Below are positions 1 to 64,000 of a DNA stretch of 64,000 bases, piece after piece. Every line of letters starts with the position of its first letter. The first letter of the stretch is position 1. The position numbers were made by a program, and so were the translations under genes. The notes beneath the pieces were generated by a model. The model was not told the DNA's origin and ran no database searches. It saw only the letters and a program-made list of their open reading frames with translations. The stretch comes from Microcoleus sp. FACHB-672 (GTDB taxonomy: Bacteria > Cyanobacteriota > Cyanobacteriia > Cyanobacteriales > Oscillatoriaceae), in NCBI RefSeq assembly GCF_014695725.1, contig NZ_JACJOU010000019.1:248001-312000 (forward strand), in the 5' to 3' direction.

Positions 1-522
1 TTCGGTGAGGAGGCCATTGCCGGTTGCCGGTTCCGATTTTAATCCACCGGGTCGAATAATTGTGTAAGTCAGGCCACTATTGATCAAATGTTGCTCAGCT
101 TTTTCTTTCTCAACCAAAACCGGCCCTAGAGTTTGTAAAGCTTGTGGCGGCAATGCTAGCACACTCTCGCCGGCACCAATTGAAGAAACCAAAATAAACT
201 TTTGCACACCCGCTTTCACCGCAGCATCAATCAGGTTTTTATTGCCCAAATAATCTGCTCTTTCCCCATCTTTTGGTAAACCGCCAATTGTGCTAATCAC
301 GGCATAAATCGGCTCATCTCCCTGCATCGCCTGCTCAACAGCCGCCACATCCAAAGCATCGCCTGTCGCGACTTTAAGACCCATCGATTCCAGTTGAGTC
401 CGGTTTGTCTCGCTTCTCAGTAGTGCTTTCACCTTTACTGCTTGGTTCATCAAACAGAAAGCGATTTGCTCACCCACTCCCCGACTCGCGCCGGCTAGAA
501 AAACATAAGATTCTGTTGTCAT
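1..522 (-). CDS. NAD(P)-binding atypical SDR (NmrA-like), C-terminus off the window
   Basis: The reading frame is open from an ATG at 522 to the window edge, 174 codons without a stop, so the C-terminal part is missing. The start reads MTTESYVFLAGASRGVGEQI, where GASRGVGE is a Rossmann dinucleotide-binding glycine motif near residue 10. Further on come STIGG, then KFILVSSIGAGES, and YTIIRPGGL, which are the usual landmarks of the NAD(P)H-binding, NmrA-like atypical short-chain dehydrogenases. This family includes flavin reductases, epimerase-like proteins and redox sensors, so the substrate cannot be named. It is transcribed leftwards. Family assignment is fairly safe; function is unknown. 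Confidence 0.8.
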   Translation of the reverse strand, partial: MTTESYVFLAGASRGVGEQIAFCLMNQAVKVKALLRSETNRTQLESMGLKVATGDALDVAAVEQAMQGDEPIYAVISTIGGLPKDGERADYLGNKNLIDAAVKAGVQKFILVSSIGAGESVLALPPQALQTLGPVLVEKEKAEQHLINSGLTYTIIRPGGLKSEPATGNGLLTE

Positions 523-902
523 TTTTCCATCCTTTAGTTAACCCTGGTTGATCACAATATACTATAGTGCCGTTGTTAATTTACTTCTCAGATGTAGGTT
601 GAGTTGACATAGTACCCCTCCGTTTCACTTTGCTCAATCTATGAGCATGGGTTGGGCACTGTAGAATCATATTAAATACATAGGTAAACGATCCTATTGT
701 CCTATTTCAATCCACAATAGACCTGTTAAAAACTTTTAAAGCACATATTTAAAAACATTAAATCATTAACTAAATTTGCGCTTATCTATGGGTTAAAGAT
801 AAAAAAAGAGATTAAATTCTTAAGATCGGTATCCAATAATTTGTAACGTGTTCTCTTAAAATCGAATAATTTGTAACGTGTTCTCTTAAAAAGGTATTAA
901 TT
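523..902. other. Intergenic stretch, A/T-rich, no gene seen
   Basis: This 380-base gap lies upstream of the SDR gene and downstream of the methyltransferase gene, both on the minus strand. I see no convincing open frame. Apart from the two-copy tandem repeat at its right end it holds only A/T-rich DNA that must contain the SDR promoter. Confidence 0.6.
835..891. repeat. Two-copy direct repeat, 27 bp at a 30-bp period
   Basis: The 27-base unit beginning AATAATTTGTAACGTG occurs at 835-861 and again, identically, at 865-891. The second copy ends 12 bases before the stop of the methyltransferase gene on the minus strand. The exact identity suggests a recent tandem duplication or a regulatory or transcript-end element present twice. 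Confidence 0.9.
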
Positions 903-1520
903 TCATGAACCGCTTTTACGCCCTACCATTACCAACCAAGATTGCTCTTCGCAAGGCAATCCGGGTGGGCGATAGTAATGATCTACAATCTCAAAACCGG
1001 CAGCTTCCAAACAAGGAGATAGGGTTTCATATTCCCAGCCGGCAACATAGCGATAGCCGGTGGGACGCGCACTGTAACCCTCCGTATCGCCGCGACACAG
1101 CGACATCACGATCACACCACCGGCAACCAGCGAGTTGTGCAAATCCCTCAGTACCTTCACCATTTGGCTGCTAGGAACGTGGATCAGCGACGCATTGGCA
1201 AAAATCCCATCAAACGTTGCCTGGGGTAGATCGAGACTCAAAAACGACTGCTGCCAAACCTCACAACCGGCTGCCTGCTGCGCCATTTCCACAAATGCCG
1301 GTGTCGCATCCAAACCGATCACCGTATGTCCCTGACCTTTGAATGCTACTAAATCACGTCCAGGGCCACAACCTATATCCAGAATTTTACCGGGATTTCT
1401 GGGCATCGCCGCCACTAAAGCATCCCGATTTTGGGACACATCATGATCCCAAGTGCCGGCGCGGAAAGATTCAGCCGTTAGCTGGTACTCCGCGATGGTC
1501 AGTTGTTCGTGCTTCTCCAC
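903..1520 (-). CDS. Class I SAM-dependent methyltransferase (small molecule type)
   Basis: The 205-residue protein shows the class I Rossmann methyltransferase pattern: motif I ILDIGCGPGRDL at about residues 46-57, an acidic residue ending strand 2 (VIGLDATPAF), and FDGIFANASLIHV around residues 103-115. No extra domain is present, so substrate is unknown; the family methylates small metabolites as often as quinones or proteins. The start is a GTG at 1520 with GAGGA a few bases upstream. The gene lies 32 bases downstream of the cyclase gene on the same strand and may be cotranscribed with it. Confidence 0.85.
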   Translation of the reverse strand: MEKHEQLTIAEYQLTAESFRAGTWDHDVSQNRDALVAAMPRNPGKILDIGCGPGRDLVAFKGQGHTVIGLDATPAFVEMAQQAAGCEVWQQSFLSLDLPQATFDGIFANASLIHVPSSQMVKVLRDLHNSLVAGGVIVMSLCRGDTEGYSARPTGYRYVAGWEYETLSPCLEAAGFEIVDHYYRPPGLPCEEQSWLVMVGRKSGS

Positions 1521-1552
1521 AGTTCCTCAACCTTTTGAACCTCTCACATATC

Positions 1553-3040
1553 TTACTCTCCCGTTCTCCCACTCGCCTGAAGCTCACTTTTTATCCTGCC
1601 GGTGAGTAAATAAGTCGTCATCTGTCCTTTGCCTTTAATTTCCATCACACCCCGTTCTTGGAATGCAAATTTATCTCGTAAGCGTTCGTAAGTGTTGGCT
1701 GTAACTTGAATAGCACCGGGAATGCCGTGAGATTCCATGCGGCTAGCCGTATTCACTGCATCACCCCAAAGGTCATAAATAAACTTTTTGGTGCCAATGA
1801 CCCCCGCAACAACCGGCCCGGTGTTCATGCCAATACGGATGCTGAGTTCTGCATTGTGCTTGGCATTAAATTGCTTAATTTCGTGTTGCATATCCAGCGC
1901 CATTTCAGCAATGGCTTCTGCATGATCGGGGCGCTGAGTAGGAAGGCCGCCGGCAACCATATAATTGTCACCAATCGTCTTAATCTTTTCTAAACTATAC
2001 TTCTCAGTCAGTCGATCAAATCCTGAAAAAATTTCGTTAAGAACATTCACTAATTCTGTTGGTGAAACTCGGTCAGACAACTGCGTAAAGCCAACAATAT
2101 CAGCAAAAAGAACCGTAACTTCACCAAACCAATCAGCGATAGTATGGTGTCCTTGTTTCAACTGGTCGGCAATCGGTTGCGGTAAGATATTTAGTAACAA
2201 TCGCTCGGATTTTTCTTGTTCTAATGTTAGTTCTTGATTGGTTTCTTGCAATTGAGCGGTGCGTTCGACCACACGCCTTTCTAATTCTTTAGAAGTTTGA
2301 CGCAGCCGGCCAATGACCAGCGTTAGTCCTGACAGTGCCAGCACAGATAATACACTGAGCATGGCGAAGGTTCCCCCCAAGCCGGTGCGCGTCTTAGCGA
2401 TGAAGCTATCGAGGGGAGTAACGATTTCTAAAATTCCCCGCACATCTCCCACGTTCCAATCTTTTTTAGGGCTATCGGGGTGAGTGTTATGACAGCCGAC
2501 ACAGCTAGGTTTAAGGGTGTCTGCCTCTGCATAACGGAAAGAAGGCCGGCCTTGATAATTTTCTAGACGAGCGAATGTTTCTTTCGGATATTGTCTCAAA
2601 TATTCTAGTGCTTGTTCTTCAAATTTGTCTTTTGCGCCTCCTTCCTCTTTTCGCCACGGAAAGGGATAGTCACTGTACACCCGGACGGACATTCCAGTAT
2701 TTTTTTCACTGAGGCTATGACCAAGTTCTAGTAAGTACGTTGCCGGCACAGGAATTCCCCCGCTGTACTTTGGGTAGTCGTGGGTAACAGTTACGCCCTT
2801 AATGTCTTCTAAACGATCAACCGTTTCTGAAGTATAAAGTGTGCGTGCCTCTTTCATTGCTTGAGCGTAGAGAGCGGCATTCTGGCGTGCTTGTGATTCA
2901 ATTAGATCCGACGAAAGACGAGACATATTAGACATCGCCACCGCAACGCCAGTGCAAAATAAAATTGCCAGAATCAGGATAATGCGCTTATACAACAGGC
3001 GTGTGAACGCAGCCAAAAATTTATCAATTAACTGGCGCAT
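1553..3040 (-). CDS. Membrane adenylate cyclase with periplasmic DUF3365 c-type haem sensor
   Basis: The 495-residue protein has a transmembrane helix at about 18-37, an outer domain of the DUF3365 (Tll0287-like) kind to about 220 with a c-type haem motif CVGCH at 180-184, a second helix at about 222-245, a short coiled coil and a class III nucleotide cyclase domain at about 300-485. Metal-binding Asp residues are in FADIVGF and TIGDNYM. The purine-specificity positions are Lys (KIKTIGD) and Asp (YDLWG), the adenylate pattern, and the transition-state Asn and Arg are in VNTASRM. It should make cAMP in response to a redox or gas signal at the haem; the signal is inference. It is divergent from the next gene. 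Confidence 0.9.
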   Translation of the reverse strand: MRQLIDKFLAAFTRLLYKRIILILAILFCTGVAVAMSNMSRLSSDLIESQARQNAALYAQAMKEARTLYTSETVDRLEDIKGVTVTHDYPKYSGGIPVPATYLLELGHSLSEKNTGMSVRVYSDYPFPWRKEEGGAKDKFEEQALEYLRQYPKETFARLENYQGRPSFRYAEADTLKPSCVGCHNTHPDSPKKDWNVGDVRGILEIVTPLDSFIAKTRTGLGGTFAMLSVLSVLALSGLTLVIGRLRQTSKELERRVVERTAQLQETNQELTLEQEKSERLLLNILPQPIADQLKQGHHTIADWFGEVTVLFADIVGFTQLSDRVSPTELVNVLNEIFSGFDRLTEKYSLEKIKTIGDNYMVAGGLPTQRPDHAEAIAEMALDMQHEIKQFNAKHNAELSIRIGMNTGPVVAGVIGTKKFIYDLWGDAVNTASRMESHGIPGAIQVTANTYERLRDKFAFQERGVMEIKGKGQMTTYLLTGRIKSELQASGRTGE

Positions 3041-3212
3041 AGCATTCTCAATACAAAGATGTTTCTTGCTTTATCCTTCAATAGATTAATGGCATCTCCG
3101 TAAAATTACTGTGAATTTTAATAACTTCAGAAAAAGCTAGCCGTCCAAGGCTCGGATTCATTCTGTAAATTTAGCTACCATACTTATCGGAGTTGTCACT
3201 TTATTAGCTATT

Positions 3213-3986
3213 GTGAATTCGAGTTTAACGTCTCAACCAAACGATCTGCCCCCTCAAACACCGGCAGCCGCAGACAAACAGATATTTCCTGGTGAAGTAT
3301 TTGGCAACACGGCTGATTTTGACACCGGCATCCGCCAACTTTTGCCGCGTTACGATGAAATGCTGGATACGATTGTCCGTTGTATTCCCAGCAACAGCCT
3401 TCGCATCCTCGAACTTGGCTGTGGTACCGGCGAACTTAGTCTAAAAATTCTCAACCGCTATCCCACTGCCGAGTTAGTCGCTGTGGATTATTCACCGCGA
3501 ATGCTTGAATTTGCCCAGGAAAAAATCCACGCTGCTGGATACGCCCACAGAGTCACTTGGATTGAAGCTGATTTTGGTGAATTGGCAAACAGCCAGAAAT
3601 CGATGGGAGAGGGTTTTGATTGCGCTGTTTCTTCCCTCGCCATTCACCATCTCAGGGATGAGATGAAGTTGAAATTATTGGATTGGATTAACCAAAATCT
3701 GAATACCGGCGGCTGTTTCTGGAATGCTGATCCGATTTTGCCGGAATTGCCGGCAATGGCAGAAGTTTATCAAGCGGTACGTGAGGAGTGGGCGAACACT
3801 CAGGGACAAACTCTGGCAGAGGTTCGCGCCAAGATCGGCAACAGCACCCCACAAGGGCATTCTAATCCTGATCAATTAGCCACTTTAGCGGCTCATTTAG
3901 AGATGCTAAAAACGGCAGGATTTGAGCCGGTGGCTGTTCCTTGGAAATATTATGGGTTGGCTGTTTTTGGCGGATTTAAACCTTAG
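3213..3986 (+). CDS. Class I SAM-dependent methyltransferase
   Basis: The 257-residue protein carries motif I ILELGCGTGELSLKI at about residues 66-80, LVAVDYSPRMLEFA after it, and FDCAVSSLAIHHL near residue 140, the pattern of trans-aconitate or Tam-like methyltransferases. The C-terminal half has the usual helix-rich lid. The start is a GTG at 3213; no ATG lies nearby in frame. The stop overlaps the stop of the convergent BtuF-like gene by four bases. Substrate unknown. It is not closely similar in sequence to the 205-residue methyltransferase upstream. Confidence 0.85.
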   Translation: MNSSLTSQPNDLPPQTPAAADKQIFPGEVFGNTADFDTGIRQLLPRYDEMLDTIVRCIPSNSLRILELGCGTGELSLKILNRYPTAELVAVDYSPRMLEFAQEKIHAAGYAHRVTWIEADFGELANSQKSMGEGFDCAVSSLAIHHLRDEMKLKLLDWINQNLNTGGCFWNADPILPELPAMAEVYQAVREEWANTQGQTLAEVRAKIGNSTPQGHSNPDQLATLAAHLEMLKTAGFEPVAVPWKYYGLAVFGGFKP

Positions 3987-4903
3987 CTTGTAAAAAATTC
4001 CCAGCCGGCACCCCGATAGCCAAAATTAAAAATATCAGGGTGCAGAATTTCTGCCAAAATTTCTAGGGAATCAACTAGCCGTGGCCCTGGCCGGTTAAAG
4101 TAAGCATTGCCATCCGTGATATAAACTTTGCCGGTTTTAATGGCTTGCAAGTTTTGCCATTCTGGGTTTTTAATTAATGGCATGGCATCTTGGCGCGTGC
4201 GTTCCAAATCAAACCCGCAAGGCATAAAAATAATCACTTCTGGATCGGCGGCTGCTAACTCTTCCCATTTCAACCAAGGAGAATGTTTGCCGGCTACTCC
4301 AAAAACTGACTCCCCACCGGCAAGGGATACTAATTCCGGAATCCAGTTGCCGGCAGCCATCAAAGGTTCCGTCCATTCGATACAAGCAACGGTGGGAGAA
4401 TGACCCTTCACCAAGGAAGAAACCGCTTCAACACGAGACTTTAATTTCTCAATCACCGGCTGACTGTCAACCTTAAGAGTGCCGGCAACCCGTTCGATAT
4501 CTCCCCATACATCCGCTAAAAGATTGGGCTGCAAAGAAATAATTTGTGGTTGAATGCTGAGAGATTTGCTAACAGCCTCCTCAACATCTTGCAACGTACA
4601 AGCACAAACATCGCACTGTGCTTGGGTAATAATATGGGTAGGATTCAGTTGCTCTAAAACATCCGTTTTAATTTGATATACACTGAGTGCCGATTTCAAT
4701 AAATCTGTCACGCGATCATGGATTTCCCCACTGCTGCCTTCAGGATTCATTTTAGGCTGCGTACAAATCGGCAACTGTTCAACGCCTTGTGGAAAATCGC
4801 ATTCATGGGAACGTCCCACAAGTGCGTCTACCAAACCTAATGAGGCTATAATTTCGGTCGCACTGGGTAATAGAGAAACGATTCTCAACGGTTCGCTGTT
4901 CAT
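3983..4903 (-). CDS. Cobalamin-binding / BtuF-like periplasmic-binding fold protein, no signal peptide
   Basis: The 306-residue protein begins RIVSLLPSATEII and contains LVGRSHECDFP, the hallmark of class III solute-binding proteins of the BtuF/FecB type with a rigid helical linker. The central ITQAQCDVCA segment is typical of the cytosolic-looking BtuF relatives annotated as cobalamin-binding. There is no Sec or lipoprotein signal and no transporter gene beside it, so direct participation in ABC import is uncertain. It could be a corrinoid-binding or salvage protein. The ATG at 4903 is the only plausible start. Confidence 0.8.
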   Translation of the reverse strand: MNSEPLRIVSLLPSATEIIASLGLVDALVGRSHECDFPQGVEQLPICTQPKMNPEGSSGEIHDRVTDLLKSALSVYQIKTDVLEQLNPTHIITQAQCDVCACTLQDVEEAVSKSLSIQPQIISLQPNLLADVWGDIERVAGTLKVDSQPVIEKLKSRVEAVSSLVKGHSPTVACIEWTEPLMAAGNWIPELVSLAGGESVFGVAGKHSPWLKWEELAAADPEVIIFMPCGFDLERTRQDAMPLIKNPEWQNLQAIKTGKVYITDGNAYFNRPGPRLVDSLEILAEILHPDIFNFGYRGAGWEFFTS

Positions 4904-4945
4904 AGTTTACGGGTGCTTGCAACGCCTTTTTACCTGAAATTCTTA

Positions 4946-6175
4946 CTACCGAAATAGCAGCAGAATGGTTTGAATAAAACCTACCACGATACCTAAAACC
5001 CCGCCCAAATTAACAATGGCTTGCAATTCACTTTTGACAATGCCTTGAATTGCCAGCTCAAGGTCTTCGGCAGAGGTGGCTTTGACCCGATCAATAATGA
5101 CTTGATCAATATTTAAAATCGGAATTGTTTTAGCCACAATATTTTCAAGATCTCGCTCTAAATATCGCTCTAGAATTAGGGCTAGCTCGACGCTGACAAG
5201 CTGTAAAGATGAACTTACCACCGCCGAAGAACGTAGCCGACTGAGGATTAATTTGGCAATATTTTCCCAGTCGAGAGATTGCGTTAATCCCGTCATTAAA
5301 TCGGTGCCGCGACTTTGAATATAGCCACGAACACTATCTCGCAGCGTTTTGCGTAACTGCCGCACTGTAGAAACCGGCAGGTTTTGCAAAGAAACGTTTT
5401 GCAGCCACTCCTTTAAGCGCGAACGAACTCCCAAAGATTTAATTAATTCTGCTAAGCGAGCGTTTGCTTCTTCTTTCTCATCTAAACAAAAAGTCCGCAG
5501 ACGCGTTAAGGTGTTACGCAAGCCAAGCAAATTCGCAACCACCCAATAAGTGCCGCTGGCTTTTTCTCGAAAGCCTTCATCAATTACTTGAATATTGCGA
5601 TCCGTTAAAAAATCCACCAAAGCCTGACGCAATACTTCTGGGGGTAGCACTGCTTGAAGCAGCCAATCTGAAAGCTGACTTGCTTGCGCTTCACTAAGCT
5701 GAAAGTCTAGTAAAACTTGGTCAAAAATTTGATTGAGTTGCGCTTCTAAAAAATCTTCGCGGCGAGCTAAAACTTTTAGAATTCTGGGAAAAGCTTGCCC
5801 CAGCAAATCGCGCATAACACCGGCCATAATTTTGGCGGTTTTCTGCTCAGTATCCGACTTAACTTGATCGAGTGCTAGTTGCAGTAACCAAAGAATTGCC
5901 GCTTGCATCCGTTCTGTTTCTAGCAAGCGACGCGCCAAGTTTTGCAGTTCTCCCGGCGTCAGCAACGATCCCATAATCGTGTCGGAAATTTTATTGGCCA
6001 AACGCTCTTGGTTGGCAGGAATTAAACCGGGTGTAAAGGGGAGCTGCCGGCCAAAGGCGTAGTAAGCTCGGTAAGGACGGAATAACATCTTGATGGCTAT
6101 ATCGTTGGTGAAATAGCCAATAATGCCACCGGCGATCGGCGGGGTGAGATAAAGCCAGAGATCGGAAAGGTTCAT
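4946..6175 (-). CDS. DUF445 family membrane protein
   Basis: The 409-residue protein opens with a hydrophobic segment and the family signature [17 protein letters not shown], followed by [14 protein letters not shown], both typical of DUF445 (YheB-like) proteins. The middle is a long helical, charged region, and a second hydrophobic stretch closes the protein ([15 protein letters not shown]), giving an N- and C-terminal membrane anchor. The role of the family is not established. It sits 42 bases downstream of no same-strand gene start but upstream of the BtuF-like gene, with which it may share a transcript. Confidence 0.85.
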
Positions 6176-6345
6176 CAGCTATCAGCTTTTTGTCCTTTGT
6201 CATTTGTCAGGCGTCCCCAGTCAGGTGTCTATTGCCTTCTCAGTTGTCGGTTGCCAGTGGTTTTTGTAGGAACCGCTAACCGATGACGCATGATGACGAA
6301 TGACCGGCCCTTTAGGGTGGCGTAGCCATGACCAATGACAGAGAG
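6176..6345. repeat. Short heptamer-type repeats between DUF445 and menG genes
   Basis: The segment contains a run of TTTGTCC/TTTGTCA-like heptamers at about 6187-6208 and CATGATGACGAATGACC-like words after 6290. Similar TTTGTC heptamers stand at about 22568-22590. Such short tandem repeated sequences are common between genes of filamentous cyanobacteria. Confidence 0.6.
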
Positions 6346-7041
6346 TTATTTAGTAACGACTAATACTCCCATCATGCCACCTGCTATCGGGTAGTGTGTG
6401 GAGGTGGCAAAACCGGCTTGACGGGCCAACACCTCTTGCTGGCTGCCGGTGGGGAATTTATCTAAGCTGGGACTGATGTAGGCGTATTCCTCTGTCAGGC
6501 CAAAGTGCTGGGCCATTGGCACCACAATATTGTTCAGATACCACTGCTGAGTGCTTCGCAGCAGCGGGTTGCTAGGCCGGTGAAAATCAAGAATGGCGGC
6601 TTTGGCTGCCGGCTTGAGGACGCGGTGCAACTCTTGCAGACACCGGCAGATATCTGTAACATTCCGCAAACCGTAACCCACCGTCGCAGCGTCAAAATAA
6701 TGATCCGCAAAGGGCAAATTCAGCGCATCAGCCTCAACCCAACTAATCGCAGCTGATGGCCACAGCCAAGGTTTCTCGCGCTTTTGTGCCACTGCCAGCA
6801 AAGCCGAGGAAAAATCCACCCCATACACATGGCCGGCAACCCCGACTTGCTGCGCCAACACCTGCGCGAGATCGCCACTGCCACAGCACAAATCCAGGCA
6901 AGTATCTCCAGAACTTGCACCACTCCACTTCACCGTCATCTGCTTCCAAATGCGGTGCTGGCCCACACTCAGCCGGTCATTCATTTGGTCATAAACCGGC
7001 GCAATGCGGTTGAATATCGCTTGAACTTGTTCAGCACTCAT
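6346..7041 (-). CDS. menG: Demethylphylloquinone / 2-phytyl-1,4-naphthoquinone methyltransferase
   Basis: The 231-residue protein is a full-length UbiE/MenG methyltransferase. It begins with VQAIFNRIAPVYDQMNDRLS, has motif I TCLDLCCGSGDLA at about residues 44-56, ALNLPFADHYFD and VGYGLRNVTD further on, and ends IAGGMMGVLVVTK. In cyanobacteria this enzyme performs the last methylation of phylloquinone, the photosystem I cofactor; that specificity comes from the lineage rather than from residues I can point to. ATG at 7041. Confidence 0.92.
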   Translation of the reverse strand: MSAEQVQAIFNRIAPVYDQMNDRLSVGQHRIWKQMTVKWSGASSGDTCLDLCCGSGDLAQVLAQQVGVAGHVYGVDFSSALLAVAQKREKPWLWPSAAISWVEADALNLPFADHYFDAATVGYGLRNVTDICRCLQELHRVLKPAAKAAILDFHRPSNPLLRSTQQWYLNNIVVPMAQHFGLTEEYAYISPSLDKFPTGSQQEVLARQAGFATSTHYPIAGGMMGVLVVTK

Positions 7042-7113
7042 TGGGCATTAAACCTCTTGCAAAAATCTTTCAGTACCCATTAACCCATCGCACCAACCAT
7101 TAACGCATCTGTG

Positions 7114-7149
7114 TATGCCTGCCGGCACGCTGCGTTATCATCTTTGGTT
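7114..7149. repeat. Dispersed repeat, copy 1
   Basis: A word of about 36 bases beginning TATGCCTGCCGGCACG and ending with TTATCATCTTTGG is nearly repeated at 19611-19647, where it reads TATGCCTAACGGCACG and CTATCATCTGTG. Both copies are intergenic, upstream of a minus-strand regulator (here menG, there the CheA gene cluster). Confidence 0.75.
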
Positions 7150-7250
7150 AAAAAAGACTTTTGCCAGAAGTATACGCAGAGTGAGTAAAAATCACTCCCA
7201 TCGCGAATAAGATGAGCCTAATAGAGGACAAGCGACGCTGTAACTTAGCT

Positions 7251-8189
7251 TTAGCGGGTGCTGTTGAGCGCCAGAGCCACCTGCTTGGCGGATAAATGAA
7301 TCAGGGTGAGTTCGTCTTCTCTGAGGCTGCAAGGTTGCTTCCACTGTAGCGATAAAAGCGCCAGAACTGTGTCTCGGTAAGTAACGGGGATCACTAAATG
7401 GGCTTGGATACCTGAAGATTGGTAATGAGCCACATCGGCCAGTTCTGGTTCCGCCGGCACATTCACCGATCCCTGAATTTTATGAGAAGCCATTGCTTCC
7501 TTAACCAAGGGATCGCTCGTCAGCCAGTTGTCTTCTATCCCATCGGCGCTGTAGGTGCCTTGGCTAGACGCTAAAGCACTGCTATCTACCAGTTGCAAGA
7601 TACAAACATCCGTTAAGAAGCTTTTGCCAAATGCCGTTGCAATCGGTTCTAAACAAGCTTCTGTACTGTCAGCATCTTGGGCAACTTGCAAAATCGTTGA
7701 GATCAGGTTGGTTTGGGTTTGGGCGCGGCGCAAATCTTCCATGCGTTGCATTTGAACGTCATAGTTCTCTGCCGCCCGTTCCACCACTGCTTTGAGTTCA
7801 TTGGGGTCCCAAGGCTTGGTGATGTACTTATACACCTGTCCGGAGTTAATCGCTTCGACCAAGTCTTCGATGTCGGTGAAGCCGGTTAAGATAATCCGCA
7901 CAGTGTTCGGGAACTGAGGTAACGTTTTTTTAAGAAATTCAGTTCCCTTCATTTCTGGCATCCGTTGATCGGAGATGATCACGGCCACCTCGCCCTCTTT
8001 TTGCAGCACTTCCAAGGCGCGAACCCCGCTTTCCGCCTTGAGTACCTGAAATTCACGGCGGAAGGTGCGGTAGAGCAGGTCGAGATTATCAGGCTCGTCG
8101 TCTACCACCAACATTTTTGGTTTTTTCGGTCGCGCTAGACTCATTAACTGGCGTCTAATGGTTTCAAGTTCTGGAATAGCATTATCCAT
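7251..8189 (-). CDS. Response regulator: receiver plus GAF domain
   Basis: The 312-residue protein has an N-terminal receiver domain at about residues 25-145 with acidic pocket D30/D31, phospho-acceptor D74 (IISDQRMPE), T102 and K125 (TKPWDP), followed by a coiled linker and a GAF domain at about 165-310. The receiver has the RpfG-like style (LLYRTFRREF, ILTGFTD), but the HD-GYP output is replaced by GAF. It probably senses or relays a signal within a multistep pathway; no partner kinase is adjacent. ATG at 8189. Confidence 0.87.
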   Translation of the reverse strand: MDNAIPELETIRRQLMSLARPKKPKMLVVDDEPDNLDLLYRTFRREFQVLKAESGVRALEVLQKEGEVAVIISDQRMPEMKGTEFLKKTLPQFPNTVRIILTGFTDIEDLVEAINSGQVYKYITKPWDPNELKAVVERAAENYDVQMQRMEDLRRAQTQTNLISTILQVAQDADSTEACLEPIATAFGKSFLTDVCILQLVDSSALASSQGTYSADGIEDNWLTSDPLVKEAMASHKIQGSVNVPAEPELADVAHYQSSGIQAHLVIPVTYRDTVLALLSLQWKQPCSLREDELTLIHLSAKQVALALNSTR

Positions 8190-8741
8190 ACGTTATAACA
8201 AACTCCTTAGGAAAATTTGGATTGGCAACCGAATCTTTCAATAAATGCTAACGACGATTGATGCACGCAGTGAATCAGTCATCTAGATGTCTTCACGTTT
8301 TGCTTGAGTGAACTTTCATTGATGACTTGTCCCCTCGTGCCCTACACCAACATAAACCTTTTAGTGATCCAGTTTTACATAACTTCATAATAGTACGGGC
8401 TTCACAATATCTTTATATAAAGTTACGCAAAAACCCGGTTTCAATTCAATCGCGGACAGGTTAAGACTGTAGAGACCAAATGCAAGGCTTGAGTAATTTC
8501 TAGGAGTGTTTGTTGGGGCTATCGATCCTATAGGCTGACACCGGCTCTGTGAATAAGGAATTTTCCTTGGTAGGGTAGCACAGATGTGTTGCCCTCTGAT
8601 TGTAAAAGGCCACGGTTTCACCGGCATCTTTGCTCCCATATTTGGCACGCTCCAGCCACTCCTGAACTTTAAATCGGTTTGACTCAGCAAAGAAATCTCG
8701 CGGATATCTGTTCTGTAGCTACTTAAGGGTAAGGATAGAGG
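8190..8741. other. Divergent intergenic region before the giant exoprotein gene
   Basis: This 552-base gap separates the minus-strand response regulator from the plus-strand exoprotein gene and must hold both promoters. A minus-strand open frame at 8385-8798 runs into the exoprotein gene and looks non-coding. Just before 8742 stands AAGGATAGAGG, a good ribosome binding site. I see no riboswitch or repeat. Confidence 0.5.
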
Positions 8742-11700
8742 ATGATGCCACTGTTCGATGAAAATCTGCTGTCTTTTGGGAAAGAACGACTGGATCACAC
8801 TCCCAATTTACTGCCAGCAGATGGCAGCGCCTTGTCCTCTGGAATTTACCCGTTCTCGCCACCAGCATCTGCAAGTGCCCCTGACAATTCCTTTTTTTCC
8901 CTTATAGAAAGCATCGAAGAATTTAATGCACAAGTTTTTCTAAATGTCAATTATTTACCGAACACATCTGCCGTCGTCAATCCCATCGGAGGGCAAGATC
9001 CGCTAACAGGAATTGATCACAGGGAAATGAGGAGTGCCGGCAATTTGCTAGTTGGCAAACCGGCACAGCAGCCGGCGGTTCGCGAGATTGTTTTTGTTGA
9101 CGCCGCCGTTGAAGATTACCAGAGTTTGGTGGCCGGCATCCCGGCAGGGGCAGAAGTTGTCATCCTTGACGCCAGCCACAACGGCACAGATCAAATAAGC
9201 GAAGTTTTAGCACAGCGTGCCGGTATCTCTGCGGTTCACATTGTCTCCCACGGTGGCCCTGGAAGTTTGAACTTAGGTAACTCAACCTTAAATCTGGCCG
9301 ATCTTGCCAAAACGCAACAGTGGGCAAACGCCCTAACCCCAGATGCAGACATCCTTATATACGGGTGTGATGTGGCATCGGGGGCGCAAGGTGAAGCTTT
9401 TGTCGAAAAACTAAGTGAATTAACCGGCGCGGATGTTGCCGCCTCCATAGATAAAACCGGCAGCGCATTACAAGGCGGAGATTGGTTGCTGGAATACGGG
9501 GCCGGCCAGATCGAGACAGATTTGGCATTTAACGAGCCGGCGAGGTTAGCTTATAACTCGGTTTTTGCCATTATCGATTCAATCGGGCAATCCACCTTTG
9601 CTGCGAATGCAACCTTTGGGGGTACTTTAATCGGTGGGTTGTCGGGCATTACTTACAATAGCGCGAACAATCAATATTACGTGATTGCCGATGCTCGCAA
9701 CAACGGAACCGGCCCGGTTCGCTTTTATACTTTCAATATCGATGTGAGTTCTGGAACCCTTGGAGCCGGCGGCGCAACGGCAACGGGTGTGACATTACTG
9801 GGAAACCCGACTCCGACTGCCTTTGCTGCCAACACGAGTGATACCGAAGGAATTGCCCTTGCACCAGGTGGGACAGGAGTATTTATTTCTTCAGAAGGGT
9901 TTTTTAGCGGCACCACGCCTACAGCACAACCGTTTATTAATCAGTTCAATATCGCAACCGGCGTTCAAACTTCAGCTTTGCCGATTCCGAGCAAGTTTAC
10001 AGCCACAAACACCACCAGTGGCATTGTCAGCAACGCCGCCTTTGAAAGCCTCAGTATCAGTCCAAGTGGGCAGTTTTTGTTTACAGCAACAGAAAACGCC
10101 TTAAAACAAGACGGTGCAGTTCCCACCGCTTCCACCGGCACTCCTTCCCGGATTTTGACCTACAATTTGGCCACTAGCACGGCAGGCGCGGAATATCTCT
10201 ACAACACGGATGCTGGTAATGGAATTTCCGAGATATTAGCCCTTGATAACACAACCCTGCTCGTGCTGGAACGCTCAATGAACCCACTAGCGCAAACGGG
10301 TAGCTTGCGCTTATACCAAGTATCGTTAACCGGGGCGACAGATATTTCAGGCTTAAACGCCCTCGCCGGTAGCCCTACAGCGGTTCAGAAAACGTTAGTT
10401 GTGGATTTGGTGGCGGCAGGTTTTCCGATTAATAATTTTGATCCGATTAATAATTTTGAAGGGATGACACTTGGCCCTACCTTGCCAAGTGGGAAACGAT
10501 CGCTCATTTTGATCAGCGATAACAACTATGGGGCCGGTATTAACCTTGCCACAACAGTTGCGGCGTTTTCGGTTAATAGTGCCCCTGTGCTGGATAACAC
10601 CGGCACCCCGACTCTCACAGCAATTGATGAAGATGTGCCCGTAGCCTCAAACACCGGCACACTGGTTTCTAACCTCATTGGCAGCAGCATCAATGACTTA
10701 GACTCTGCCGATCCAGAAGGCATTGCGGTGACAGGGTTAAACACCACCAACGGCACTTGGCAGTATTCCACTGACAGCACCACTTGGACAAGTTTAGGCA
10801 CTCCCTCTGAAAGCGCGGCAATGCTGTTGGCGGCAGATCCGAATACCCGAATTCGGTTTATCCCCAATGCCAATTTCAACGGTGGTTCGGGTAATATTAC
10901 CTTCCGCGCTTGGGATGGCACAACCGGCACCAACGGCACTACGGCAAATATTACGACTCTGGGAACTGGTGGGTTAACGTCTTTTAGCACCGCAACGGAA
11001 ACCGCCAGCATTACTGTTAATGCTGTGAATGATTTGCCGGTTCTCACCGTTCCTGGCATTCAAACAATTAACCAAAATATTAATTCAGCAATTCCGGGTA
11101 TCAGTATTGCCGATATTGATGCCGGCATCGGCAATTTGCAAGTCACGCTTTCTGCCACAAATGGAAGTCTCAATTTAAGTGCGCTCACTGGACTGACTTT
11201 TTCAACAGGTGATGGCACGGCTGACGCCAGCATGACTTTTACTGGCTCTCTCACGAATATTAACACCGCACTTGCAAATCTCACATATCGCAGCAGTGGT
11301 AACTATTCTGGGCCGGCAACAGTTAACCTAAATGTAAGCGACTTGGGAAACACCGGCACGGGAGGTGCTTTAATGGCATCGGGTTCTATTGCGGTTAATG
11401 TAACTGCTGTTCCCTATGGTGCCGGTTCCGTACTGGTTAATGAAGTCGTTACCAATCCTCAGCAAGACTGGAGTACCAGTAATTTTAATGGTGTTGTGGG
11501 TGCCGGTGTGGTTAGTGAAGGCACCGATGAATGGGCGGAACTTTACATCTCACAAGCCGGCTTAGACTTGACAAACTGGACAATTGAACTCCTTGACGGC
11601 ACCAATGTTATCGGCAATTTAACTGCTGGCGGTGCATTTCAAACGTCTCGTTATATTTCCAACACAGCCGGTAGCAGTTTCACGAATACTGCTGTAGGAG

Positions 11701-14700
11701 ATTATCTCCTATTAGGAAATGTTAACGGCGCGATGAACAATGCCATCACGCTGGTTATTAAAGATCACATCGGCACGATTATTGATCAAGTTGCCGTCGG
11801 TGCCGGTGCGCCTAGTGGCGTTGCAACGGGGGTTACGAATGAAGCAGTTGCTCGTGTGCCGAATGGTATAGATACGAATAATGATGTAATTGACTTCCGC
11901 AAGCAAGCAGCAACCCTTGGTACGTTTAATAATATTGGACAGCTTGCTTTAGCAGATCATATTTCCGGTCAAGTTAGCGATCAATTTGCTGCACCGACTT
12001 CACCTGTGCCGGCGGGGACTGTTTTACACCGCTTCCGCCTCACTGCTAGTAATGAACCTATTAACATAAGTAATCTCACATTTAATGTCTCACAAACCGG
12101 CATTGCCAATACTGATTTTACCGCCTTGCGGCTGGTTCAAGATACGAATAATAATGGCGTGGATGATGTCGGCGATGTAGTGGTGGGAACGGTTGAAAGT
12201 CCGGTGAATATCGCGGATGGTTTGAGATTTAGCAATATAACAGCGCCGGTTGGAACGAGTAATTATTTATTGAGTACGGGAGTTAATAATTTACTAGCCG
12301 GTGATCGATTAACCTTTAATTTAACAACGGCTAATATTACGGCTGCCGGTAACACAAGTTTATTACCTTTAGTAACCACCGGCACAGTTTCAAGCACACT
12401 TCATACCGTAGATGTGCCGCCACTTGCCGTAGTAATTAACGAAGTTTCTTGGATGGGAACGCAGGCGGCGGCAACAGATGAATGGATCGAACTTTATAAC
12501 CCAACAAATAATGCAATCGACCTCACCGGCTGGACGATTCAAAGTGCTGGTGGAGGGACACTTAATTATACTATTACAAGTGGTGTTATTGCAGCAGGTG
12601 GCTATTTCCTTTTAGAGCGCACAGCAGATACAACTGTTAGCAATATTGCAGCAGATGCTATTTTGACAGGTGGGATTAATAATACTGGCGGAATTTCTTT
12701 AGTTTTGCGAGAAAGTGCCGGCAATATGATTGACACCGCTAATGTAAATGGTGGTGCATGGCCGGCAGGTTCTAACACAGCAGCAACCGCTCGGTTTACA
12801 ATGGAGAGGATTGATCCGACTTCGGCTGATATTGATGGCAATTGGTTAACAAACACCGGCTTAATTCAAAATGGCTTAGATGCCGGTAATAACGCGATTC
12901 ATGGCACACCAAGAGCGCAAAATTCGGTGTATGCAACGCCAGGGGTTGTGATTACCGAATCTGGGACAACTACAAATATTACTGAAGGCGGAGTCACGGA
13001 TACTTATACAGTCGTTTTAAAAACGCCAGTGACAGCGCCGGTGGCGATTAATTTAGGTACAGTTTTTGGACAAACAAGTGTTAACGCCACATTTTTAACA
13101 TTTAATGCCAATAACTGGAATGTAGCGCAAACTGTAACAGTTTCTGCTGTTGATGATACGACAGTTGAAGCCAACCATATCGGTACTATTAATCACGTTG
13201 CCAGCAGTTCCGATTTACGATACAACGGCATTACCATCGCTTCCGTTAATGCCAATATTACTGATAACGACTCAACGCCACCGACGATTAACTTTTCAAC
13301 CGGACCGCTCAATTATACTGAAAATCAAGGTTCAGTATTAGTGGATGCCGGCATGACTGTAACCGATCCAGATTCACCTGATTTTAACGGCGGCGTTTTA
13401 ACGGTTCAATTTGCCAATACGACAGGTTTAGCGGAAGATAGTTTATCCATTCGTAACCAAGGAACAGGTGCCGGTCAAATAAGCATTGCCGGTAACGTGG
13501 TAAATTATGGAGGAGTTGCAATCGCTACCTTTAGTGGCGGGACAAATGGGGCGACACCTTTAGTCATTAATTTCAACAGCAATGCCAATATCACATCAGT
13601 TTCAGCATTGCTGCAAAATATTACCTATCAGAATAGTTCAGAAAACCCCTCAACTGCTTCCCGCACCTTACAATTCCAAATGACGGATGGAGATACTGGA
13701 ATTGGACTGCCGGTAAATAAAGCCATTAATCTGAATGCAGTCAACGATGTGGCGGTTTTAGCCACAAATGCCGACTTAACTTTAAATGAAGGTGCGAGTG
13801 GAATAATTAACACCGGCACATTACAAGTAACAGATGCTGATAATCTGCCAGCACAACTCATTTACAGCGTAACCACTTCGCCAAGTAACGGCAGTTTATT
13901 CTTAAATGGAGTTGCTACAACCAGCTTCACTCAAGACGATATCGATAACAACCGCATCACGTATTTACACAACGGAAGTGAAACGACAACTGACAGTCTT
14001 ACCTTCACGGTTTTTGATGGGACAAATACTCTAGGCGCTTCCACTTTTAACTTCACTATTAACGCAGTCAACGATGTGGCGGTTTTAGCCACAAATGCCG
14101 ACTTAACTTTAAATGAAGGTGCGAGTGGAATAATTAACACCGGCACATTACAAGTAACAGATGCTGATACTGCGCCGGCACAACTCATTTACACGGTAAC
14201 GACGGCAACGACAAATGGCACTCTATTATTAAATAACGTTGCTACTACCAGCTTCACGCAAGACGATATCAACAACAACCGCATTACTTACACACACACC
14301 GGTAGTGAAACCACAAATGACAGCTTTACTTTTACGATTTCTGATGGCACAAATACGCTAGGTGCTTCTACGTTTAACTTCACCATCAATGCAGTCAACG
14401 ATGTGCCGGTTTTAGCAGCCAATGCGGGCTTAACTTTAAATGAAGGTGCGAGTGGAATAATTAACACCAGCATCCTACAAGTAACGGATATTGATACGGC
14501 GCCGGCACAACTCATTTACAGCGTAACCACTTCGCCAACTAACGGTACTTTATTCTTAAATGGAGTCGCCACAACCAGCTTTACCCAAGACGATATCAAT
14601 AACAACCGTGCCACCTATTTACACAACGGCAGTGAAACCACAACAGACAGCTTTACCTTCACGGTTTCTGATGGGACAAATACTCTAGGCGCTTCCACTT

Positions 14701-17700
14701 TTAACTTCACCATCAATGCGGTAAACGATGTGCCGGTTTTAGCAACCAATGCCGGCTTAACTTTAAATGAAGGTGCAAGTGCAAATGTCTCATCAGGAGT
14801 ATTACAAACAACGGATATTGATACGGCGCCGGCACAACTCATTTACACCGTTACTAATTTACCAACCAATGGCACTCTATTATTAAATAATAGCGCCGCA
14901 ACCAGCTTCACCCAAGATGATATCGATAACAACCGCATCACATATTTACACAACGGCAGCGAAACCACAACTGACAACTTTACCTTTACAGTTTCTGATG
15001 GCACAAATACCCTAGGCGCATCTACATTTAACTTCACCATTAACGCAGTCAGCGATGTGCCGATTTTAGCCACAAATACTGGTTTAGCTTTAACTGAGGG
15101 GACGAGTGGAATAATTAACACCGGCACCCTACAAGTAACGGATATTGATACGGCGCCGACACAACTCATTTACAGCGTAACCACTTCGCCAACTAACGGC
15201 ACTTTATTCTTAAATGGAGTCGCCACAACCAGCTTTACCCAAGACGATATCGATAACAGCCGCATTACTTACACACACAACGGCAGTGAAACCACAAATG
15301 ACAGCTTTACCTTTACGATTTCTGATGGCACAAATACCCTAGGTGCTTCCACTTTTAACTTCACCATCAATGCAGTAAACAATGTGCCGATTTTAGCAAC
15401 CAATGCCGGCTTAACCTTAAATGAAGGAACAAGTGCAAATGTCTCATCAGGAGTATTACAGACAACCGATGTTGATACTGCGCCGACACAACTCATTTAC
15501 AGCGTAACCACTTCGCCAAGTAACGGCACTTTATTCTTAAATGGAGTCGTCACAACCAGCTTTACCCAAGACGATATCAATAGCAACCGTGTCACCTATT
15601 TACACAACGGCAGTGAAACCACAACTGACAGTTTTACTTTTACAGTAAGCGATGGCGTTAATACGTTGAATGGTGCCACATTTGCAATTAATATCACGCC
15701 TGTTAATGATGCGCCGGCAGCTAATAACGACAGTTTTATCGCAACTGAAGACACTCCCCTCACCGTTGCTTTGGCAAACAGTGTTTTAACCAACGATACG
15801 GATGTAGAAAACACCCCCTTAACAGCAGCCTTAGTAACTAACCCAAATAACGGCACAGTTACTTTCAATACAAACGGCACTTTTACTTACACTCCCAACG
15901 GAAACTTTGCCGGCACAGATAGCTTTACTTATCAAGCAAGCGATGGTAATTCTACCTCAAATATTGCCACAATTACCATTACAGTAAACCCGGTTAATGA
16001 CGCGCCGATTGCTGTGGATGACAGCTACAGCACTAACAAAAATATCCCCCTCACCATAGCCGCCGACACAGGAATTTTAGCCAGCGATAGCGATGTCGAA
16101 AATAACCCCTTAACAGCGGTACTGATAACCGACACAAATAATGGCACACTGAGCTTAAATCCTAATGGTTCCTTTACTTACACACCGAATGCCGGCTTTG
16201 TCGGTAACGACAGCTTCACCTATCAAGCAAATGACGGTTTGTTGAATTCCAATGCTGTGACTGTCTCCATTACCGTTGATGAGGCGAATGCGGTGCCGGT
16301 GTTGGCGAGAAATGCCGGCTTAACTTTAAATGAAGGTGCCGGTGTTAGCCTTTCGTCTGCAATGCTACAAACAACTGATGCTGATAACCTGCCGGCACAG
16401 TTAATCTACACAGTCACGGCTTCCTCAACCAACGGTACTCTTTTATTAAATGGAGTCGCAACAACCAGTTTCACGCAAGCTGATATTGATAACAACCGAA
16501 TTACTTACGCACACAACGGCGGCGAAACAACAAGCGACAGTTTTACTTTCACAGTTGCCGATGGTGCCGGCGGATCACTCAGCAATACGTTTAACATCAC
16601 AATAAATCCTGTGAATGTTGCGCCGGCAGCCAATAACGATAGCTTAACGCTGAACGAAAATGCGCCGACAACGGCAATTAACGTACTAGCAAATGATACC
16701 GATGCCGATGGAGATACGCTAGTAATTGCAAGTTTTACCCAACCAAGCAACGGCACCTTGCTAAGCAATGCAGACGGCACCTTCTCCTACACCCCCAATT
16801 CCAACTTTGCCGGCAGCGATAGCTTTACCTACAACATCAGCGACGGCAAAGGCGGCACAGACATCGGCATTGTCACCCTCACGATTAGCCCAACGCCAAT
16901 TCCAACGCCTACTCCAGAACCGGCACCGATTCCCACGCCTACTCCGGAACCGACTCCAACGCCAATTCCCACACCAATCCCTACTCCGGAACCGACTCCA
17001 ACGCCAATTCCCGCTCCCACTCCGGAACCATCACCGATTCCCACGCCTACTCCGGAACCGACTCCAATTCCAACTCCCATTCCTACTCCGGAACCGGCTC
17101 CAACGCCAATTCCCACACCAATCCCTACTCCGGAACCCACGCCAATTCCCACACCGATTCCCACGCCTACTCCGGAACCGGCACCCATTCCCACGCCTTC
17201 TCCAGAACCGACTCCAATTCCAACTCCCATTCCTACTCCGGAACCGGAACCGACACCCATTCCAACGCCTACTCCAGAACCGGCACCCATTCCCACTCCC
17301 ATACCAATTCCTTCTGAGTCGCCACAGCCGAATAATCAGCCGGGGACAACACCAAATGCCGGTTCTGGTGCGTTTTACTTTGAAAATTTCTTTCAGTATT
17401 TCGCAACGCGTCAGCGAGATTTTATCAACTTATTCTTTGATGAGAACTACTATCTCGCTAACAACCCTGACGTTGCCGAAGCGGTTGCGAAAGGTGTCTA
17501 TCACACCGGCTTTGAACATTTCCAAGATTTTGGATTGTTTGAAGGTCGCAATCCCAGCGAACTCTTCGATAATCAGCAGTATATCGCCGCTAATGCTGAC
17601 GTTGCCGAAGCCATCGCTGCCGGGGTTTATCAGAGTGGTTTTGAACACTTTATTCAGCATGGATTATTTGAAGAACGCGATCTAAAGCTGCTGCTATTTG

Positions 17701-18947
17701 ATGAAGCTTATTACCGAACAATGAACCTTGATGTTGCCGAAGCCATTGAACTCGGTGTCTATGACAGTGGCTATGAACACTTCATTAAACACGGTCAATT
17801 TGAGGGAAGAAATCCCAGCATTCTGTTTAACGAAAGCTATTATCTTACCCAAAATCCTGAAGTGGCTGCTGCTGTGGCTGCCGGCACTTACCATTCGGGA
17901 TTTGAACATTTCATCCAAGTTGGTTTATTTGCCGGCTTAAATCCGAGCGCTTTATTCGATAACCAAGCCTATCTCGCCCAAAATCCAAAAGTGGCTGCTG
18001 CTGTGGCTGCCGGCACTTACCATTCTGGATTTGAGCATTTCCTCAAAATCGGCTTATTTGACGGAAGTTCGCCTCAACTATTGCTGAGTAAGCAAGTGTT
18101 TGATTTTGAAAGTATGACCGAGTATTTATCAACTGCCGGTCGAGGAGCATTGGCCTTATTCTTTGATGAAAATGCTTATTTAGCTGAAAACCCAGATATT
18201 AGAGAAGCCATTGCAAACGGCGATTTTAAAACTAGCTTAGAACACTTCCTAAAATTTGCACCGGCTCAAGGACGCGGTTTGATTTCCCTATTCTTTAACG
18301 AAGAGACTTATCTCGCTGAAAACTCAGATGTTGCCTATGCAGTCGCGCAGGGAAGTTATATCAGCGGGTTAGAACACTTCTTGCAATTCGGTATCTTTGA
18401 AGGCCGCGATTCCCGATTCTTGTTATTTGATGAAGGCTTCTATCTTGCCAATAACCCAGATGTTCAAGAAGCAGTTGATAAAGGTGTGTACCGTAGTGGC
18501 TTTGAACATTACGAACGCTATGGACAAGCTGAAGGACGAAATCCTAGCAATTTATTTGATGAAAAATTCTATTTAGCTGAAAATGCTGATGTCGCAGAGG
18601 CTGTGGCTGCCGGCATTTATCGCAGTGGCTTTGAACACTTCGTTAAGCATGGTTTGTTTGAAGGACGTAATCCCTGCACTTTATTCGATAACCAGCGCTA
18701 TTTAGCAGAAAATGCTGATGTTGCCGAGGCTGTCTCTGCTGGCATTTATCGCAGTGGCTTTGAACAATTCCTAAAAGTAGGATTACAAGCGGGACGAGAC
18801 TCGCAGTTTTTGCAGTTTAACGAAGTCGCTTATTTAGCAGCGAATGCAGATGTAGCCGCTGCTGTGGCGGCTGGAGTTTACAGCAATGGGTTTGAGCATT
18901 TTAAGCGGTTTGGCCGGTTTGAAGGTCGTGCCGGCTTGATTGGATAA
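8742..18947 (+). CDS. Giant repeat-built secreted protein (DUF4347, phytase-like esterase, CSPG/cadherin-like repeats, C-terminal 44-residue repeats)
   Basis: A single intact frame of 3401 residues with ATG at 8742 behind AAGGATAGAGG. There is no Sec signal, which with the composition (Asn, Thr, Gly, Asp rich) suggests type I secretion. Domains in order: DUF4347 at about 112-266, with His in VSHGG (H170) and Cys in IYGCDVA (C209); phytase-like esterase at about 271-613; Ig/cadherin-like segments; two lamin-tail-like segments near 896 and 1229 (both with DEW-x-E-LY); six exact 109-residue cadherin/CSPG-like units at 1667-2320, then further VNDAPxANND-type units; a Pro-Thr-Glu linker at about 2715-2862; and eleven ~44-residue repeats to the end. 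It is probably a surface adhesin or sheath component. No secretion gene is adjacent. Confidence 0.88.
13740..15701 (+). repeat. Six tandem 327-bp repeats inside the exoprotein gene
   Basis: Units start at 13740, 14067, 14394, 14721, 15048 and 15375 and the next domain starts at 15702, so the period is exactly 327 bp (109 codons) six times. Each encodes V-N-D-V-x-V-L-A-T-N-A followed by [22 protein letters not shown] and FTFTVSDG, the CSPG/cadherin-3 style. DNA identity between units is high, with blocks shared between non-adjacent units, which implies recent duplication and gene conversion. A more diverged seventh unit is at about 16290-16615. Confidence 0.92.
16885..17330 (+). repeat. Low-complexity Pro-Thr-Glu linker coding repeat
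   Basis: About 445 bases made of variants of CCAATTCCCACGCCTACTCCGGAACC encoded in units [16 protein letters not shown] and PEPAP. Written in short words (for example ACTCCGGAACCG) they form a tandem array that produces long spurious frames on both strands. In the protein it is a rigid extended spacer between the repeat stalk and the C-terminal module. Confidence 0.9.
17424..18940 (+). repeat. Eleven ~44-residue C-terminal repeats
   Basis: Eleven units share the consensus [18 protein letters not shown] followed by [24 protein letters not shown]. Unit five is followed by a spacer of about 25 residues that splits the array into five plus six. Similar units occur at the ends of other large bacterial exoproteins, where their role is unclear; a place at the extreme C-terminus would fit a secretion or cell-surface attachment function. 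Confidence 0.88.
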
Positions 18948-19012
18948 ATGCTGAAATTGGGTGACAAAATTAATAATTTGATAGTAGGAAATGGAAGGCT
19001 TTAAGCGGCTTG

Positions 19013-19531
19013 CTAAAGGTTTAGTTTCTCGCGCTCATTGTGTAGATTGGGGAGAACTTCTTGAATTAAAAGATCAAGGTTAATGTAAAAAACTACTTTA
19101 CCTTCAGGCGTGTTAATTAGGTTTTGGATGGCTGCGGCGAGATTGCCTTGTCGGTATAATTCCGGAATTTCACTAAATTGGTCTTTCGGTACTTCCAAAA
19201 TAGCCGGCATTTCCGGAATTGGAATTCCCAGCCGTTCGCCATGATAAAGGGTACAGACGATGAGATAGTGACGTTCTCGCTCATCATGACTGCTAATAAA
19301 TAGCGTTGATAAATCAATAATTGTAATCGTTTCATTGTGGTCTCGCACCAACCGGCAGCCGGTTTGGAGTGTCCCGTGAGCGGTAAATTCCTTAAGAACA
19401 CGCTGAACCCGCTCAATCGGAATCGCATAATATTCGCTTCCCAATTGAAAAATAATAAGTTTCTGAGCTGTTATTCGAGAGCGTTCATCGTGTCTAGTGC
19501 GAAACCGGCGGCTGTACTTAGGACTATTCAT
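19013..19531 (-). CDS. CheW-like coupling protein
   Basis: The 172-residue protein is a single CheW fold: KLIIFQLGSEYYAIPIERVQRVL at the start, then VRDHNETITIIDLSTLF and LGIPIPEMPAILEV, the segments that bind CheA and receptor in the family. The basic N-terminal tail of about 22 residues is not part of the domain. It lies about 170 bases downstream of the CheA-hybrid gene on the same strand and closes the chemotaxis cluster. It may instead be a second, regulatory CheW. ATG at 19531. Confidence 0.87.
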   Translation of the reverse strand: MNSPKYSRRFRTRHDERSRITAQKLIIFQLGSEYYAIPIERVQRVLKEFTAHGTLQTGCRLVRDHNETITIIDLSTLFISSHDERERHYLIVCTLYHGERLGIPIPEMPAILEVPKDQFSEIPELYRQGNLAAAIQNLINTPEGKVVFYINLDLLIQEVLPNLHNEREKLNL

Positions 19532-19610
19532 TGTTATTTATAAATAAGTAGAAAAACACTGAAAATTACAATTGAAAAGCAGTCTTACCTAAACCCATCA
19601 AACCATCATC

Positions 19611-19670
19611 TATGCCTAACGGCACGCTGCGCTATCATCTGTGTTTATCTGCGTGCATCTGCGGTTTAAA
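19611..19670. repeat. Dispersed repeat, copy 2, followed by ATCTGCG-type words
   Basis: 19611-19647 nearly repeats 7114-7149. It is followed at once by GTTTATCTGCGTGCATCTGCGG, a periodic ATCTGCG word often seen as an intergenic repeat in filamentous cyanobacteria. The element lies between the CheA gene and the CheW gene. Confidence 0.7.
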
Positions 19671-19699
19671 AAAACAAATCTTTGTAATCACTCAAAGCC

Positions 19700-22561
19700 T
19701 TAAAACTTAACATAACCGGCAATTAATTGAGCGATCACTTCTAATAAATGTGGCTCACTGTAAGGTTTAGTAAAATAATGAGAAGCTCCTAATTCCAGAG
19801 CCATTTGCCGGTGTTTTGCCCCACTGCGAGAAGTGAGCATCGCCACAGGAATGGCGGCAAACTTGGGATCAGACTTAATCTCACGCAACAGTTCAAATCC
19901 ATCCATTCGCGGCATTTCAATATCAGCAATCACTAAAGAAAAATCCACATTTGTCTGCAATTTTTCTAAAGCATCTTGACCATCTTTTGCCTGAACCACC
20001 CGATAGCGTGCGCGTGTTAAAGCAAGTCCCAGGAGTTGGCGGATAGCGTAAGAATCATCCACCACTAAAATTTGCGGATGTGACTTAGAAGGCAGCAACA
20101 CCGGCACCGTCGTTGCCTGTCTAGCATGGCCGGCTGTCGGTCGCTTATCGGGAACCGCAACGGCTGTGGCATTTCTCGTCTGAAATTGACTGACTAAATC
20201 ATCCACATCAAGAATCGTTACCACCCGACCATCTCCCAAAATCGTACAGCCAACCACCCCATGAGGCTTAGACAAGGGGGCCGGCAAGGGTTTGACGACG
20301 ATTTCCTGCTGACCCACGATGCGCTCAACAGCCGTTGCTAAAATCCCTTCACTAGATGCTAAAACCAATACAGGGATGTAATCTTGAGCGATGGGATCGG
20401 GAGAAGGGCCATCCGGATGAAGAATGCTGTAGTGAATCAACTCCTGTAAACGCACCAAGCGAACAAATTCATCCCGCCAACGCACCATCGGTTGAGTGCC
20501 GGCCCTATGGACTTGATGGGCTTGAAGGTGCAAAATCTCTTCCACCGCATCCAAAGGCACCGCAACGGTATTACGATCCGTTTTCACCAGCAACGCCTCA
20601 GTGATGGAAAGCATTAGCGGTAGCTTCAAAATAAAACTGGTGCCTTTCCCCGGACGGGAGTCCACTTTCACCGTTCCCCGCACCTGCCGCAGATTGGTGC
20701 GAACCACGTCCAAACCTACGCCTCGACCGGAAAGATCCTGCACTTTATCCACTGTGCTAAACCCAGGCCAAAAGAGAAATTCATAGAGTTCAGCCGTGGA
20801 AAGCTCTTGCGCTTGTTCCACCGTCATAAACTCTTTTGCCACAATTTGCCGGCGAATCGCTTCCGGATCAATGCCTTTGCCGTCATCCGTGACCGTAATA
20901 ATCGTTTGACCGCCTTGATGACGCGCTTCAATTTCAATTTGGCCACTCACCGATTTCCCGATAGCTTTGCGAACCTCCGGCGGTTCAATTCCGTGATCAA
21001 AAGCGTTCCGCACCAGATGCACTAAAGGATCACGCAAAGCATCAAGCAAGCTTTCATCAATTTTCGTATCGCGTCCCAACAGCAGCAAATTGACTTCTTT
21101 ATTGTAGGCTTGGCACAAATCTCGCAACGCTCTAGGCACATGATCCACGGCCCGACTGAACGCCACCACCCGCAGTTGCATCACTCGTGAGCGCAGTTGG
21201 TCGGTAATGCGACGTAAATGATCGGTACTGCGCTCAAATTTGCTGGCTAACTCATCAATTTTACTAGCTGACTGGGAGATTGCTTGAGTGGTTTCTATCA
21301 CTTCTTGAGCTGTGGAGTGGAATTCTGTATATTCATCCATCTCCAAACTATCGAATACCGAATTAAGGATTGATAAGGCAGATTTTTTCAAACCTATTTC
21401 TTCATTTTTAATTCTCCACTCTCCATCTCCTATACTCATGCGATCATACTCTTCACGCAGTTGACCGCCATAGTGATTTAAATCTAAAATTTTCCGGCGA
21501 ATTCGCTTGACTTCTGAGCGCAACTGTGATTCTTGAAGTTCTAAATTTGTTCGATTAATCACCAATTCACCGACCAAATTTACCAGCTCAGTCAGACGTT
21601 CCAAATCAATCCGAATAGTGGGCCGCTGTACGGTCGTTGAAGAGATAGGATTAGGTGCTGGGGCTTGAGGTTGCGGAATGACAACGGTTTCTTCTACAGG
21701 AATAATTTTTTCTTCAGTTTTTAGCTCTTCGGTTTCTGGGATCTGGGGGGAAACTAAATCTTCCTCAACCTTTACTTCTGTAATGACTGCCGGCACATTA
21801 ATCGCCTGCCCAGAACATATTTGTTCGCGGGCAGCTTGCAAATTTTGTGCAACCGCCCATCCTGAAGATTTCAACTGTTCTAAACTGAGATTAGGAGCAT
21901 CAATTAAGGGGCGCAAGCGGTCAGCAATTTCGCCAAATTCAGGCAGTTGCAGCATCCCTGATAGCCCAGAAAGCTGATAATAAATTTCATTAATAACAAC
22001 TAATGTTTTCTCTAATGTCTCTGTTTTAGCTTGAGAAATTTCTGATTCTAAACGATTGATAATCGGTGGAACTTCATTTTCAAAGATGGCTTTAAGCAGG
22101 CCGGCACCGGCAGCATTCTTAGAAACCGAGACAGGAGGAGGCGTTTTTTTACCAAATTCAGTTTCTAACTGCTCTTTAATCTGAGCAATTGCCTTAAAAT
22201 CTTCCTCAATATTGCTGTCTCCTGATGCGGATTTGTTAGCAATCTTTTTAAGGTGATCAACTCCCTCCAGCAAGGCAGTAATCGTTGTTTGATTTAGGTT
22301 GGAGATATTGGTGCCATCACGCACAATGGCGAAACAATCTTCCAGTACATGAGCCGCCTTGGCAAGTTCTTCAAAGCCAAACATTAAAGCCGATCCTTTA
22401 ATGGAATGGGCGGCGCGAAACATTTCTTTGACCAGTTGCGAGCGAACGTCACCGGCGCTGCTGCTTTCCATTGCTAATAAATTTGTCTCTAGCAATTGGA
22501 GAAATTCCTGTGCTTCTGCAAAAAATGCACCAATTAGCTGATGAAAATCTTCAGAGTTCAT
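19700..22561 (-). CDS. CheA-type hybrid histidine kinase (Hpt, kinase, CheW, receiver)
   Basis: The 953-residue protein has an N-terminal Hpt domain with H52 in AAHSIKGSA, a linker to about 310, the CheA dimerisation segment (RLTELVNLVGELVINRTNLE), HATPase boxes HLVRNAFDHGIE, DDGKGID and GRGVGLDVV, a CheW-like domain at about 665-800, and a C-terminal receiver with D880 (VIADIEMPRMDG). This PilL/HmpE-like architecture phosphorylates the two small CheY proteins encoded upstream. The dimerisation region holds an in-frame insertion at about residues 375-402. It is 90 bases downstream of the receptor gene in the same operon. ATG at 22561. Confidence 0.93.
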   Translation of the reverse strand: MNSEDFHQLIGAFFAEAQEFLQLLETNLLAMESSSAGDVRSQLVKEMFRAAHSIKGSALMFGFEELAKAAHVLEDCFAIVRDGTNISNLNQTTITALLEGVDHLKKIANKSASGDSNIEEDFKAIAQIKEQLETEFGKKTPPPVSVSKNAAGAGLLKAIFENEVPPIINRLESEISQAKTETLEKTLVVINEIYYQLSGLSGMLQLPEFGEIADRLRPLIDAPNLSLEQLKSSGWAVAQNLQAAREQICSGQAINVPAVITEVKVEEDLVSPQIPETEELKTEEKIIPVEETVVIPQPQAPAPNPISSTTVQRPTIRIDLERLTELVNLVGELVINRTNLELQESQLRSEVKRIRRKILDLNHYGGQLREEYDRMSIGDGEWRIKNEEIGLKKSALSILNSVFDSLEMDEYTEFHSTAQEVIETTQAISQSASKIDELASKFERSTDHLRRITDQLRSRVMQLRVVAFSRAVDHVPRALRDLCQAYNKEVNLLLLGRDTKIDESLLDALRDPLVHLVRNAFDHGIEPPEVRKAIGKSVSGQIEIEARHQGGQTIITVTDDGKGIDPEAIRRQIVAKEFMTVEQAQELSTAELYEFLFWPGFSTVDKVQDLSGRGVGLDVVRTNLRQVRGTVKVDSRPGKGTSFILKLPLMLSITEALLVKTDRNTVAVPLDAVEEILHLQAHQVHRAGTQPMVRWRDEFVRLVRLQELIHYSILHPDGPSPDPIAQDYIPVLVLASSEGILATAVERIVGQQEIVVKPLPAPLSKPHGVVGCTILGDGRVVTILDVDDLVSQFQTRNATAVAVPDKRPTAGHARQATTVPVLLPSKSHPQILVVDDSYAIRQLLGLALTRARYRVVQAKDGQDALEKLQTNVDFSLVIADIEMPRMDGFELLREIKSDPKFAAIPVAMLTSRSGAKHRQMALELGASHYFTKPYSEPHLLEVIAQLIAGYVKF

Positions 22562-22651
22562 AAGATTTTATTTGTCATTTGTCTTTTGTCTTGTAATTGC
22601 GAGGGCTAACTGATTGCAAAAATATTAGCGATTTTGCCATCAGTTTAATCA

Positions 22652-25600
22652 CTAACTGCGAAAATTTGCCACAGAACTTTGGAGTTTAGTAACGGTAACG
22701 GCTAAGCCATCCAGGGAAGTGCGAACTTCCATCGATTTTGCTGCAGTCGTGGAGGAAATAATGTTGACTTGCTGCATACTGCCGGCAATTTCTTCTGCAA
22801 AAGTGACTTGCTTGGTAGCAGCGCGGGTGATGTTTTGCACAAGGGCGTTAATTTGCCGGCTCACTTCGATGATGGCAATTAAATAAGTTTTAGCTTCTGT
22901 TGCTAATTGCGTGCCGGCAACGACTTCTTGAGTGCCGGCTTCCATCGCCTGCATCACCCGTCCAATTTCACTGCGAATCTGCTCAACGATCTCGGAAATT
23001 TCTTCAGTGGCACTGCCAGAACGTTCGGCAAGTTTTCTTACTTCTTCAGCAACAACGGCGAAACCTTGTCCCTGTTCGCCGGCACGTGCGGCTTCAATGG
23101 TTGCATTCAAAGCCAGTAGGTTCGTTTGGGCGGCAATTTGGGAAATAGAGGTAACAATTTTCCCGATTTGTTGTGAAGATTCGCCCAAGCGTTTCATCAT
23201 TTTAGAAGTTTGGGCGATAGTTTGGCGGAGGGTATTAATTCCTTCAACCGCCCGATCAACCGCAACGCCGCCGGCACCGGCTGTTTCTGATGCCTGCTGG
23301 GCAACTTGTTCCGTGCGGTTGGAAACATCACAAACATCTTTAATCGAGTTCACCATGCGTTCAATTTGTTTGAGTGCTCCCTCAATTTGCTGCGCCTGCA
23401 TCCGAGCTTGCGTGGCTAATTCATCCGTGTTGCTAATCGATTCACTCGTAGCAGAACGAACTTGATTTGCCACATCTTGAATGCCGATAACAACTTTTCT
23501 CAGAGAACTGATCAGAAAATTAAAAGAATCCGCAATCGCTCCCAAGCTATCATTATTCACTTCAGCTCTGACCGTTAAATCTCCTTTAGCAGCTCCTTTC
23601 ACTTCATTTAACAGTTTTAGCGCTTGTTGTGTGAGAGAATCGGCTTCGGCTTTGCGCTCTGTAGCGAGTTTTTCTAGTTGTTCCTCAGCGAATTGACGCT
23701 CGGTAATATCGAAACGAATGCTAATATATCTAACGATCTTGCCGAAGGGATCAAAGATCGGCGCAATTGTCGTATCTACCCAGTACACTGAGCCATCTTT
23801 GCGCTTATTTTTGATTTCTGCTTTCCAAACTCTGCCACGAGAGATCGTCGTCCACATCTCTTTAAAAAACGCGATGGAGTGATAGCCAGAGTTAAGAATT
23901 CGATGGTTTTGCCCAATCAGTTCTTCCCGATTGTATCCAGAAATTTCACAAAACTTGTCATTGGCAAATGTAATCGTTCCTTTTGCATCGGTTTCACTGA
24001 CAATGGCTGCCTCATCCAGGGCATTTTGGCGGTTTTTCAGCTCTTGCAACAATCGTTCCTGCTCGCCAGCCAACTGTTGCAGGCGTTCTTGGGCCTTCTT
24101 GGCCGACGTTATATCATAGAAAACAACAACGCCACCTTTCGCCACACCTGTTTCATCTTTGAGGGGGCTGCCGTTGACTCTCGCCCAAAGACCTTCTGGC
24201 GCACCGGCATGACGGATAAACACTTCGCAATTGTCAACAACTTCTCCCCGGATCGCTCTTGCTAGGGGTAAATCAGCATCTGGGTAACGCGTAACTCCAT
24301 CGGCTAAATACACACCATATTGCTCTGACCATTGGTTCGGGGTAATATCATCGGCCATGCTGCCCCCCAAAATCTTTTCTGCGGCGGGGTTGAATACCAA
24401 AAACTTGCCATTTTGATCAGCAACCAAAACGCCATCCCCCATGCTGTTGAGGACAGACTGCAAGATTTGAGTTTGCTGCCGCAGATCCGTCTCGGAACGC
24501 GCTAATTCAGCGGCTGTTTGCTGCAATTCGGTTTCTGCTTGTTTGCGTTCGGTGATGTCATCGTGGACACCAACCCACTCTCGAACTCTGCCGTCATGCT
24601 CTAGGATTGGCACAGCCCGAACGCTCATATATCTGTATAGACCGTCGTGCCGGCGCACCCGCTGCTCTACTTCATAAACGCTGCGTTTAGTCAAGGCAGC
24701 AGACCACTCTTGTGATGTGTGGGGACGATCATCAGGGTGAATAGCGCTCAGCCACCCCCATCCTTTCTGTTCGTTATAAGTTTGGCCGGTGAAAGCAGTC
24801 CACTCAGTCTGCTCTGTGATAAATTCACCTTCGGCACTGGTAGACCAAACGATTTGAGAGGTTGCGGCGATTAAAGAGCGATAGCGTTCTTCCTTCTGAC
24901 GCAGGGCGTCTTCTGCCTGTTTGCTGTCGGTAATATCGCGGGCAATAGCATACAGCAATTGATGTTCGACAGAAGCACCTGTCGTCCAAGACAACCATCG
25001 ATAGGAGCCATCTTTGCAACGGTAGCGATTTTGAAAAGATAGGCTGTTACTACTGGCAGATAATTTTTCAGCTTCAGCAACGGTTGCTGCATGGTCATCA
25101 GGATGGACAAACTCTAGAAAAGGTCGGTCTATCAGTTCCTCTGTGGTATAACCCAATGTCTTTGTCCAACTGGGGTTAAGCCGCTTGAAGTTGCCATCAA
25201 AGCCGGCGATGCACAGCAAATCTAGGGAAAGGGTAAAGAAGCGGTCGCGTTCTTCGGTAGAACGGTTTAATTCATTGCTTCGTTCGCTGATACGCGCTTC
25301 GAGTTCCTCATTGAGCTTGCGTAGATCCGCTTCAGCCTGCTGGCGTTGATTATCCAGAAATCCCAAGGATCTGGCATTCCACCAAATCAGGCCGGCAAAA
25401 ACGACGAGATTCAGGATCGCCAGCAAGGAGATAGATACTTCGGTGTCGTAAGACTTGGCGCGATAGCCACTTAAAATCATCCAACCCAAAATCGGTGGAA
25501 CTGCAATCACTGCCGGCGACAGTTGCCGCGCCATCAATCCGCCGGCATTATTCGCGGTGCCAACGACCATTAATCCCCGATCTGGACGGGCAAATAGGAT

Positions 25601-26236
25601 GCCTAAGCTCAGCAAGATAAAGCCTACAGCGGCGTGCAAGGCCATTTGGGTATAGGAACCAACGCCATACAGGGTTTTGACGTGATAAACGTAACCCAAC
25701 AACCCCAACAATGCCACCAACAAGCCGATCAGGCTTAGAATTTGCATGGACTGGTAGTAGGCATAGGGTCCGACCAATAGCAGCAACGCCCCTCCCAAGA
25801 TGACAAAATTGAAGGCTGTATTCGGTGCCATTCGGCCTGGGGCAGAGGTGCCAAAGGTGTCGGTTGAAGCCTTAAATAGAAGTTCGTCAATGCCAAAGTT
25901 TCGCCCCAAGCCATACTGGAGCAAGGTTAGCAAACCGATGCCGAGAACAGTGCCGGCTAAAATTTGCCCCCACAGACGCTTAGACTGGTCGGTTGGATGC
26001 CGGTGCCATAGCCACAACGCTGTGCCACTCAAAATAAAGCACGCTGCTGCGTTTGCTTTCATCGTGACTAACCCAGGCACTACAGTTTTGAGGGTGGGGA
26101 TGTTTAACATCCAACCCACAATGACCATACTGCCAATGACAATAACAGCAACACTGGCTTTTCGAGAAAAGGCTTGCAGTGAAGGAATAAGGTTTTGGGT
26201 CTGTGTTTCCTGACTTTGCGGATATATCTGTTCCAT
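22652..26236 (-). CDS. Methyl-accepting chemotaxis protein with multi-pass membrane sensor and four PAS domains
   Basis: The 1194-residue protein begins with about eight hydrophobic helices (residues 30-305), a MASE-like multi-pass input region. Four PAS domains follow at roughly 330-445, 455-575, 592-715 and 742-860, then a PilJ-type HAMP-like segment ([10 protein letters not shown]) and the methyl-accepting signalling domain with its hairpin tip [20 protein letters not shown]. It would feed light, redox or ligand signals to the CheA encoded next. A cyanobacteriochrome GAF, the usual phototaxis module, is absent. The ATG at 26236 has AAGGAGG upstream. Confidence 0.92.
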
Positions 26237-27075
26237 TTTCTCGCCTCCTTAATGAGTGTTTCTTTAGAGTTTTTAACGCTTTGCCGGCATAAAATCTTAG
26301 AAACTGAAGATTTTGTAAACTTATCTAAATTGCCAAATGTTTTAACTGATAACTTAGTTACAAAATGTTTAGGTTAGAGAACACTAAGTTATCTAACGCT
26401 TCCCCTTTAACTTTTTAAGGTAAAGAGGTTGTTGCGAGGAATCCACCCTGACTTACACCGCCTTAGCGCTCTAGCCTAGACTTCACACCGTTCACGTTAT
26501 ATTGGCTGTTTTTTAACACAAAAACAATAAATTATCCACTTTTTTTAAAAATAATTTTTTAATTTTGTAATGATATTGTACCCGCTAGCTCGCCTCCTTG
26601 ATTAAGCTATGCAAGGGAGGGGATATTGATGCCGGCTCATAGCGACTCCTAACACTTGATTCAAAGCCAGCTTTTCTGCGAAGCAATAAGGCAGAGCTTG
26701 ATCGCTATTAAAAACTCTCATAACTGACTTTAATATTTTTAATGAAGTCACAATAAATTCAATTTTATTTAGTTTATATTTTGGCATTTCTGTCTATTAA
26801 CATTTGATTTTTATTGAAATGATGGCTAAAAAAGAAATGGTTTTTATTGAGTGACGCTACAGCATAAAATCGTAAACTTAGCCGCTACCCACTCTTAATT
26901 TTCTCAAAATTATTGGCGGGAACATCCCCTTTTTGTAAAGTTGTCATGCCGGCATCTTGCCCGCTTATCGTCATCTGTGGGAGCATCTTGCTGCCACTCT
27001 AATATTTTGGAAAATGCCAGATGCACCTATTATTGGCAAATTCATCAGCAACTTTTAAAGATGAAGCACGACAGC
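26237..27075. other. Intergenic gap inside the chemotaxis cluster
   Basis: This 839-base A/T-rich gap separates the receptor gene from the CheW gene. It carries the receptor ribosome binding site and, at about 26940-27015, a CATCTTGCC-type dispersed repeat. Open frames here (for example 26602-26787 minus) have no codon bias or ribosome site that I trust. Its size implies a separate promoter for the receptor-CheA part. Confidence 0.5.
26938..27015. repeat. CATCTTGCC-type dispersed repeat, copy 1
   Basis: Contains GCATCTTGCCCG, then TCATCTGTGGGAGCATCTTGC, and ends CTAATATTTTGG. Related blocks with the same order (CATCTTGCCCG, CCATCTGT, CTAATATTTTTG) stand at 35566-35660, and a shorter piece at about 47400-47430. 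HIP1 (GCGATCGC) lies nearby at 27095-27102. Confidence 0.7.
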
Positions 27076-27597
27076 TTACCAGCGATCAGATTGTGCGATC
27101 GCTTCAACATCCAAAATCATCACTAACCGTCCCTCAGAGTCATAAAGACCTTTAAGCAGCGGAGCGAGTTCTTCGCTCACTTCTACTGCTGAAACAATTT
27201 CCTCTGTATTCAGCGACAACACCCCTTCTACCTGAGAAACGGCTAATCCCATCCGCATCACTCTTAAGCTTACATCTTGAGGTTCTGGGGCTTCTATGAC
27301 TAAGATTCGGCTATGAGAATGTTGGGTGTCCACAGGTTCGGCTCCTATCAGGCGACCAAAATCTCCCACTGCCAAGATTTCACCCCGCAAGTTGGTTAAT
27401 CCTAAGACAAAGGGGAGGGCGTTAGGAATCGGTGAAATCGACTGATCATTCAGGCAAAGCACTTCTCGAACGGTGATTAGCTCAACAGCGAAAAGACTTC
27501 CTTCTTGCCCAAAAAGCAGGAACTGCTGTGTAGGGGCAGTGTGGTGAAAACCTGCAGATCCGTTTGGATAAGAGCCGGCAGAAACAGATACATTCAT
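27076..27597 (-). CDS. CheW-like coupling protein (PilI/HmpC-like)
   Basis: The 173-residue protein is a CheW domain: QQFLLFGQEGSLFAVELITVREVL near residues 24-47, PFVLGLTNLRGEILAVGDF at about 62-80, and a closing EGRLVMILDVEAIAQS. After a ~20-residue tail the whole protein is the coupling fold that links receptor and CheA. It follows the small CheY genes and precedes the receptor, the order of cyanobacterial pil and hmp loci. ATG at 27597; the site before it (AAAAGCGGT) is weak. Confidence 0.88.
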   Translation of the reverse strand: MNVSVSAGSYPNGSAGFHHTAPTQQFLLFGQEGSLFAVELITVREVLCLNDQSISPIPNALPFVLGLTNLRGEILAVGDFGRLIGAEPVDTQHSHSRILVIEAPEPQDVSLRVMRMGLAVSQVEGVLSLNTEEIVSAVEVSEELAPLLKGLYDSEGRLVMILDVEAIAQSDRW

Positions 27598-27668
27598 ACC
27601 GCTTTTAAATTTGCCGCTTTAAATTTTTTCTGATTGCTTGGTTTTGGGTTTCCCATCTTTCGCTCTTC

Positions 27669-28028
27669 TCACGCCAGACGCCGCACAATGTTAAGCAATT
27701 GTTGGGGGTCAAAGGGTTTACCGAGATAGGCATCCGCTCCCAGATCCGTCCCCCAAGTTTGGTCAAGCTCAGTGTTTTTTTGAGTGCAAAACACCACCGG
27801 CAAATTTTTCGTTGCTTCATTTTCTCGCAGCTCTCGGATTACTTCAAATCCATTCATCCGAGGCATCACAACGTCTAAAATTACCAAATCCGGTGGAGTT
27901 TTTCGGATACTAGCAATCGCTTCCGCTCCATCACCGGCACGAATAACACTCATTCCCGCTTCTTGTAAAATACGGCAAATTAGCTCCAATTCACTTGGAA
28001 CATCGTCTACGACTAAAACTTTTAACAT
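27669..28028 (-). CDS. CheY-like single-domain response regulator (PilH-like)
   Basis: The 119-residue protein is a stand-alone receiver with D8/D9 (LVVDDVPSE), phospho-acceptor D52 (VILDVVMPRMNG), T82 and K104 (GKPFDP). It has no output domain, as expected of a CheY that meets a motor or competes for phosphate from CheA. The ATG at 28028 has AAGGAGC upstream. It lies about 70 bases ahead of the CheW gene. A minus-strand frame at 27605-27820 overlaps its 3' end and is a shadow. Confidence 0.9.
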   Translation of the reverse strand: MLKVLVVDDVPSELELICRILQEAGMSVIRAGDGAEAIASIRKTPPDLVILDVVMPRMNGFEVIRELRENEATKNLPVVFCTQKNTELDQTWGTDLGADAYLGKPFDPQQLLNIVRRLA

Positions 28029-28414
28029 GGTTCGCTCCTTATTTACCTACTCTCGGTTACAAAGTTTCTACAACCAGAAAAGAGTTATTTTTAGATAACT
28101 TCTGCGTTTAGAAAAATTACTATCTGCAATTTTATGAAGTTCATTTCAATATTTTTTTGATTTTTAACCTTCCGCTCTCGCGCAAATTTGTCAAAATCAA
28201 AAGGTTAATTGTGAGCAAACATTGAAAAGTTGCTTTTTTATTTTACAATCAAATGAAACCTACCCAGAAAATATTTATATTAAACTTATAAATGCACTTG
28301 TTTATAAAAAATATGTGCTGGCAAAGCGAACACAGAACCAGCTCACTAGCGTTTTCCTACTTAGAGCAAGCTCGAAGCGATTCAAAGTCGCTTGAATTAG
28401 ACATGAAGTGTATT
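28029..28414. other. Intergenic gap between the two CheY-like genes
   Basis: The 386-base gap is A/T-rich and holds no frame I trust. Its length suggests the two response-regulator genes are not tightly coupled, although they share strand and cluster. Confidence 0.5.
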
Positions 28415-28831
28415 TTAGAAAGTTGGTTTCACATCAGGCGGCACCAAAGCTTCCGTAAATTTTTTAACCACTTGACACAGTTGCTCTGCGTCAAAGGGCT
28501 TAGTTAAATACTCTGTCGCGCCGGCAAGACGTCCTTGTACTTTGTCAAACATTCCATCTCGTGCAGTCAACATAATGATCGGCAACTTGTGAAATTGAGG
28601 TAAATTCCGCACTGTGCGACAAAGTTCCAAACCATCAATCCCCGGCATGGAAACATCCAGCAACAAAACTGATATTGGCTCGTGGTAAATCAAAGACAGC
28701 GCATCCACTGCATTATCTGCCACTAAAACCCGATAATCCTCTTCCAACGCACGTTTGACTAGATTGTGCATCACCGCACTATCATCCACAGCCATAATGG
28801 TTGGTTTCGAGTTCCTACTTGTAGACGGCAT
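28415..28831 (-). CDS. CheY-like response regulator (PilG-like, single domain)
   Basis: The 138-residue protein is a receiver with D16/D17 (MAVDDSAVM), phospho-acceptor D59 (LLLDVSMPGIDG), T89 and K111 (TKPFDA), plus a short N-terminal tail. In many cyanobacterial pil loci this position is filled by a long PatA-type regulator; here only the receiver remains, which may make it a simple PilG/CheY or a shortened relative. The ATG at 28831 has AGGAGAG upstream. It is the first gene of the cluster. Confidence 0.87.
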   Translation of the reverse strand: MPSTSRNSKPTIMAVDDSAVMHNLVKRALEEDYRVLVADNAVDALSLIYHEPISVLLLDVSMPGIDGLELCRTVRNLPQFHKLPIIMLTARDGMFDKVQGRLAGATEYLTKPFDAEQLCQVVKKFTEALVPPDVKPTF

Positions 28832-29573
28832 ACATTTCTCTCCTGAGTGTGGATCTATGGGAACCTACCTGAGACGGTTCGGGTAAACGATTGAGGCTGC
28901 TGTATTCGCCGGCTTCTTATTTAGGTTTAAGCGCTATACCGCAAGCGATTGCCTCATCTGTTAATATCCGAGTCTATTTTCCTCACCCTCTGCTGTAGAC
29001 ATTTTTATAGTGCCCAATTTTTGGTTAAGGTCACTATTACTTAATGGTTTGTCACTATTAAAGGCATCAGAGCGCTCGTGCCTTGAGCCGGCAGCCCCTA
29101 ACACAACAACCCACTACTCATTTTAACGATTAAGTTTTCTATCCTTCTGTTTTTAGGATATTTCTCATATTTGTAGAGGTTTGCAACACAGTTGAGGTCA
29201 ATCCTCCCCTCAAAAGTAATGAGCTGCTTTTTGTACGCTTCCCCTAAAACCTGCAAACCCGAAAACACCAGCAAAGGATGTCAACATTACTCCAAGCCCG
29301 CCTCCCAAAAGACGTTCACAGGAAATGTTGACACCCTTTTCTCTCGCCGGCAAGTTAGCGCAGATCGGGCGCTTAATATCTTGCAAGCTCATCCTGAAAT
29401 TAGTCGGCTCACAGAATTATCTGTAGCACTACCGTCAGTCTTGTCAGTGGTAAAGCAAAAATAGAATGGGGAATAAGGCTGCCTAACAGCCTTCTCTTCG
29501 CGAACTTGGGCGTTTCAACGCTGGGATCAATTGAGGGATAAAAATCCCTTTAGCGCGACTAAGCGAGGATAGA
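28832..29573. other. Intergenic region between chemotaxis and purine genes
   Basis: A 742-base gap that should contain the promoter of the chemotaxis cluster. A plus-strand frame at 29192-29464 (90 codons, TTG start, no ribosome site) is not convincing. A perfect 7-bp hairpin lies at 29474-29492. I see no RNA gene. Confidence 0.45.
29474..29492 (-). terminator. Stem-loop downstream of purQ, possible terminator
   Basis: Arms AAGGCTG and CAGCCTT pair perfectly around a five-base loop, about 80 bases beyond the purQ stop. On the minus strand the hairpin is followed by ATTCCCCATTCTATTTTTG, a delayed T-tract, so termination is possible but not textbook. Confidence 0.4.
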
Positions 29574-30287
29574 CTATGACCGAGAGGCCACCCGCAAACG
29601 CACCGCCGAGGCCAACAAACCCTCAAACAGCGCCACCCCATCTGTGCCTCCCACCATTGGATCAGATGCCCGCTCTGGATGGGGCATCATTCCGAGCACA
29701 TTTCCCTTATGATTGCAAATCCCCGCAATATTATTTAAAGAACCATTGCTATTGCCGGCCTTGCTCACCTCACCGCCTGCCGTGCAATAACGGAACAAGA
29801 TTTGGCCATTATCCTCCAACTGAGCCAGGGTGTCCGCATCAGCATAATACCGGCCCTCACCGTGAGCGATCGGCAACTCAATCACCTCACCCACCGCATA
29901 AGCAGATGTCCAAGGGGTGCCGGTGCGCTCTACCTTAACCGGCACCCGATCACAAATAAAATGCAAATCCTGATTCCGAGTCAGCGCCCCTGGCAAAAGT
30001 CCTGCCTCCGTCAGCACTTGGAAACCATTGCAAATTCCCAGGACAAACTTACCCTCAGATGCGTGTTTCACAACCTCCCGCATCACCGGCGAAAAGCGAG
30101 CGATTGCCCCACACCGCAAATAATCCCCGTAGCTGAAGCCGCCAGGAATCACCACCACATCGATATCAGAAAGATCCGTCTCTTCATGCCAGATCGTGCG
30201 CGTCGGTTGCCCAAGAATGCCTTGAGTCACCCAAACCACATCGCGATCACAATTTGAACCCGGAAAAACAACAACCCCAAATTTCAT
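29574..30287 (-). CDS. purQ: Phosphoribosylformylglycinamidine synthase, glutaminase subunit
   Basis: The 237-residue protein is the class I glutamine amidotransferase subunit of FGAM synthase, the fourth step of purine synthesis. It begins [16 protein letters not shown], has the oxyanion and nucleophile region [10 protein letters not shown] with Cys86, and the His-Glu of the triad in [10 protein letters not shown]. Ammonia is passed to PurL, which is not in the window. purS lies upstream on the same strand, 85 bases away. ATG at 30287. Confidence 0.95.
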
Positions 30288-30372
30288 AACCTAATCCGGC
30301 TAATGATTACCTGACTTTCCCTATTCCTGAAGGCGTGAGCGAGAAATGCCCCTCACTGTGAAAACCAGAAAC

Positions 30373-30654
30373 TTAAACACTCGTTTCCGCCGGCACCTCG
30401 CTCTCAGTTAACTCAAACCGATAATTTTCAATCACCGGATTGGCTAATAACTGATCGCAAATTTGCTCCAACTGCTGGCGTGCCTCATCCTCGTCGGCAC
30501 ACGAGAGCGTCAGCTCAACATACTTACCAATGCGGACTCGCCCCACATTGTCATATCCTAAATGCTTTAAGCCAGACTGCACAGCCACACCAGCCGGGTC
30601 TAAGACCGAAGGGCGAAGAGTAACATAGATTTGAGCGTGATAGGTTTGAGTCAC
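30373..30654 (-). CDS. purS: Phosphoribosylformylglycinamidine synthase subunit PurS
   Basis: The 93-residue protein shows the PurS pattern: YVTLRPSVLDPAGVAVQSGL, then VRIGKYVELTL and LLANPVIENYRFEL. PurS dimers bridge PurQ and PurL in the three-part enzyme. The start is a GTG at 30654; no in-frame ATG is near. The gene is divergent from the Fur-family regulator. Confidence 0.94.
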   Translation of the reverse strand: MTQTYHAQIYVTLRPSVLDPAGVAVQSGLKHLGYDNVGRVRIGKYVELTLSCADEDEARQQLEQICDQLLANPVIENYRFELTESEVPAETSV

Positions 30655-30851
30655 AATAAAGCCCTAAATTTTATAGACAAAGCCGATGTCACCATTTCCC
30701 TATTTTAAAACCGAGAGCCGTTCAGTTTTATCAATTTTTTTGTGGGTGTTGGCCGGGGCGAATTTACCAAACCCAGCCATACTTGTCAACCCCCTGAGTT
30801 AGCCTAGAAAAAGCCACACATTTGACCAGAACAGATAAAGCACCCATTATC

Positions 30852-31256
30852 ATGAAAGCCCCTCGCACCCGCAGTCAGGAACGCATTCTGAACCTGCTCA
30901 AGAGCTTAAAACAAGCTGTTTCAGCTCAAGATATTTATGTAGAGCTACGCAACCGCAGCCAAGGCGTGGGGCTAGCCACCGTTTATCGTGCCTTAGAATC
31001 CTTAAAACTTGAAGGGGTTGTTCAGGTGCGAACCTTAGCCAACGGCGAATCCCTCTACGGCTGCATGCAGCAAGATCAACACCACCTCACCTGTTTGCAG
31101 TGCGGGACATCCATTCCGATTGACGAATGCCCCGTTCATCAGCTCGAAACCCAGCTGCAACAGTCCCACCAGTTCAAAGTTTTTTACCATACCTTAGAAT
31201 TTTTTGGGCTGTGCGATCAATGTCAGCCGGTTCAAGCCACCGCTTCAGAATTTTGA
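30852..31256 (+). CDS. zur: Fur-family regulator, Zur (FurB) type
   Basis: From the ATG at 30852 the protein has 134 residues. It has the Fur winged helix (AQDIYVELRNR, GLATVYRALE), the dimerisation half with HHLTCLQCG and FFGLCDQCQ (two C-x2-C pairs for structural zinc) and IPIDECPVHQLE. The C-terminal SHQFKVFYHTLEFFGLC matches my recollection of cyanobacterial FurB/Zur, which represses zinc uptake. A TTG ten codons upstream (30822) would add a tail of no obvious function. The Zur rather than Fur or PerR assignment is likely but not proven. Confidence 0.85.
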   Translation: MKAPRTRSQERILNLLKSLKQAVSAQDIYVELRNRSQGVGLATVYRALESLKLEGVVQVRTLANGESLYGCMQQDQHHLTCLQCGTSIPIDECPVHQLETQLQQSHQFKVFYHTLEFFGLCDQCQPVQATASEF

Positions 31257-31346
31257 GGGACTAGGGGCTAAGGAAAAAGGGAACTAGGGAAAAGGGGAAG
31301 AATCGTTGGGCATTCTCTATTATTTATTCCCCATGCCCCTAATCCC
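31257..31346. terminator. Long imperfect stem-loop between convergent genes
   Basis: GGGACTAGGGGC at 31257-31268 pairs with GCCCCTAATCCC at 31335-31346 with one mismatch, and GGGGAA / TTCCCC inside can extend the pairing. It lies between the zur stop and the stomatin stop, so it could end transcription from both sides. It is built from CTAGGG-type repeat words. Confidence 0.45.
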
Positions 31347-32301
31347 TCGTTTCTACTTGCTCTCCCATGATCGAGCGAATCCCTTCAAACGTTGCTGGGA
31401 TACTGCGCGGGTCCATAAACATCACCTTGCTGCTGTTGCTGCTGCCAATCTTAACCCCCATATCTATATAATTCTGAGCGAGTAAGAATTGCAGCGCTTC
31501 ATCAGTCGTGGGGTCATTTTTAAGGGTTTTAGCAATAATTTGCAGCGCCTCAGATGTGGCTTGCGCCTTCAGCACTTGCTGCTGGCGTTCTGCTTGGGCT
31601 TTGAGTATAATCGCCTGCTGCTGAGCTTCTGCATCGAGAACCGCCGCCTTTTTGCGGGCTTGTGCGTCGAGTTCTAGCGCCTCCGCCTTACCTCTAGCGC
31701 TGTTTACCGCAGATTCTCGCTCTCCTTCAGACGTCAGAATTGCCGCCCGTTTGCGTCGATCTGCTGACATTTGCAATTCCATCGATTCCTGCACGGTTTT
31801 GGAAGGGATAATATCGCGCAGTTCTACCCGCGTCACCTTCACTCCCCAAGGATCAGTGGCAATATCTAAATCCCGCAGCAACAATTCATTGATTTGCGAA
31901 CGGGCGGTAAAAGTTTGATCGAGTTCGAGTTGCCCCATCTCTGCACGAATTTGAGTCAATACCAAATTCACCATTGCTGACTGAAGATTTTCCACTTTGT
32001 AGTAGGCTTTCTCCAAATCCATGATCCGCCAGTAAACGACTGCATCAACCGTGATGGAAACGTTGTCACGGGTAATACACTGTTGCGGTGGGATGTCTAA
32101 GACTTTTTCTCGAATTGTTTGCTGGTAAACGATCCGATCCAAAAATGGAGTAATAAAATTAAGACCGGGTTCCAGTTTTTTACCGTTATATTTACCCAAG
32201 GTTTCTACCAAGGCTGCATTACCTTGATTGATAATTTTGACCGAGCCGGCAAGTGCAGAACCACCGAGAGCCAAAAATACCATAAGAAATAGCTGTTCCA
32301 T
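31339..32301 (-). CDS. SPFH/stomatin-like (paraslipin) membrane protein
   Basis: The 320-residue protein has an N-terminal hydrophobic anchor ([16 protein letters not shown]), then the SPFH core with [34 protein letters not shown] and VTRVELRDI, and a long Ala/Glu-rich coiled coil (about 190-260) ending in TFEGIRSIM. Stomatin-like proteins form membrane microdomain scaffolds and usually pair with NfeD, whose gene lies 132 bases upstream here. ATG at 32301. Confidence 0.9.
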
Positions 32302-32433
32302 TTTGAACCTCTTGCATTTGAATTTTGAAACAGGTTACGCCTAGGAATTTAGGAGGTTATGTCGCATCACAGTTAGCGGGTTTCCTGACCGAAAAATTCC
32401 CATAGCAGTAGATACAACTTGAATGAGTGTGAT

Positions 32434-32934
32434 TTAGGAATGCAGCAGATGTTCTGGCACTACAATCAGGGTGTTGCCTTCACGCCTGACTACCAGAACT
32501 TTTTGGTTCGGCGCAATTGCCATCTGGTAATCCTCACACCGGGCACGCCAAGAATTTCCTTCATAAATCACTCGACCGGCCTGTCCAGGTAAAATCTCTG
32601 TCAGAGTTTCCGCTTCCTTCGCATCCTCAATCGTCGGCACCTTGCGGTTGGGCAGCAGCCGTCTGGACAGAACAGTTAGAACCAGAGAAAGTACCATCCA
32701 TAGCCCGATCTGCAAGCTCATATTCAACCCAGTCAAGGAGACAAGCGCGACGGCAAAGGCGCTCAGTCCCATTGTAAATTCCACAAAGGCGGTGGGCAAA
32801 AATAGCTCCATCAAGCAAAGAACCGCCCCTGCCACTAACCAGAGTATTGTTGAGGTCAATAACATAGATAAAACCGCTGGAGGTGATGCTGTTGCTGCCA
32901 CCTGTGGAATTAACCAAATCACACTCAAACCCAT
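32434..32934 (-). CDS. NfeD-family membrane protein
   Basis: From the ATG at 32934 the protein has 166 residues: a hydrophobic N-terminus, three or four membrane segments at about 25-95 (ILWLVAGAVLCLMELFLPTAFVEF is the family signature region) and a C-terminal OB-fold-like domain (GQAGRVIYEGNSWRARC, LIVVPEHL). NfeD proteins partner stomatins. A TTG start at 32970 would add twelve residues with no clear purpose; GGGGAGG stands upstream of the ATG. It is the short NfeD form without a ClpP-like protease domain. Confidence 0.88.
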   Translation of the reverse strand: MGLSVIWLIPQVAATASPPAVLSMLLTSTILWLVAGAVLCLMELFLPTAFVEFTMGLSAFAVALVSLTGLNMSLQIGLWMVLSLVLTVLSRRLLPNRKVPTIEDAKEAETLTEILPGQAGRVIYEGNSWRARCEDYQMAIAPNQKVLVVRREGNTLIVVPEHLLHS

Positions 32935-33161
32935 TGACAGACCGGCCTCCCCACAGTGGGTAATGATCAAGGCTGATTTGACGGGGCCGGCTTGATTGCA
33001 ATGGCCAAGGGTTATCGCTCGCCCATTAATGCCGGCAATTTTTAATTAAGCTAGGTGATTGAAAATTTAGAGGTAGCTTTTTCAGTCTATGCTAGCTTTC
33101 AGTGATTCGCTATCTTGATCAACTTAACTTAAAAGTGTTTCTGTAGAAACTTCTGGGACGC

Positions 33162-35105
33162 ATGAGCAGTTCAGAGCCGGCCATTTACTGTATTAATCCC
33201 GCTTGCGCGAATCCCCACAATTCCCTTGGGGGTCAAGTCTGTGCGAGTTGCCAAACGCCTCTGGTATATCGCTATCTTTGGGCTGTTGGCCCAGAAGCAG
33301 CGCAGATTGCCACCGGCCAAGTCATTCACAACCGCTACTCGGTGGTTGCACCGCAAATCTGGCTGGACACTCAGCCGGCAGCCTCACCCGATGTTCCCCA
33401 AGATTTGCCGGCGGCAATTCTCCCTTACCTGCATTTATATCCTCACCGGCTCCATGTTCCGGAGGTGTACGGGTTTGCCGAAGTTGGGGAGGGATCAGAG
33501 GCAACTCAGATTCTCTTGCTGGAAAATGTGCCGGTTGATCCAGTGGGAAACTTGTATCCTTCTGTGGTAGAAGCGTGGCCGGCTGCATCGGCGGTGCGCC
33601 AGGTTTACTGGCTGTGGCAAATTCTGCAACTTTGGACGCCTCTATCAGAACAGGGGGTGGCAGCGAGTCTGCTGGCTACAGATAACATTCGGGTTGAAGG
33701 TTGGCGGGTGTGGCTGCAGGAACTTTATCTCGATGACACCGGCACCGGCAAAACGAAGTCGCTGTCTAAGATGCGCTTAAAAGATTTGGGATACTATTGG
33801 TTGAGTTGGATTTCTGGAGCACAGCCGCAAGTTGCAGACCAACTTAAAGAGATTTGCGAGATGCTGCGGCGCGGTCAGGCCACGCTGGAAGATATCTTAG
33901 CCCAACTTAATCAGCTATTGCTAGAACAAGCAGCAGAGTTACCCTTACGTGTGCGGGTTGCCGGCGCTACAGATACCGGCCCCATCCGTGAACACAATGA
34001 AGATACCTGCTATCCCACAACAGCAGATGTAAAAGCACGAAACATTTCCTCCAATAACCAGTTAATTCCTCATTTTTTCGTGGTTTGTGATGGAGTTGGG
34101 GGTCATGAAGGGGGAGAAGTTGCCAGCCAGTTGGCGGTACATTCCCTGAAAGCGCTAGTACAGACTTTACTTGCAGATACGGCTGAAGCAGCAGATATCA
34201 CGTCTCCCGATGTGGTGATGCAGCAACTCGAAGAAAGCATTCGGGTGATCAATAATACGATTGCCGCTCAGAATGACGCTCAGGGTCGCTCATCTCGGCA
34301 GCGCATGGGAACAACGCTGGTAATGGCTTTGCAGCTACCTCAAAAAATCAGGGCAGCAAGTGGGGTAGAGTTTGGCAATGCTCATGAGCTTTATATTGCT
34401 CATGTGGGAGATAGCCGCGCCTATTGGATCACCGGCGATTATTGTCAGCGACTGACTGTAGATGATGATGTATCGGTTCGGGAAGTTCGCTTGGGACGTT
34501 GTCTGTATCGGGAGGCGCTAGAGCGATCGGATGCCGGTGCGCTGACTCAAGCGCTGGGAACGCGGGATGCTGAGTTTCTGCGTCCGAACATCCGGCGGTT
34601 TATTGTTGAAGAAGATGGCTTGCTGCTGCTTTGTTCGGATGGCTTGAGTGATAATGACTGGGTGGAGCTAGCTTGGGCGAATTACGCGCCGGCAGTGCTT
34701 AAGGGTGAAATGCCTCTTGAGGCGGCAGTCCAGGCTTTGATTGATCTGGCGAATGATAAGAATGGTCATGATAATACATCGGTGGTTCTGGCTCACTGCC
34801 GGTTCTCTCCTGAACCGTTGGTACTTTTTGAGACGGTGCAAATCCCGACTTTAAACAAGCCGGTGGAGTCTGAACTTTCAGAGGCTTCTAAAGCGCTTCT
34901 TTATGATGAACCGGCAGCCGGTGAGCAAACTGTGTCAGTTCAAGCACAACCCCCGAAGCGTCAAAAAAGTTTGGTGAGTGTTGTAGTGCTGTTAGGCGTA
35001 TTATTGGGAATCGGAGTTGTGGGGTTGTTTGCTTGGTCGCAACTTGATCGTCCGGGTTTTGATCGGCTGCGCGATGGACTTTTCCCTCCGGCGCAATCTC
35101 AATAA
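33162..35105 (+). CDS. PP2C-family Ser/Thr phosphatase with N-terminal zinc ribbon and C-terminal membrane anchor
   Basis: The 647-residue protein begins with a four-Cys ribbon (C10, C15, C27, C30), followed by about 230 residues that weakly resemble the region after the zinc ribbon of cyanobacterial Ser/Thr kinases but lack kinase motifs. The PP2C domain spans about 265-555 with GATDTGPIREHNEDT, CDGVGGHEGGE, HVGDSRAYWI and CSDGLSDN, giving the acidic metal ligands. A membrane helix at about 603-625 (VVVLLGVLLGIGVVGLFAW) and a short tail follow. It probably dephosphorylates kinase targets at the membrane. ATG at 33162. Confidence 0.88.
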   Translation: MSSSEPAIYCINPACANPHNSLGGQVCASCQTPLVYRYLWAVGPEAAQIATGQVIHNRYSVVAPQIWLDTQPAASPDVPQDLPAAILPYLHLYPHRLHVPEVYGFAEVGEGSEATQILLLENVPVDPVGNLYPSVVEAWPAASAVRQVYWLWQILQLWTPLSEQGVAASLLATDNIRVEGWRVWLQELYLDDTGTGKTKSLSKMRLKDLGYYWLSWISGAQPQVADQLKEICEMLRRGQATLEDILAQLNQLLLEQAAELPLRVRVAGATDTGPIREHNEDTCYPTTADVKARNISSNNQLIPHFFVVCDGVGGHEGGEVASQLAVHSLKALVQTLLADTAEAADITSPDVVMQQLEESIRVINNTIAAQNDAQGRSSRQRMGTTLVMALQLPQKIRAASGVEFGNAHELYIAHVGDSRAYWITGDYCQRLTVDDDVSVREVRLGRCLYREALERSDAGALTQALGTRDAEFLRPNIRRFIVEEDGLLLLCSDGLSDNDWVELAWANYAPAVLKGEMPLEAAVQALIDLANDKNGHDNTSVVLAHCRFSPEPLVLFETVQIPTLNKPVESELSEASKALLYDEPAAGEQTVSVQAQPPKRQKSLVSVVVLLGVLLGIGVVGLFAWSQLDRPGFDRLRDGLFPPAQSQ

Positions 35106-36149
35106 ACTTTCTTGGGGCTGTTGAGATTTTTGTTTAAAAAACCACAAATAATTAAATATCGTGCCGGCAGATATAGACACAGATAGCGTTTACAATTGAA
35201 ATATAAACTGTGATTTGCCTTCTAAAGAGGTCGCTTTAAACATCTCAACTAAAAAAAAAATATAAAGCACTTAGAAACGCTAGAAAATTAATATTTTATT
35301 TAAAATAAATTAACTGCTTATCTATAGCAATCCTATTTGAATTGTCAAAAATTGTATTGCGAACACCTTAAAAGCGACCTAAAGCGTAGGCAAACGAACT
35401 CAGAAAATCTCACGAATACTTTAGCCTTGCTATATATTTATTTCATCTAAAAATATCCTTTTTTATTTTTCAACTTTCTTAATTTGTAAATAGCTTAAAT
35501 GCGTTTAAAGCATCTCATTTCTTTCAATTTGCAGTGCGTTCGCATAGCGTGTGCGTCAGCACAAACATCTTGCCCGTTTGCTGCCATCTGTACCAGTAAG
35601 ATGCTCTAATATTTTTGTCACATCAGGGAGCAAGATACTCCCACTACAAATATTTTTACGAATGTAGGACGTTTTTATTTTATTAAAATTTACTTAAATA
35701 CGGAACAGCTTGTAAATCTATAGTTACAGCCTCGCCATCATCACTAATAGAGAAATTCTGTCATACAAAGTGTGAATAACCCAACATTGCCGGCTCATAA
35801 CCCAGGAACCTTGCACTCTGATGCAAATGTACCACCACAGCCGGCCTCGCACCCAAAAAAACCTCACTACATACCAAAAAAGCTTGACTTTTTAAGTAAA
35901 TTATGTGTATTTGAAGAAACCCCCTAAAATGAGAAACCCTTGTGTCGGCAACACTTATTTAGTCATCCATATTGGATATAAAGAGAATAAGGTCATTTAA
36001 TAATCCCCCAGAACCTAAGGGCACGGCCAGGGCACTTGCGCCCTCACAGCCGGCCCAGAAGTCCTAATATTTAAAAAGTCACCCTTGACATTTCGCCCAA
36101 AATCTCTCAAGTTGACTCTCTAGCCAAGCTGCTATCCAAAGAAGGTGCC
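35106..36149. other. Long A/T-rich intergenic region before topA
   Basis: A gap of 1044 bases without a credible gene. It contains homopolymer-rich DNA, a GCGTTCGCATAGCGTGTGCG palindrome-like word (about 35536), a CATCTTGCC-type repeat (35566-35660) and, before topA, AAGGTGCC as ribosome site. The size is unusual for a topA upstream region and may hold a regulatory RNA, but I cannot identify one. Confidence 0.5.
35566..35660. repeat. CATCTTGCC-type dispersed repeat, copy 2
   Basis: Includes ACATCTTGCCCG, GCCATCTGTACCAG, GATGCTCTAATATTTTTG and a GGGAGCAAGATACTCCC near-palindrome (17 bases). Block order matches the copy at 26938-27015. Confidence 0.65.
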
Positions 36150-38807
36150 ATGTCAACCCTAGTTATCGTCGAATCTCCCACAAAAGCACGCACCATCCGT
36201 AATTACCTGCCTTCCACCTATCGCGTGGAAGCGTCAATGGGTCATGTGCGCGATCTCCCGTCGTCTGCCGAAGAAATTCCCGAAGCTGTCAAGGGAGAAA
36301 AATGGGCGCAGCTTGGGGTGAATGTGGAGTCCGACTTTGAACCCTTGTACGTTGTCCCCAAAGACAAAAAGAAAATAGTCAAGCAGCTCAAAGATGCACT
36401 GAAAGATGCGGATGAACTGATTTTGGCCACAGACGAAGACCGGGAAGGGGAAAGCATTAGCTGGCATTTGCTGCAATTGCTAAAACCAAAAGTGCCCACA
36501 AAGCGGATGGTATTTCACGAAATCACACAAGAGGCGATCCGCGAAGCCTTGAAAAACTGCCGCAACATTGATGAGCAGTTGGTACGCGCCCAAGAAACGC
36601 GGCGAATTTTAGACCGGCTTGTGGGATACACCCTTTCTCCCTTACTGTGGAAAAAAATTGCCTCAGGTTTGTCAGCAGGGCGAGTTCAGTCGGTTGCTGT
36701 GCGGCTTTTGGTGCAGCGGGAACGTCAGCGTCGCGCCTTCCGCCAAGGTAGCTACTGGGATCTCAAAGCGACTCTGACCCACGAAAAAACGCCTTTTGAT
36801 GCCAAACTGGTCATGTTAGCCGGCACGAAGTTAGCCACCGGCAGCGATTTCGATGAAGCCACAGGTCAAATTATTGCCGGTCGGCGGGTGGTTTTGCTCA
36901 ACGAAGCTGAGGCGAGAGCATTACAGGATAGATTATTCGGCAAAACCTGGACAGTTTCTAACTTAGAAGAACGCCCCGTTACCCGCAAGCCGGCCCCTCC
37001 GTTTACCACATCAACCCTGCAACAAGAAGCGAACCGCAAACTGCGGATGTCTGCCCGTGATACGATGCGAACCGCTCAAAGTCTGTACGAGCAAGGGTAT
37101 ATTACCTATATGCGAACCGACTCGGTGCATTTATCCGACCAGGCAATCACGGCGGCACGTAGTTGCGTCGAGCAAATGTATGGGAAGCAGTATCTCAGTC
37201 CGCAACCCCGGCAATATACGACGAAAAGCAAAGGTGCACAAGAAGCACACGAAGCCATTCGTCCTGCCGGCAGCAGTTTCCGTACCCCGCAACAAACTGG
37301 CTTAGCCGGTCGAGAACTGCAACTGTATGATCTGATTTGGAAACGCACCGTCGCCTCCCAAATGGCAGACTCGCGCCAAACTCATATCACCGTAGAAATG
37401 CAAGTCGAAGATGCCGGCTTTCGTTCTAGTGGCAAGCGCATCGACTTCCCCGGTTTCTTACGGGCTTATGTGGAAGGTTCCGACGATCCCGACGCCGCTA
37501 TTGAAGATCAAGAAGTGATTCTGCCGGCCCTCAAAGTTGGAGATCGCCCCAAATGCCGCGATCTTGAAGCAATCGGTCACGAAACCCAGCCGCCGGCACG
37601 TTTCACGGAAGCTTCTTTGGTAAAAACCCTGGAAAGTGAAGGCATCGGGCGTCCCAGCACCTACGCCAGCATTATTGGCACCATTATTGATCGCGGCTAT
37701 TCCCAACTCGTCAGCAACGCCCTCATTCCTACCTTCACAGCGTTTGCAGTCACCAGCTTGCTGGAAAAACACTTTCCCGAATTGGTAGACACCCGCTTTA
37801 CCTCCCGCATGGAACAAACCTTGGATGACATATCCACCGGCGAAGCGAAATGGCTGCCCTACTTGCACGAATTCTTCCTGGGCCAAAAAGGTTTAGAAAC
37901 CCAAGTCAAAGAACGGGAAAACCAGATCGACCCTAGTGAAGCGCGGACGGTGGAACTGGAGAACTTAGCGGCTAAAGTTCGGATCGGGCGTTTTGGCCCT
38001 TACATTGAAGTAGAAAATGGCAATGGGCCGGTGACTGCCTCAATCCCCAAAGATTTGACACCGGCAGACTTAGATCCGGAGAAGGTAGAGGGGCTGCTGC
38101 GCCAGAAAACAGAAGGCCCGGACGAAGTAGGCCGGCACCCCTTAACAGGTGAATTGATTTATCTCAAAATCGGCACTTACGGCCCTTATGTCGAACTGGG
38201 TGAAGTTTCTGAGGAAAACAAGAAACCTAAACGCGCCTCTTTGCCTAAAGGCGTGAAGCCTGAAGATGTGACACTAGAAATGGCGGTGGGGCTGCTTTCC
38301 CTGCCGCGCACCTTGGGAACCCATCCAGAAACCGGCGGGAAAATCCAAGCAAGTCTGGGGCGTTTTGGCCCGTATGTGGTACATGACCAAGGCAAGGAAG
38401 GGAAAGATTATCGTTCCCTGAAAGCCGGTGATGATGTCTTGACAATTGAAGTTAAACGTGCATTGGAGCTACTGTTAGAGCCGAAGAAGGGCGGGCGCGG
38501 CACCCGGAGCAAGACTAAGGCAGCTTTGCGAGAACTCGGCCAGCACCCAGCGGATGGGGAGCCGGTGAACGTCTACGATGGGCCGTATGGGCCGTATGTG
38601 AAGCACGGGAAAACCAATGCTTCTGTACCCGAAGACCAATCTGTTGATAATTTGACGCTAGCAGAGGCGGTGGAACTGTTGGCGGCCAAGGCTTCATCTG
38701 GCAAGAGTTCGTCTAAATCGAGTGGCTCAAAATCAAGTAGCGCGACCAAAACAAAGGCTGCCGGTCAGAAGTCAACAACCCGCAAAACAACTCGTAAAAA
38801 GGCTTAG
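36150..38807 (+). CDS. topA: DNA topoisomerase I (type IA)
   Basis: The 885-residue protein opens [20 protein letters not shown], the TOPRIM region with DEDREGE, and carries the catalytic Tyr320 in [13 protein letters not shown]. After the core ([23 protein letters not shown]) come repeated [11 protein letters not shown] / [12 protein letters not shown]-type modules (four) that replace the zinc fingers of E. coli TopA, then a Ser/Lys-rich tail. It relaxes negative supercoils. Length and order match cyanobacterial TopA. ATG at 36150 with AAGGTGCC upstream. Confidence 0.95.
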
Positions 38808-38824
38808 ATGCCAAATGGTTAATT

Positions 38825-38847
38825 GCTCAGTGTTGATCACACTGAGC
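38825..38847. terminator. Perfect hairpin between convergent topA and tyrosinase genes
   Basis: Arms GCTCAGTGT and ACACTGAGC pair over nine bases around TGATC. It lies 18 bases after the topA stop and 10 bases beyond the tyrosinase stop on the other strand, so it could end both transcripts. A U-tract is missing on both sides. Confidence 0.5.
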
Positions 38848-38856
38848 GATTGGCTA

Positions 38857-40242
38857 TTAGCTATTTGCCTTCACCAATGCCTTACGTTTGCGCTTGAACT
38901 GGGAGCCGGCACCCAAGGCTCCAAAGGCTAGCAACCCAAACGCGACAGAAGGTTCAGGGACGTGTTCTGATTGATGGCAAGGCATATCGCAGGGCATCGC
39001 GATCTCGTCAGGACACGGTTCTGTCCCATCCCCGTGATATGCCATGTGGCCCCAAGGGTTGTACATATAACCTGTCTGACTGTGTTCGATTGTGTTGTCT
39101 GACAAATCGGACGGAGCGCTGGCCATCATAAACAGAGATGAATCTGTAGGAGTAGCCGTTGCGGTAACTCCCGGCAAGCCGGGCATTAAATCTCTCAAAT
39201 CATTGGCGATGGGAATGTTTCCTGTGTTCCAGGGGAACATCGGGTCAAGCAGGTTGTGTCCGTAAGGCTGACCGCTGGAGGGATAAAAACTGTTTCCCCA
39301 GCGTCCGTTTAGCTGCCATTGTCCCCAAAGGCGATCCACATTAGCATGAACCAGGAAGAACATCGGATCGTTGGGAGAATTTTGAAGGTTCATAGAACCT
39401 CCAATCCAATTGTGCATACTGTTATGTAACCCGGTGCCGGTTTCTATGCGGGATCGAAAAGCGTTGTAGCTAGTCTGGGCAAGTGCACCATTTACCTGAG
39501 TTTGCGTGCCCAAAGTTGTCCAATCGCGCAGACTGCGTGTGAGTTCTCGCGGGGTGCCAGTCGATAGTCCTGTCCACGCGCCCCTGTTTGTAGTATTGCT
39601 CAAGTCTCTTCTTAACAGCCAGCCATTGGCACGGGAGAAAGGCCCAGACTGAACTGTTCCGCCTCCGACACCCCCAGCCCCGCCATTGGGACCCATAAAG
39701 TTATTTTGAAAAATAATGTTTCGTGTGGCGGTTTGATTTGTCCAATCCCAGTAGGGAAGTGTCACACTGGAATCTACTGTTTGTAAGGCTCTTTCAAATT
39801 CATCTAAAAACTGCCGGTGCCACGGCAGAAAGGCTGCATTGCCATGAGCGCCATTCACTAATGTGGTGCCATTTGGAGCGAGACGGCCTGTCATATCCAT
39901 TGTTGCTAAATGGGTGGCCACAAATTGGTCATACTCGCTAATACGAACGCCGTTCGGGGTGGTGACAAATCTTTGAGTTTTTAAGGCGACGACGGCATTG
40001 ACGAACCTATCTATCTCAGTGCGGGTCATCGTCGCGGCATTTCTTCTAACCTGCAAAGGTCCACTGGTATTGCCAGAGTTGGGCATGGTGTCATATCTGT
40101 AGCCCAGACGCGTGAAATCTATAACGCTCGCCGCTGTCGCATTGCTTGTAGAAAAAGTATAGGCTTGAGCCGGATTCGCACAGAAAGCGACAATCGTGCC
40201 GGCGATTAAGCCGATGCCGGTGAAAGCACGTTTGAGATCCAT
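38857..40242 (-). CDS. Secreted tyrosinase-family copper oxidase with PEP-CTERM tail (paralogue 1)
   Basis: The 461-residue protein has a Sec signal peptide (cleavage near AQAYTFS, residue 27) and the tyrosinase domain. Copper A ligands are H111 (VATHLA), H133 (GAHGNA) and H142 (PWHRQF). Copper B ligands are in LHNSMHNWIGG and FFLVHANVDRLW. Just before the tail stands CPDEIAMPCDMPCHQSEH, then VPEP, a hydrophobic stretch and KRKRK, a PEP-CTERM sorting signal. Tyrosinases oxidise phenols, but substrate is unknown here. It is paralogous to the 40949 gene. ATG at 40242 behind GGGGGAA. Confidence 0.9.
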   Translation of the reverse strand: MDLKRAFTGIGLIAGTIVAFCANPAQAYTFSTSNATAASVIDFTRLGYRYDTMPNSGNTSGPLQVRRNAATMTRTEIDRFVNAVVALKTQRFVTTPNGVRISEYDQFVATHLATMDMTGRLAPNGTTLVNGAHGNAAFLPWHRQFLDEFERALQTVDSSVTLPYWDWTNQTATRNIIFQNNFMGPNGGAGGVGGGTVQSGPFSRANGWLLRRDLSNTTNRGAWTGLSTGTPRELTRSLRDWTTLGTQTQVNGALAQTSYNAFRSRIETGTGLHNSMHNWIGGSMNLQNSPNDPMFFLVHANVDRLWGQWQLNGRWGNSFYPSSGQPYGHNLLDPMFPWNTGNIPIANDLRDLMPGLPGVTATATPTDSSLFMMASAPSDLSDNTIEHSQTGYMYNPWGHMAYHGDGTEPCPDEIAMPCDMPCHQSEHVPEPSVAFGLLAFGALGAGSQFKRKRKALVKANS

Positions 40243-40948
40243 AAGATTCCCCCAATAAAAAGCGCAAAATTAATATAGGCATATTTAAAATGCCATTGGC
40301 GCTATGCGAAGATTGCTTAGCTAGCGCCTAGGCGATAAGTTCCAATACCCTGCTTTGTGCAGTGATGCGAGTAGTTTGGCTTCAGTTCACGCAAAGCAGA
40401 GCCGGCTGAGAATTACAACAAATTTCTTCTCAACAGGATTAGCAACTATTTTTAGTTGGTTATATTGACAAGCTTGACATGAGTCTTTTCTTCGAGTTTT
40501 CACGAGCGGAAAGAATCTCGAACCCCGACTCTCTAAGAGCTTGACCTTTTATGTTATCTATGCAACTAATCATAAACTTATTTGGTGCTATTTTGTTGCC
40601 AAAATGGCAGTTTTTTTTGGGTAAAACAAAGCCTCAGAAAATCTCTCAGATGGGGAGGGTCATCAGATCGTTGCCGACTCATCAAAACATAATTTTTTGT
40701 ACCGCCGTGAGCCGGCATAGAAGCGAGCGAACTGTAGATTCAACTGCCCGAAAGACACTGTAGAGGCGAGATGGCGCAGTTATTGAAGAGTACATGAATG
40801 CTCAAATCATTCAAAACTACTTATTTTTTTAATGTTTGTTTTATCCTTCTGAAATCTCTGGAAGCTTGTAGAAGTTTAACAGAGGCGGTATGGCCGGCAA
40901 CCAACTAACTGATTCAGTGAGTTAGGCTCAAGTTAGCCGGCAGTTATT
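40243..40948. other. Intergenic region between the two tyrosinase genes
   Basis: Of these 706 bases the right end lies after the upstream tyrosinase stop and the left end holds the promoter of paralogue 1. An inverted pair GGCGCTA (40298-40304) and TAGCGCC (40322-40328) lies about 60 bases upstream of the start and could be an operator. A frame at 40551-40763 (70 codons, plus) shows no coding signs. No other gene is seen. Confidence 0.45.
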
Positions 40949-42307
40949 TTAAGCCTTTTGTGGTTGTTTACCCTTACGCAAGCGACCGGCACCCAATGCC
41001 CCAAATGCCAATAGACCAAATATAGAAGCCGGTTCGGGAACGTGTTCTGATTGATGGCAGGGCATATCACAGGGCATATTTATTTCGTCAGGACACGGCT
41101 CATCCCCATGATAGGCACTATGGCCCCAAGGATTGTACATATTGCCGGTAGTATCTGAGAATAAGTCTTCCGGGGCGCTAGCCATCAGGAACGATGAGAA
41201 ATTAGAATTGGGTGGACTAACACCTGGTAAACCCGGGATTAAGGCCGCTAAGTCAGCGGCAACCCTTGATTGACCTCCATCCCAAGGCCACATTGGCTGG
41301 AGCCGGTCGTGTCCGTAAGCCTGGGTACCAATAGCAGCATAAGCCCCTACACCATCCAAACGACCAGTACCCGCAACAGCAGTCTGCCATCTGGCCCAGA
41401 GGCGGTCTATGTTGGCATGAAGCATCCAAAACTCTGGAGCGTTGGGAGAAGTCATGGTGTTCATTGAGCCTCCCACCCAGTTGTGCATGGGGTTGTGGAT
41501 GTTTAACTCGAGCCGAGTGTTTAGAGTAAGATAGCTGGTTGTATTGAGTGCTGTATTTTCCTGGGCAGCGGTGATCATTCCCCGATTCGTTGCAGTTCTT
41601 GGGGCGAACACGCCCAAATTGCGTCTGAGTGGTTGTCTGCCGGTGGAGGTTCCCAGCCAAACGTCGCCACTCAAGTCACTTCTCTGAACCCATCCGTTGG
41701 CCGCTGTGAAAGGCCCTGTTTGAACCGGCCCACCAGGAGTTCCATTGGGGTTAATCCCATTGCCTCCGAGAAAATTGTTTGTAAAGAGCACGTTTTGAGA
41801 GCCATTAATATCCGTCCAATCCCAGTAGGGAATTGTGACAGTCGGATCTACTGTTTGTAGTGCCCTTTCAAATTCATATATAAATGCCCGGTGCCACGGC
41901 AAAAAGCCGGCCCTGCCATGTGCTGCATTGACTAAGGGACGCCCATCTGGCCCAGGGCGACCGGCTAAATCCATCGCTCCCAAATGGGTTGCTACAAATT
42001 GGTCGTACTCACTGACGACAGCGCCGTTAGCAGCCGTCACTGTTCTTGTTTTTAACGTCTGGATAGCACTAACGAATCTTGATATCTCAGTCGCATTCAA
42101 GCTAGCCGCGCTTCTTCTGACCTGTAAACCTGCTGTGCCGCCTGGAACATTTATACCGCTGTATGTGTAACCCAGCGCGCTAAAATCCAGAACGTCATTT
42201 GGTCTGTAGTTGCGGCTAAAAGTATATGCTTGCGCTTGTACTGCACCAAACACGATAGCACTGCCTGTTATTAAGCCGAGCCAGCTAGAAGCGCGTTTTA
42301 GATTCAT
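40949..42307 (-). CDS. Secreted tyrosinase-family copper oxidase with PEP-CTERM tail (paralogue 2)
   Basis: From the ATG at 42307, preceded by GAAGGATAATTAC, the protein has 452 residues and begins MNLKRASSWLGLITGSAIV, a Sec signal ending near AQAYTFS. The tyrosinase motifs mirror paralogue 1: VATHLGAMD, HGRAGFLPWHRAFIYEFERAL, HNPMHNWVGG and MLHANIDRLW. The C-terminus again has a Cys/His motif (CPDEINMPCDMPCHQSEH), VPEPASIFGLLAFGALGAG and a basic end. An upstream in-frame start at 42367 would add 20 residues that spoil the signal. Tandem duplication with divergence is the likely origin. Confidence 0.9.
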   Translation of the reverse strand: MNLKRASSWLGLITGSAIVFGAVQAQAYTFSRNYRPNDVLDFSALGYTYSGINVPGGTAGLQVRRSAASLNATEISRFVSAIQTLKTRTVTAANGAVVSEYDQFVATHLGAMDLAGRPGPDGRPLVNAAHGRAGFLPWHRAFIYEFERALQTVDPTVTIPYWDWTDINGSQNVLFTNNFLGGNGINPNGTPGGPVQTGPFTAANGWVQRSDLSGDVWLGTSTGRQPLRRNLGVFAPRTATNRGMITAAQENTALNTTSYLTLNTRLELNIHNPMHNWVGGSMNTMTSPNAPEFWMLHANIDRLWARWQTAVAGTGRLDGVGAYAAIGTQAYGHDRLQPMWPWDGGQSRVAADLAALIPGLPGVSPPNSNFSSFLMASAPEDLFSDTTGNMYNPWGHSAYHGDEPCPDEINMPCDMPCHQSEHVPEPASIFGLLAFGALGAGRLRKGKQPQKA

Positions 42308-43291
42308 GTAATTATCCTTCCAACACAATACAAATTTCAGGGGCTGGATGCTAAACGACATTCGCAATATTCTCGGCTGACCCTGAGCTACAAATATTTA
42401 GTGAATTAATCCCGCGTTCTTTAGAGATTTTTGGTTACGCTTATCCCAGGATAAAGCCATCTCGACATATTCACACTCAAAATCTCTGTATTTTCACGGA
42501 ATCTTTATAAATTTCTGCTAGAAAAAATAACTTGAGCTTTAAAGAGAAGGCTGTAATTTCCCATACGCTTTCTCATTTTTACTTAAAAAGTATTGTTAAA
42601 AAAATAATAAATACGGCAAGCAATTTTAAAAAAAGCTAGGATATTATTGTTTTGAGCTTATATTTTTTTAGTAATTTGAGTCCTACTGAATTATTATAAA
42701 ATTTATTGAGACTCCCAGCTTTTTTTTTATTAAAATCCTTGAACTGCTTACGCATCAACCCATCTCGCTCTGGCTGAATGGCCGTACAGCTTGTTTATTA
42801 TATTAATTTTAAAACGAACTCTGGATTAATCACGTAAGTACAATAACTGAATTAGTTTATTTTACAAATAAAAATATTTAGGTGTTTGTAGTTATACTTA
42901 AGTAGCGAATATTTTCAATAGCTACTAGGTTCAGTGTATTTTAAAAAAATGAATAAATTAATAATAAATAGTTTTCTTAACCGAAGATTATGTAAAGATC
43001 TTGTAAAGATAATCACTTGATAACTAAATAGGTATTATGTAAAGCACAAGAAATACAACTACTGAGTGCGACAGAGTGGTTAGATGCATTGATGAATGGT
43101 TCCAAAAAGCAGACTTTTATGAACTGATCTTAACCGGCAACCTATAAGCTGAGCATCCCCCTACGGAATTACGCGGAGTGATCGTGAGTGGTGAGCGAGT
43201 AACTGAGTGTATCGCTCAAATCCTTGGACTGAATAAGTTTATAGCGCTCCACACTCAGCACTCACCACCAGGAGAAGAAAGTACCTTAGAC
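42308..43291. other. Long A/T-rich region upstream of the tyrosinase pair
   Basis: 984 bases between the divergently placed tyrosinase 2 start and the ald stop. The DNA is strongly A/T-rich, with poly-T and poly-A runs. I see no gene; the promoter of tyrosinase 2 should lie in the left part. Confidence 0.5.
42991..43044. promoter_or_regulatory. Direct repeats TGTAAAGAT, possible response-regulator site
   Basis: TGTAAAGAT stands at 42991-42999 and 43002-43010, exactly 11 bases apart, with a third TGTAAAG at 43038-43044. Helical-period direct repeats are the form bound by OmpR/PhoB-type dimers. The nearest plausible target start is about 680 bases away, so the role is uncertain. Confidence 0.3.
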
Positions 43292-44386
43292 TTAGGACAT
43301 TGCCGCTAAATCAGGAAAAACTTCCCGCACCGCCGGATGGACGATCTGGTGGTTTCGCACATTTAGCCCACTTGCCAAAACCGGCTCAGAGTCTAAGGCT
43401 TTGATCCCCTGATTTGCCAACTTGAGTACATACGGTAAAGTGCTGTTATTAAGGGCTTGGGTTGCAGTCCACGGAACTGCCCCAGGCATATTCGGTACCC
43501 CATAGTGAACAACGCCCTCTTCTACATAGGTGGGATGGGTATGAGAGGTTGGGCGCAATGTTTCCACACACCCCCCCTGATCTACCGCAACATCAATAAT
43601 CACAGAGCCTGGACGCATTTTTCCGATAAGATTTCGAGATACAAGCACCGGCGCGCGTCGTCCTAATACTAAAACAGCCCCGATCAGCAAGTCAGCATCT
43701 GGAACGAGGGACTCAATTTGCAAGGGCTGACTGTAAAGTAGCTGAACTCTAGAGCCAAAGAGGGTTTCGAGATAGGCTAAACGCTCAACGTTGATATCTA
43801 AAATCTGAACTTGAGCGCCCATTCCTACAGCCATTCGTGCCGCTTCTGTGCCAACAACACCGGCACCTAAAATCACGACTTTACCGGGCATTACCCCAGG
43901 AACTCCGCCTAAGAGAACGCCTCGCCCTCCCTGCTGGCGCTCTAAAAATCTCGATCCAAACTGCACTGCTAACCTGCCGGCGATGATGCTCATCGGCGTA
44001 AGTAGAGGCAGTCGTTTATCTGGTAGTTCGACGGTTTCATAAGCGATCGCGCTGACGCCAGAATCAATCAGATGCTCTGTCAAAGTCCGATCAGCAGCTA
44101 GGTGCAAATAGGTAAAGAGCAACTGCTCTTTCTGGAGAAACGGGTACTCTGGCGACAGCGGTTCCTTGACTTTAACAACGAGTTCTCTATCCCAAGCGTC
44201 TTTGGCGCTGCCAACAATTTTAGCGCCGGCCTGAACATAATCTTCATCCTGCAAGCCGGCACCGGCACCCGCGCCGGTTTCCACAAACACCGAATGACCC
44301 TTTTCACACAATACCCGAACGCTGCTCGGACTCAACCCGACACGAAACTCCTGATCCTTCGTTTCCTTAGGAACGCCAATTTCCAT
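43292..44386 (-). CDS. ald: Alanine dehydrogenase
   Basis: The 364-residue protein from the ATG at 44386 (AAGAGGTGGCAG upstream) begins MEIGVPKETKDQEFRVGLSP, the conserved start of alanine dehydrogenase, and has the nucleotide fold KVVILGAGVVGTEAARMA in the middle and VPNMPGAVPWTATQALNN near the C-terminus. It converts L-alanine and NAD+ to pyruvate, ammonia and NADH, reversibly. A 29-residue upstream extension to 44473 is in frame but unlike the family. It is divergent from the molbindin gene. Confidence 0.93.
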   Translation of the reverse strand: MEIGVPKETKDQEFRVGLSPSSVRVLCEKGHSVFVETGAGAGAGLQDEDYVQAGAKIVGSAKDAWDRELVVKVKEPLSPEYPFLQKEQLLFTYLHLAADRTLTEHLIDSGVSAIAYETVELPDKRLPLLTPMSIIAGRLAVQFGSRFLERQQGGRGVLLGGVPGVMPGKVVILGAGVVGTEAARMAVGMGAQVQILDINVERLAYLETLFGSRVQLLYSQPLQIESLVPDADLLIGAVLVLGRRAPVLVSRNLIGKMRPGSVIIDVAVDQGGCVETLRPTSHTHPTYVEEGVVHYGVPNMPGAVPWTATQALNNSTLPYVLKLANQGIKALDSEPVLASGLNVRNHQIVHPAVREVFPDLAAMS

Positions 44387-44524
44387 CTGCCACCTCTTTA
44401 TGACCCATGCTTTTAGCTTATGTCTTTGCTGACTTGCGCTGCGAATACTCTCACTGTATGACAGCTGGCTCATGGTTTGCTGCTATCCTATCGAGAGAGT
44501 TTGGCCATATTTGAGGTGCCGGCA

Positions 44525-44743
44525 GTGACGATTAAAATTAGCGGGCGCAATCAGCTCACAGGTAGAGTGACGGATATTCAACTGGGAGATATCATGGCAG
44601 AAGTCACAATTCAAGTTGGAGATAACTTGATCGATGCAGTGATCACGCGCCGGTCTGCAGAAAATCTTAAAATTGCCATAGGGGACGAAGTGACAGCCCT
44701 GATCAAAGCAACAGAAGTCATGGTCATCAAAGCGGTTGATTAG
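44525..44743 (+). CDS. Molbindin-like TOBE-domain protein
   Basis: From a GTG at 44525 the product has 72 residues and is one Mop/TOBE unit: MTIKISGRNQLTGRVTDIQL, then AEVTIQVGDNLIDAVITRRSA and AIGDEVTALIKATEVMVIK. Molbindins bind molybdate or tungstate as oligomers and buffer it. GAGG eight bases before the GTG decides the start; an upstream ATG at 44477 would add 16 residues. No molybdate transporter is beside it. Confidence 0.87.
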   Translation: MTIKISGRNQLTGRVTDIQLGDIMAEVTIQVGDNLIDAVITRRSAENLKIAIGDEVTALIKATEVMVIKAVD

Positions 44744-44837
44744 ATTCAGTTCCTCAAAGTCGTGGTTGACGCGATACCAACCATCTTTACAATGGAAGAC
44801 AATAAATGGTAAAGAATTGTAACTAAGCGACAAAACC

Positions 44838-45008
44838 ATGACTCAACCACAACCCACCACCACACCCAAACTTGAGGAGCCGAAGTTTGGTTTTAATGAC
44901 TACGCCGAGCGCTTGAACGGTCGAGCTGCGATGATTGGCTTTGCGCTAACCGTAATCATTGAGTATGTCACCGGCCAGGGTTTGCTGGAATGGCTTGGAC
45001 TTAAGTAA
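44838..45008 (+). CDS. High-light-inducible protein (HLIP/SCP)
   Basis: A 56-codon gene with ATG at 44838. The single membrane helix carries the chlorophyll-binding motif ERLNGRAAMIGF at about residues 24-35 and the protein ends WLGLK, as in one-helix members of the Lhc superfamily. The N-terminal half is a soluble Pro/Thr-rich stretch. HLIPs protect photosystem II and chlorophyll synthase under high light, and HliD-type HLIPs form a complex with Ycf39, also present in this window at 62708. The gene has its own spacing from mop (94 bases). Confidence 0.93.
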   Translation: MTQPQPTTTPKLEEPKFGFNDYAERLNGRAAMIGFALTVIIEYVTGQGLLEWLGLK

Positions 45009-45014
45009 GTTCAA

Positions 45015-45096
45015 CAAGTAACCCTTCCCAAACTGAAACAAGCAGCGCTTGCTGCAAGTCTTTGCACTTAGAAGCTTGCTCGGGAAAGGTTACTTG
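45015..45096. terminator. Composite stem-loop downstream of the HLIP gene
   Basis: CAAGTAACCCTTCCC at 45015-45029 pairs with GGGAAAGGTTACTTG at 45082-45096 with one mismatch, closing a loop that itself contains GCAGC-GCTT-GCTGC. A T-run is lacking, so it may act as 3' transcript stabiliser or small RNA rather than a classical terminator. Confidence 0.55.
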
Positions 45097-45247
45097 CTCT
45101 ATACCAATTGAAGGAATTCAAGTTTTGTCAAGATTTCCTACGCCTTAAGGTGTAAGTTTAAGCTAGAGTATCCTTGAGCTAGAAGCGTTAAAGCGTTGTT
45201 AGCACTGTAAGTTTTAAGATCGGAAATAAATAGGAACCAAGCAGACT

Positions 45248-45544
45248 GTGATGAACGTTGTATGGCCTCGAATTTTGAAGTCAGCCTATCGTAGAGAACC
45301 AATTACCAGCTTTATCATTACAGTTGGAGCTGTAGATGCTGTAATTGGGGGGATCGGCTCTCGCGGATCGTTGCTCACCTTCGGACTCACTATGGCCGGC
45401 GTTGCCCTCGCTCTGCGTTGGTGGCAATTCCAGCGCAGTCAAGTTGAACAACCAGAACGAGTCCCGGAACTGTACTTGCCGGCAAGCTCATCACGCCCTC
45501 AGTTGCCCCAGTTGGCACCGGCTAAGAAACGGCGTCCTCAATAA
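45248..45544 (+). CDS. Small conserved membrane protein
   Basis: 98 residues from a GTG at 45248 (an ATG follows at 45251). It has a basic N-terminus (WPRILKSAYRREP), one or two hydrophobic segments (FIITVGAVDAVIGGIG and LLTFGLTMAGVALALRWW) and a Pro-rich, Lys/Arg-ending tail. I recall this pattern from cyanobacterial genomes but know no function. Confidence 0.7.
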   Translation: MMNVVWPRILKSAYRREPITSFIITVGAVDAVIGGIGSRGSLLTFGLTMAGVALALRWWQFQRSQVEQPERVPELYLPASSSRPQLPQLAPAKKRRPQ

Positions 45545-45820
45545 AAAATGCAGGAGTTTGTCAAGGCGGGTTGAGTGATAATTTTGACTGTGTAATTAGC
45601 ACGGTGGTTAAACCCGCTCATTGGAAAAGTTGAGATGGAAATCCGCTCACGGTAGCAGCATAGCAAAAGTTTCCAGCCCTCCATCGGCTGGCGCGTACCA
45701 TTTTTTTCTTGTAATAATTTTTACTGCTTGCCGGCTAGAGCGGATTAGCTTAGTAGAAGAAGAAGAAACTTAGCGAGCTTTGTAGCTCATCACCAGGCAA
45801 ATCTTATTAAAACGAGAATT

Positions 45821-46258
45821 ATGAACACTCGCGCTATCGCCAAATTGCTTAAAATTGGCGAAGTAGCAGCCGGCACAGGGTTGCCGGTTAAAACCATTCG
45901 CTACTACGATGAAATTGGTTTGCTGGCTCCTACCGTAGAACGCTCTGATTCAGGATACCGACTTTTTAATGAAGCGATCATGAATCGGTTAGCATTTATT
46001 AAGCGAGCGCAATCTTTAGGACTTAGTCTCAGTGAAATACAAGAACTTTTGAGCGTCCATGATGGCGGAGCTTTACCTTGCGGAGAAGTCAAACACCGGC
46101 TGCAAACAAAATTAGAAGAAATTGCCGAACAAATTGCAGCTTTGGAAATGCTAAAAGCTGAATTACAAGGGCTGCTAAGCGGATGGGAAGAACAGCCGCC
46201 GGCTCACCTAATCGCTCAAACAATATGTCCAAACATTCAATCGAACAATGATGAATGA
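45821..46258 (+). CDS. MerR-family transcriptional regulator (metal or redox type)
   Basis: The 145-residue protein has the MerR winged helix (KIGEVAAGTGLPVKTIRYYD), a YRLF wing motif, and a dimerisation coiled coil (LQTKLEEIAEQIAALEML). The C-terminal half has a single Cys in GGALPCGEVK and another near the end, less than the two-Cys loops of CueR or ZntR, so the signal is unclear. Its stop is six bases before the WD40 gene, so the two form a transcription unit. ATG at 45821. Confidence 0.87.
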   Translation: MNTRAIAKLLKIGEVAAGTGLPVKTIRYYDEIGLLAPTVERSDSGYRLFNEAIMNRLAFIKRAQSLGLSLSEIQELLSVHDGGALPCGEVKHRLQTKLEEIAEQIAALEMLKAELQGLLSGWEEQPPAHLIAQTICPNIQSNNDE

Positions 46259-46264
46259 TGAAGG

Positions 46265-47374
46265 ATGAAAAAAATTCTGCATTTGGCCTCCTCAATTTTG
46301 CACTTTCTTAGGTGGAAGACTGTGATATTTGGCGTTCTTTTTGCAGTTCTCATTGCAAACACCTCTCAATCTCCAAGTGTTAATGCAACACCAAAAAGCC
46401 AAATTTCAATGACCCAAGCTGCTGCCCGAATCATCCCTAGTATCGATGCTTGGAAAAGTCCACGACTTGTTCGGATTTTGGAGGATCATAAAGGAACTGT
46501 TGAAAGCCTTTCCTTCAGTCCAGACGGGCAAATTCTTGCCAGTGGTGGAGGGAGTTTAGATCCTAGAATTAGAATTTGGGATTTGCAAAAAGGGGAAAAA
46601 ATTCGCACCCTTAAAGGACATAAAACGAGAGTGCTAGCACTAGCCATTGCCTCAGATGGTGAAACACTCGCCAGTGGCAGTGATGACTCCCTACTCAATA
46701 TTTGGAATTTTAAAACCGGCAAGTTAAATCATACGTTCTCAGAGCCGGCTAGCAATATATTATCTCTAGCGATTAGCCCGAACGGTCAAACTCTCGTCAG
46801 CGGCGGTTTGGATGGCATTAAATTATGGGATTTAACGAAGCAGCGACCCGTGCAAAATTGGGTGCGCTATGAGATTTTTTATTCAGTTGCAATTAGTCCT
46901 GATGGGCGTTTGCTAGTGAGTGGTAGCAAAGACGCAACGGTAAAAGTGTGGGATTTGTCCACCGGCAACTTCATCGGAACCCTGAAGGGGCATACACAGC
47001 CGGTAAGTGCACTTGTTTTCACGCCAGACAGTCAAACATTAATTACCGGCAGTTACGATACTGCAATTAAAGCGTGGAATATCCAAACAGGAGAACTGAT
47101 TCACACACTTTTTGACCATACCAACCAGATTGATTCTCTGGCGATGAATCCAGACGGGCAAACATTAGCAAGTGCCGGTCATGATGGTATCCGAATCTGG
47201 GACTTAAACACTCAGCAACTAATTGTCAAGTTTCCCGCCCATTCTGACTGGGTGCAATCCTTGGCGTTCAGCCCAGATGGGCAAACGCTTGCTACTGGGG
47301 GATTTGACAGCTTGATTAAGATTTGGCAAGCCAATCCCCTGCCTCAAGAAGTTTTAACCGACAACGGAATTTAA
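46265..47374 (+). CDS. WD40-repeat protein with N-terminal membrane anchor
   Basis: The 369-residue protein has a membrane segment or signal at about residues 14-35 and seven WD40 units from about 70 to the end (for example GHKTRVLALAIASDGETLASGSDDSLLNIW and IKIWQ-type ends), enough for one complete beta-propeller. WD40 propellers are interaction platforms; here the side facing the periplasm or lumen is likely if the N-terminus is a signal. It follows the MerR gene directly with GAAGG before its ATG. Partner unknown. Confidence 0.88.
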   Translation: MKKILHLASSILHFLRWKTVIFGVLFAVLIANTSQSPSVNATPKSQISMTQAAARIIPSIDAWKSPRLVRILEDHKGTVESLSFSPDGQILASGGGSLDPRIRIWDLQKGEKIRTLKGHKTRVLALAIASDGETLASGSDDSLLNIWNFKTGKLNHTFSEPASNILSLAISPNGQTLVSGGLDGIKLWDLTKQRPVQNWVRYEIFYSVAISPDGRLLVSGSKDATVKVWDLSTGNFIGTLKGHTQPVSALVFTPDSQTLITGSYDTAIKAWNIQTGELIHTLFDHTNQIDSLAMNPDGQTLASAGHDGIRIWDLNTQQLIVKFPAHSDWVQSLAFSPDGQTLATGGFDSLIKIWQANPLPQEVLTDNGI

Positions 47375-47399
47375 ACTTTTATCTGAAAAGCTTGGAGTG

Positions 47400-47430
47400 G
47401 TGGCATCTTGCCGGCTAGAAATATTACAAT
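47400..47430. repeat. CATCTTGCC-type dispersed repeat, short copy
   Basis: GTGGCATCTTGCCGGCTAG followed by AAATATT, in the 81-base gap between the convergent WD40 and NERD-helicase genes. It matches the left block of the copies at 26938 and 35566. Confidence 0.5.
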
Positions 47431-47455
47431 CTACTTAGATTCCTATAACGCTCGC

Positions 47456-49639
47456 TCAAACTCCTTCTTTGTCACCAATATCTCGCTTTAAGGGGCGCTT
47501 ATAAGTAAATGAAAAAGTGTCTCCACTATCTATCACCTGCTGTATTTCTTCATACATTGGATAATCACCAACCCCGCTAAGATTTGCCCAACCTCGCGCC
47601 CGTGTTAAGGCAATAAATAACTGATTACGCAAGCTAACATCACTCTCATTTCGAGCAACATTATCACAGCCAACTACATAAACCATATTTGCCTCATTGC
47701 CTTTTGCGCGGGGAACCCGAGACACGGTAACGCCACCCTCCTTCCAAAAACAATTTGGTTTCTGGTGTGGCCACTGAGGTTTTAGTTCATTTAATTCTAA
47801 AGCAGTCGGAATGTAGATATCAATACCTTGTTCTATCAAGAAACTTGCCACTTGATTTTCTAACTCAATAGCATCTTCGCTAGCGCCTAATACGACAACT
47901 AAAATGTCTCGGCTGGGCTTAAGTTCGTCTTCGCTCAGGTTATGCCAAATCTTCTCAGAAAGTGCGCTCAATTCTGCTTTACGAGAGCGATAAATATTAA
48001 ATTCTAATACAGGTTCTCCCCACAGTTCACCTATAGGATTCGGTGAATTTTGAGGAGGCCGGTGAAGCGTGATTTGCTGCCCTGGAATAAACTTGCCGGT
48101 GACTTCATAGCCAATTGCTCTCCAATCATCTGCACGGGTAATTCCTGTTAGCATTCCCTCTGAACGAAGCAATCCCATTCCTATCGCATGAGCTGCTGTA
48201 AGAATTGGCCCTGGCGTGCGGTAGCACCGGCGCATCACTTCATATTTTTTAATTCCCCCCGGATACTGCGCTCCTTTGGTTAATAACCCGCTAATGTTTT
48301 CACCAAACAATTCTTTAGTCGTAGGAATTTTTAAGCTATCTAAACTTTGCGCTTCATCATACGCCCAAATTAATCGACGCTGCTCTGGATGTTCTGGATC
48401 GGCGGGGCGCAATGCCTGATACGCCAGCCAGTAAATTGCTTGTTTATCTTGATATTTTAAATCACCATCAGCAACTAAATCTTGCCCTTCATCAATCAAA
48501 ACTGCATCAAAAAGCGGTTGAATTTCTATCTCTTCAGCTAACCGCTTGCACAAGTCAGCTAATCCACGTCCAGGCTGTTTTTCCCTCGTGTCTCCTGCCG
48601 TTCTGCGTCGAATCCCGTGGAATTCACAAATTGTACTATAAAGTCCCGGTTGCTCTTTCGCTCCCCAGGCATGAAGCACTCGCAGCTTTTTATTTATCTT
48701 TGGATCATACTGAATATCTCCTCCACTGAAATGACGCAACCATTGAGCGACCGATCCAATCATTAAATCGTAAAGAGTGCGAGTAAAAAATACTAAGGCA
48801 ATATCCCACTCTGGATGCTTTAAATGCATATGGGCTGCTTTTTGACACAGCAAGACTGTTTTTCCTGAGCCGGCGATTCCCCGCATCCGCTGAATACCTG
48901 GAGGAATACCTTTACCGATATGTTCTTGTTGAAAATCTAATTCATAAAGTTTTTCTTGCAACGTTGAAATAATGCTAGCGCGAGTTTTATCGTTGCTAGA
49001 TTCAAGCGTGCGGGAAGGTTTTCTCAGCACCGGCATCCCGCCGATCACTGCGAGCATTAACTCCCACTGTTGCTCATCTAAATTACTCCCCGCTACAGCA
49101 GGATGGGTTTGTTGAATGCGTTCCACTAAGCCGGCTTCATTCAAATGCTCTTGGAAGATAATAGAAGGGCGATTGGGAAGTTTCTCAAAGCCTTTTTCTT
49201 GCCATTCTTTTTGGGTGATCAGAGGCAGTGCAACCAGCGCTCGTCCCGGAACTTTGCCACAAATAGCCGATTCACGATCACAGTAGGCAATTAGAGCCTT
49301 TAGTTGCCCTTCAGCTTGCTGATAAGGGTTTGATTCTGTGGCAAAAAAGTTCTGGAAACGCCACACATTTTCGTTAATTTCAATAATTTGATCAATGGTG
49401 ACAGATAGAATTTCAATAACGATTAGATTAAGTTCTTGATCGGCAATGAGAATATCTGGCTCTTTTCTGGTTTCTCCTACTTTGGAAAAAAGAGGATAGC
49501 GCCAGTAGCCGATACAACTTCTATCAGCAAACGCACTTCGTACTGCATCCCAAACTTTCTGTTCACCCGCTTCTGTGCTTGCTTCTAGCGGTTCTGTAGT
49601 GATGAACTTGCGACCCTGATCTTCGTTACCAACGGCCAT
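47456..49639 (-). CDS. NERD-domain UvrD/DUF2075-like helicase
   Basis: From the ATG at 49639 the protein has 727 residues. Residues 1-190 hold a NERD (nuclease-related) domain with EPDILIADQELNLIVIEI, a PD-(D/E)xK-like strand order. The helicase part has Walker A GIAGSGKT near 256, Walker B LIDEGQD near 383, and LFIALTRARGWANL as the UvrD motif VI. Such proteins act in DNA repair or in defence; context does not decide. A TTG at 49651 adds four residues. It is downstream of a small basic protein on the same strand. Confidence 0.85.
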   Translation of the reverse strand: MAVGNEDQGRKFITTEPLEASTEAGEQKVWDAVRSAFADRSCIGYWRYPLFSKVGETRKEPDILIADQELNLIVIEILSVTIDQIIEINENVWRFQNFFATESNPYQQAEGQLKALIAYCDRESAICGKVPGRALVALPLITQKEWQEKGFEKLPNRPSIIFQEHLNEAGLVERIQQTHPAVAGSNLDEQQWELMLAVIGGMPVLRKPSRTLESSNDKTRASIISTLQEKLYELDFQQEHIGKGIPPGIQRMRGIAGSGKTVLLCQKAAHMHLKHPEWDIALVFFTRTLYDLMIGSVAQWLRHFSGGDIQYDPKINKKLRVLHAWGAKEQPGLYSTICEFHGIRRRTAGDTREKQPGRGLADLCKRLAEEIEIQPLFDAVLIDEGQDLVADGDLKYQDKQAIYWLAYQALRPADPEHPEQRRLIWAYDEAQSLDSLKIPTTKELFGENISGLLTKGAQYPGGIKKYEVMRRCYRTPGPILTAAHAIGMGLLRSEGMLTGITRADDWRAIGYEVTGKFIPGQQITLHRPPQNSPNPIGELWGEPVLEFNIYRSRKAELSALSEKIWHNLSEDELKPSRDILVVVLGASEDAIELENQVASFLIEQGIDIYIPTALELNELKPQWPHQKPNCFWKEGGVTVSRVPRAKGNEANMVYVVGCDNVARNESDVSLRNQLFIALTRARGWANLSGVGDYPMYEEIQQVIDSGDTFSFTYKRPLKRDIGDKEGV

Positions 49640-49700
49640 CTGGCTTACCAAACCCTACTTGCTCAAAGCTAATGCATGACGGGTTAAAGCCGGCCCTCTT

Positions 49701-49943
49701 TCAACATTTTGTAAAATATCGCGCTGTAAGTCCCGCAAGACTGCCGGCTGGCAACCCCAAACAAAAAGGGAAGAGAACATCGCGTCCCTTCCCTTGATTA
49801 TTGTCTTGGGTTTCCCCTTGAAGCTTTTTGCGCAGTAGTTGCTGCTGTTTCTTGAGCTGTCGTGCTCGTGCAGCGCCGCCTTTGCCTTTGGAGTTTCTTC
49901 CCTCACGGCGAGGGGACTCCCAGCTTTTCAACCGTTGAGCCAT
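49701..49943 (-). CDS. Small basic protein, function unknown
   Basis: 80 residues from an ATG at 49943 with GAGGG upstream. The first 55 residues are highly basic and Gln-rich (GRNSKGKGGAARARQLKK and QQQLLRKKLQGE), which suggests RNA or DNA binding; the end is hydrophobic. A second frame (49655-49906) overlaps it, and its C-terminal half (QPAVLRDLQRDILQNVERG) also looks protein-like, so a frameshift between the two is possible. The gene lies between the helicase and tRNA-Leu genes. Confidence 0.55.
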   Translation of the reverse strand: MAQRLKSWESPRREGRNSKGKGGAARARQLKKQQQLLRKKLQGETQDNNQGKGRDVLFPFCLGLPAGSLAGLTARYFTKC

Positions 49944-50005
49944 AATGACTACCCTCTTTCAACTCAGTCACTTCTCAGCACTCAGCACTCGGTGCTAAAG
50001 AAAGT

Positions 50006-50086
50006 GGGCGAGGAGAGAATCGAACTCTCATACCTTTCGGTGTCAGATTTTGAGTCTGATGCGTCTACCAATTCCGCCACCCGCCC
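50006..50086 (-). tRNA. trnL: tRNA-Leu (anticodon CAA)
   Basis: 81 bases on the minus strand. The 5' acceptor GGGCGGG pairs with CTCGCCC, with discriminator A at 50006. The D arm contains GGCGGAATTGGTAGACGC; the anticodon stem TCAGA/TCTGA closes the loop CTCAAAA, giving CAA; a variable arm and the T arm GAGAG-TTCGATT-CTCTC follow. CCA is not encoded. Its 5' 22 bases overlap the 3' end of the M48 protease gene. Confidence 0.95.
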
Positions 50087-50940
50087 TTGGGTTCTGAGTT
50101 CTTATTATAGCGCATTTCTCGCTGATGCAACAAAGATTCATAATCTTTTGTACTTGCCCACCGATCAATTTCTCGCGCTCGTAATACTGGCACGGGATGC
50201 GTCAGTTGAGCCGTTTGCGCTTGCTTGAGCATTTCTCCCAACTGGTTTCTGCTAATGTCATCATAGGCGCGGGCTTGAGCCAGAAAAGCATCCACATTCA
50301 ATTGCGGTGCCAGAGTCGCGGAACCCCCTGCCAACTTCATGAGGAGAGAAATCACTACCTTCGGATCTTGAGCAGCTAGCAGTGCCGCCCGATCACAAGT
50401 AAATTCTGCACATCGCACCCACTCTAGAAGTTGGGCTTGTAAGCTTTGAGCGATCGCTCCGCCCAAGTTTGGCAGTTGATTGGCGGCAAGCACCATCAAG
50501 TTTGCCAAGGTCAAATACACGCCATGATCGCACTTGAGATGACCCAATTCATGAGCGATCACCGCTTGAATTTCAGGCGGAGTCAGCAGCTCAATCAAAG
50601 AGGTGTGCATGACAATAAACGGTTGTCGGCCCCGCATTGCAAAGGTATAAGCGTTGGGAACCGGATGTTGGCGCACATAAAGTTGCGGCGGTTCTAGATC
50701 CAGAATTTTGCAGGCTTCTAACAGCAGTTGATGCAAATGCGGCAACTGCTGTTCGCCCACCAAAACACTAGAGGCAATATTGTCCAGGTAAAAAAACTGC
50801 TCACCAATTGGCCCTAGCAGATTTCGCACCAGCAGGTCTAACCCAGGCAGTTGCTTGAGGGAATTTGTCGCTTCCAGATCGAGCGGGTGACGAAATTGGT
50901 CTGCTTTCAGACCGATTAGCGGTGTCTTCAAGAAATCCAT
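50065..50940 (-). CDS. M48-family zinc metalloprotease
   Basis: From the ATG at 50940 the protein has 291 residues. The zinc motif HELGH in VIAHELGHLKCDHG, preceded by PPEIQAV, and the downstream acidic ligand in CAEFTCDRAAL are typical of M48 peptidases such as HtpX-like and YcaL-like ones. There are weak hydrophobic stretches but no clear membrane domain. The last six sense codons and stop lie within tRNA-Leu. A TTG at 50955 would add five residues. Confidence 0.87.
   Translation of the reverse strand: MDFLKTPLIGLKADQFRHPLDLEATNSLKQLPGLDLLVRNLLGPIGEQFFYLDNIASSVLVGEQQLPHLHQLLLEACKILDLEPPQLYVRQHPVPNAYTFAMRGRQPFIVMHTSLIELLTPPEIQAVIAHELGHLKCDHGVYLTLANLMVLAANQLPNLGGAIAQSLQAQLLEWVRCAEFTCDRAALLAAQDPKVVISLLMKLAGGSATLAPQLNVDAFLAQARAYDDISRNQLGEMLKQAQTAQLTHPVPVLRAREIDRWASTKDYESLLHQREMRYNKNSEPKGGWRNW
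50104..50133 (-). promoter_or_regulatory. Likely promoter of tRNA-Leu(CAA) inside the M48 gene
   Basis: On the minus strand TTGTTG (50128-50133) and TATAAT (50104-50109) are 18 bases apart, and the TATAAT ends 17 bases before the tRNA 5' end. Both lie in the protease coding sequence. Confidence 0.5.
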
Positions 50941-50976
50941 GCCGGCCACATCCAACAGGTAAACAGTCCCAGACCT

Positions 50977-52398
50977 TTATTTTAATGCCGATTCCGTTGA
51001 CTTGCTTGCCGCCGATTCATTGTCCACTTCCACATTCGCTTCCACGTCTTCAGGCTCACCCTGTATCCGCTGTAATTTAGCGCCGAGTTGCTGTAGTTTG
51101 ACATCTAACCGCTCGTAACCTCGGTCTAAGTGCTGCAACCCTTGGATCGTGGTTTTGCCCTCTGCTGCCAGCCCAGCCAGCACCAAAGCGGCAGAAGCGC
51201 GTAAGTCGGTTGCCACCACCGGCGCACCTGAGAGCATCGGTACACCTCGCACAATCGCATGATTGCCTTTGACGCGAATATCTGCACCCATGCGGTTTAA
51301 TTCCGCCACATGACGCAGCCGATTCTCAAATACCGTCTCGCTAATGACACTGTCTCCCTCACTTATGGTGAGCAAGGCCATAAACTGCGCCTGCATATCA
51401 GTGGGGAAACCGGGATATGGCAATGTTTCAATATCCGTTGCTATATTACTTTCCCCTGGAATAATCCGCAGTTGGTAGGGCGCGTCAGCGATTATTTTCG
51501 CCCCAATCGCCCGCAGTTTAGCCATGACCGCCGTCAGATCATCCGAAATCACCGGCGACAGGCTGATTTCCGAACGGGTAATCGCCCCCGCGACCAAAAA
51601 TGTCCCAGCTTCTATTCGATCAGGAATGATGCTGTAATCGGTCGAATGCAATTTTGGCACCCCAGAAATCACAATAGTCTTGGTGCCGGCCCCTTGTATT
51701 TTTGCCCCCATTGAGCGGCAGAAATTTGCCAGATCCACAACTTCTGGCTCTTGAGCCGCGTTATCAATCGTGGTTTCACCATCAGCCAGCGTCGCCGCCA
51801 TCATCAAGGTTTCAGTTGCTCCTACGCTGGGATAGTCCAGGTAGATTTTGGCACCCTTTAAGCGCCGGTTCGGGCCGGTAACATAAGCATGAACAATTCC
51901 ATGCTCAATTTGCACATCCGCCCCCATCGCCCGCAAACCGCGAACGTGAAGCTCAACCGGCCTGGCACCGATGGCACACCCTCCAGGTAGAGGGATTTGA
52001 GCTGCCCCCAACCGGGCGAGTATTGGCCCAATCGCAAAGAAACTCGCTCTTAGCTGGCTCACTAACTCGTAAGGCGCTTGCGATTGCCCGATTTCGGTGG
52101 CATTAACGTCTAAGATGTCCCCATTTCGCTCTATCTTCACGCCTAGGGCTGAAAGAATTTGGCCCATGCGAGCGACGTCGGCTAATAACGGAACGTTGCG
52201 GATTCGGCAATCCTCTGGACAGAGCAATGCGCCAGCCATCACCACCAAGGCAGCGTTTTTCGCCCCGCTAATTTTGACATGGCCTTGCAGAGTAGATCGG
52301 CCCCAAATGTGCAGAATCGAGTTGTCTGCTTTTTCAGGAGATGCGTGATTATCTTTCAAGTTGAGAGAGGAAGTAATATGTTTACCCTCCAGGATCAA
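50977..52398 (-). CDS. murA: UDP-N-acetylglucosamine 1-carboxyvinyltransferase
   Basis: The 473-residue reading covers a complete MurA, the first committed step of peptidoglycan synthesis. Landmarks are [32 protein letters not shown] (with the reactive Cys in GGCAIG), and [20 protein letters not shown]. The C-terminus has a charged Asp/Glu-rich tail ([17 protein letters not shown]). The start is unsettled: TTG at 52398 comes before GGAGGG (52385-52390), which would place an ATT at 52377 or a TTG at 52359 as start. About 15-30 residues at the N-terminus are therefore uncertain. Confidence 0.92.
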
Positions 52399-52587
52399 TT
52401 AATACTTTGTAACTTCTGATTTGGTTCCGATTTTACCGGAAAGATGTCAGATGTCCAGATTTATGCTTCCATAAGTTAGCAGTTTCTTCCGCATGATTGC
52501 TGAAATTAGGGATATTTAGCAAACCGGCTTGACAGCCACAGTGAATGGCGCTACGGTAGTATACTGCGATACGAGATAAACCAGTAA

Positions 52588-52669
52588 GCGGAACTGGCGG
52601 AATTGGTAGACGCGCATGATTCAGGTTCATGTGGTGCAAGCCTTCCGGGTTCAAGTCCCGGGTTCCGCA
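52588..52669 (+). tRNA. trnL: tRNA-Leu (anticodon CAG)
   Basis: 82 bases. Acceptor GCGGAAC pairs with GTTCCGC, discriminator A at 52669. The D arm contains GGCGGAATTGGTAGACGC, the anticodon stem CATGA/TCATG closes TTCAGGT, giving CAG, a variable arm follows, and the T arm is CCGGG-TTCAAGT-CCCGG. CCA is not encoded. A TTGACA (52529-52534) and a TATACT (52560-52565) lie upstream, but their 25-base gap is too long for one promoter. Confidence 0.96.
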
Positions 52670-52785
52670 TTTTTAAGGATGAGAGATAAAAGATCAGTGG
52701 AATTATTTGTTTTGACCGATAACCGATTACTTTCGGACTCAGGCAAAGAACTTTCACCCTTTATCCCTCATCTTTTATTTTTTCC

Positions 52786-53604
52786 ATGCTGACGAGTCTT
52801 CAGAATTCTCTAGTCAAACAAATTCGGAAGTTGCACGCTGCCAAAGGCCGGCGGGAACAACAGCTATTTCTCATCGAAGGAACGCATTTGCTGGAAGAAG
52901 CGTGTGCGGTGAACTTCCCCCTCGTCACGGTTTGCTGCACGCCCCAATGGCAGGAACGTCATCCCAATCTGTGGGAAACGGCAACTGAAAACGCTGATCG
53001 CTCAGAAGTAGTGAGTGCTGAAGTGCTTGCAGCGTTGGCAACGACGGTTAACCCGGATGGCGTTGTGGCAACAGCGCAACGGACGGCAATCGCTTCACCC
53101 TCCGGTACCACAGATTTGGGTATTGCCTTGGAAACGTTGCAAGATCCGGGCAACCTTGGCACCATTATCCGGACGGCAACGGCTGCCGGTGCAGGCGGTT
53201 TATGGCTGAGTGGGGATAGTGTAGATGCGGATCAGCCAAAGGTGCTGCGGGCGTCAGCAGGTGCATGGTTTCGGTTGCCAATAATCGTTAGTCCCGATTT
53301 AAAAGCTGAAGTTGGTCGCTGCCGGCAGCAGGGAATGCAAGTAATCGCAACTGCTAGCAATGCCCCAGAAACTTATTGGGAAATTGACTACCGCCGCCCT
53401 ACGCTGATTTTGCTTGGTAATGAAGGGGCTGGCTTATCTGCTGATTTAGTAGAGTTGGCAGATCGGCAAGTCAAAATTCCTCTCAAAGCCGGTGTGGAGT
53501 CGTTGAATGTGGCCATCGCTGCTGCCCTGATATTATACGAAGCTCAACGGCAACGCGGCTTCACTCCTGAGAATTCTGACAATCCGTCGATTTTGGATAC
53601 TTAG
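52786..53604 (+). CDS. TrmH/SpoU-family RNA 2'-O-methyltransferase
   Basis: The 272-residue protein has an N-terminal substrate-binding domain (LVKQIRKLHAAKGRREQQLFLIEG) and the SpoU knot with motifs LETLQDPGNLGTIIRTATAAG, LILLGNEGAGLS and VKIPLKAGVESLNVAIAAAL. These enzymes methylate ribose 2'-OH in 23S rRNA or tRNA; RlmB-like and TsnR-like members look alike, so the target is open. ATG at 52786. Its 3' end overlaps a convergent small gene by 44 bases. Confidence 0.92.
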   Translation: MLTSLQNSLVKQIRKLHAAKGRREQQLFLIEGTHLLEEACAVNFPLVTVCCTPQWQERHPNLWETATENADRSEVVSAEVLAALATTVNPDGVVATAQRTAIASPSGTTDLGIALETLQDPGNLGTIIRTATAAGAGGLWLSGDSVDADQPKVLRASAGAWFRLPIIVSPDLKAEVGRCRQQGMQVIATASNAPETYWEIDYRRPTLILLGNEGAGLSADLVELADRQVKIPLKAGVESLNVAIAAALILYEAQRQRGFTPENSDNPSILDT

Positions 53605-53830
53605 ATTGAAAAAACTGCTCAATATCTGCGGCTGCTTGTTCTAGCTCAGTGAGTTCAATTTTTTTTAACGGCTTTTTGTTGGCTTTGGCAGGTGTCTCAC
53701 GTTCAACAGCCGGTTCTGATTTTTGCTGTTGCACTTCCTCGTCAGTTAAGGTTTTCTGCAATTGGTCAAGCGAATCAAAAAAGGATCGTGTAGCCTCTCG
53801 ACGCAGATCTCGCTGATTATCACGATCCAT
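53561..53830 (-). CDS. Small charged conserved protein, function unknown
   Basis: From an ATG at 53830 the product has 89 residues. It is highly charged and helical: RDLRREATRSFFDSLDQLQ, a Lys-rich centre (PAKANKKPLKKIEL) and ELEQAAADIEQFFQS at the end. I recall such short proteins in cyanobacteria, without known role. A TTG at 53854 adds eight residues. Its end overlaps the trmH-type gene tail to tail. Confidence 0.65.
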   Translation of the reverse strand: MDRDNQRDLRREATRSFFDSLDQLQKTLTDEEVQQQKSEPAVERETPAKANKKPLKKIELTELEQAAADIEQFFQSKYPKSTDCQNSQE

Positions 53831-54317
53831 AGTGCTTGACTCCCAATTTGACAACTAAAGACTCCAACTGCTCACCTCGGCTAAGTGTTGCAAGATAAAA
53901 GGCAAATTTCTAGAATTCATAAATATCGCCAATCTAGCTGTCACTTACAACAAGCATTATGCTGAGTTTATCTATTTTTCTGTGGCGTAGCTAGTGGGAA
54001 TATTAAGGGGATCAAGCCGGCCTTCGATCAATCTGCCGGTAATTGCCGAGGGGAGAAGCGCAGAGAGTGTCTGGAAGATCAGCATTATTTAATTTTTAAC
54101 CCCTAACAGAGGATGGCAAGCGTCCTACCTGTGCAGCAGAGGCGGGAAAAAAATCTTGTGCCAGCGAGCGCCTCCAGTTGACAATAAGGAGGGTAGCGCA
54201 CCCCTAACTTGAGGTGCCCCTAATTTCGCCGCAAGCTTCGTTGAAACAAAACAGTAAAAATGTTTGAATAGGTAGTCTGCTCACTCTAAAACCTAAAATC
54301 TAAAATCTAAAATTGCT
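53831..54317. other. Intergenic region before lpd
   Basis: 487 bases without gene. Its right end carries the repeated word CTAAAAT three times (about 54287-54313), a heptamer-type repeat directly before the lpd start. The middle contains GGGTAGCGCACCCCTAACTTGAGGTGCCCC, which I cannot interpret. Confidence 0.5.
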
Positions 54318-55751
54318 ATGAGTCAGGGATTTGATTACGATTTGCTAATTATCGGGGCCGGTGTGGGCGGACATGGTGCGGCTTTGCACGCGGTCAGCTG
54401 CGGCTTAAAAGTGGCGATTGTGGAATCGGCTGAAATGGGCGGCACCTGTATTAACCGGGGCTGCATTCCCTCAAAAGCCTTGCTGGCGGCTGCCGGTCGC
54501 GTGCGGGAACTGCGGGATGCTCACCATCTCAAGACGTTGGGGATTCAATTAGGCGAAATGACGTTCGACCGGCAAGCCATTTCAGACCATGCCGGCAGCA
54601 TCGTCAGCAAAATTCGCGGCGATATGACCAATAGCCTCAAACGTCTGGGCGTCGATGTGATTCAAGGATGGGGCCGGCTAGCTGCATCACAAAAAGTAAC
54701 CGTCACGACAGACAAAGGTGAAAAAACAGTCACCGCCGACGAGGTTATTTTGGCTCCCGGTTCGGTTCCTTTTGTCCCCCCAGGCATTGAAATTGACGGA
54801 AAAACCGTATTTACGAGTGATGGCGGCATCAAGCTAGAATCACTGCCGTCTTGGATCGCCATCATTGGCAGTGGTTATATTGGCCTAGAGTTTGCCGATA
54901 TTTACACCGCACTGGGCAGTGAAATCACGATGATCGAAGCCCTAGATCAGTTGATGCCTACGTTTGACCCAGATATTGCCAAACAAGCTCAGCGCGTGCT
55001 GATCGCGCCCCGCGACATTGAAACCAGAGTGGGGCTTTTGGCGAAAAAAGTAACGCCCGGATCGCCGGTGGTGATTGAACTTGCCGACGCCAAAACCAAA
55101 GAAATTGTAGAAGTTTTAGAAGTGGATGCCTGCTTGGTTGCAACAGGACGCATTCCAGCCACCAAAGATATGGGATTGGAAGCTGCCGGCGTTGAAATTG
55201 ACCGGCGCGGTTTTATTCCGGTTGATGACCGCATGGCGGTATTATCTGGCGGTGAGCCGGTGCCCCACCTGTGGGCAATTGGCGACGCCACCGGCAAGAT
55301 GATGCTCGCTCATGCAGCCTCCGCACAGGGCATCACAGCAGTGGAAAATATTTGTGGGCGTCCTCGTACCGTTGATTATCGCTGCATCCCCGCCGCCGCC
55401 TTCACTCACCCAGAAATTAGCTTTGTTGGCATGACAGAGCCGGCAGCCAAGGAAATGGGCCAAGCCGAAGGATTTGAAGTGGGAGCAGTGCGGACATACT
55501 TCAAGGGCAATTCTAAAGCTATTGCCGAAGGGGAAACCGACGGTTTAGCCAAAGTGATTTACCGGCAAGACACCGGCGAATTGTTAGGTGTTCATATTCT
55601 GGGTATCCACGCCGCCGATTTAATCCAAGAAGCCGCCAATGCCATCGCCCACCGGCAATCTGTGCGCGATTTAGCCTTCTTGGTTCACACTCATCCCACC
55701 CTCTCGGAAGTGCTGGATGAAGCCTATAAGCGAGCACTGACGCCTCACTGA
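54318..55751 (+). CDS. lpd: Dihydrolipoyl dehydrogenase
   Basis: The 477-residue protein has the FAD-binding [15 protein letters not shown], the redox disulfide in [14 protein letters not shown] (C44/C49), the NAD fold [15 protein letters not shown], the second FAD segment [17 protein letters not shown] and the C-terminal active-site His in [14 protein letters not shown]. It oxidises dihydrolipoamide in pyruvate dehydrogenase, glycine cleavage and related complexes. ATG at 54318. It stands apart from other complex genes. Confidence 0.94.
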
Positions 55752-55959
55752 GTCCTAAGTCCTGAGTGGGGGAGGAGGAGAGTGGGAGAGTGGGAAATGG
55801 CATTGGCAGTGCTGAGTGGGAGAGGGGGAGTTTAAGAAAAGACGCGATTAGCCCAATCCCCCATGCCCCATCCCTCGCCTGTGGTGAATTACCACAGACT
55901 CGCCCCATGCCCAATTCCCCATGCCCCATGCCCCATGCCCCATCCCCAATTCCCTTAAT
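55752..55959. repeat. GCCCCAT / GGGAGA heptamer repeats before trpC
   Basis: The gap starts with GGGGGAGGAGGAGAGTGGGAGAGTGGG-like words and ends with five GCCCCAT-type heptamers (55915-55945) and CCCAATTCCC. Complementary CCCAT and GTGGG-type blocks could form a hairpin. This is a classic short tandem repeat region of filamentous cyanobacteria, sitting directly before trpC. Confidence 0.75.
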
Positions 55960-56847
55960 ATGCACATTCGACGCCGTCCTCCAAATCCATCTGTTGCCGT
56001 TACTTCCCTGCGCTATCAAGTTAAAATGGCTGACTCGGAACCGCGCCATATTCTAGAAGAAATTGTCTGGCAAAAGGAAACTGAAGTCGCCCAACTGCGA
56101 GAACGCTTGCCTTTAGCTGAGCTACAGTATCAGGTAAAAAGCGCACCGGCACCCCGCGATTTTTTGGCGGCGTTGCGGGAAGGCAAAACGCAACCGGCAC
56201 TGATTGCGGAAGTCAAGAAGGCGTCTCCCAGTAAGGGCGTAATCCGGGAGGATTTCGAGCCGGTGGAGATTGCTCTCGCCTACCAGCAAGGCGGTGCGAG
56301 CTGCATCTCGGTTTTGACGGATGAGAAATTTTTTCAAGGCAGCTTTGAGAATTTGCGGCGGGTTCGCTCCTCAGTTGAGCTGTCGGTGCTATGCAAGGAT
56401 TTTCTAATTTATCCCTACCAAATCTACCTGGCTCGCCTCAACGGAGCTGATGCGGTGCTGTTGATTGCGGCGATTCTTTCTGACAAGGATTTACAATATT
56501 TCGTGAAAATTGTTAAGGTTTTGGGAATGACAGCCCTGATAGAAGTTCACACCTTGGAGGAACTTGATCGGGTGCTGGGCATTGAGGGTGTAACGTTGGT
56601 GGGGATTAATAATCGCAATTTGGAAGACTTTTCTGTGGATCTGCAAACCACTGTTGGACTGATGGCAGAACGAGGCGAGCAGTTGCGTGAACGTGGTATT
56701 TTAGTCGTGAGCGAGTCGGGGCTGCACGCCAGAGAGGATTTGAGTCGGGTTGCAGATGCCGGCGCTACTGCGGTTCTCATTGGTGAGTCTTTGGTGAAAC
56801 AGCCAGACCCAGCCGATGCCATCGCGAAGCTTTTCTTAAACACTTAG
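55960..56847 (+). CDS. trpC: Indole-3-glycerol-phosphate synthase
   Basis: The 295-residue protein from the ATG at 55960 begins [14 protein letters not shown], which is typical of cyanobacterial TrpC, followed by the beta/alpha barrel: [89 protein letters not shown] and [10 protein letters not shown]. It closes the indole ring in tryptophan synthesis. An in-frame start 13 codons upstream would read through the heptamer repeats and is discarded. Confidence 0.95.
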
Positions 56848-57204
56848 GACTTGCCAGCAAACCAAAAATTGTGGAGACAGATCGGAGCAAGTCAGGTCTT
56901 TACTGCCGGCAAATCCGATTTGTGAAAGGATAAATGTGAGCGGTTAGCATTCAAAAACATATTAATTAAGGAAAAATAAATTATTTTCCTGTGTGCCTTT
57001 CCTCGGCTGAAGCAGGCGTGCTAATCGCTTTGCCGTGGCAGGGGGGGCGGGTATAGAGTATGATGCAATACTAGACTCTGCAGTTTGGAAACTTAGGTTT
57101 CTTTGAATGGCGGCGAAACGCCCAGATCCAGTTATATGCTTGGTTCTGCAACGCCTCATTTTATGACGATCAGGTCTCGGTTCACTTGAGGTAGATCAGC
57201 TTTC
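56848..57204. other. Intergenic region between trpC and the DUF5340-like gene
   Basis: 357 bases, no gene seen. A minus-strand frame at 56962-57159 lacks a ribosome site and coding character. Confidence 0.45.
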
Positions 57205-57486
57205 ATGGAGCCTATTCCTCTTCCTTCTCATATCCACTACGAATTGCTATTGCAACTGTTAGAGCGTCAAACAATGTTTGCTGTTGGGCAAAAGCCTTCT
57301 CAACGCGAACAGGTACATCAGCTAATTTCGACGCTCCGCAAAGCGCTTGCCCAACAGAAGCAACTAGAAGATAGCTGTGAACGAGCGAATGTACCCATAG
57401 AGTACCGTTGGTCACTCAATGACAACAACGGAGAACAGGCTTCTACTCAGAATTTTCGGAAAGCACAGCAGCAACCACCGGCCTGA
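57205..57486 (+). CDS. Small conserved cyanobacterial protein (DUF5340-like)
   Basis: The 93-residue soluble protein begins MEPIPLPSHIHYELLLQLLERQT and is mostly helical, with a Gln-rich end. I associate this start with DUF5340, a cyanobacterial family without function, but from memory only. ATG at 57205; no strong ribosome binding site. Confidence 0.65.
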   Translation: MEPIPLPSHIHYELLLQLLERQTMFAVGQKPSQREQVHQLISTLRKALAQQKQLEDSCERANVPIEYRWSLNDNNGEQASTQNFRKAQQQPPA

Positions 57487-57702
57487 TACGATATTTGGAT
57501 CGAGCAATGGGCGGATTTGAAATGATGAATGCTGCTGCCGCTCGTTTTTCTAAATGAATCGGTTGCCGGCATTTACCACAATGGGACGAGAAAGTAAAAA
57601 GTAAAAAATCAGTGATTTTTTCTGTTACTTTTGCATATCGCTTTGTGCTATAAAAACACCCCTAGCCACTAAAAAAGATTTTTGAGACAGTAGGACGGAC
57701 TC

Positions 57703-58857
57703 ATGGACGATAAGCTGATGCTGATGATTCCTGGCCCAACGCCGGTGCCAGAGCAGGCATTACTCGCGCTCTCTCGGCACCCAATTGGCCACCGCAGTGG
57801 TGATTTTAGTAAAATCATGGCCGAGGTTACTCAAAACCTCAAATGGCTGCACCAAACGGAAAACGATGTTTTGATTTTGACAGCCAGCGGCACCGGCGCG
57901 ATGGAAGCAGGAATTATCAACTTTCTGAGTCCGGGCGATCGGGTTTTGGTTGGCTGTAATGGTAAATTTGGCGATCGGTGGGCTGAAGTTTGTGAAGCTT
58001 ATGGACTCGCCGTAGAGAAAGTTTCCGCAGAGTGGGGCAAAGCACTCGAACCTGAACAGTTCCGAGAAAAACTGGCAGCAGACACCGGCAAACAAATCAA
58101 AGCCGTGATCCTTACCCACAGCGAAACGTCCACCGGCGTGCTTAATGACTTAGAAGCGATCAACCGGCACGTCAAAGATCATGGCGAAGCCTTGATGATG
58201 GTAGACACCGTTACCAGCTTAGGGGCGGTTAATGTGCCGATGGATGCCTGGGGATTGGATGTTGTGGCATCTGGGTCACAAAAAGGCTATATGATTCCTC
58301 CTGGGCTGGGTTTTGTCGGTGTTAGCCCGAAAGCTTGGGAGGCTTACAAAACGGCAAAACTTCCCCGCTACTACTTGGATCTGGGTAAGTATCGTAAAGA
58401 TGCTGCGAAAAATACTACGCCTTTTACACCGCCAGTCAACTTGTTTTTTGCCCTGCAAGCCTCGCTGAACATGATGCGGAATGAGGGGTTAGAAAATATT
58501 TTTGCACGGCACCAGCGCTTAATGAAGGCCACTCGCGCTGCAATTAAAGCAATGGATCTCCCGCTGTTGACCTCGGATGAGGCAGCCAGTCCAGCGATCA
58601 CAGCCGTAGGGCCGGCACAAATAGACGCAGAAAAAGTGCGTTCAATTGTGAAAAAGCGGTTCGATATTGTCCTCGCCGGCGGACAAGATCATCTTACGGG
58701 CAAGATATTCCGAATTGGTCACTTAGGTTTTGTCAGTGATCGTGATATCTTGGCGGCGATTGCTTCTCTAGAAGTTGCCTTCAAAGAATTGGGTCATAAA
58801 AGCTTCACTCCGGGTGCCGGTGTTGCCGCTGCTGCTGAAATTTTTGCTCAGTCTTAG
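57703..58857 (+). CDS. PLP-dependent aminotransferase, alanine-glyoxylate / serine-glyoxylate type
   Basis: The 384-residue class V aminotransferase begins LMLMIPGPTPVPEQALLALSRHPIGHRSGDF, has LTASGTGAMEAGI, HSETSTGVLNDLE, DTVTSLGAVNVPMDAW and the PLP-lysine K194 in ASGSQKGYM. This is the photorespiratory or soluble-hydrogenase-small-subunit-like group (the latter name is historical). It should transaminate glyoxylate with alanine or serine. ATG at 57703; a strong terminator follows. Confidence 0.9.
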   Translation: MDDKLMLMIPGPTPVPEQALLALSRHPIGHRSGDFSKIMAEVTQNLKWLHQTENDVLILTASGTGAMEAGIINFLSPGDRVLVGCNGKFGDRWAEVCEAYGLAVEKVSAEWGKALEPEQFREKLAADTGKQIKAVILTHSETSTGVLNDLEAINRHVKDHGEALMMVDTVTSLGAVNVPMDAWGLDVVASGSQKGYMIPPGLGFVGVSPKAWEAYKTAKLPRYYLDLGKYRKDAAKNTTPFTPPVNLFFALQASLNMMRNEGLENIFARHQRLMKATRAAIKAMDLPLLTSDEAASPAITAVGPAQIDAEKVRSIVKKRFDIVLAGGQDHLTGKIFRIGHLGFVSDRDILAAIASLEVAFKELGHKSFTPGAGVAAAAEIFAQS

Positions 58858-58896
58858 GCAAGAATTTTAAATCTAATTATTTAGGCTTCAAAATCA

Positions 58897-58932
58897 AAAG
58901 AGCGGGCTGTTTAACAAACCCGCTCTTTTTAT
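58897..58932 (+). terminator. Rho-independent terminator of the aminotransferase gene
   Basis: AGAGCGGG and CCCGCTCT pair perfectly around an 11-base loop, preceded by AAA and followed by TTTTTATT; it is the clearest terminator in the window. The A-rich left side makes it partly usable from the opposite strand. Confidence 0.9.
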
Positions 58933-59029
58933 TATGTTGTTTTGATTGTTGCCGAAGTCAATTTTCAAAAACATTTTCTCCTGCGTCCGGATCAAGCCGG
59001 TGGACAAGCTAGATAACATAAATCAAATC

Positions 59030-59221
59030 TTATGCTGTTTCCAGCCAGTCGTAGATTCGTTCTAACTGTTCAATCGTTACCAAGCCATACTGCCAAAGAA
59101 TCATGGGCAATGGGCCTGGATCTTGCTCCCGATGCCGCAGAGCGATTTTAAGACAGGATGCAGAAATTGCTAAATCGTCTTGTAAAAATCGGATGAATTT
59201 ATTGTGTGTTGCGGGTGCCAT
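59030..59221 (-). CDS. DUF2949 family protein
   Basis: The 63-residue protein from the ATG at 59221 (GGAAGGTAG upstream) reads NKFIRFLQDDLAISASCLKI, then LPMILWQYGLVTIEQLERIYDWLETA, which matches the cyanobacteria-specific DUF2949 as I remember it. The fold is probably helical; function unknown. A TTG at 59242 adds seven residues and is discarded. Confidence 0.8.
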   Translation of the reverse strand: MAPATHNKFIRFLQDDLAISASCLKIALRHREQDPGPLPMILWQYGLVTIEQLERIYDWLETA

Positions 59222-59991
59222 GTCTACCTTCCACTTCCTCAATTAAACCTAATTTTGTATCATCAATCCTGCTTTTAAAGAGTGCAGTTAGCCAGTATGG
59301 AATCTGTACACCGGGGTTGCCGACGATTCGTACCCATGAAGGGACGATAAGCCGGTTTATTGTGTGCCAGACGCTGCTAAAACTTTGTCACGCCCAGGAC
59401 TGAAAGCTCTAAGGCTACTTGTCCTCTTCGCGTGCGTTTTGCACGGATCTCCGAATTCGTTGGGAGCTTTGATACCGCTGCAGACAACTTATTCGCTAAT
59501 CCCTAGTGCATCAGGTTCTGCGAGCAACAACATCTGTAAATTTACAGATTTTTAGACCAGAACCCGATTGGCGCTTCAGCCGTTCTACTGAAACTTTTTA
59601 TGAGCTAGAGCCGGCTTACATTTGCCAAACCCTTGCTACATCAATATTCCTTCCCTTTCGGGATGGTTTTGTGGGGGTCCACTCCTGTCTCACTCCTACA
59701 CCAAAAGAAATACGCTTTGAGTGTACTTTCCCCCCAATCTCCGCCCTTGACTACAACCGCTAAATTCAGGATGAGGCGACTACCTCAGACTTAACTATCG
59801 ATTGAGTTTGAGCGATTCACGGTATCTTGTACAAATTTACTCTAACTGTATTCATTTCTTGCCGCAGTCGAGTAAAGATTGTACAGAGATTTTGTGAAGT
59901 TTCCAAGAAGCATTTTATAAATTTTTTGCTCCTCAGATAGACAGATTAACAAATCCCGGTCGTTCTGTCCACAATCACAGATTATGCAACT
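59222..59991. other. Intergenic region with an 18-bp palindrome
   Basis: 770 bases without a credible gene. Plus-strand frames at 59206-59403, 59364-59555 and 59506-59763 overlap each other and lack ribosome sites. The perfect palindrome at 59532-59549 is the main structure. Confidence 0.45.
59532..59549. promoter_or_regulatory. Perfect 18-bp palindrome followed by T-run
   Basis: ATCTGTAAATTTACAGAT is fully self-complementary and followed by four T. It could be a dimeric repressor site or a short terminator; no gene ends just before it on the plus strand. Confidence 0.45.
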
Positions 59992-60579
59992 TTAATGGTT
60001 TGGATAAGGTTTGGCAGGGGATTGAGGAGCTTGCTCGGTGCCGGCTTCTAAAAACTCGATAGCAATTTGATCGCCGGCTTTCAAGCCTAGTTCAGCAGCT
60101 CTGCCGCCTCGCAGCTCAATCACTTGGTCAACCAGTGTACCATCTGGGCCGTAAGTCGGACAAGGTAGCGTGGTGCAAGGCGGCACATTTGCCTCAATCG
60201 CTTGCACTTCCCCATCGCGCAAAAAGATCATATCCAAATTAATCGCAACATTCTTCATCCAAAAGCTGACACTTTGGGGCGGGTTAAAGGGAAACAACAT
60301 CCCACGATCATCGGCTAAGGAAGTTCGGTACATTAACCCGGTGGCTTGTTGTTGCGGTGTTTTGGCCACTTCCAGGGCAATGCGTTTACCGGCAATGGTT
60401 GCTTTTGCGGAAATCGGTAACGCTTGCCCTTGGGAAGTGCTCACCGACACTGGAGAAACCACAGCCGGCAAGGTTGGATCATTGGATGATCCAGCCTGAG
60501 AGCTTTCTGGTGCCGGTTGTGAGCATCCCATCAGCAAAACACTAAGCGCTATTCCTAATAAACTATTGTGATCAATCAC
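59992..60579 (-). CDS. DUF192 family lipoprotein
   Basis: The 195-residue protein has a lipoprotein signal with lipobox LMGCS (Cys at residue 19), a Ser/Pro-rich linker, and the DUF192 domain from about 60: IALEVAKTPQQQATGLMYRT, RGMLFPFNPPQSVSFWMKN, LDMIFLRDGEVQAIEANVPPC and GRAAELGLKAGDQI. Function of the family is unknown. GTG at 60579 with AAGGAG ten bases upstream. Confidence 0.88.
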   Translation of the reverse strand: MIDHNSLLGIALSVLLMGCSQPAPESSQAGSSNDPTLPAVVSPVSVSTSQGQALPISAKATIAGKRIALEVAKTPQQQATGLMYRTSLADDRGMLFPFNPPQSVSFWMKNVAINLDMIFLRDGEVQAIEANVPPCTTLPCPTYGPDGTLVDQVIELRGGRAAELGLKAGDQIAIEFLEAGTEQAPQSPAKPYPNH

Positions 60580-60658
60580 CTCGCACTGGCTCCTTTTTAG
60601 AATCGATTTTAGAGAGTGGGTTTAACGATAATTTTTCACCCCTAAAATCTCAAATTCC

Positions 60659-61342
60659 CTATGCTTCTCGTAAAACGTAGCCAACACCTCGCACCGTCTG
60701 AATCAGGCGCTTCTGACCTTCATCTTCTATTTTGAGACGCAAATATCGAATATACACCTCAATCACATTCGATTCACCCATAAAGTCATAACCCCAAACA
60801 TTTTCTAAAATTTGGTCGCGGGTTAGCACTTCTCTGGGGTGTTCCATCAAATACTTCAGCAGTTCATATTCCTTCATGGTTAGCTCGATCACCCGTCCAT
60901 TCCGCAAGGCGCGGCGGGTAGACAGATCCAGCACCAGATCACCAAAGCGTAACTGTTCCGTCCCTGGCGCATCGGGCTGCAGATACAGACGCACCAGTTG
61001 CAAGAAATCTTCGCTGCGATAGGGTTTGAGAAAATAATCATCCGCCCCCGCTTCTAAACAAGCTACGCGATCATCAACGCTATCACGAGCCATTAATAGC
61101 AGCACCGGCGCTCGGTTGCCAACTCTTCTCAGTTGCGTGCATAACTGCAAACCCGACTCTCCCGCCAGCATCCGATCCACAACAATTAAAGACGGCTGGA
61201 GTTGATCGGCTTGAGAAAGGCCGGTGGTTGCATCATAAGCGACAACCGGCTCATAACCAGATTCTTTTAAATCCAGACTGACATTGTGCGCCAGCGCGGC
61301 ATCCGTTTCTATCAGCAGGACACAGGGATTTCGATCAAGCAT
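60659..61342 (-). CDS. OmpR-family DNA-binding response regulator (NrrA-like candidate)
   Basis: From the ATG at 61342 (AAGGG upstream) the protein has 227 residues: receiver (LLIETDAALA, phospho-acceptor Asp in VVDRMLAGES, K in LKPYRS) and winged helix (LRFGDLVLDLSTRRAL, ELTMKEYELLKYLMEHP, NVIEVYIRYLRLKI, VRGVGYVLREA). The conserved Thr of the receiver is replaced by Met (VLLLMARDS). DRMLAGESGL and MARDSVDDRVACLEAGADD resemble NrrA/Rre37 of cyanobacteria, from memory only. Upstream in-frame starts to 61456 read through a repeat-like ACTGACCACTGACTG word and are discarded. Confidence 0.88.
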   Translation of the reverse strand: MLDRNPCVLLIETDAALAHNVSLDLKESGYEPVVAYDATTGLSQADQLQPSLIVVDRMLAGESGLQLCTQLRRVGNRAPVLLLMARDSVDDRVACLEAGADDYFLKPYRSEDFLQLVRLYLQPDAPGTEQLRFGDLVLDLSTRRALRNGRVIELTMKEYELLKYLMEHPREVLTRDQILENVWGYDFMGESNVIEVYIRYLRLKIEDEGQKRLIQTVRGVGYVLREA

Positions 61343-61485
61343 AATAGCCCTTGTTAGTAATTCTGAGTGGTTAGGCATCAGCGGCAAATGGGCAATCTCA
61401 TCGGGGTTCAGGAACTTAGCTACCTCCAAACCCATAACCCAATAACGACTGACCACTGACTGCTAACAGAAGACAACTTTACCCA

Positions 61486-62403
61486 TCAGGGTAGTTCCAC
61501 TGAGGTGGGTTTGGCAATGTGAGGTAAACCCCAGCCCAATTTTTCTCGCAGGATGTGGAAAAATTCCGGGGGTTGCAGGCGGATAAATCGAGCGCCGTAG
61601 TTGGATTTCTCAACCCGCACCTGATCGTCTGGCAAAACATAGCAGCCGGCATTCCCATCTACTACCATCACCAGCCGGTTAGGGTTGGCTGGATAAATCG
61701 TCACCGGCTCTGTATTGGCAAATACTAGCGCACGAGAAGCCAGAGAGTGAGGGCAGATCGGCAATAGCTGCAACACCGGCACTCCAGGCGTCACAACTGG
61801 GCCACCTGCTGACAAGGCATAAGCGGTTGAGCCGGTTGGCGTTGAGATAATAATCCCATCAGCAGCGATATCAACCGGCGCGTGCCGGCCCACTTCTATT
61901 TCAAAGTGACACATACAGGTGAGCGCTTCTCGGTGCAGCACCATTTCATTCAGGCATAGCGCTTCCCACAGCCGCACCTCTTCTCGAAGTAACTGCACTG
62001 AGAGCATGGTGCGCTCTTCAATTTCATAATCCCCAGCCAGCAGCTTTTCGAGCGCTTGGGGCAGTTGATTTAAATAAGTCTCGGTTAAAAACCCCATGTG
62101 GCCGGTGTTCACCGCTAGCAGGGGGATACCCCAAGGCGCGACTTGACGAAATGCCGAAAGCACCGTCCCATCTCCCCCCATCACCACGGCAAACTTCATG
62201 TCATCGTCGAAACCGGGGGGTGCCAGTTGCTCTATCGGGGTGTGGCAAATCGGCTTACCGGGGGTAGAATAGCCGAGAATTCCTCCGATGCCGGTGGTCA
62301 TGCAAACATCCCACCCACAGCTATTTAGCTTGTCTTTCAGATCCTGTGCGGCGCGACAAGCTATGGGTTTAAGATCGTTGTAAATAATGCCAGCTTTGGG
62401 CAC
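61486..62403 (-). CDS. nadK: NAD kinase
   Basis: The 305-residue protein begins [19 protein letters not shown] and carries the NAD kinase motif [50 protein letters not shown] and VDGNAGC. It phosphorylates NAD+ to NADP+. Cyanobacteria usually have two copies; this is the type with a ~30-residue insert after GGILGYS. GTG at 62403. It lies upstream of the OmpR-type gene on the same strand. Confidence 0.94.
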
Positions 62404-62487
62404 ACTCAGAGTCCGGGTTAGGGTTCAGAATTATAAGGAGGAATTTTAACACCTCACATCTTAAAAAAAGCTGTGAGAGGTTGGGCA

Positions 62488-62643
62488 ATGGCTTTGCGAT
62501 CGCTGCAAGAAACAGCGACTCACCATTCCTGCCTATTTTTACCGCGCCGGCTCAGCGCCTTTACTTTGCTAGGTTTAATCGTTGCATATTTTGCACCGGC
62601 TGGCTATTGGGTTGCGGACGCTTCCATCCCACCCATCAACTAG
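62488..62643 (+). CDS. Putative 51-residue membrane or signal peptide
   Basis: ATG at 62488 with GAGAGG at 62475-62480. The product has a basic N-terminal half, a hydrophobic stretch (LSAFTLLGLIVAYFAPAGYW) and a short acidic-to-neutral end. A HIP1 site (GCGATCGC) falls in its fourth to sixth codons. It could be a one-helix membrane protein or chance. A longer overlapping frame (62481-62711, TTG) is less likely. Confidence 0.4.
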   Translation: MALRSLQETATHHSCLFLPRRLSAFTLLGLIVAYFAPAGYWVADASIPPIN

Positions 62644-62707
62644 ATCCGGCTTGGAAAACCTCACACGGTCGGATTTTCAGCCAGCGCAGTTCTTTCAGCC
62701 ATTTTGA

Positions 62708-63688
62708 TTAAAACGGGACTTTTCGTTTATTTTGCTTATTTTGCTTTTTAAGTTTTCCTTTCTCGTAATCTAATTCCTTCAACTTCTTCATAATTCGGCT
62801 GTAGTAGTCTTGCAGATAGGCTTCTAAGGTGGTTGTCTCTTGGGAATCTAGCCCAAACACCTGATAAACCTCGTCCATTTCTGCGGTTAAAGGTTTGCCA
62901 TTGGCGACGACTTCTGCAAAAGCCAGCCGATCGGCCACATTCCATCCCCACTGAAAGAACCGAGTCACGTTGCGAACTCCTCGCAGTATAGCTAAGGGCA
63001 GCCGCGTCACCTTTGCTTGCTGCCCACAGAGGCGTTCGCACAGGCGGATAATTTCATCGGCACTCCATGCCCGTGTCCCTACGATGGGAAAAGCTTTGTT
63101 TTCTGCTTCCGGAACCGAGACGGCGCGGACGGCAAATTTGGCCACGTCTTGGGTGTCCATAAATGCCACAGGAGAGGTTTCCCCTGTTATCCAAACCGCT
63201 TGATTTTCTAAAATCGGAATGGCGTACTGACCGATTAACCCTTGCATGAAGCCACAGGGTTTGAGGATCGTATAGTTCAAGCCCGATTCCGCTAAGAATA
63301 GCTCCGTACACCGCTTGATTTCCATCAGCGGGACTTGCGGATATTTCTGGGCGTCTAGAATTGAAAAGAATATATAACGTTCGACACCGGCAGCCTTCGC
63401 GGCTTGAATCAGCGCCACTTTGCCATCCCAGTCTACTTCTTTCACGCTTAGGGAATCTGTCGGTCGAGCGGTTGCGACATCGATCACTGCCGTCACCCCT
63501 TCTAGGGCAGGTGGCAAGCTTTCGGGTTCGCACAAATCTCCCCTTACCAGTTCAGCGCCCCATTCTTTTAGAAAAGCAGCTTTTTTCAGGTTACGGACTA
63601 AGCAGCGTATTTGATAGCCCTCATCCAAGGCACGGCGGGCGACTTGTCTCCCTAAAGTGCCGGTGGCACCGACAACCAATAAAATCAT
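62708..63688 (-). CDS. ycf39: Ycf39-type NAD(P)-binding photosystem II assembly factor
   Basis: The 326-residue protein is an atypical SDR: ILLVVGATGTLGRQVARRAL, CLVRNLKKAAFLKEWGAELVRGDL, VIDVATARPTD, FFSILDAQKYPQVPLMEIK, FMQGLIGQYAIPI and FRFFQWGWNVADRLAF-like text near 265. These match cyanobacterial and plastid Ycf39. Ycf39 with HliD binds the early D1 complex and helps chlorophyll delivery. The Lys-rich tail (KGKLKKQNKQNKRK) is unusual. ATG at 63688. It differs clearly from the partial SDR at 1-522. Confidence 0.9.
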   Translation of the reverse strand: MILLVVGATGTLGRQVARRALDEGYQIRCLVRNLKKAAFLKEWGAELVRGDLCEPESLPPALEGVTAVIDVATARPTDSLSVKEVDWDGKVALIQAAKAAGVERYIFFSILDAQKYPQVPLMEIKRCTELFLAESGLNYTILKPCGFMQGLIGQYAIPILENQAVWITGETSPVAFMDTQDVAKFAVRAVSVPEAENKAFPIVGTRAWSADEIIRLCERLCGQQAKVTRLPLAILRGVRNVTRFFQWGWNVADRLAFAEVVANGKPLTAEMDEVYQVFGLDSQETTTLEAYLQDYYSRIMKKLKELDYEKGKLKKQNKQNKRKVPF

Positions 63689-64000
63689 GAAGAATTGATT
63701 ACGATTCTTAAAACTTTCTCTAAGATAGTATCAGAATTTTCTCATTTTGACACAAAACTTAACAAATAGAGCAAAAAATCGGTAGGGCATCGGCACTTTT
63801 ACGAGAGAAAATGGAGACAGGGAAAAAATGCTTACCGTTTTATGGCGTATTGATAGATTGAACAATTGCCACCCTTCACGGGGACATTAAACGGATTGAA
63901 ATAATTTATATTTTGATCACCGGCCAAGATTCGTAAAATTTATAAAGCCACAAGCAAGATAAAGCCGGCACCTAACAGTCAACAACTGTAGGGTTTTGAA
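63689..64000. other. Right edge, no gene seen
   Basis: 312 bases upstream of ycf39 to the window edge. They should hold the ycf39 promoter. I see no RNA gene, repeat or other frame. Confidence 0.45.

Follow-up and report, generated by a model that had tools for sequence, protein, structure and literature searches.

A tandem pair of exported cyanobacterial tyrosinases with an N-terminal tyrosine-motif segment and a Cys3/His tail: a candidate natural circular permutation

The window analyzed here, a 64,000-nucleotide stretch of the genome of Microcoleus sp. FACHB-672, possesses two tyrosinase genes, which are designated as tyr1 (b-type) and tyr2 (a-type). Their host is a soil cyanobacterium. 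The initial annotation had described them as tandem exported paralogs, and this was confirmed: the positions were right, both genes lie on the minus strand, the proteins are 55% identical (258/469), and each has a signal peptide, as read by eye and from the alignment. The pair is found in G386, G388, and G389, and the pair with both flanking genes is kept in two genera, Microcoleus and a relative, across four genomes. The tyr2 frame also has an alternative TTG start at 42367, 60 nt upstream of the ATG. The features of the two genes are as follows.

38857..40242, minus strand: tyr1 (b-type) tyrosinase gene, 461 amino acids, stop included
40162..40242, minus strand: tyr1 signal peptide, predicted to end between AQA and YTF
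40090..40137, minus strand: tyr1 tyrosine-motif segment TAASVIDFTRLGYRYD, read as relocated from profile scores and alignment with other window-type proteins
39313..39939, minus strand: tyr1 PF00264 catalytic domain with CuA and CuB (Pfam match)
39028..39072, minus strand: tyr1 conserved C-terminal element GYMYNPWGHMAYHGD (alignment)
38962..39015, minus strand: tyr1 Cys3/His tail CPDEIAMPCDMPCHQSEH (DNA pattern and conservation)
38860..38961, minus strand: tyr1 PEP-CTERM sorting tail VPEPSVAFGLLAFGALGAGSQFKRKRK... (over the TIGR02595 cut-off in the genome scan only)
40949..42307, minus strand: tyr2 (a-type) tyrosinase gene from the ATG, 452 amino acids, stop included
42227..42307, minus strand: tyr2 signal peptide, Sec-type, predicted to end between AQA and YTF
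42161..42205, minus strand: tyr2 tyrosine-motif segment RPNDVLDFSALGYTY, read as relocated (C-terminal in other tyrosinases)
41381..42013, minus strand: tyr2 PF00264 catalytic domain with CuA and CuB (Pfam match)
41102..41146, minus strand: tyr2 conserved C-terminal element GNMYNPWGHSAYHGD (alignment)
41042..41095, minus strand: tyr2 Cys3/His tail CPDEINMPCDMPCHQSEH (DNA pattern and conservation)
40952..41041, minus strand: tyr2 PEP-CTERM sorting tail VPEPASIFGLLAFGALGAGRLRKGK... (over the PF07589 and TIGR02595 cut-offs)

The sequence KRAF near the start of tyr1 may indicate a Tat-like signal peptide. Both proteins matched PF00264 (tyr1, E 3.9e-44; tyr2, E 1.3e-42) at 152 and 147 bits against a curated cut-off of 22.6. 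Two complete copper sites had been claimed for the pair, and indeed all six ligand histidines are present in both proteins; their columns show no variation across an alignment of 28 rows. Alignment A2 took in 25 of the 38 loci from a core-pattern scan of contigs. The core fold and both copper sites are common to TyrBm from Bacillus (Priestia) megaterium (PDB 3nm8), Streptomyces MelC2, and the pair, whereas the cysteine tail and the PEP-CTERM region are extra in tyr1 and tyr2. Scores against the MelC2 equivalog NF047834 of NCBIfam (164.7 and 146.7 bits) were below its 450-bit cut-off. Unlike the Streptomyces MelC1/MelC2 system, the window genome has no MelC1 caddie gene (PF06236) over the cut-off, with a best match of 12.2 bits against 27.

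The C-termini of the pair consist of a PEP motif, a hydrophobic stretch, and a basic end, as in PEP-CTERM substrates. In protein scans, tyr2 scored 21.7 bits for PF07589 (cut-off, 20.7) and 17.2 for TIGR02595 (cut-off, 16); tyr1 was under both cut-offs (17.0 and 14.9 bits, respectively) and exceeded that of TIGR02595 in the genome scan (18.8 bits). Searching the genome for exosortases, as had been suggested, revealed cyanoexosortases B (445.8 bits) and A (273.2 bits), both over the cut-off. In a report on Nostoc punctiforme, deletion of crtB is described as altering the extracellular PEP-CTERM proteins, some being reduced or lost and two increased (PMC12188702).

Downstream of the core end, both proteins continue with MYNPWGHxAYHGD, then CPDxxxx[M/L]PCDxPCH, and then the PEP-CTERM region. 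The tail consensus of the pair is CPDEI[A/N]MPCDMPCHQSEH, and the two tails are identical at 17/18 positions, in line with the earlier claim that both proteins end in a Cys/His motif and a PEP-CTERM tail. Its near-identity despite a diverged core was likewise borne out, since the region covering NPWGH and the cysteines is identical at 32/35 positions versus 165/301 for the core. Window-type homologs, 8 proteins in 4 genomes, all carry the motif (8/8), and each predicted mature protein contains three cysteines, all in the tail (8/8). These cysteines and one histidine are conserved; the methionines are not (L and K in G386). With up to 2 mismatches allowed, a 24-base degenerate pattern of the motif matched only the tyr1 and tyr2 sites in the 6.37-Mb genome, where the reversed control gave 0 matches. 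The 35-residue tail had no match in the PDB up to E 10, one strict motif pattern found 0 instances in viral contigs, and 89 plasmid records had a partial tyrosinase match (15 of them listed), 0 covering 80% of the query. The Cys3/His tail is new.

Outside the window-type group, the motif occurs in 0/69 other tyrosinase-like ORFs, including the PEP-CTERM ones L011, L056, L059, and L061. The initial annotation would have been refuted by absence of the motif from homologs; it is present in the window-type proteins and in no others, and the suggested look among other PEP-CTERM proteins did not find it. Three of these proteins, L059 from Nostoc sp. NMS4, L061 from Crocosphaera MO_167.B6, and L056 from Mojavia pulchra, are conventional cyanobacterial PEP-CTERM tyrosinases that share with tyr1 and tyr2 an N-terminal hydrophobic signal (by eye), the tyrosinase core, and the VPEP tail. 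However, they have the normal order, in which YGYTYDT or a similar sequence is followed a few residues on by the PEP-CTERM region, and they possess neither the Cys3/His tail nor the NPWGH element. In the core tree they lie within the clade that encloses the window-type proteins (support 0.811), while the 8 window-type proteins themselves are monophyletic (support 0.998). The motif is also missing from the tails of the genome's 15 other PEP-CTERM matches, and a sorting signal common to PEP-CTERM proteins was rejected for this reason. This absence, together with a DNA pattern unique to the pair, weakens the sorting role that the initial annotation had considered. As judged from the sequences compared, the motif is specific to one clade and is no general feature of PEP-CTERM proteins or tyrosinases.

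The order searches drew 388 genomes and the phylum searches 386, and the family holds 8. The tail was found in 4/388 genomes of the order, plus one match treated as chance: in a fifth genome (G538), where a first look by pattern gave nothing, the tail profile matched 16 positions of a 58-aa frame (E 0.009), and a second look gave SYSPWGHHQYSSDE without a cysteine tail. Because the phylum tail pattern requires MPCxMPCH, it would not pick up the form seen in G386. Contigs were covered by a single scan using two core peptide patterns, so that scan could have overlooked window-type genes elsewhere.

The characteristic that sets the pair apart from other tyrosinases at the opposite end is the position of the tyrosine motif, VTPxDTLDxRxYGYTYDT, which forms the end of the catalytic domain in other tyrosinases and directly follows the signal peptide in tyr1 and tyr2. 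The initial annotation, while supported in its exported tyrosinases, shared motif, and exosortases, had missed this segment. A profile of conventional segments matched TyrBm near the C-terminus (residues 272–287, E 3e-4), and the corresponding segment of a Streptomyces tyrosinase is at 257–272 of 281 (E 0.32), whereas that of tyr1 and tyr2 is N-terminal. The N-terminal motif is found in 8/8 window-type proteins and in 0/36 of the other tyrosinase-like ORFs in which the motif was found. An HMM built from 16 conventional C-terminal segments matched the N-terminus in 6/7 window-type proteins at 22.0–28.5 bits (i-E 9e-7 to 1e-4), the top score among 20000 shuffled sequences being 8.7 bits. In the full-length HMM scan tyr1 reached just 4.3 bits; its N-terminal region alone scored 9.4 bits, above 2000/2000 shuffles. 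Scored alone, the N-termini of 8/8 window-type proteins beat all 2000 shuffles each (9.4–33.5 bits), and the C-terminal regions of 8/8 stayed within chance. Among the 77 tyrosinase-like ORFs, the segment lies before CuA in 7, all window-type, and after CuA in 36, 0 of them window-type, while 34, tyr1 included, had no match of 8 bits.

In the PDB, a profile of the 8 N-terminal segments found its best match in the post-CuB segments of molluscan hemocyanin units (best E 1e-17), the linker-like NxxGxT included, although individual matches are weak singly (best i-E 0.022). The equivalent place was matched in 7/8 units of the best hemocyanin chain, one unit having no match, and one weak match (-2.4 bits) was out of register. 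Molluscan hemocyanins are multi-unit oxygen carriers in which the segment, unlike that of tyr1 and tyr2, comes after CuB and leads into a beta-domain. The same profile matched TyrBm at residues 270–287 (E 0.35), and matches to influenza hemagglutinin chains (E 0.042–0.34) were treated as chance. Comparison of the conventional and N-terminal segments, profile against profile, gave a probability of 98.1 and E 6e-14. At the sequence level, homologous segments therefore stand in rotated order, and we read the relocation as a natural circular permutation that probably occurred in one event.

Structure prediction gave a model-dependent view of the N-terminus. AF2 model 1, made without added fragments, did not resolve it (residues 1–32, pLDDT about 35). 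Model 2, whose alignment held conventional C-terminal fragments, placed residues 1–40 at block pLDDT 71–92, with one strand exactly on YTY (20–22) and another at 35–37; because these fragments were supplied as rows aligned to the N-terminus, model 2 is biased toward the permutation. Strand formation is thus a prediction of this model, and the segment would presumably dock in the canonical strand place. Residues 33–317 of the model aligned with 4–271 of 3nm8 (Z 26.3 over 245 residues). In some rows of the structure alignment the match opens ahead of residue 33, namely at model residue 4 for both human TYRP1 and aurone synthase and at 14 for KLH; there, some of the N-terminal stretch is thus aligned in sequence order as well. 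The Cys3/His tail had a pLDDT of about 30 in model 2, and no metal site is therefore predicted in it. Other rows of the structure alignment end at 335 or later, where model confidence also drops; none of the rows is informative about how the tail folds.

We consider it reasonably probable that tyr1 and tyr2 are naturally circularly permuted type-3 copper tyrosinases, paralogous to each other, exported by Sec and sorted by exosortase, and that their tail loads copper. Copper binding by the tail is plausible from its conserved residues, and by analogy we propose that it is an in-chain copper-loading or lid module comparable to the fungal CXXC loop and the MelC1 caddie. For the fungal pro-tyrosinases aoTYR (Aspergillus oryzae) and abPPO4 (Agaricus), a CXXC loop of the C-terminal domain is described as incorporating copper (PMC4157443). 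The cysteine motif is C-terminal of the core in these proteins as in tyr1 and tyr2; the fungal CXXC belongs to a seven-strand domain, whereas the tail here is a short CX7-8CX3CH sequence that is not confidently folded. Tentatively, and at rather less than even odds, we suggest that the permutation freed the core C-terminus for this built-in tail and so allowed caddie-free metallation of a Sec-exported tyrosinase before exosortase release to the sheath, in one clade. The tyrosine-motif segment would be translated first, directly behind the signal peptide. It is predicted to be a strand, which would lie beside the first strand of the core, the expected site of the last strand of ordinary tyrosinases; with that strand moved to the front, the freed core end would run into the short new tail. 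Sec would export the apo-enzyme as an unfolded thread, which the PEP-CTERM helix would keep anchored in the membrane, while the three tail cysteines and the histidine would capture periplasmic Cu(I) and hand it over to the nearby dicopper site, a Tyr/His-rich stretch possibly serving as a lid. A cyanoexosortase would then cut at the PEP motif and release the holo-enzyme, with the tail as its new C-terminus, to oxidize putative phenolic substrates at the outer surface or sheath. The permutation itself may have arisen when tandem tyrosinase genes fused and were partly lost.

No natural tyrosinase permutant was reported by title in the open-access literature searched. An engineered circular permutant of a bacterial tyrosinase has reportedly been described by Lee et al. 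in 2019 (Biotechnol Bioeng), its title implying that permutation is tolerated; that permutant is man-made, while the window-type rearrangement would be natural. A family with a front-placed segment would be a clean test of the strand's role and would set a permutant from nature beside the engineered ones. Such a rearrangement would also illustrate the ways in which an ancient enzyme can be re-wired, and the new tail makes it testable how copper reaches a tyrosinase whose export involves no known caddie.

Regarding the segment, it is unlikely that the N-terminal copy is an added duplicate whose original survives, diverged, at the C-terminus as APxDLxxxTxGxMYN (YMY in b-types). By eye the patterns are similar ([AT]P.DL ... 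G.MY[ND]), and Y-M-Y precedes NPWGH in b-types; however, the C-terminal regions are no better than shuffles, the full-length scan of 7 proteins gave no second C-terminal match, and the alignment to TyrBm stops at model residue 317, before the MYN stretch. That the pair are ordinary tyrosinases with unrelated N- and C-terminal extensions is very improbable: a segment of about 16–20 residues is short, and tyr1 scores low in the full-length scan, yet coincidence fits poorly with the profile–profile E-value, with N-termini that all exceed their shuffles while the C-termini give nothing, and with the repeated match along one hemocyanin chain.

As for the tail, a structural or attachment element, whether a disulfide to a partner or a covalent or sorting signal at the exosortase cleavage site, with no copper-loading role, appears less likely than copper loading but deserves consideration. 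The tail directly precedes the PEP motif and would become the new C-terminus, its odd number of cysteines would leave one for an intermolecular bond, and tails are more alike within a genome than between genera; against this, neither the 15 other PEP-CTERM matches nor other PEP-CTERM tyrosinases have the motif. Least probable of all is that CDxPCH is a CX3CH attachment motif for c-type heme in a tyrosinase-heme hybrid. Its two cysteines and the following histidine are invariant (8/8), but c-type heme attachment usually has CX2CH spacing, Pfam gave no match to a cytochrome domain, and the tail is modeled at very low confidence.

Tails are closer within a genome (32/35 and 32/36) than between genera (25/35), and while core trees group orthologs (100), tail trees group both G386 paralogs (96 for protein, 100 for DNA). 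Recent gene conversion of the tails was only partly supported, because despite this tree conflict the tails are not clearly more alike than the core at four-fold sites (one-sided Fisher p 0.04–0.23 for NPWGH plus Cys; 0.14–0.65 with PEP-CTERM included). The tail similarity requires no more than an old exchange together with purifying selection.

Window-type tyrosinases, namely the two window proteins tyr1 (b-type) and tyr2 (a-type) and their orthologue pairs in three other genomes (G386, G388 and G389), are very probably circularly permuted, with the tyrosine-motif segment moved to the N-terminus. The initial annotation had described tyr1 and tyr2 as tandem exported tyrosinases with a shared Cys/His motif and a VPEP tail, and this was borne out: both match PF00264 far over the cut-off, have signal peptides that, read by eye, end at AQA before YTF, and finish with CPDEI[A/N]MPCDMPCHQSEH (the tail) followed by a VPEP-hydrophobic-basic end. 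None of the six copper histidines varies when the window proteins and 25 of 38 tyrosinase loci are aligned in 28 rows. The two genes lie 706 bases apart on the same strand, and their products are 55% identical overall. The pair and its flanking genes, the latter named from their translations and not from a family scan, are as follows.

36150-38807, + strand: topoisomerase-I-like gene, flank of the pair
38857-40242, - strand: tyr1, ORF with PF00264 match
40949-42307, - strand: tyr2, ORF with PF00264 match
43292-44473, - strand: alanine-dehydrogenase-like gene, flank of the pair

Elsewhere in the window are an adenylate/guanylate cyclase whose N-terminus carries a Tll0287-like sensor domain (1553-3040, -), a protein of 3401 aa that combines DUF4347, phytase-like esterase and lamin-tail domains with many cadherin/Big_9 repeats (8742-18947, +), and a chemotaxis-like cluster of a CheA-type hybrid kinase, a PAS-rich MCP and a CheW-domain protein (19700-27597, -).

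In conventional cyanobacterial tyrosinases, the catalytic domain ends with the tyrosine-motif segment, ...DIVTPADTLDFRKYGYTYDT, and in four of them (L011, L056, L059 and L061) the PEP-CTERM begins a few residues past it. In the segment-order evidence (REARRANGEMENT), the window-protein segment reads RPNDVLDFSALGYTY; TAASVIDFTRLGYRYD. It sits directly after the signal peptide, ahead of the LQVRR strand that opens the core. An HMM built from 16 conventional segments matched the N-terminus in six of seven window-type proteins (22.0-28.5 bits; tyr1, 4.3 bits only), the best of 20000 shuffled sequences reaching 8.7 bits. When scored alone, the N-termini of all eight proteins exceeded all 2000 of their respective shuffles (tyr1, 9.4 bits versus 7.8 for its best shuffle; the other seven, 27.0-33.5 bits). 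The C-terminal regions scored alone were within chance in all eight: two had no match, and the rest were equalled or beaten by 229-921 of 2000 shuffles. Among 77 tyrosinase-like ORFs in the fetched loci, 43 had a segment match of at least 8 bits. The match preceded the copper site CuA in seven, all window-type, and followed it in 36, none window-type, 16 of which had given the HMM its segments and one of which (L115) was marginal at 8.0 bits; the 34 ORFs lacking such a match include tyr1.

A profile of the eight N-terminal segments alone was compared with PDB chains (73 matches to E 10, the best 60 examined), and its top matches were hemocyanins (1e-17, 5.7e-13, 1.4e-7 and 3.3e-5). Hemocyanin isoform 1 was matched at 261, 1102, 1509, 1933, 2340, 2751 and 3160, each time shortly past the CuB part of a unit, thus in seven of eight units (0.6-17.4 bits); an eighth match, at 2689, scored -2.4 bits and was out of register. 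On the Bacillus megaterium tyrosinase TyrBm (PDB 3nm8), the N-terminal profile matched 270-287 with an E of only 0.35, and the conventional segment profile matched 272-287 (E 3e-4). Compared directly, the two profiles matched with a probability of 98.1 and an E of 6e-14. Hemagglutinins, ranked between the hemocyanins and TyrBm (E 0.042-0.34), were taken as chance.

In a first AF2 model, based on the 28-row alignment, the core was good, but pLDDT was below 50 at residues 1-32 and in the greater part of the tail. For the second, the C-terminal segments of conventional relatives were supplied as separate rows, detached from their own cores. MAFFT initially placed these fragments C-terminally, beside four rows retaining the segment or their own end, and placed them N-terminally after those four rows and two fragments were removed. 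Residues 1-40 of the second model had block pLDDT values of 71-92, a result that the fragment rows favour; two short helices (9-12; 15-18) were followed by strands at the motif Y-T-Y (20-22) and at QVR (35-37); the tail (333-395) stayed below 50, mostly around 30. Model residues 33-317 align in sequence order with 3nm8 4-271 (Z 26.3, rmsd 2.5), leaving model residues 1-32 and those beyond 317, and TyrBm beyond 271, unaligned, as permutation predicts. Other structure alignments start earlier (residue 4, TYRP1 and aurone synthase) or finish later (335-380).

When 75 of the 77 cores are placed in a tree rooted at its midpoint, the eight window-type proteins are monophyletic (support 0.998), within a clade of 39 (support 0.811) otherwise composed of conventional cyanobacterial sequences and L062, from a Proteobacteria MAG. 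One event suffices to explain the rearrangement. Tandem tyrosinase genes may have fused; if the first copy then lost its core and the second copy its end, the present order would result.

The closest named relative of the window genes is in Microcoleus vaginatus WJT46-NPBG5 (86% identity). Four of eight family genomes examined have the full-length pair, namely the window's own, G388, G389 (same genus) and G386 (a different genus); two others have other partial matches and two have none. In G386, G388 and G389, the pair order is kept and relatives of the window's two flanking genes flank it. CPD, PCD, P and CH, and YNPWGHxAYHGD ahead of them, are invariant in all eight proteins, and the tail methionines are not; the G386 tail reads CPD[I/L]VA[N/D]LPCDKPCH. 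Each predicted mature protein has exactly three cysteines, every one in the tail. A 36-residue tail profile matched five of 388 genomes of the order, the four above and G538, whose match (E 0.009, 16 positions, without cysteines) was taken as chance. An exact DNA pattern for MPCxMPCH, which would miss the G386 form, was found in one of 386 genomes drawn from the phylum, the window's own. Paralogue tails resemble each other more closely in the same genome than across genera (locus L123 of G386; the window). Core trees give a/b orthology across genera, whereas the G386 a and b tails group together, which points to exchange or co-selection of tails inside each lineage and is a sign of concerted evolution; silent sites in the tail/core comparison gave no sign of recent conversion.

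The signal peptides suggest Sec export, which would place copper loading outside the cytoplasm. The genome scan found no MelC1, the Streptomyces caddie, over its cut-off. This caddie is said to introduce copper and put a Tyr side chain into the active centre (PMC11608171), and a CXXC on a C-terminal-domain loop of fungal pro-tyrosinases is said to be responsible for copper incorporation (PMC4157443). By analogy, the tail may be a built-in copper loader, since its three conserved Cys and a His come after a stretch rich in Tyr and His, where the core now has a free end. The genome encodes two exosortases over the cut-off, cyanoexosortases B and A, as the initial annotation had proposed to check, and a cyanoexosortase should cleave the PEP-CTERM. 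Of 17 PEP-CTERM matches in the genome, 16 are over the cut-off; two of the 17 are tyr1 and tyr2, tyr2 exceeding both models and tyr1 one, in the genome scan only. In Nostoc punctiforme, CrtB is reported to be required for biofilm, motility and scytonemin, and its absence to alter extracellular PEP-CTERM proteins, some being decreased or lost and two increased (PMC12188702). Sheath phenol chemistry would be a natural setting for the putative enzyme activity.

The open-access literature yielded nothing on natural circular permutation of a type 3 copper protein; among the matches listed, there was no natural tyrosinase permutant by title and no hemocyanin or polyphenol oxidase with circular permutation. 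An engineered tyrosinase permutant is cited in the references of PMC8466947. One open-access paper, on a planctomycete, matched both tyrosinase and PEP-CTERM, and the open-access papers that mention tyrosinase, cyanobacteria and Microcoleus together are, by title and abstract start, not about this enzyme.

Exosortase-sorted tyrosinases are not specific to the window, since several genomes of cyanobacteria encode conventional tyrosinases with a VPEP tail (L011, L056, L059, L060 with VPET, and L061; record titles Mojavia, Nostoc, Cyanomargarita and Crocosphaera). By eye, L043, L066 and L078 encode long proteins with a conventional tyrosinase domain and then a VWA-like stretch (for example LDxTGSM...DG), and in a 1564-aa ORF of a record titled Candidatus Kuenenia MAG (L074:3337-8028) an apparent multicopper oxidase precedes a tyrosinase domain.
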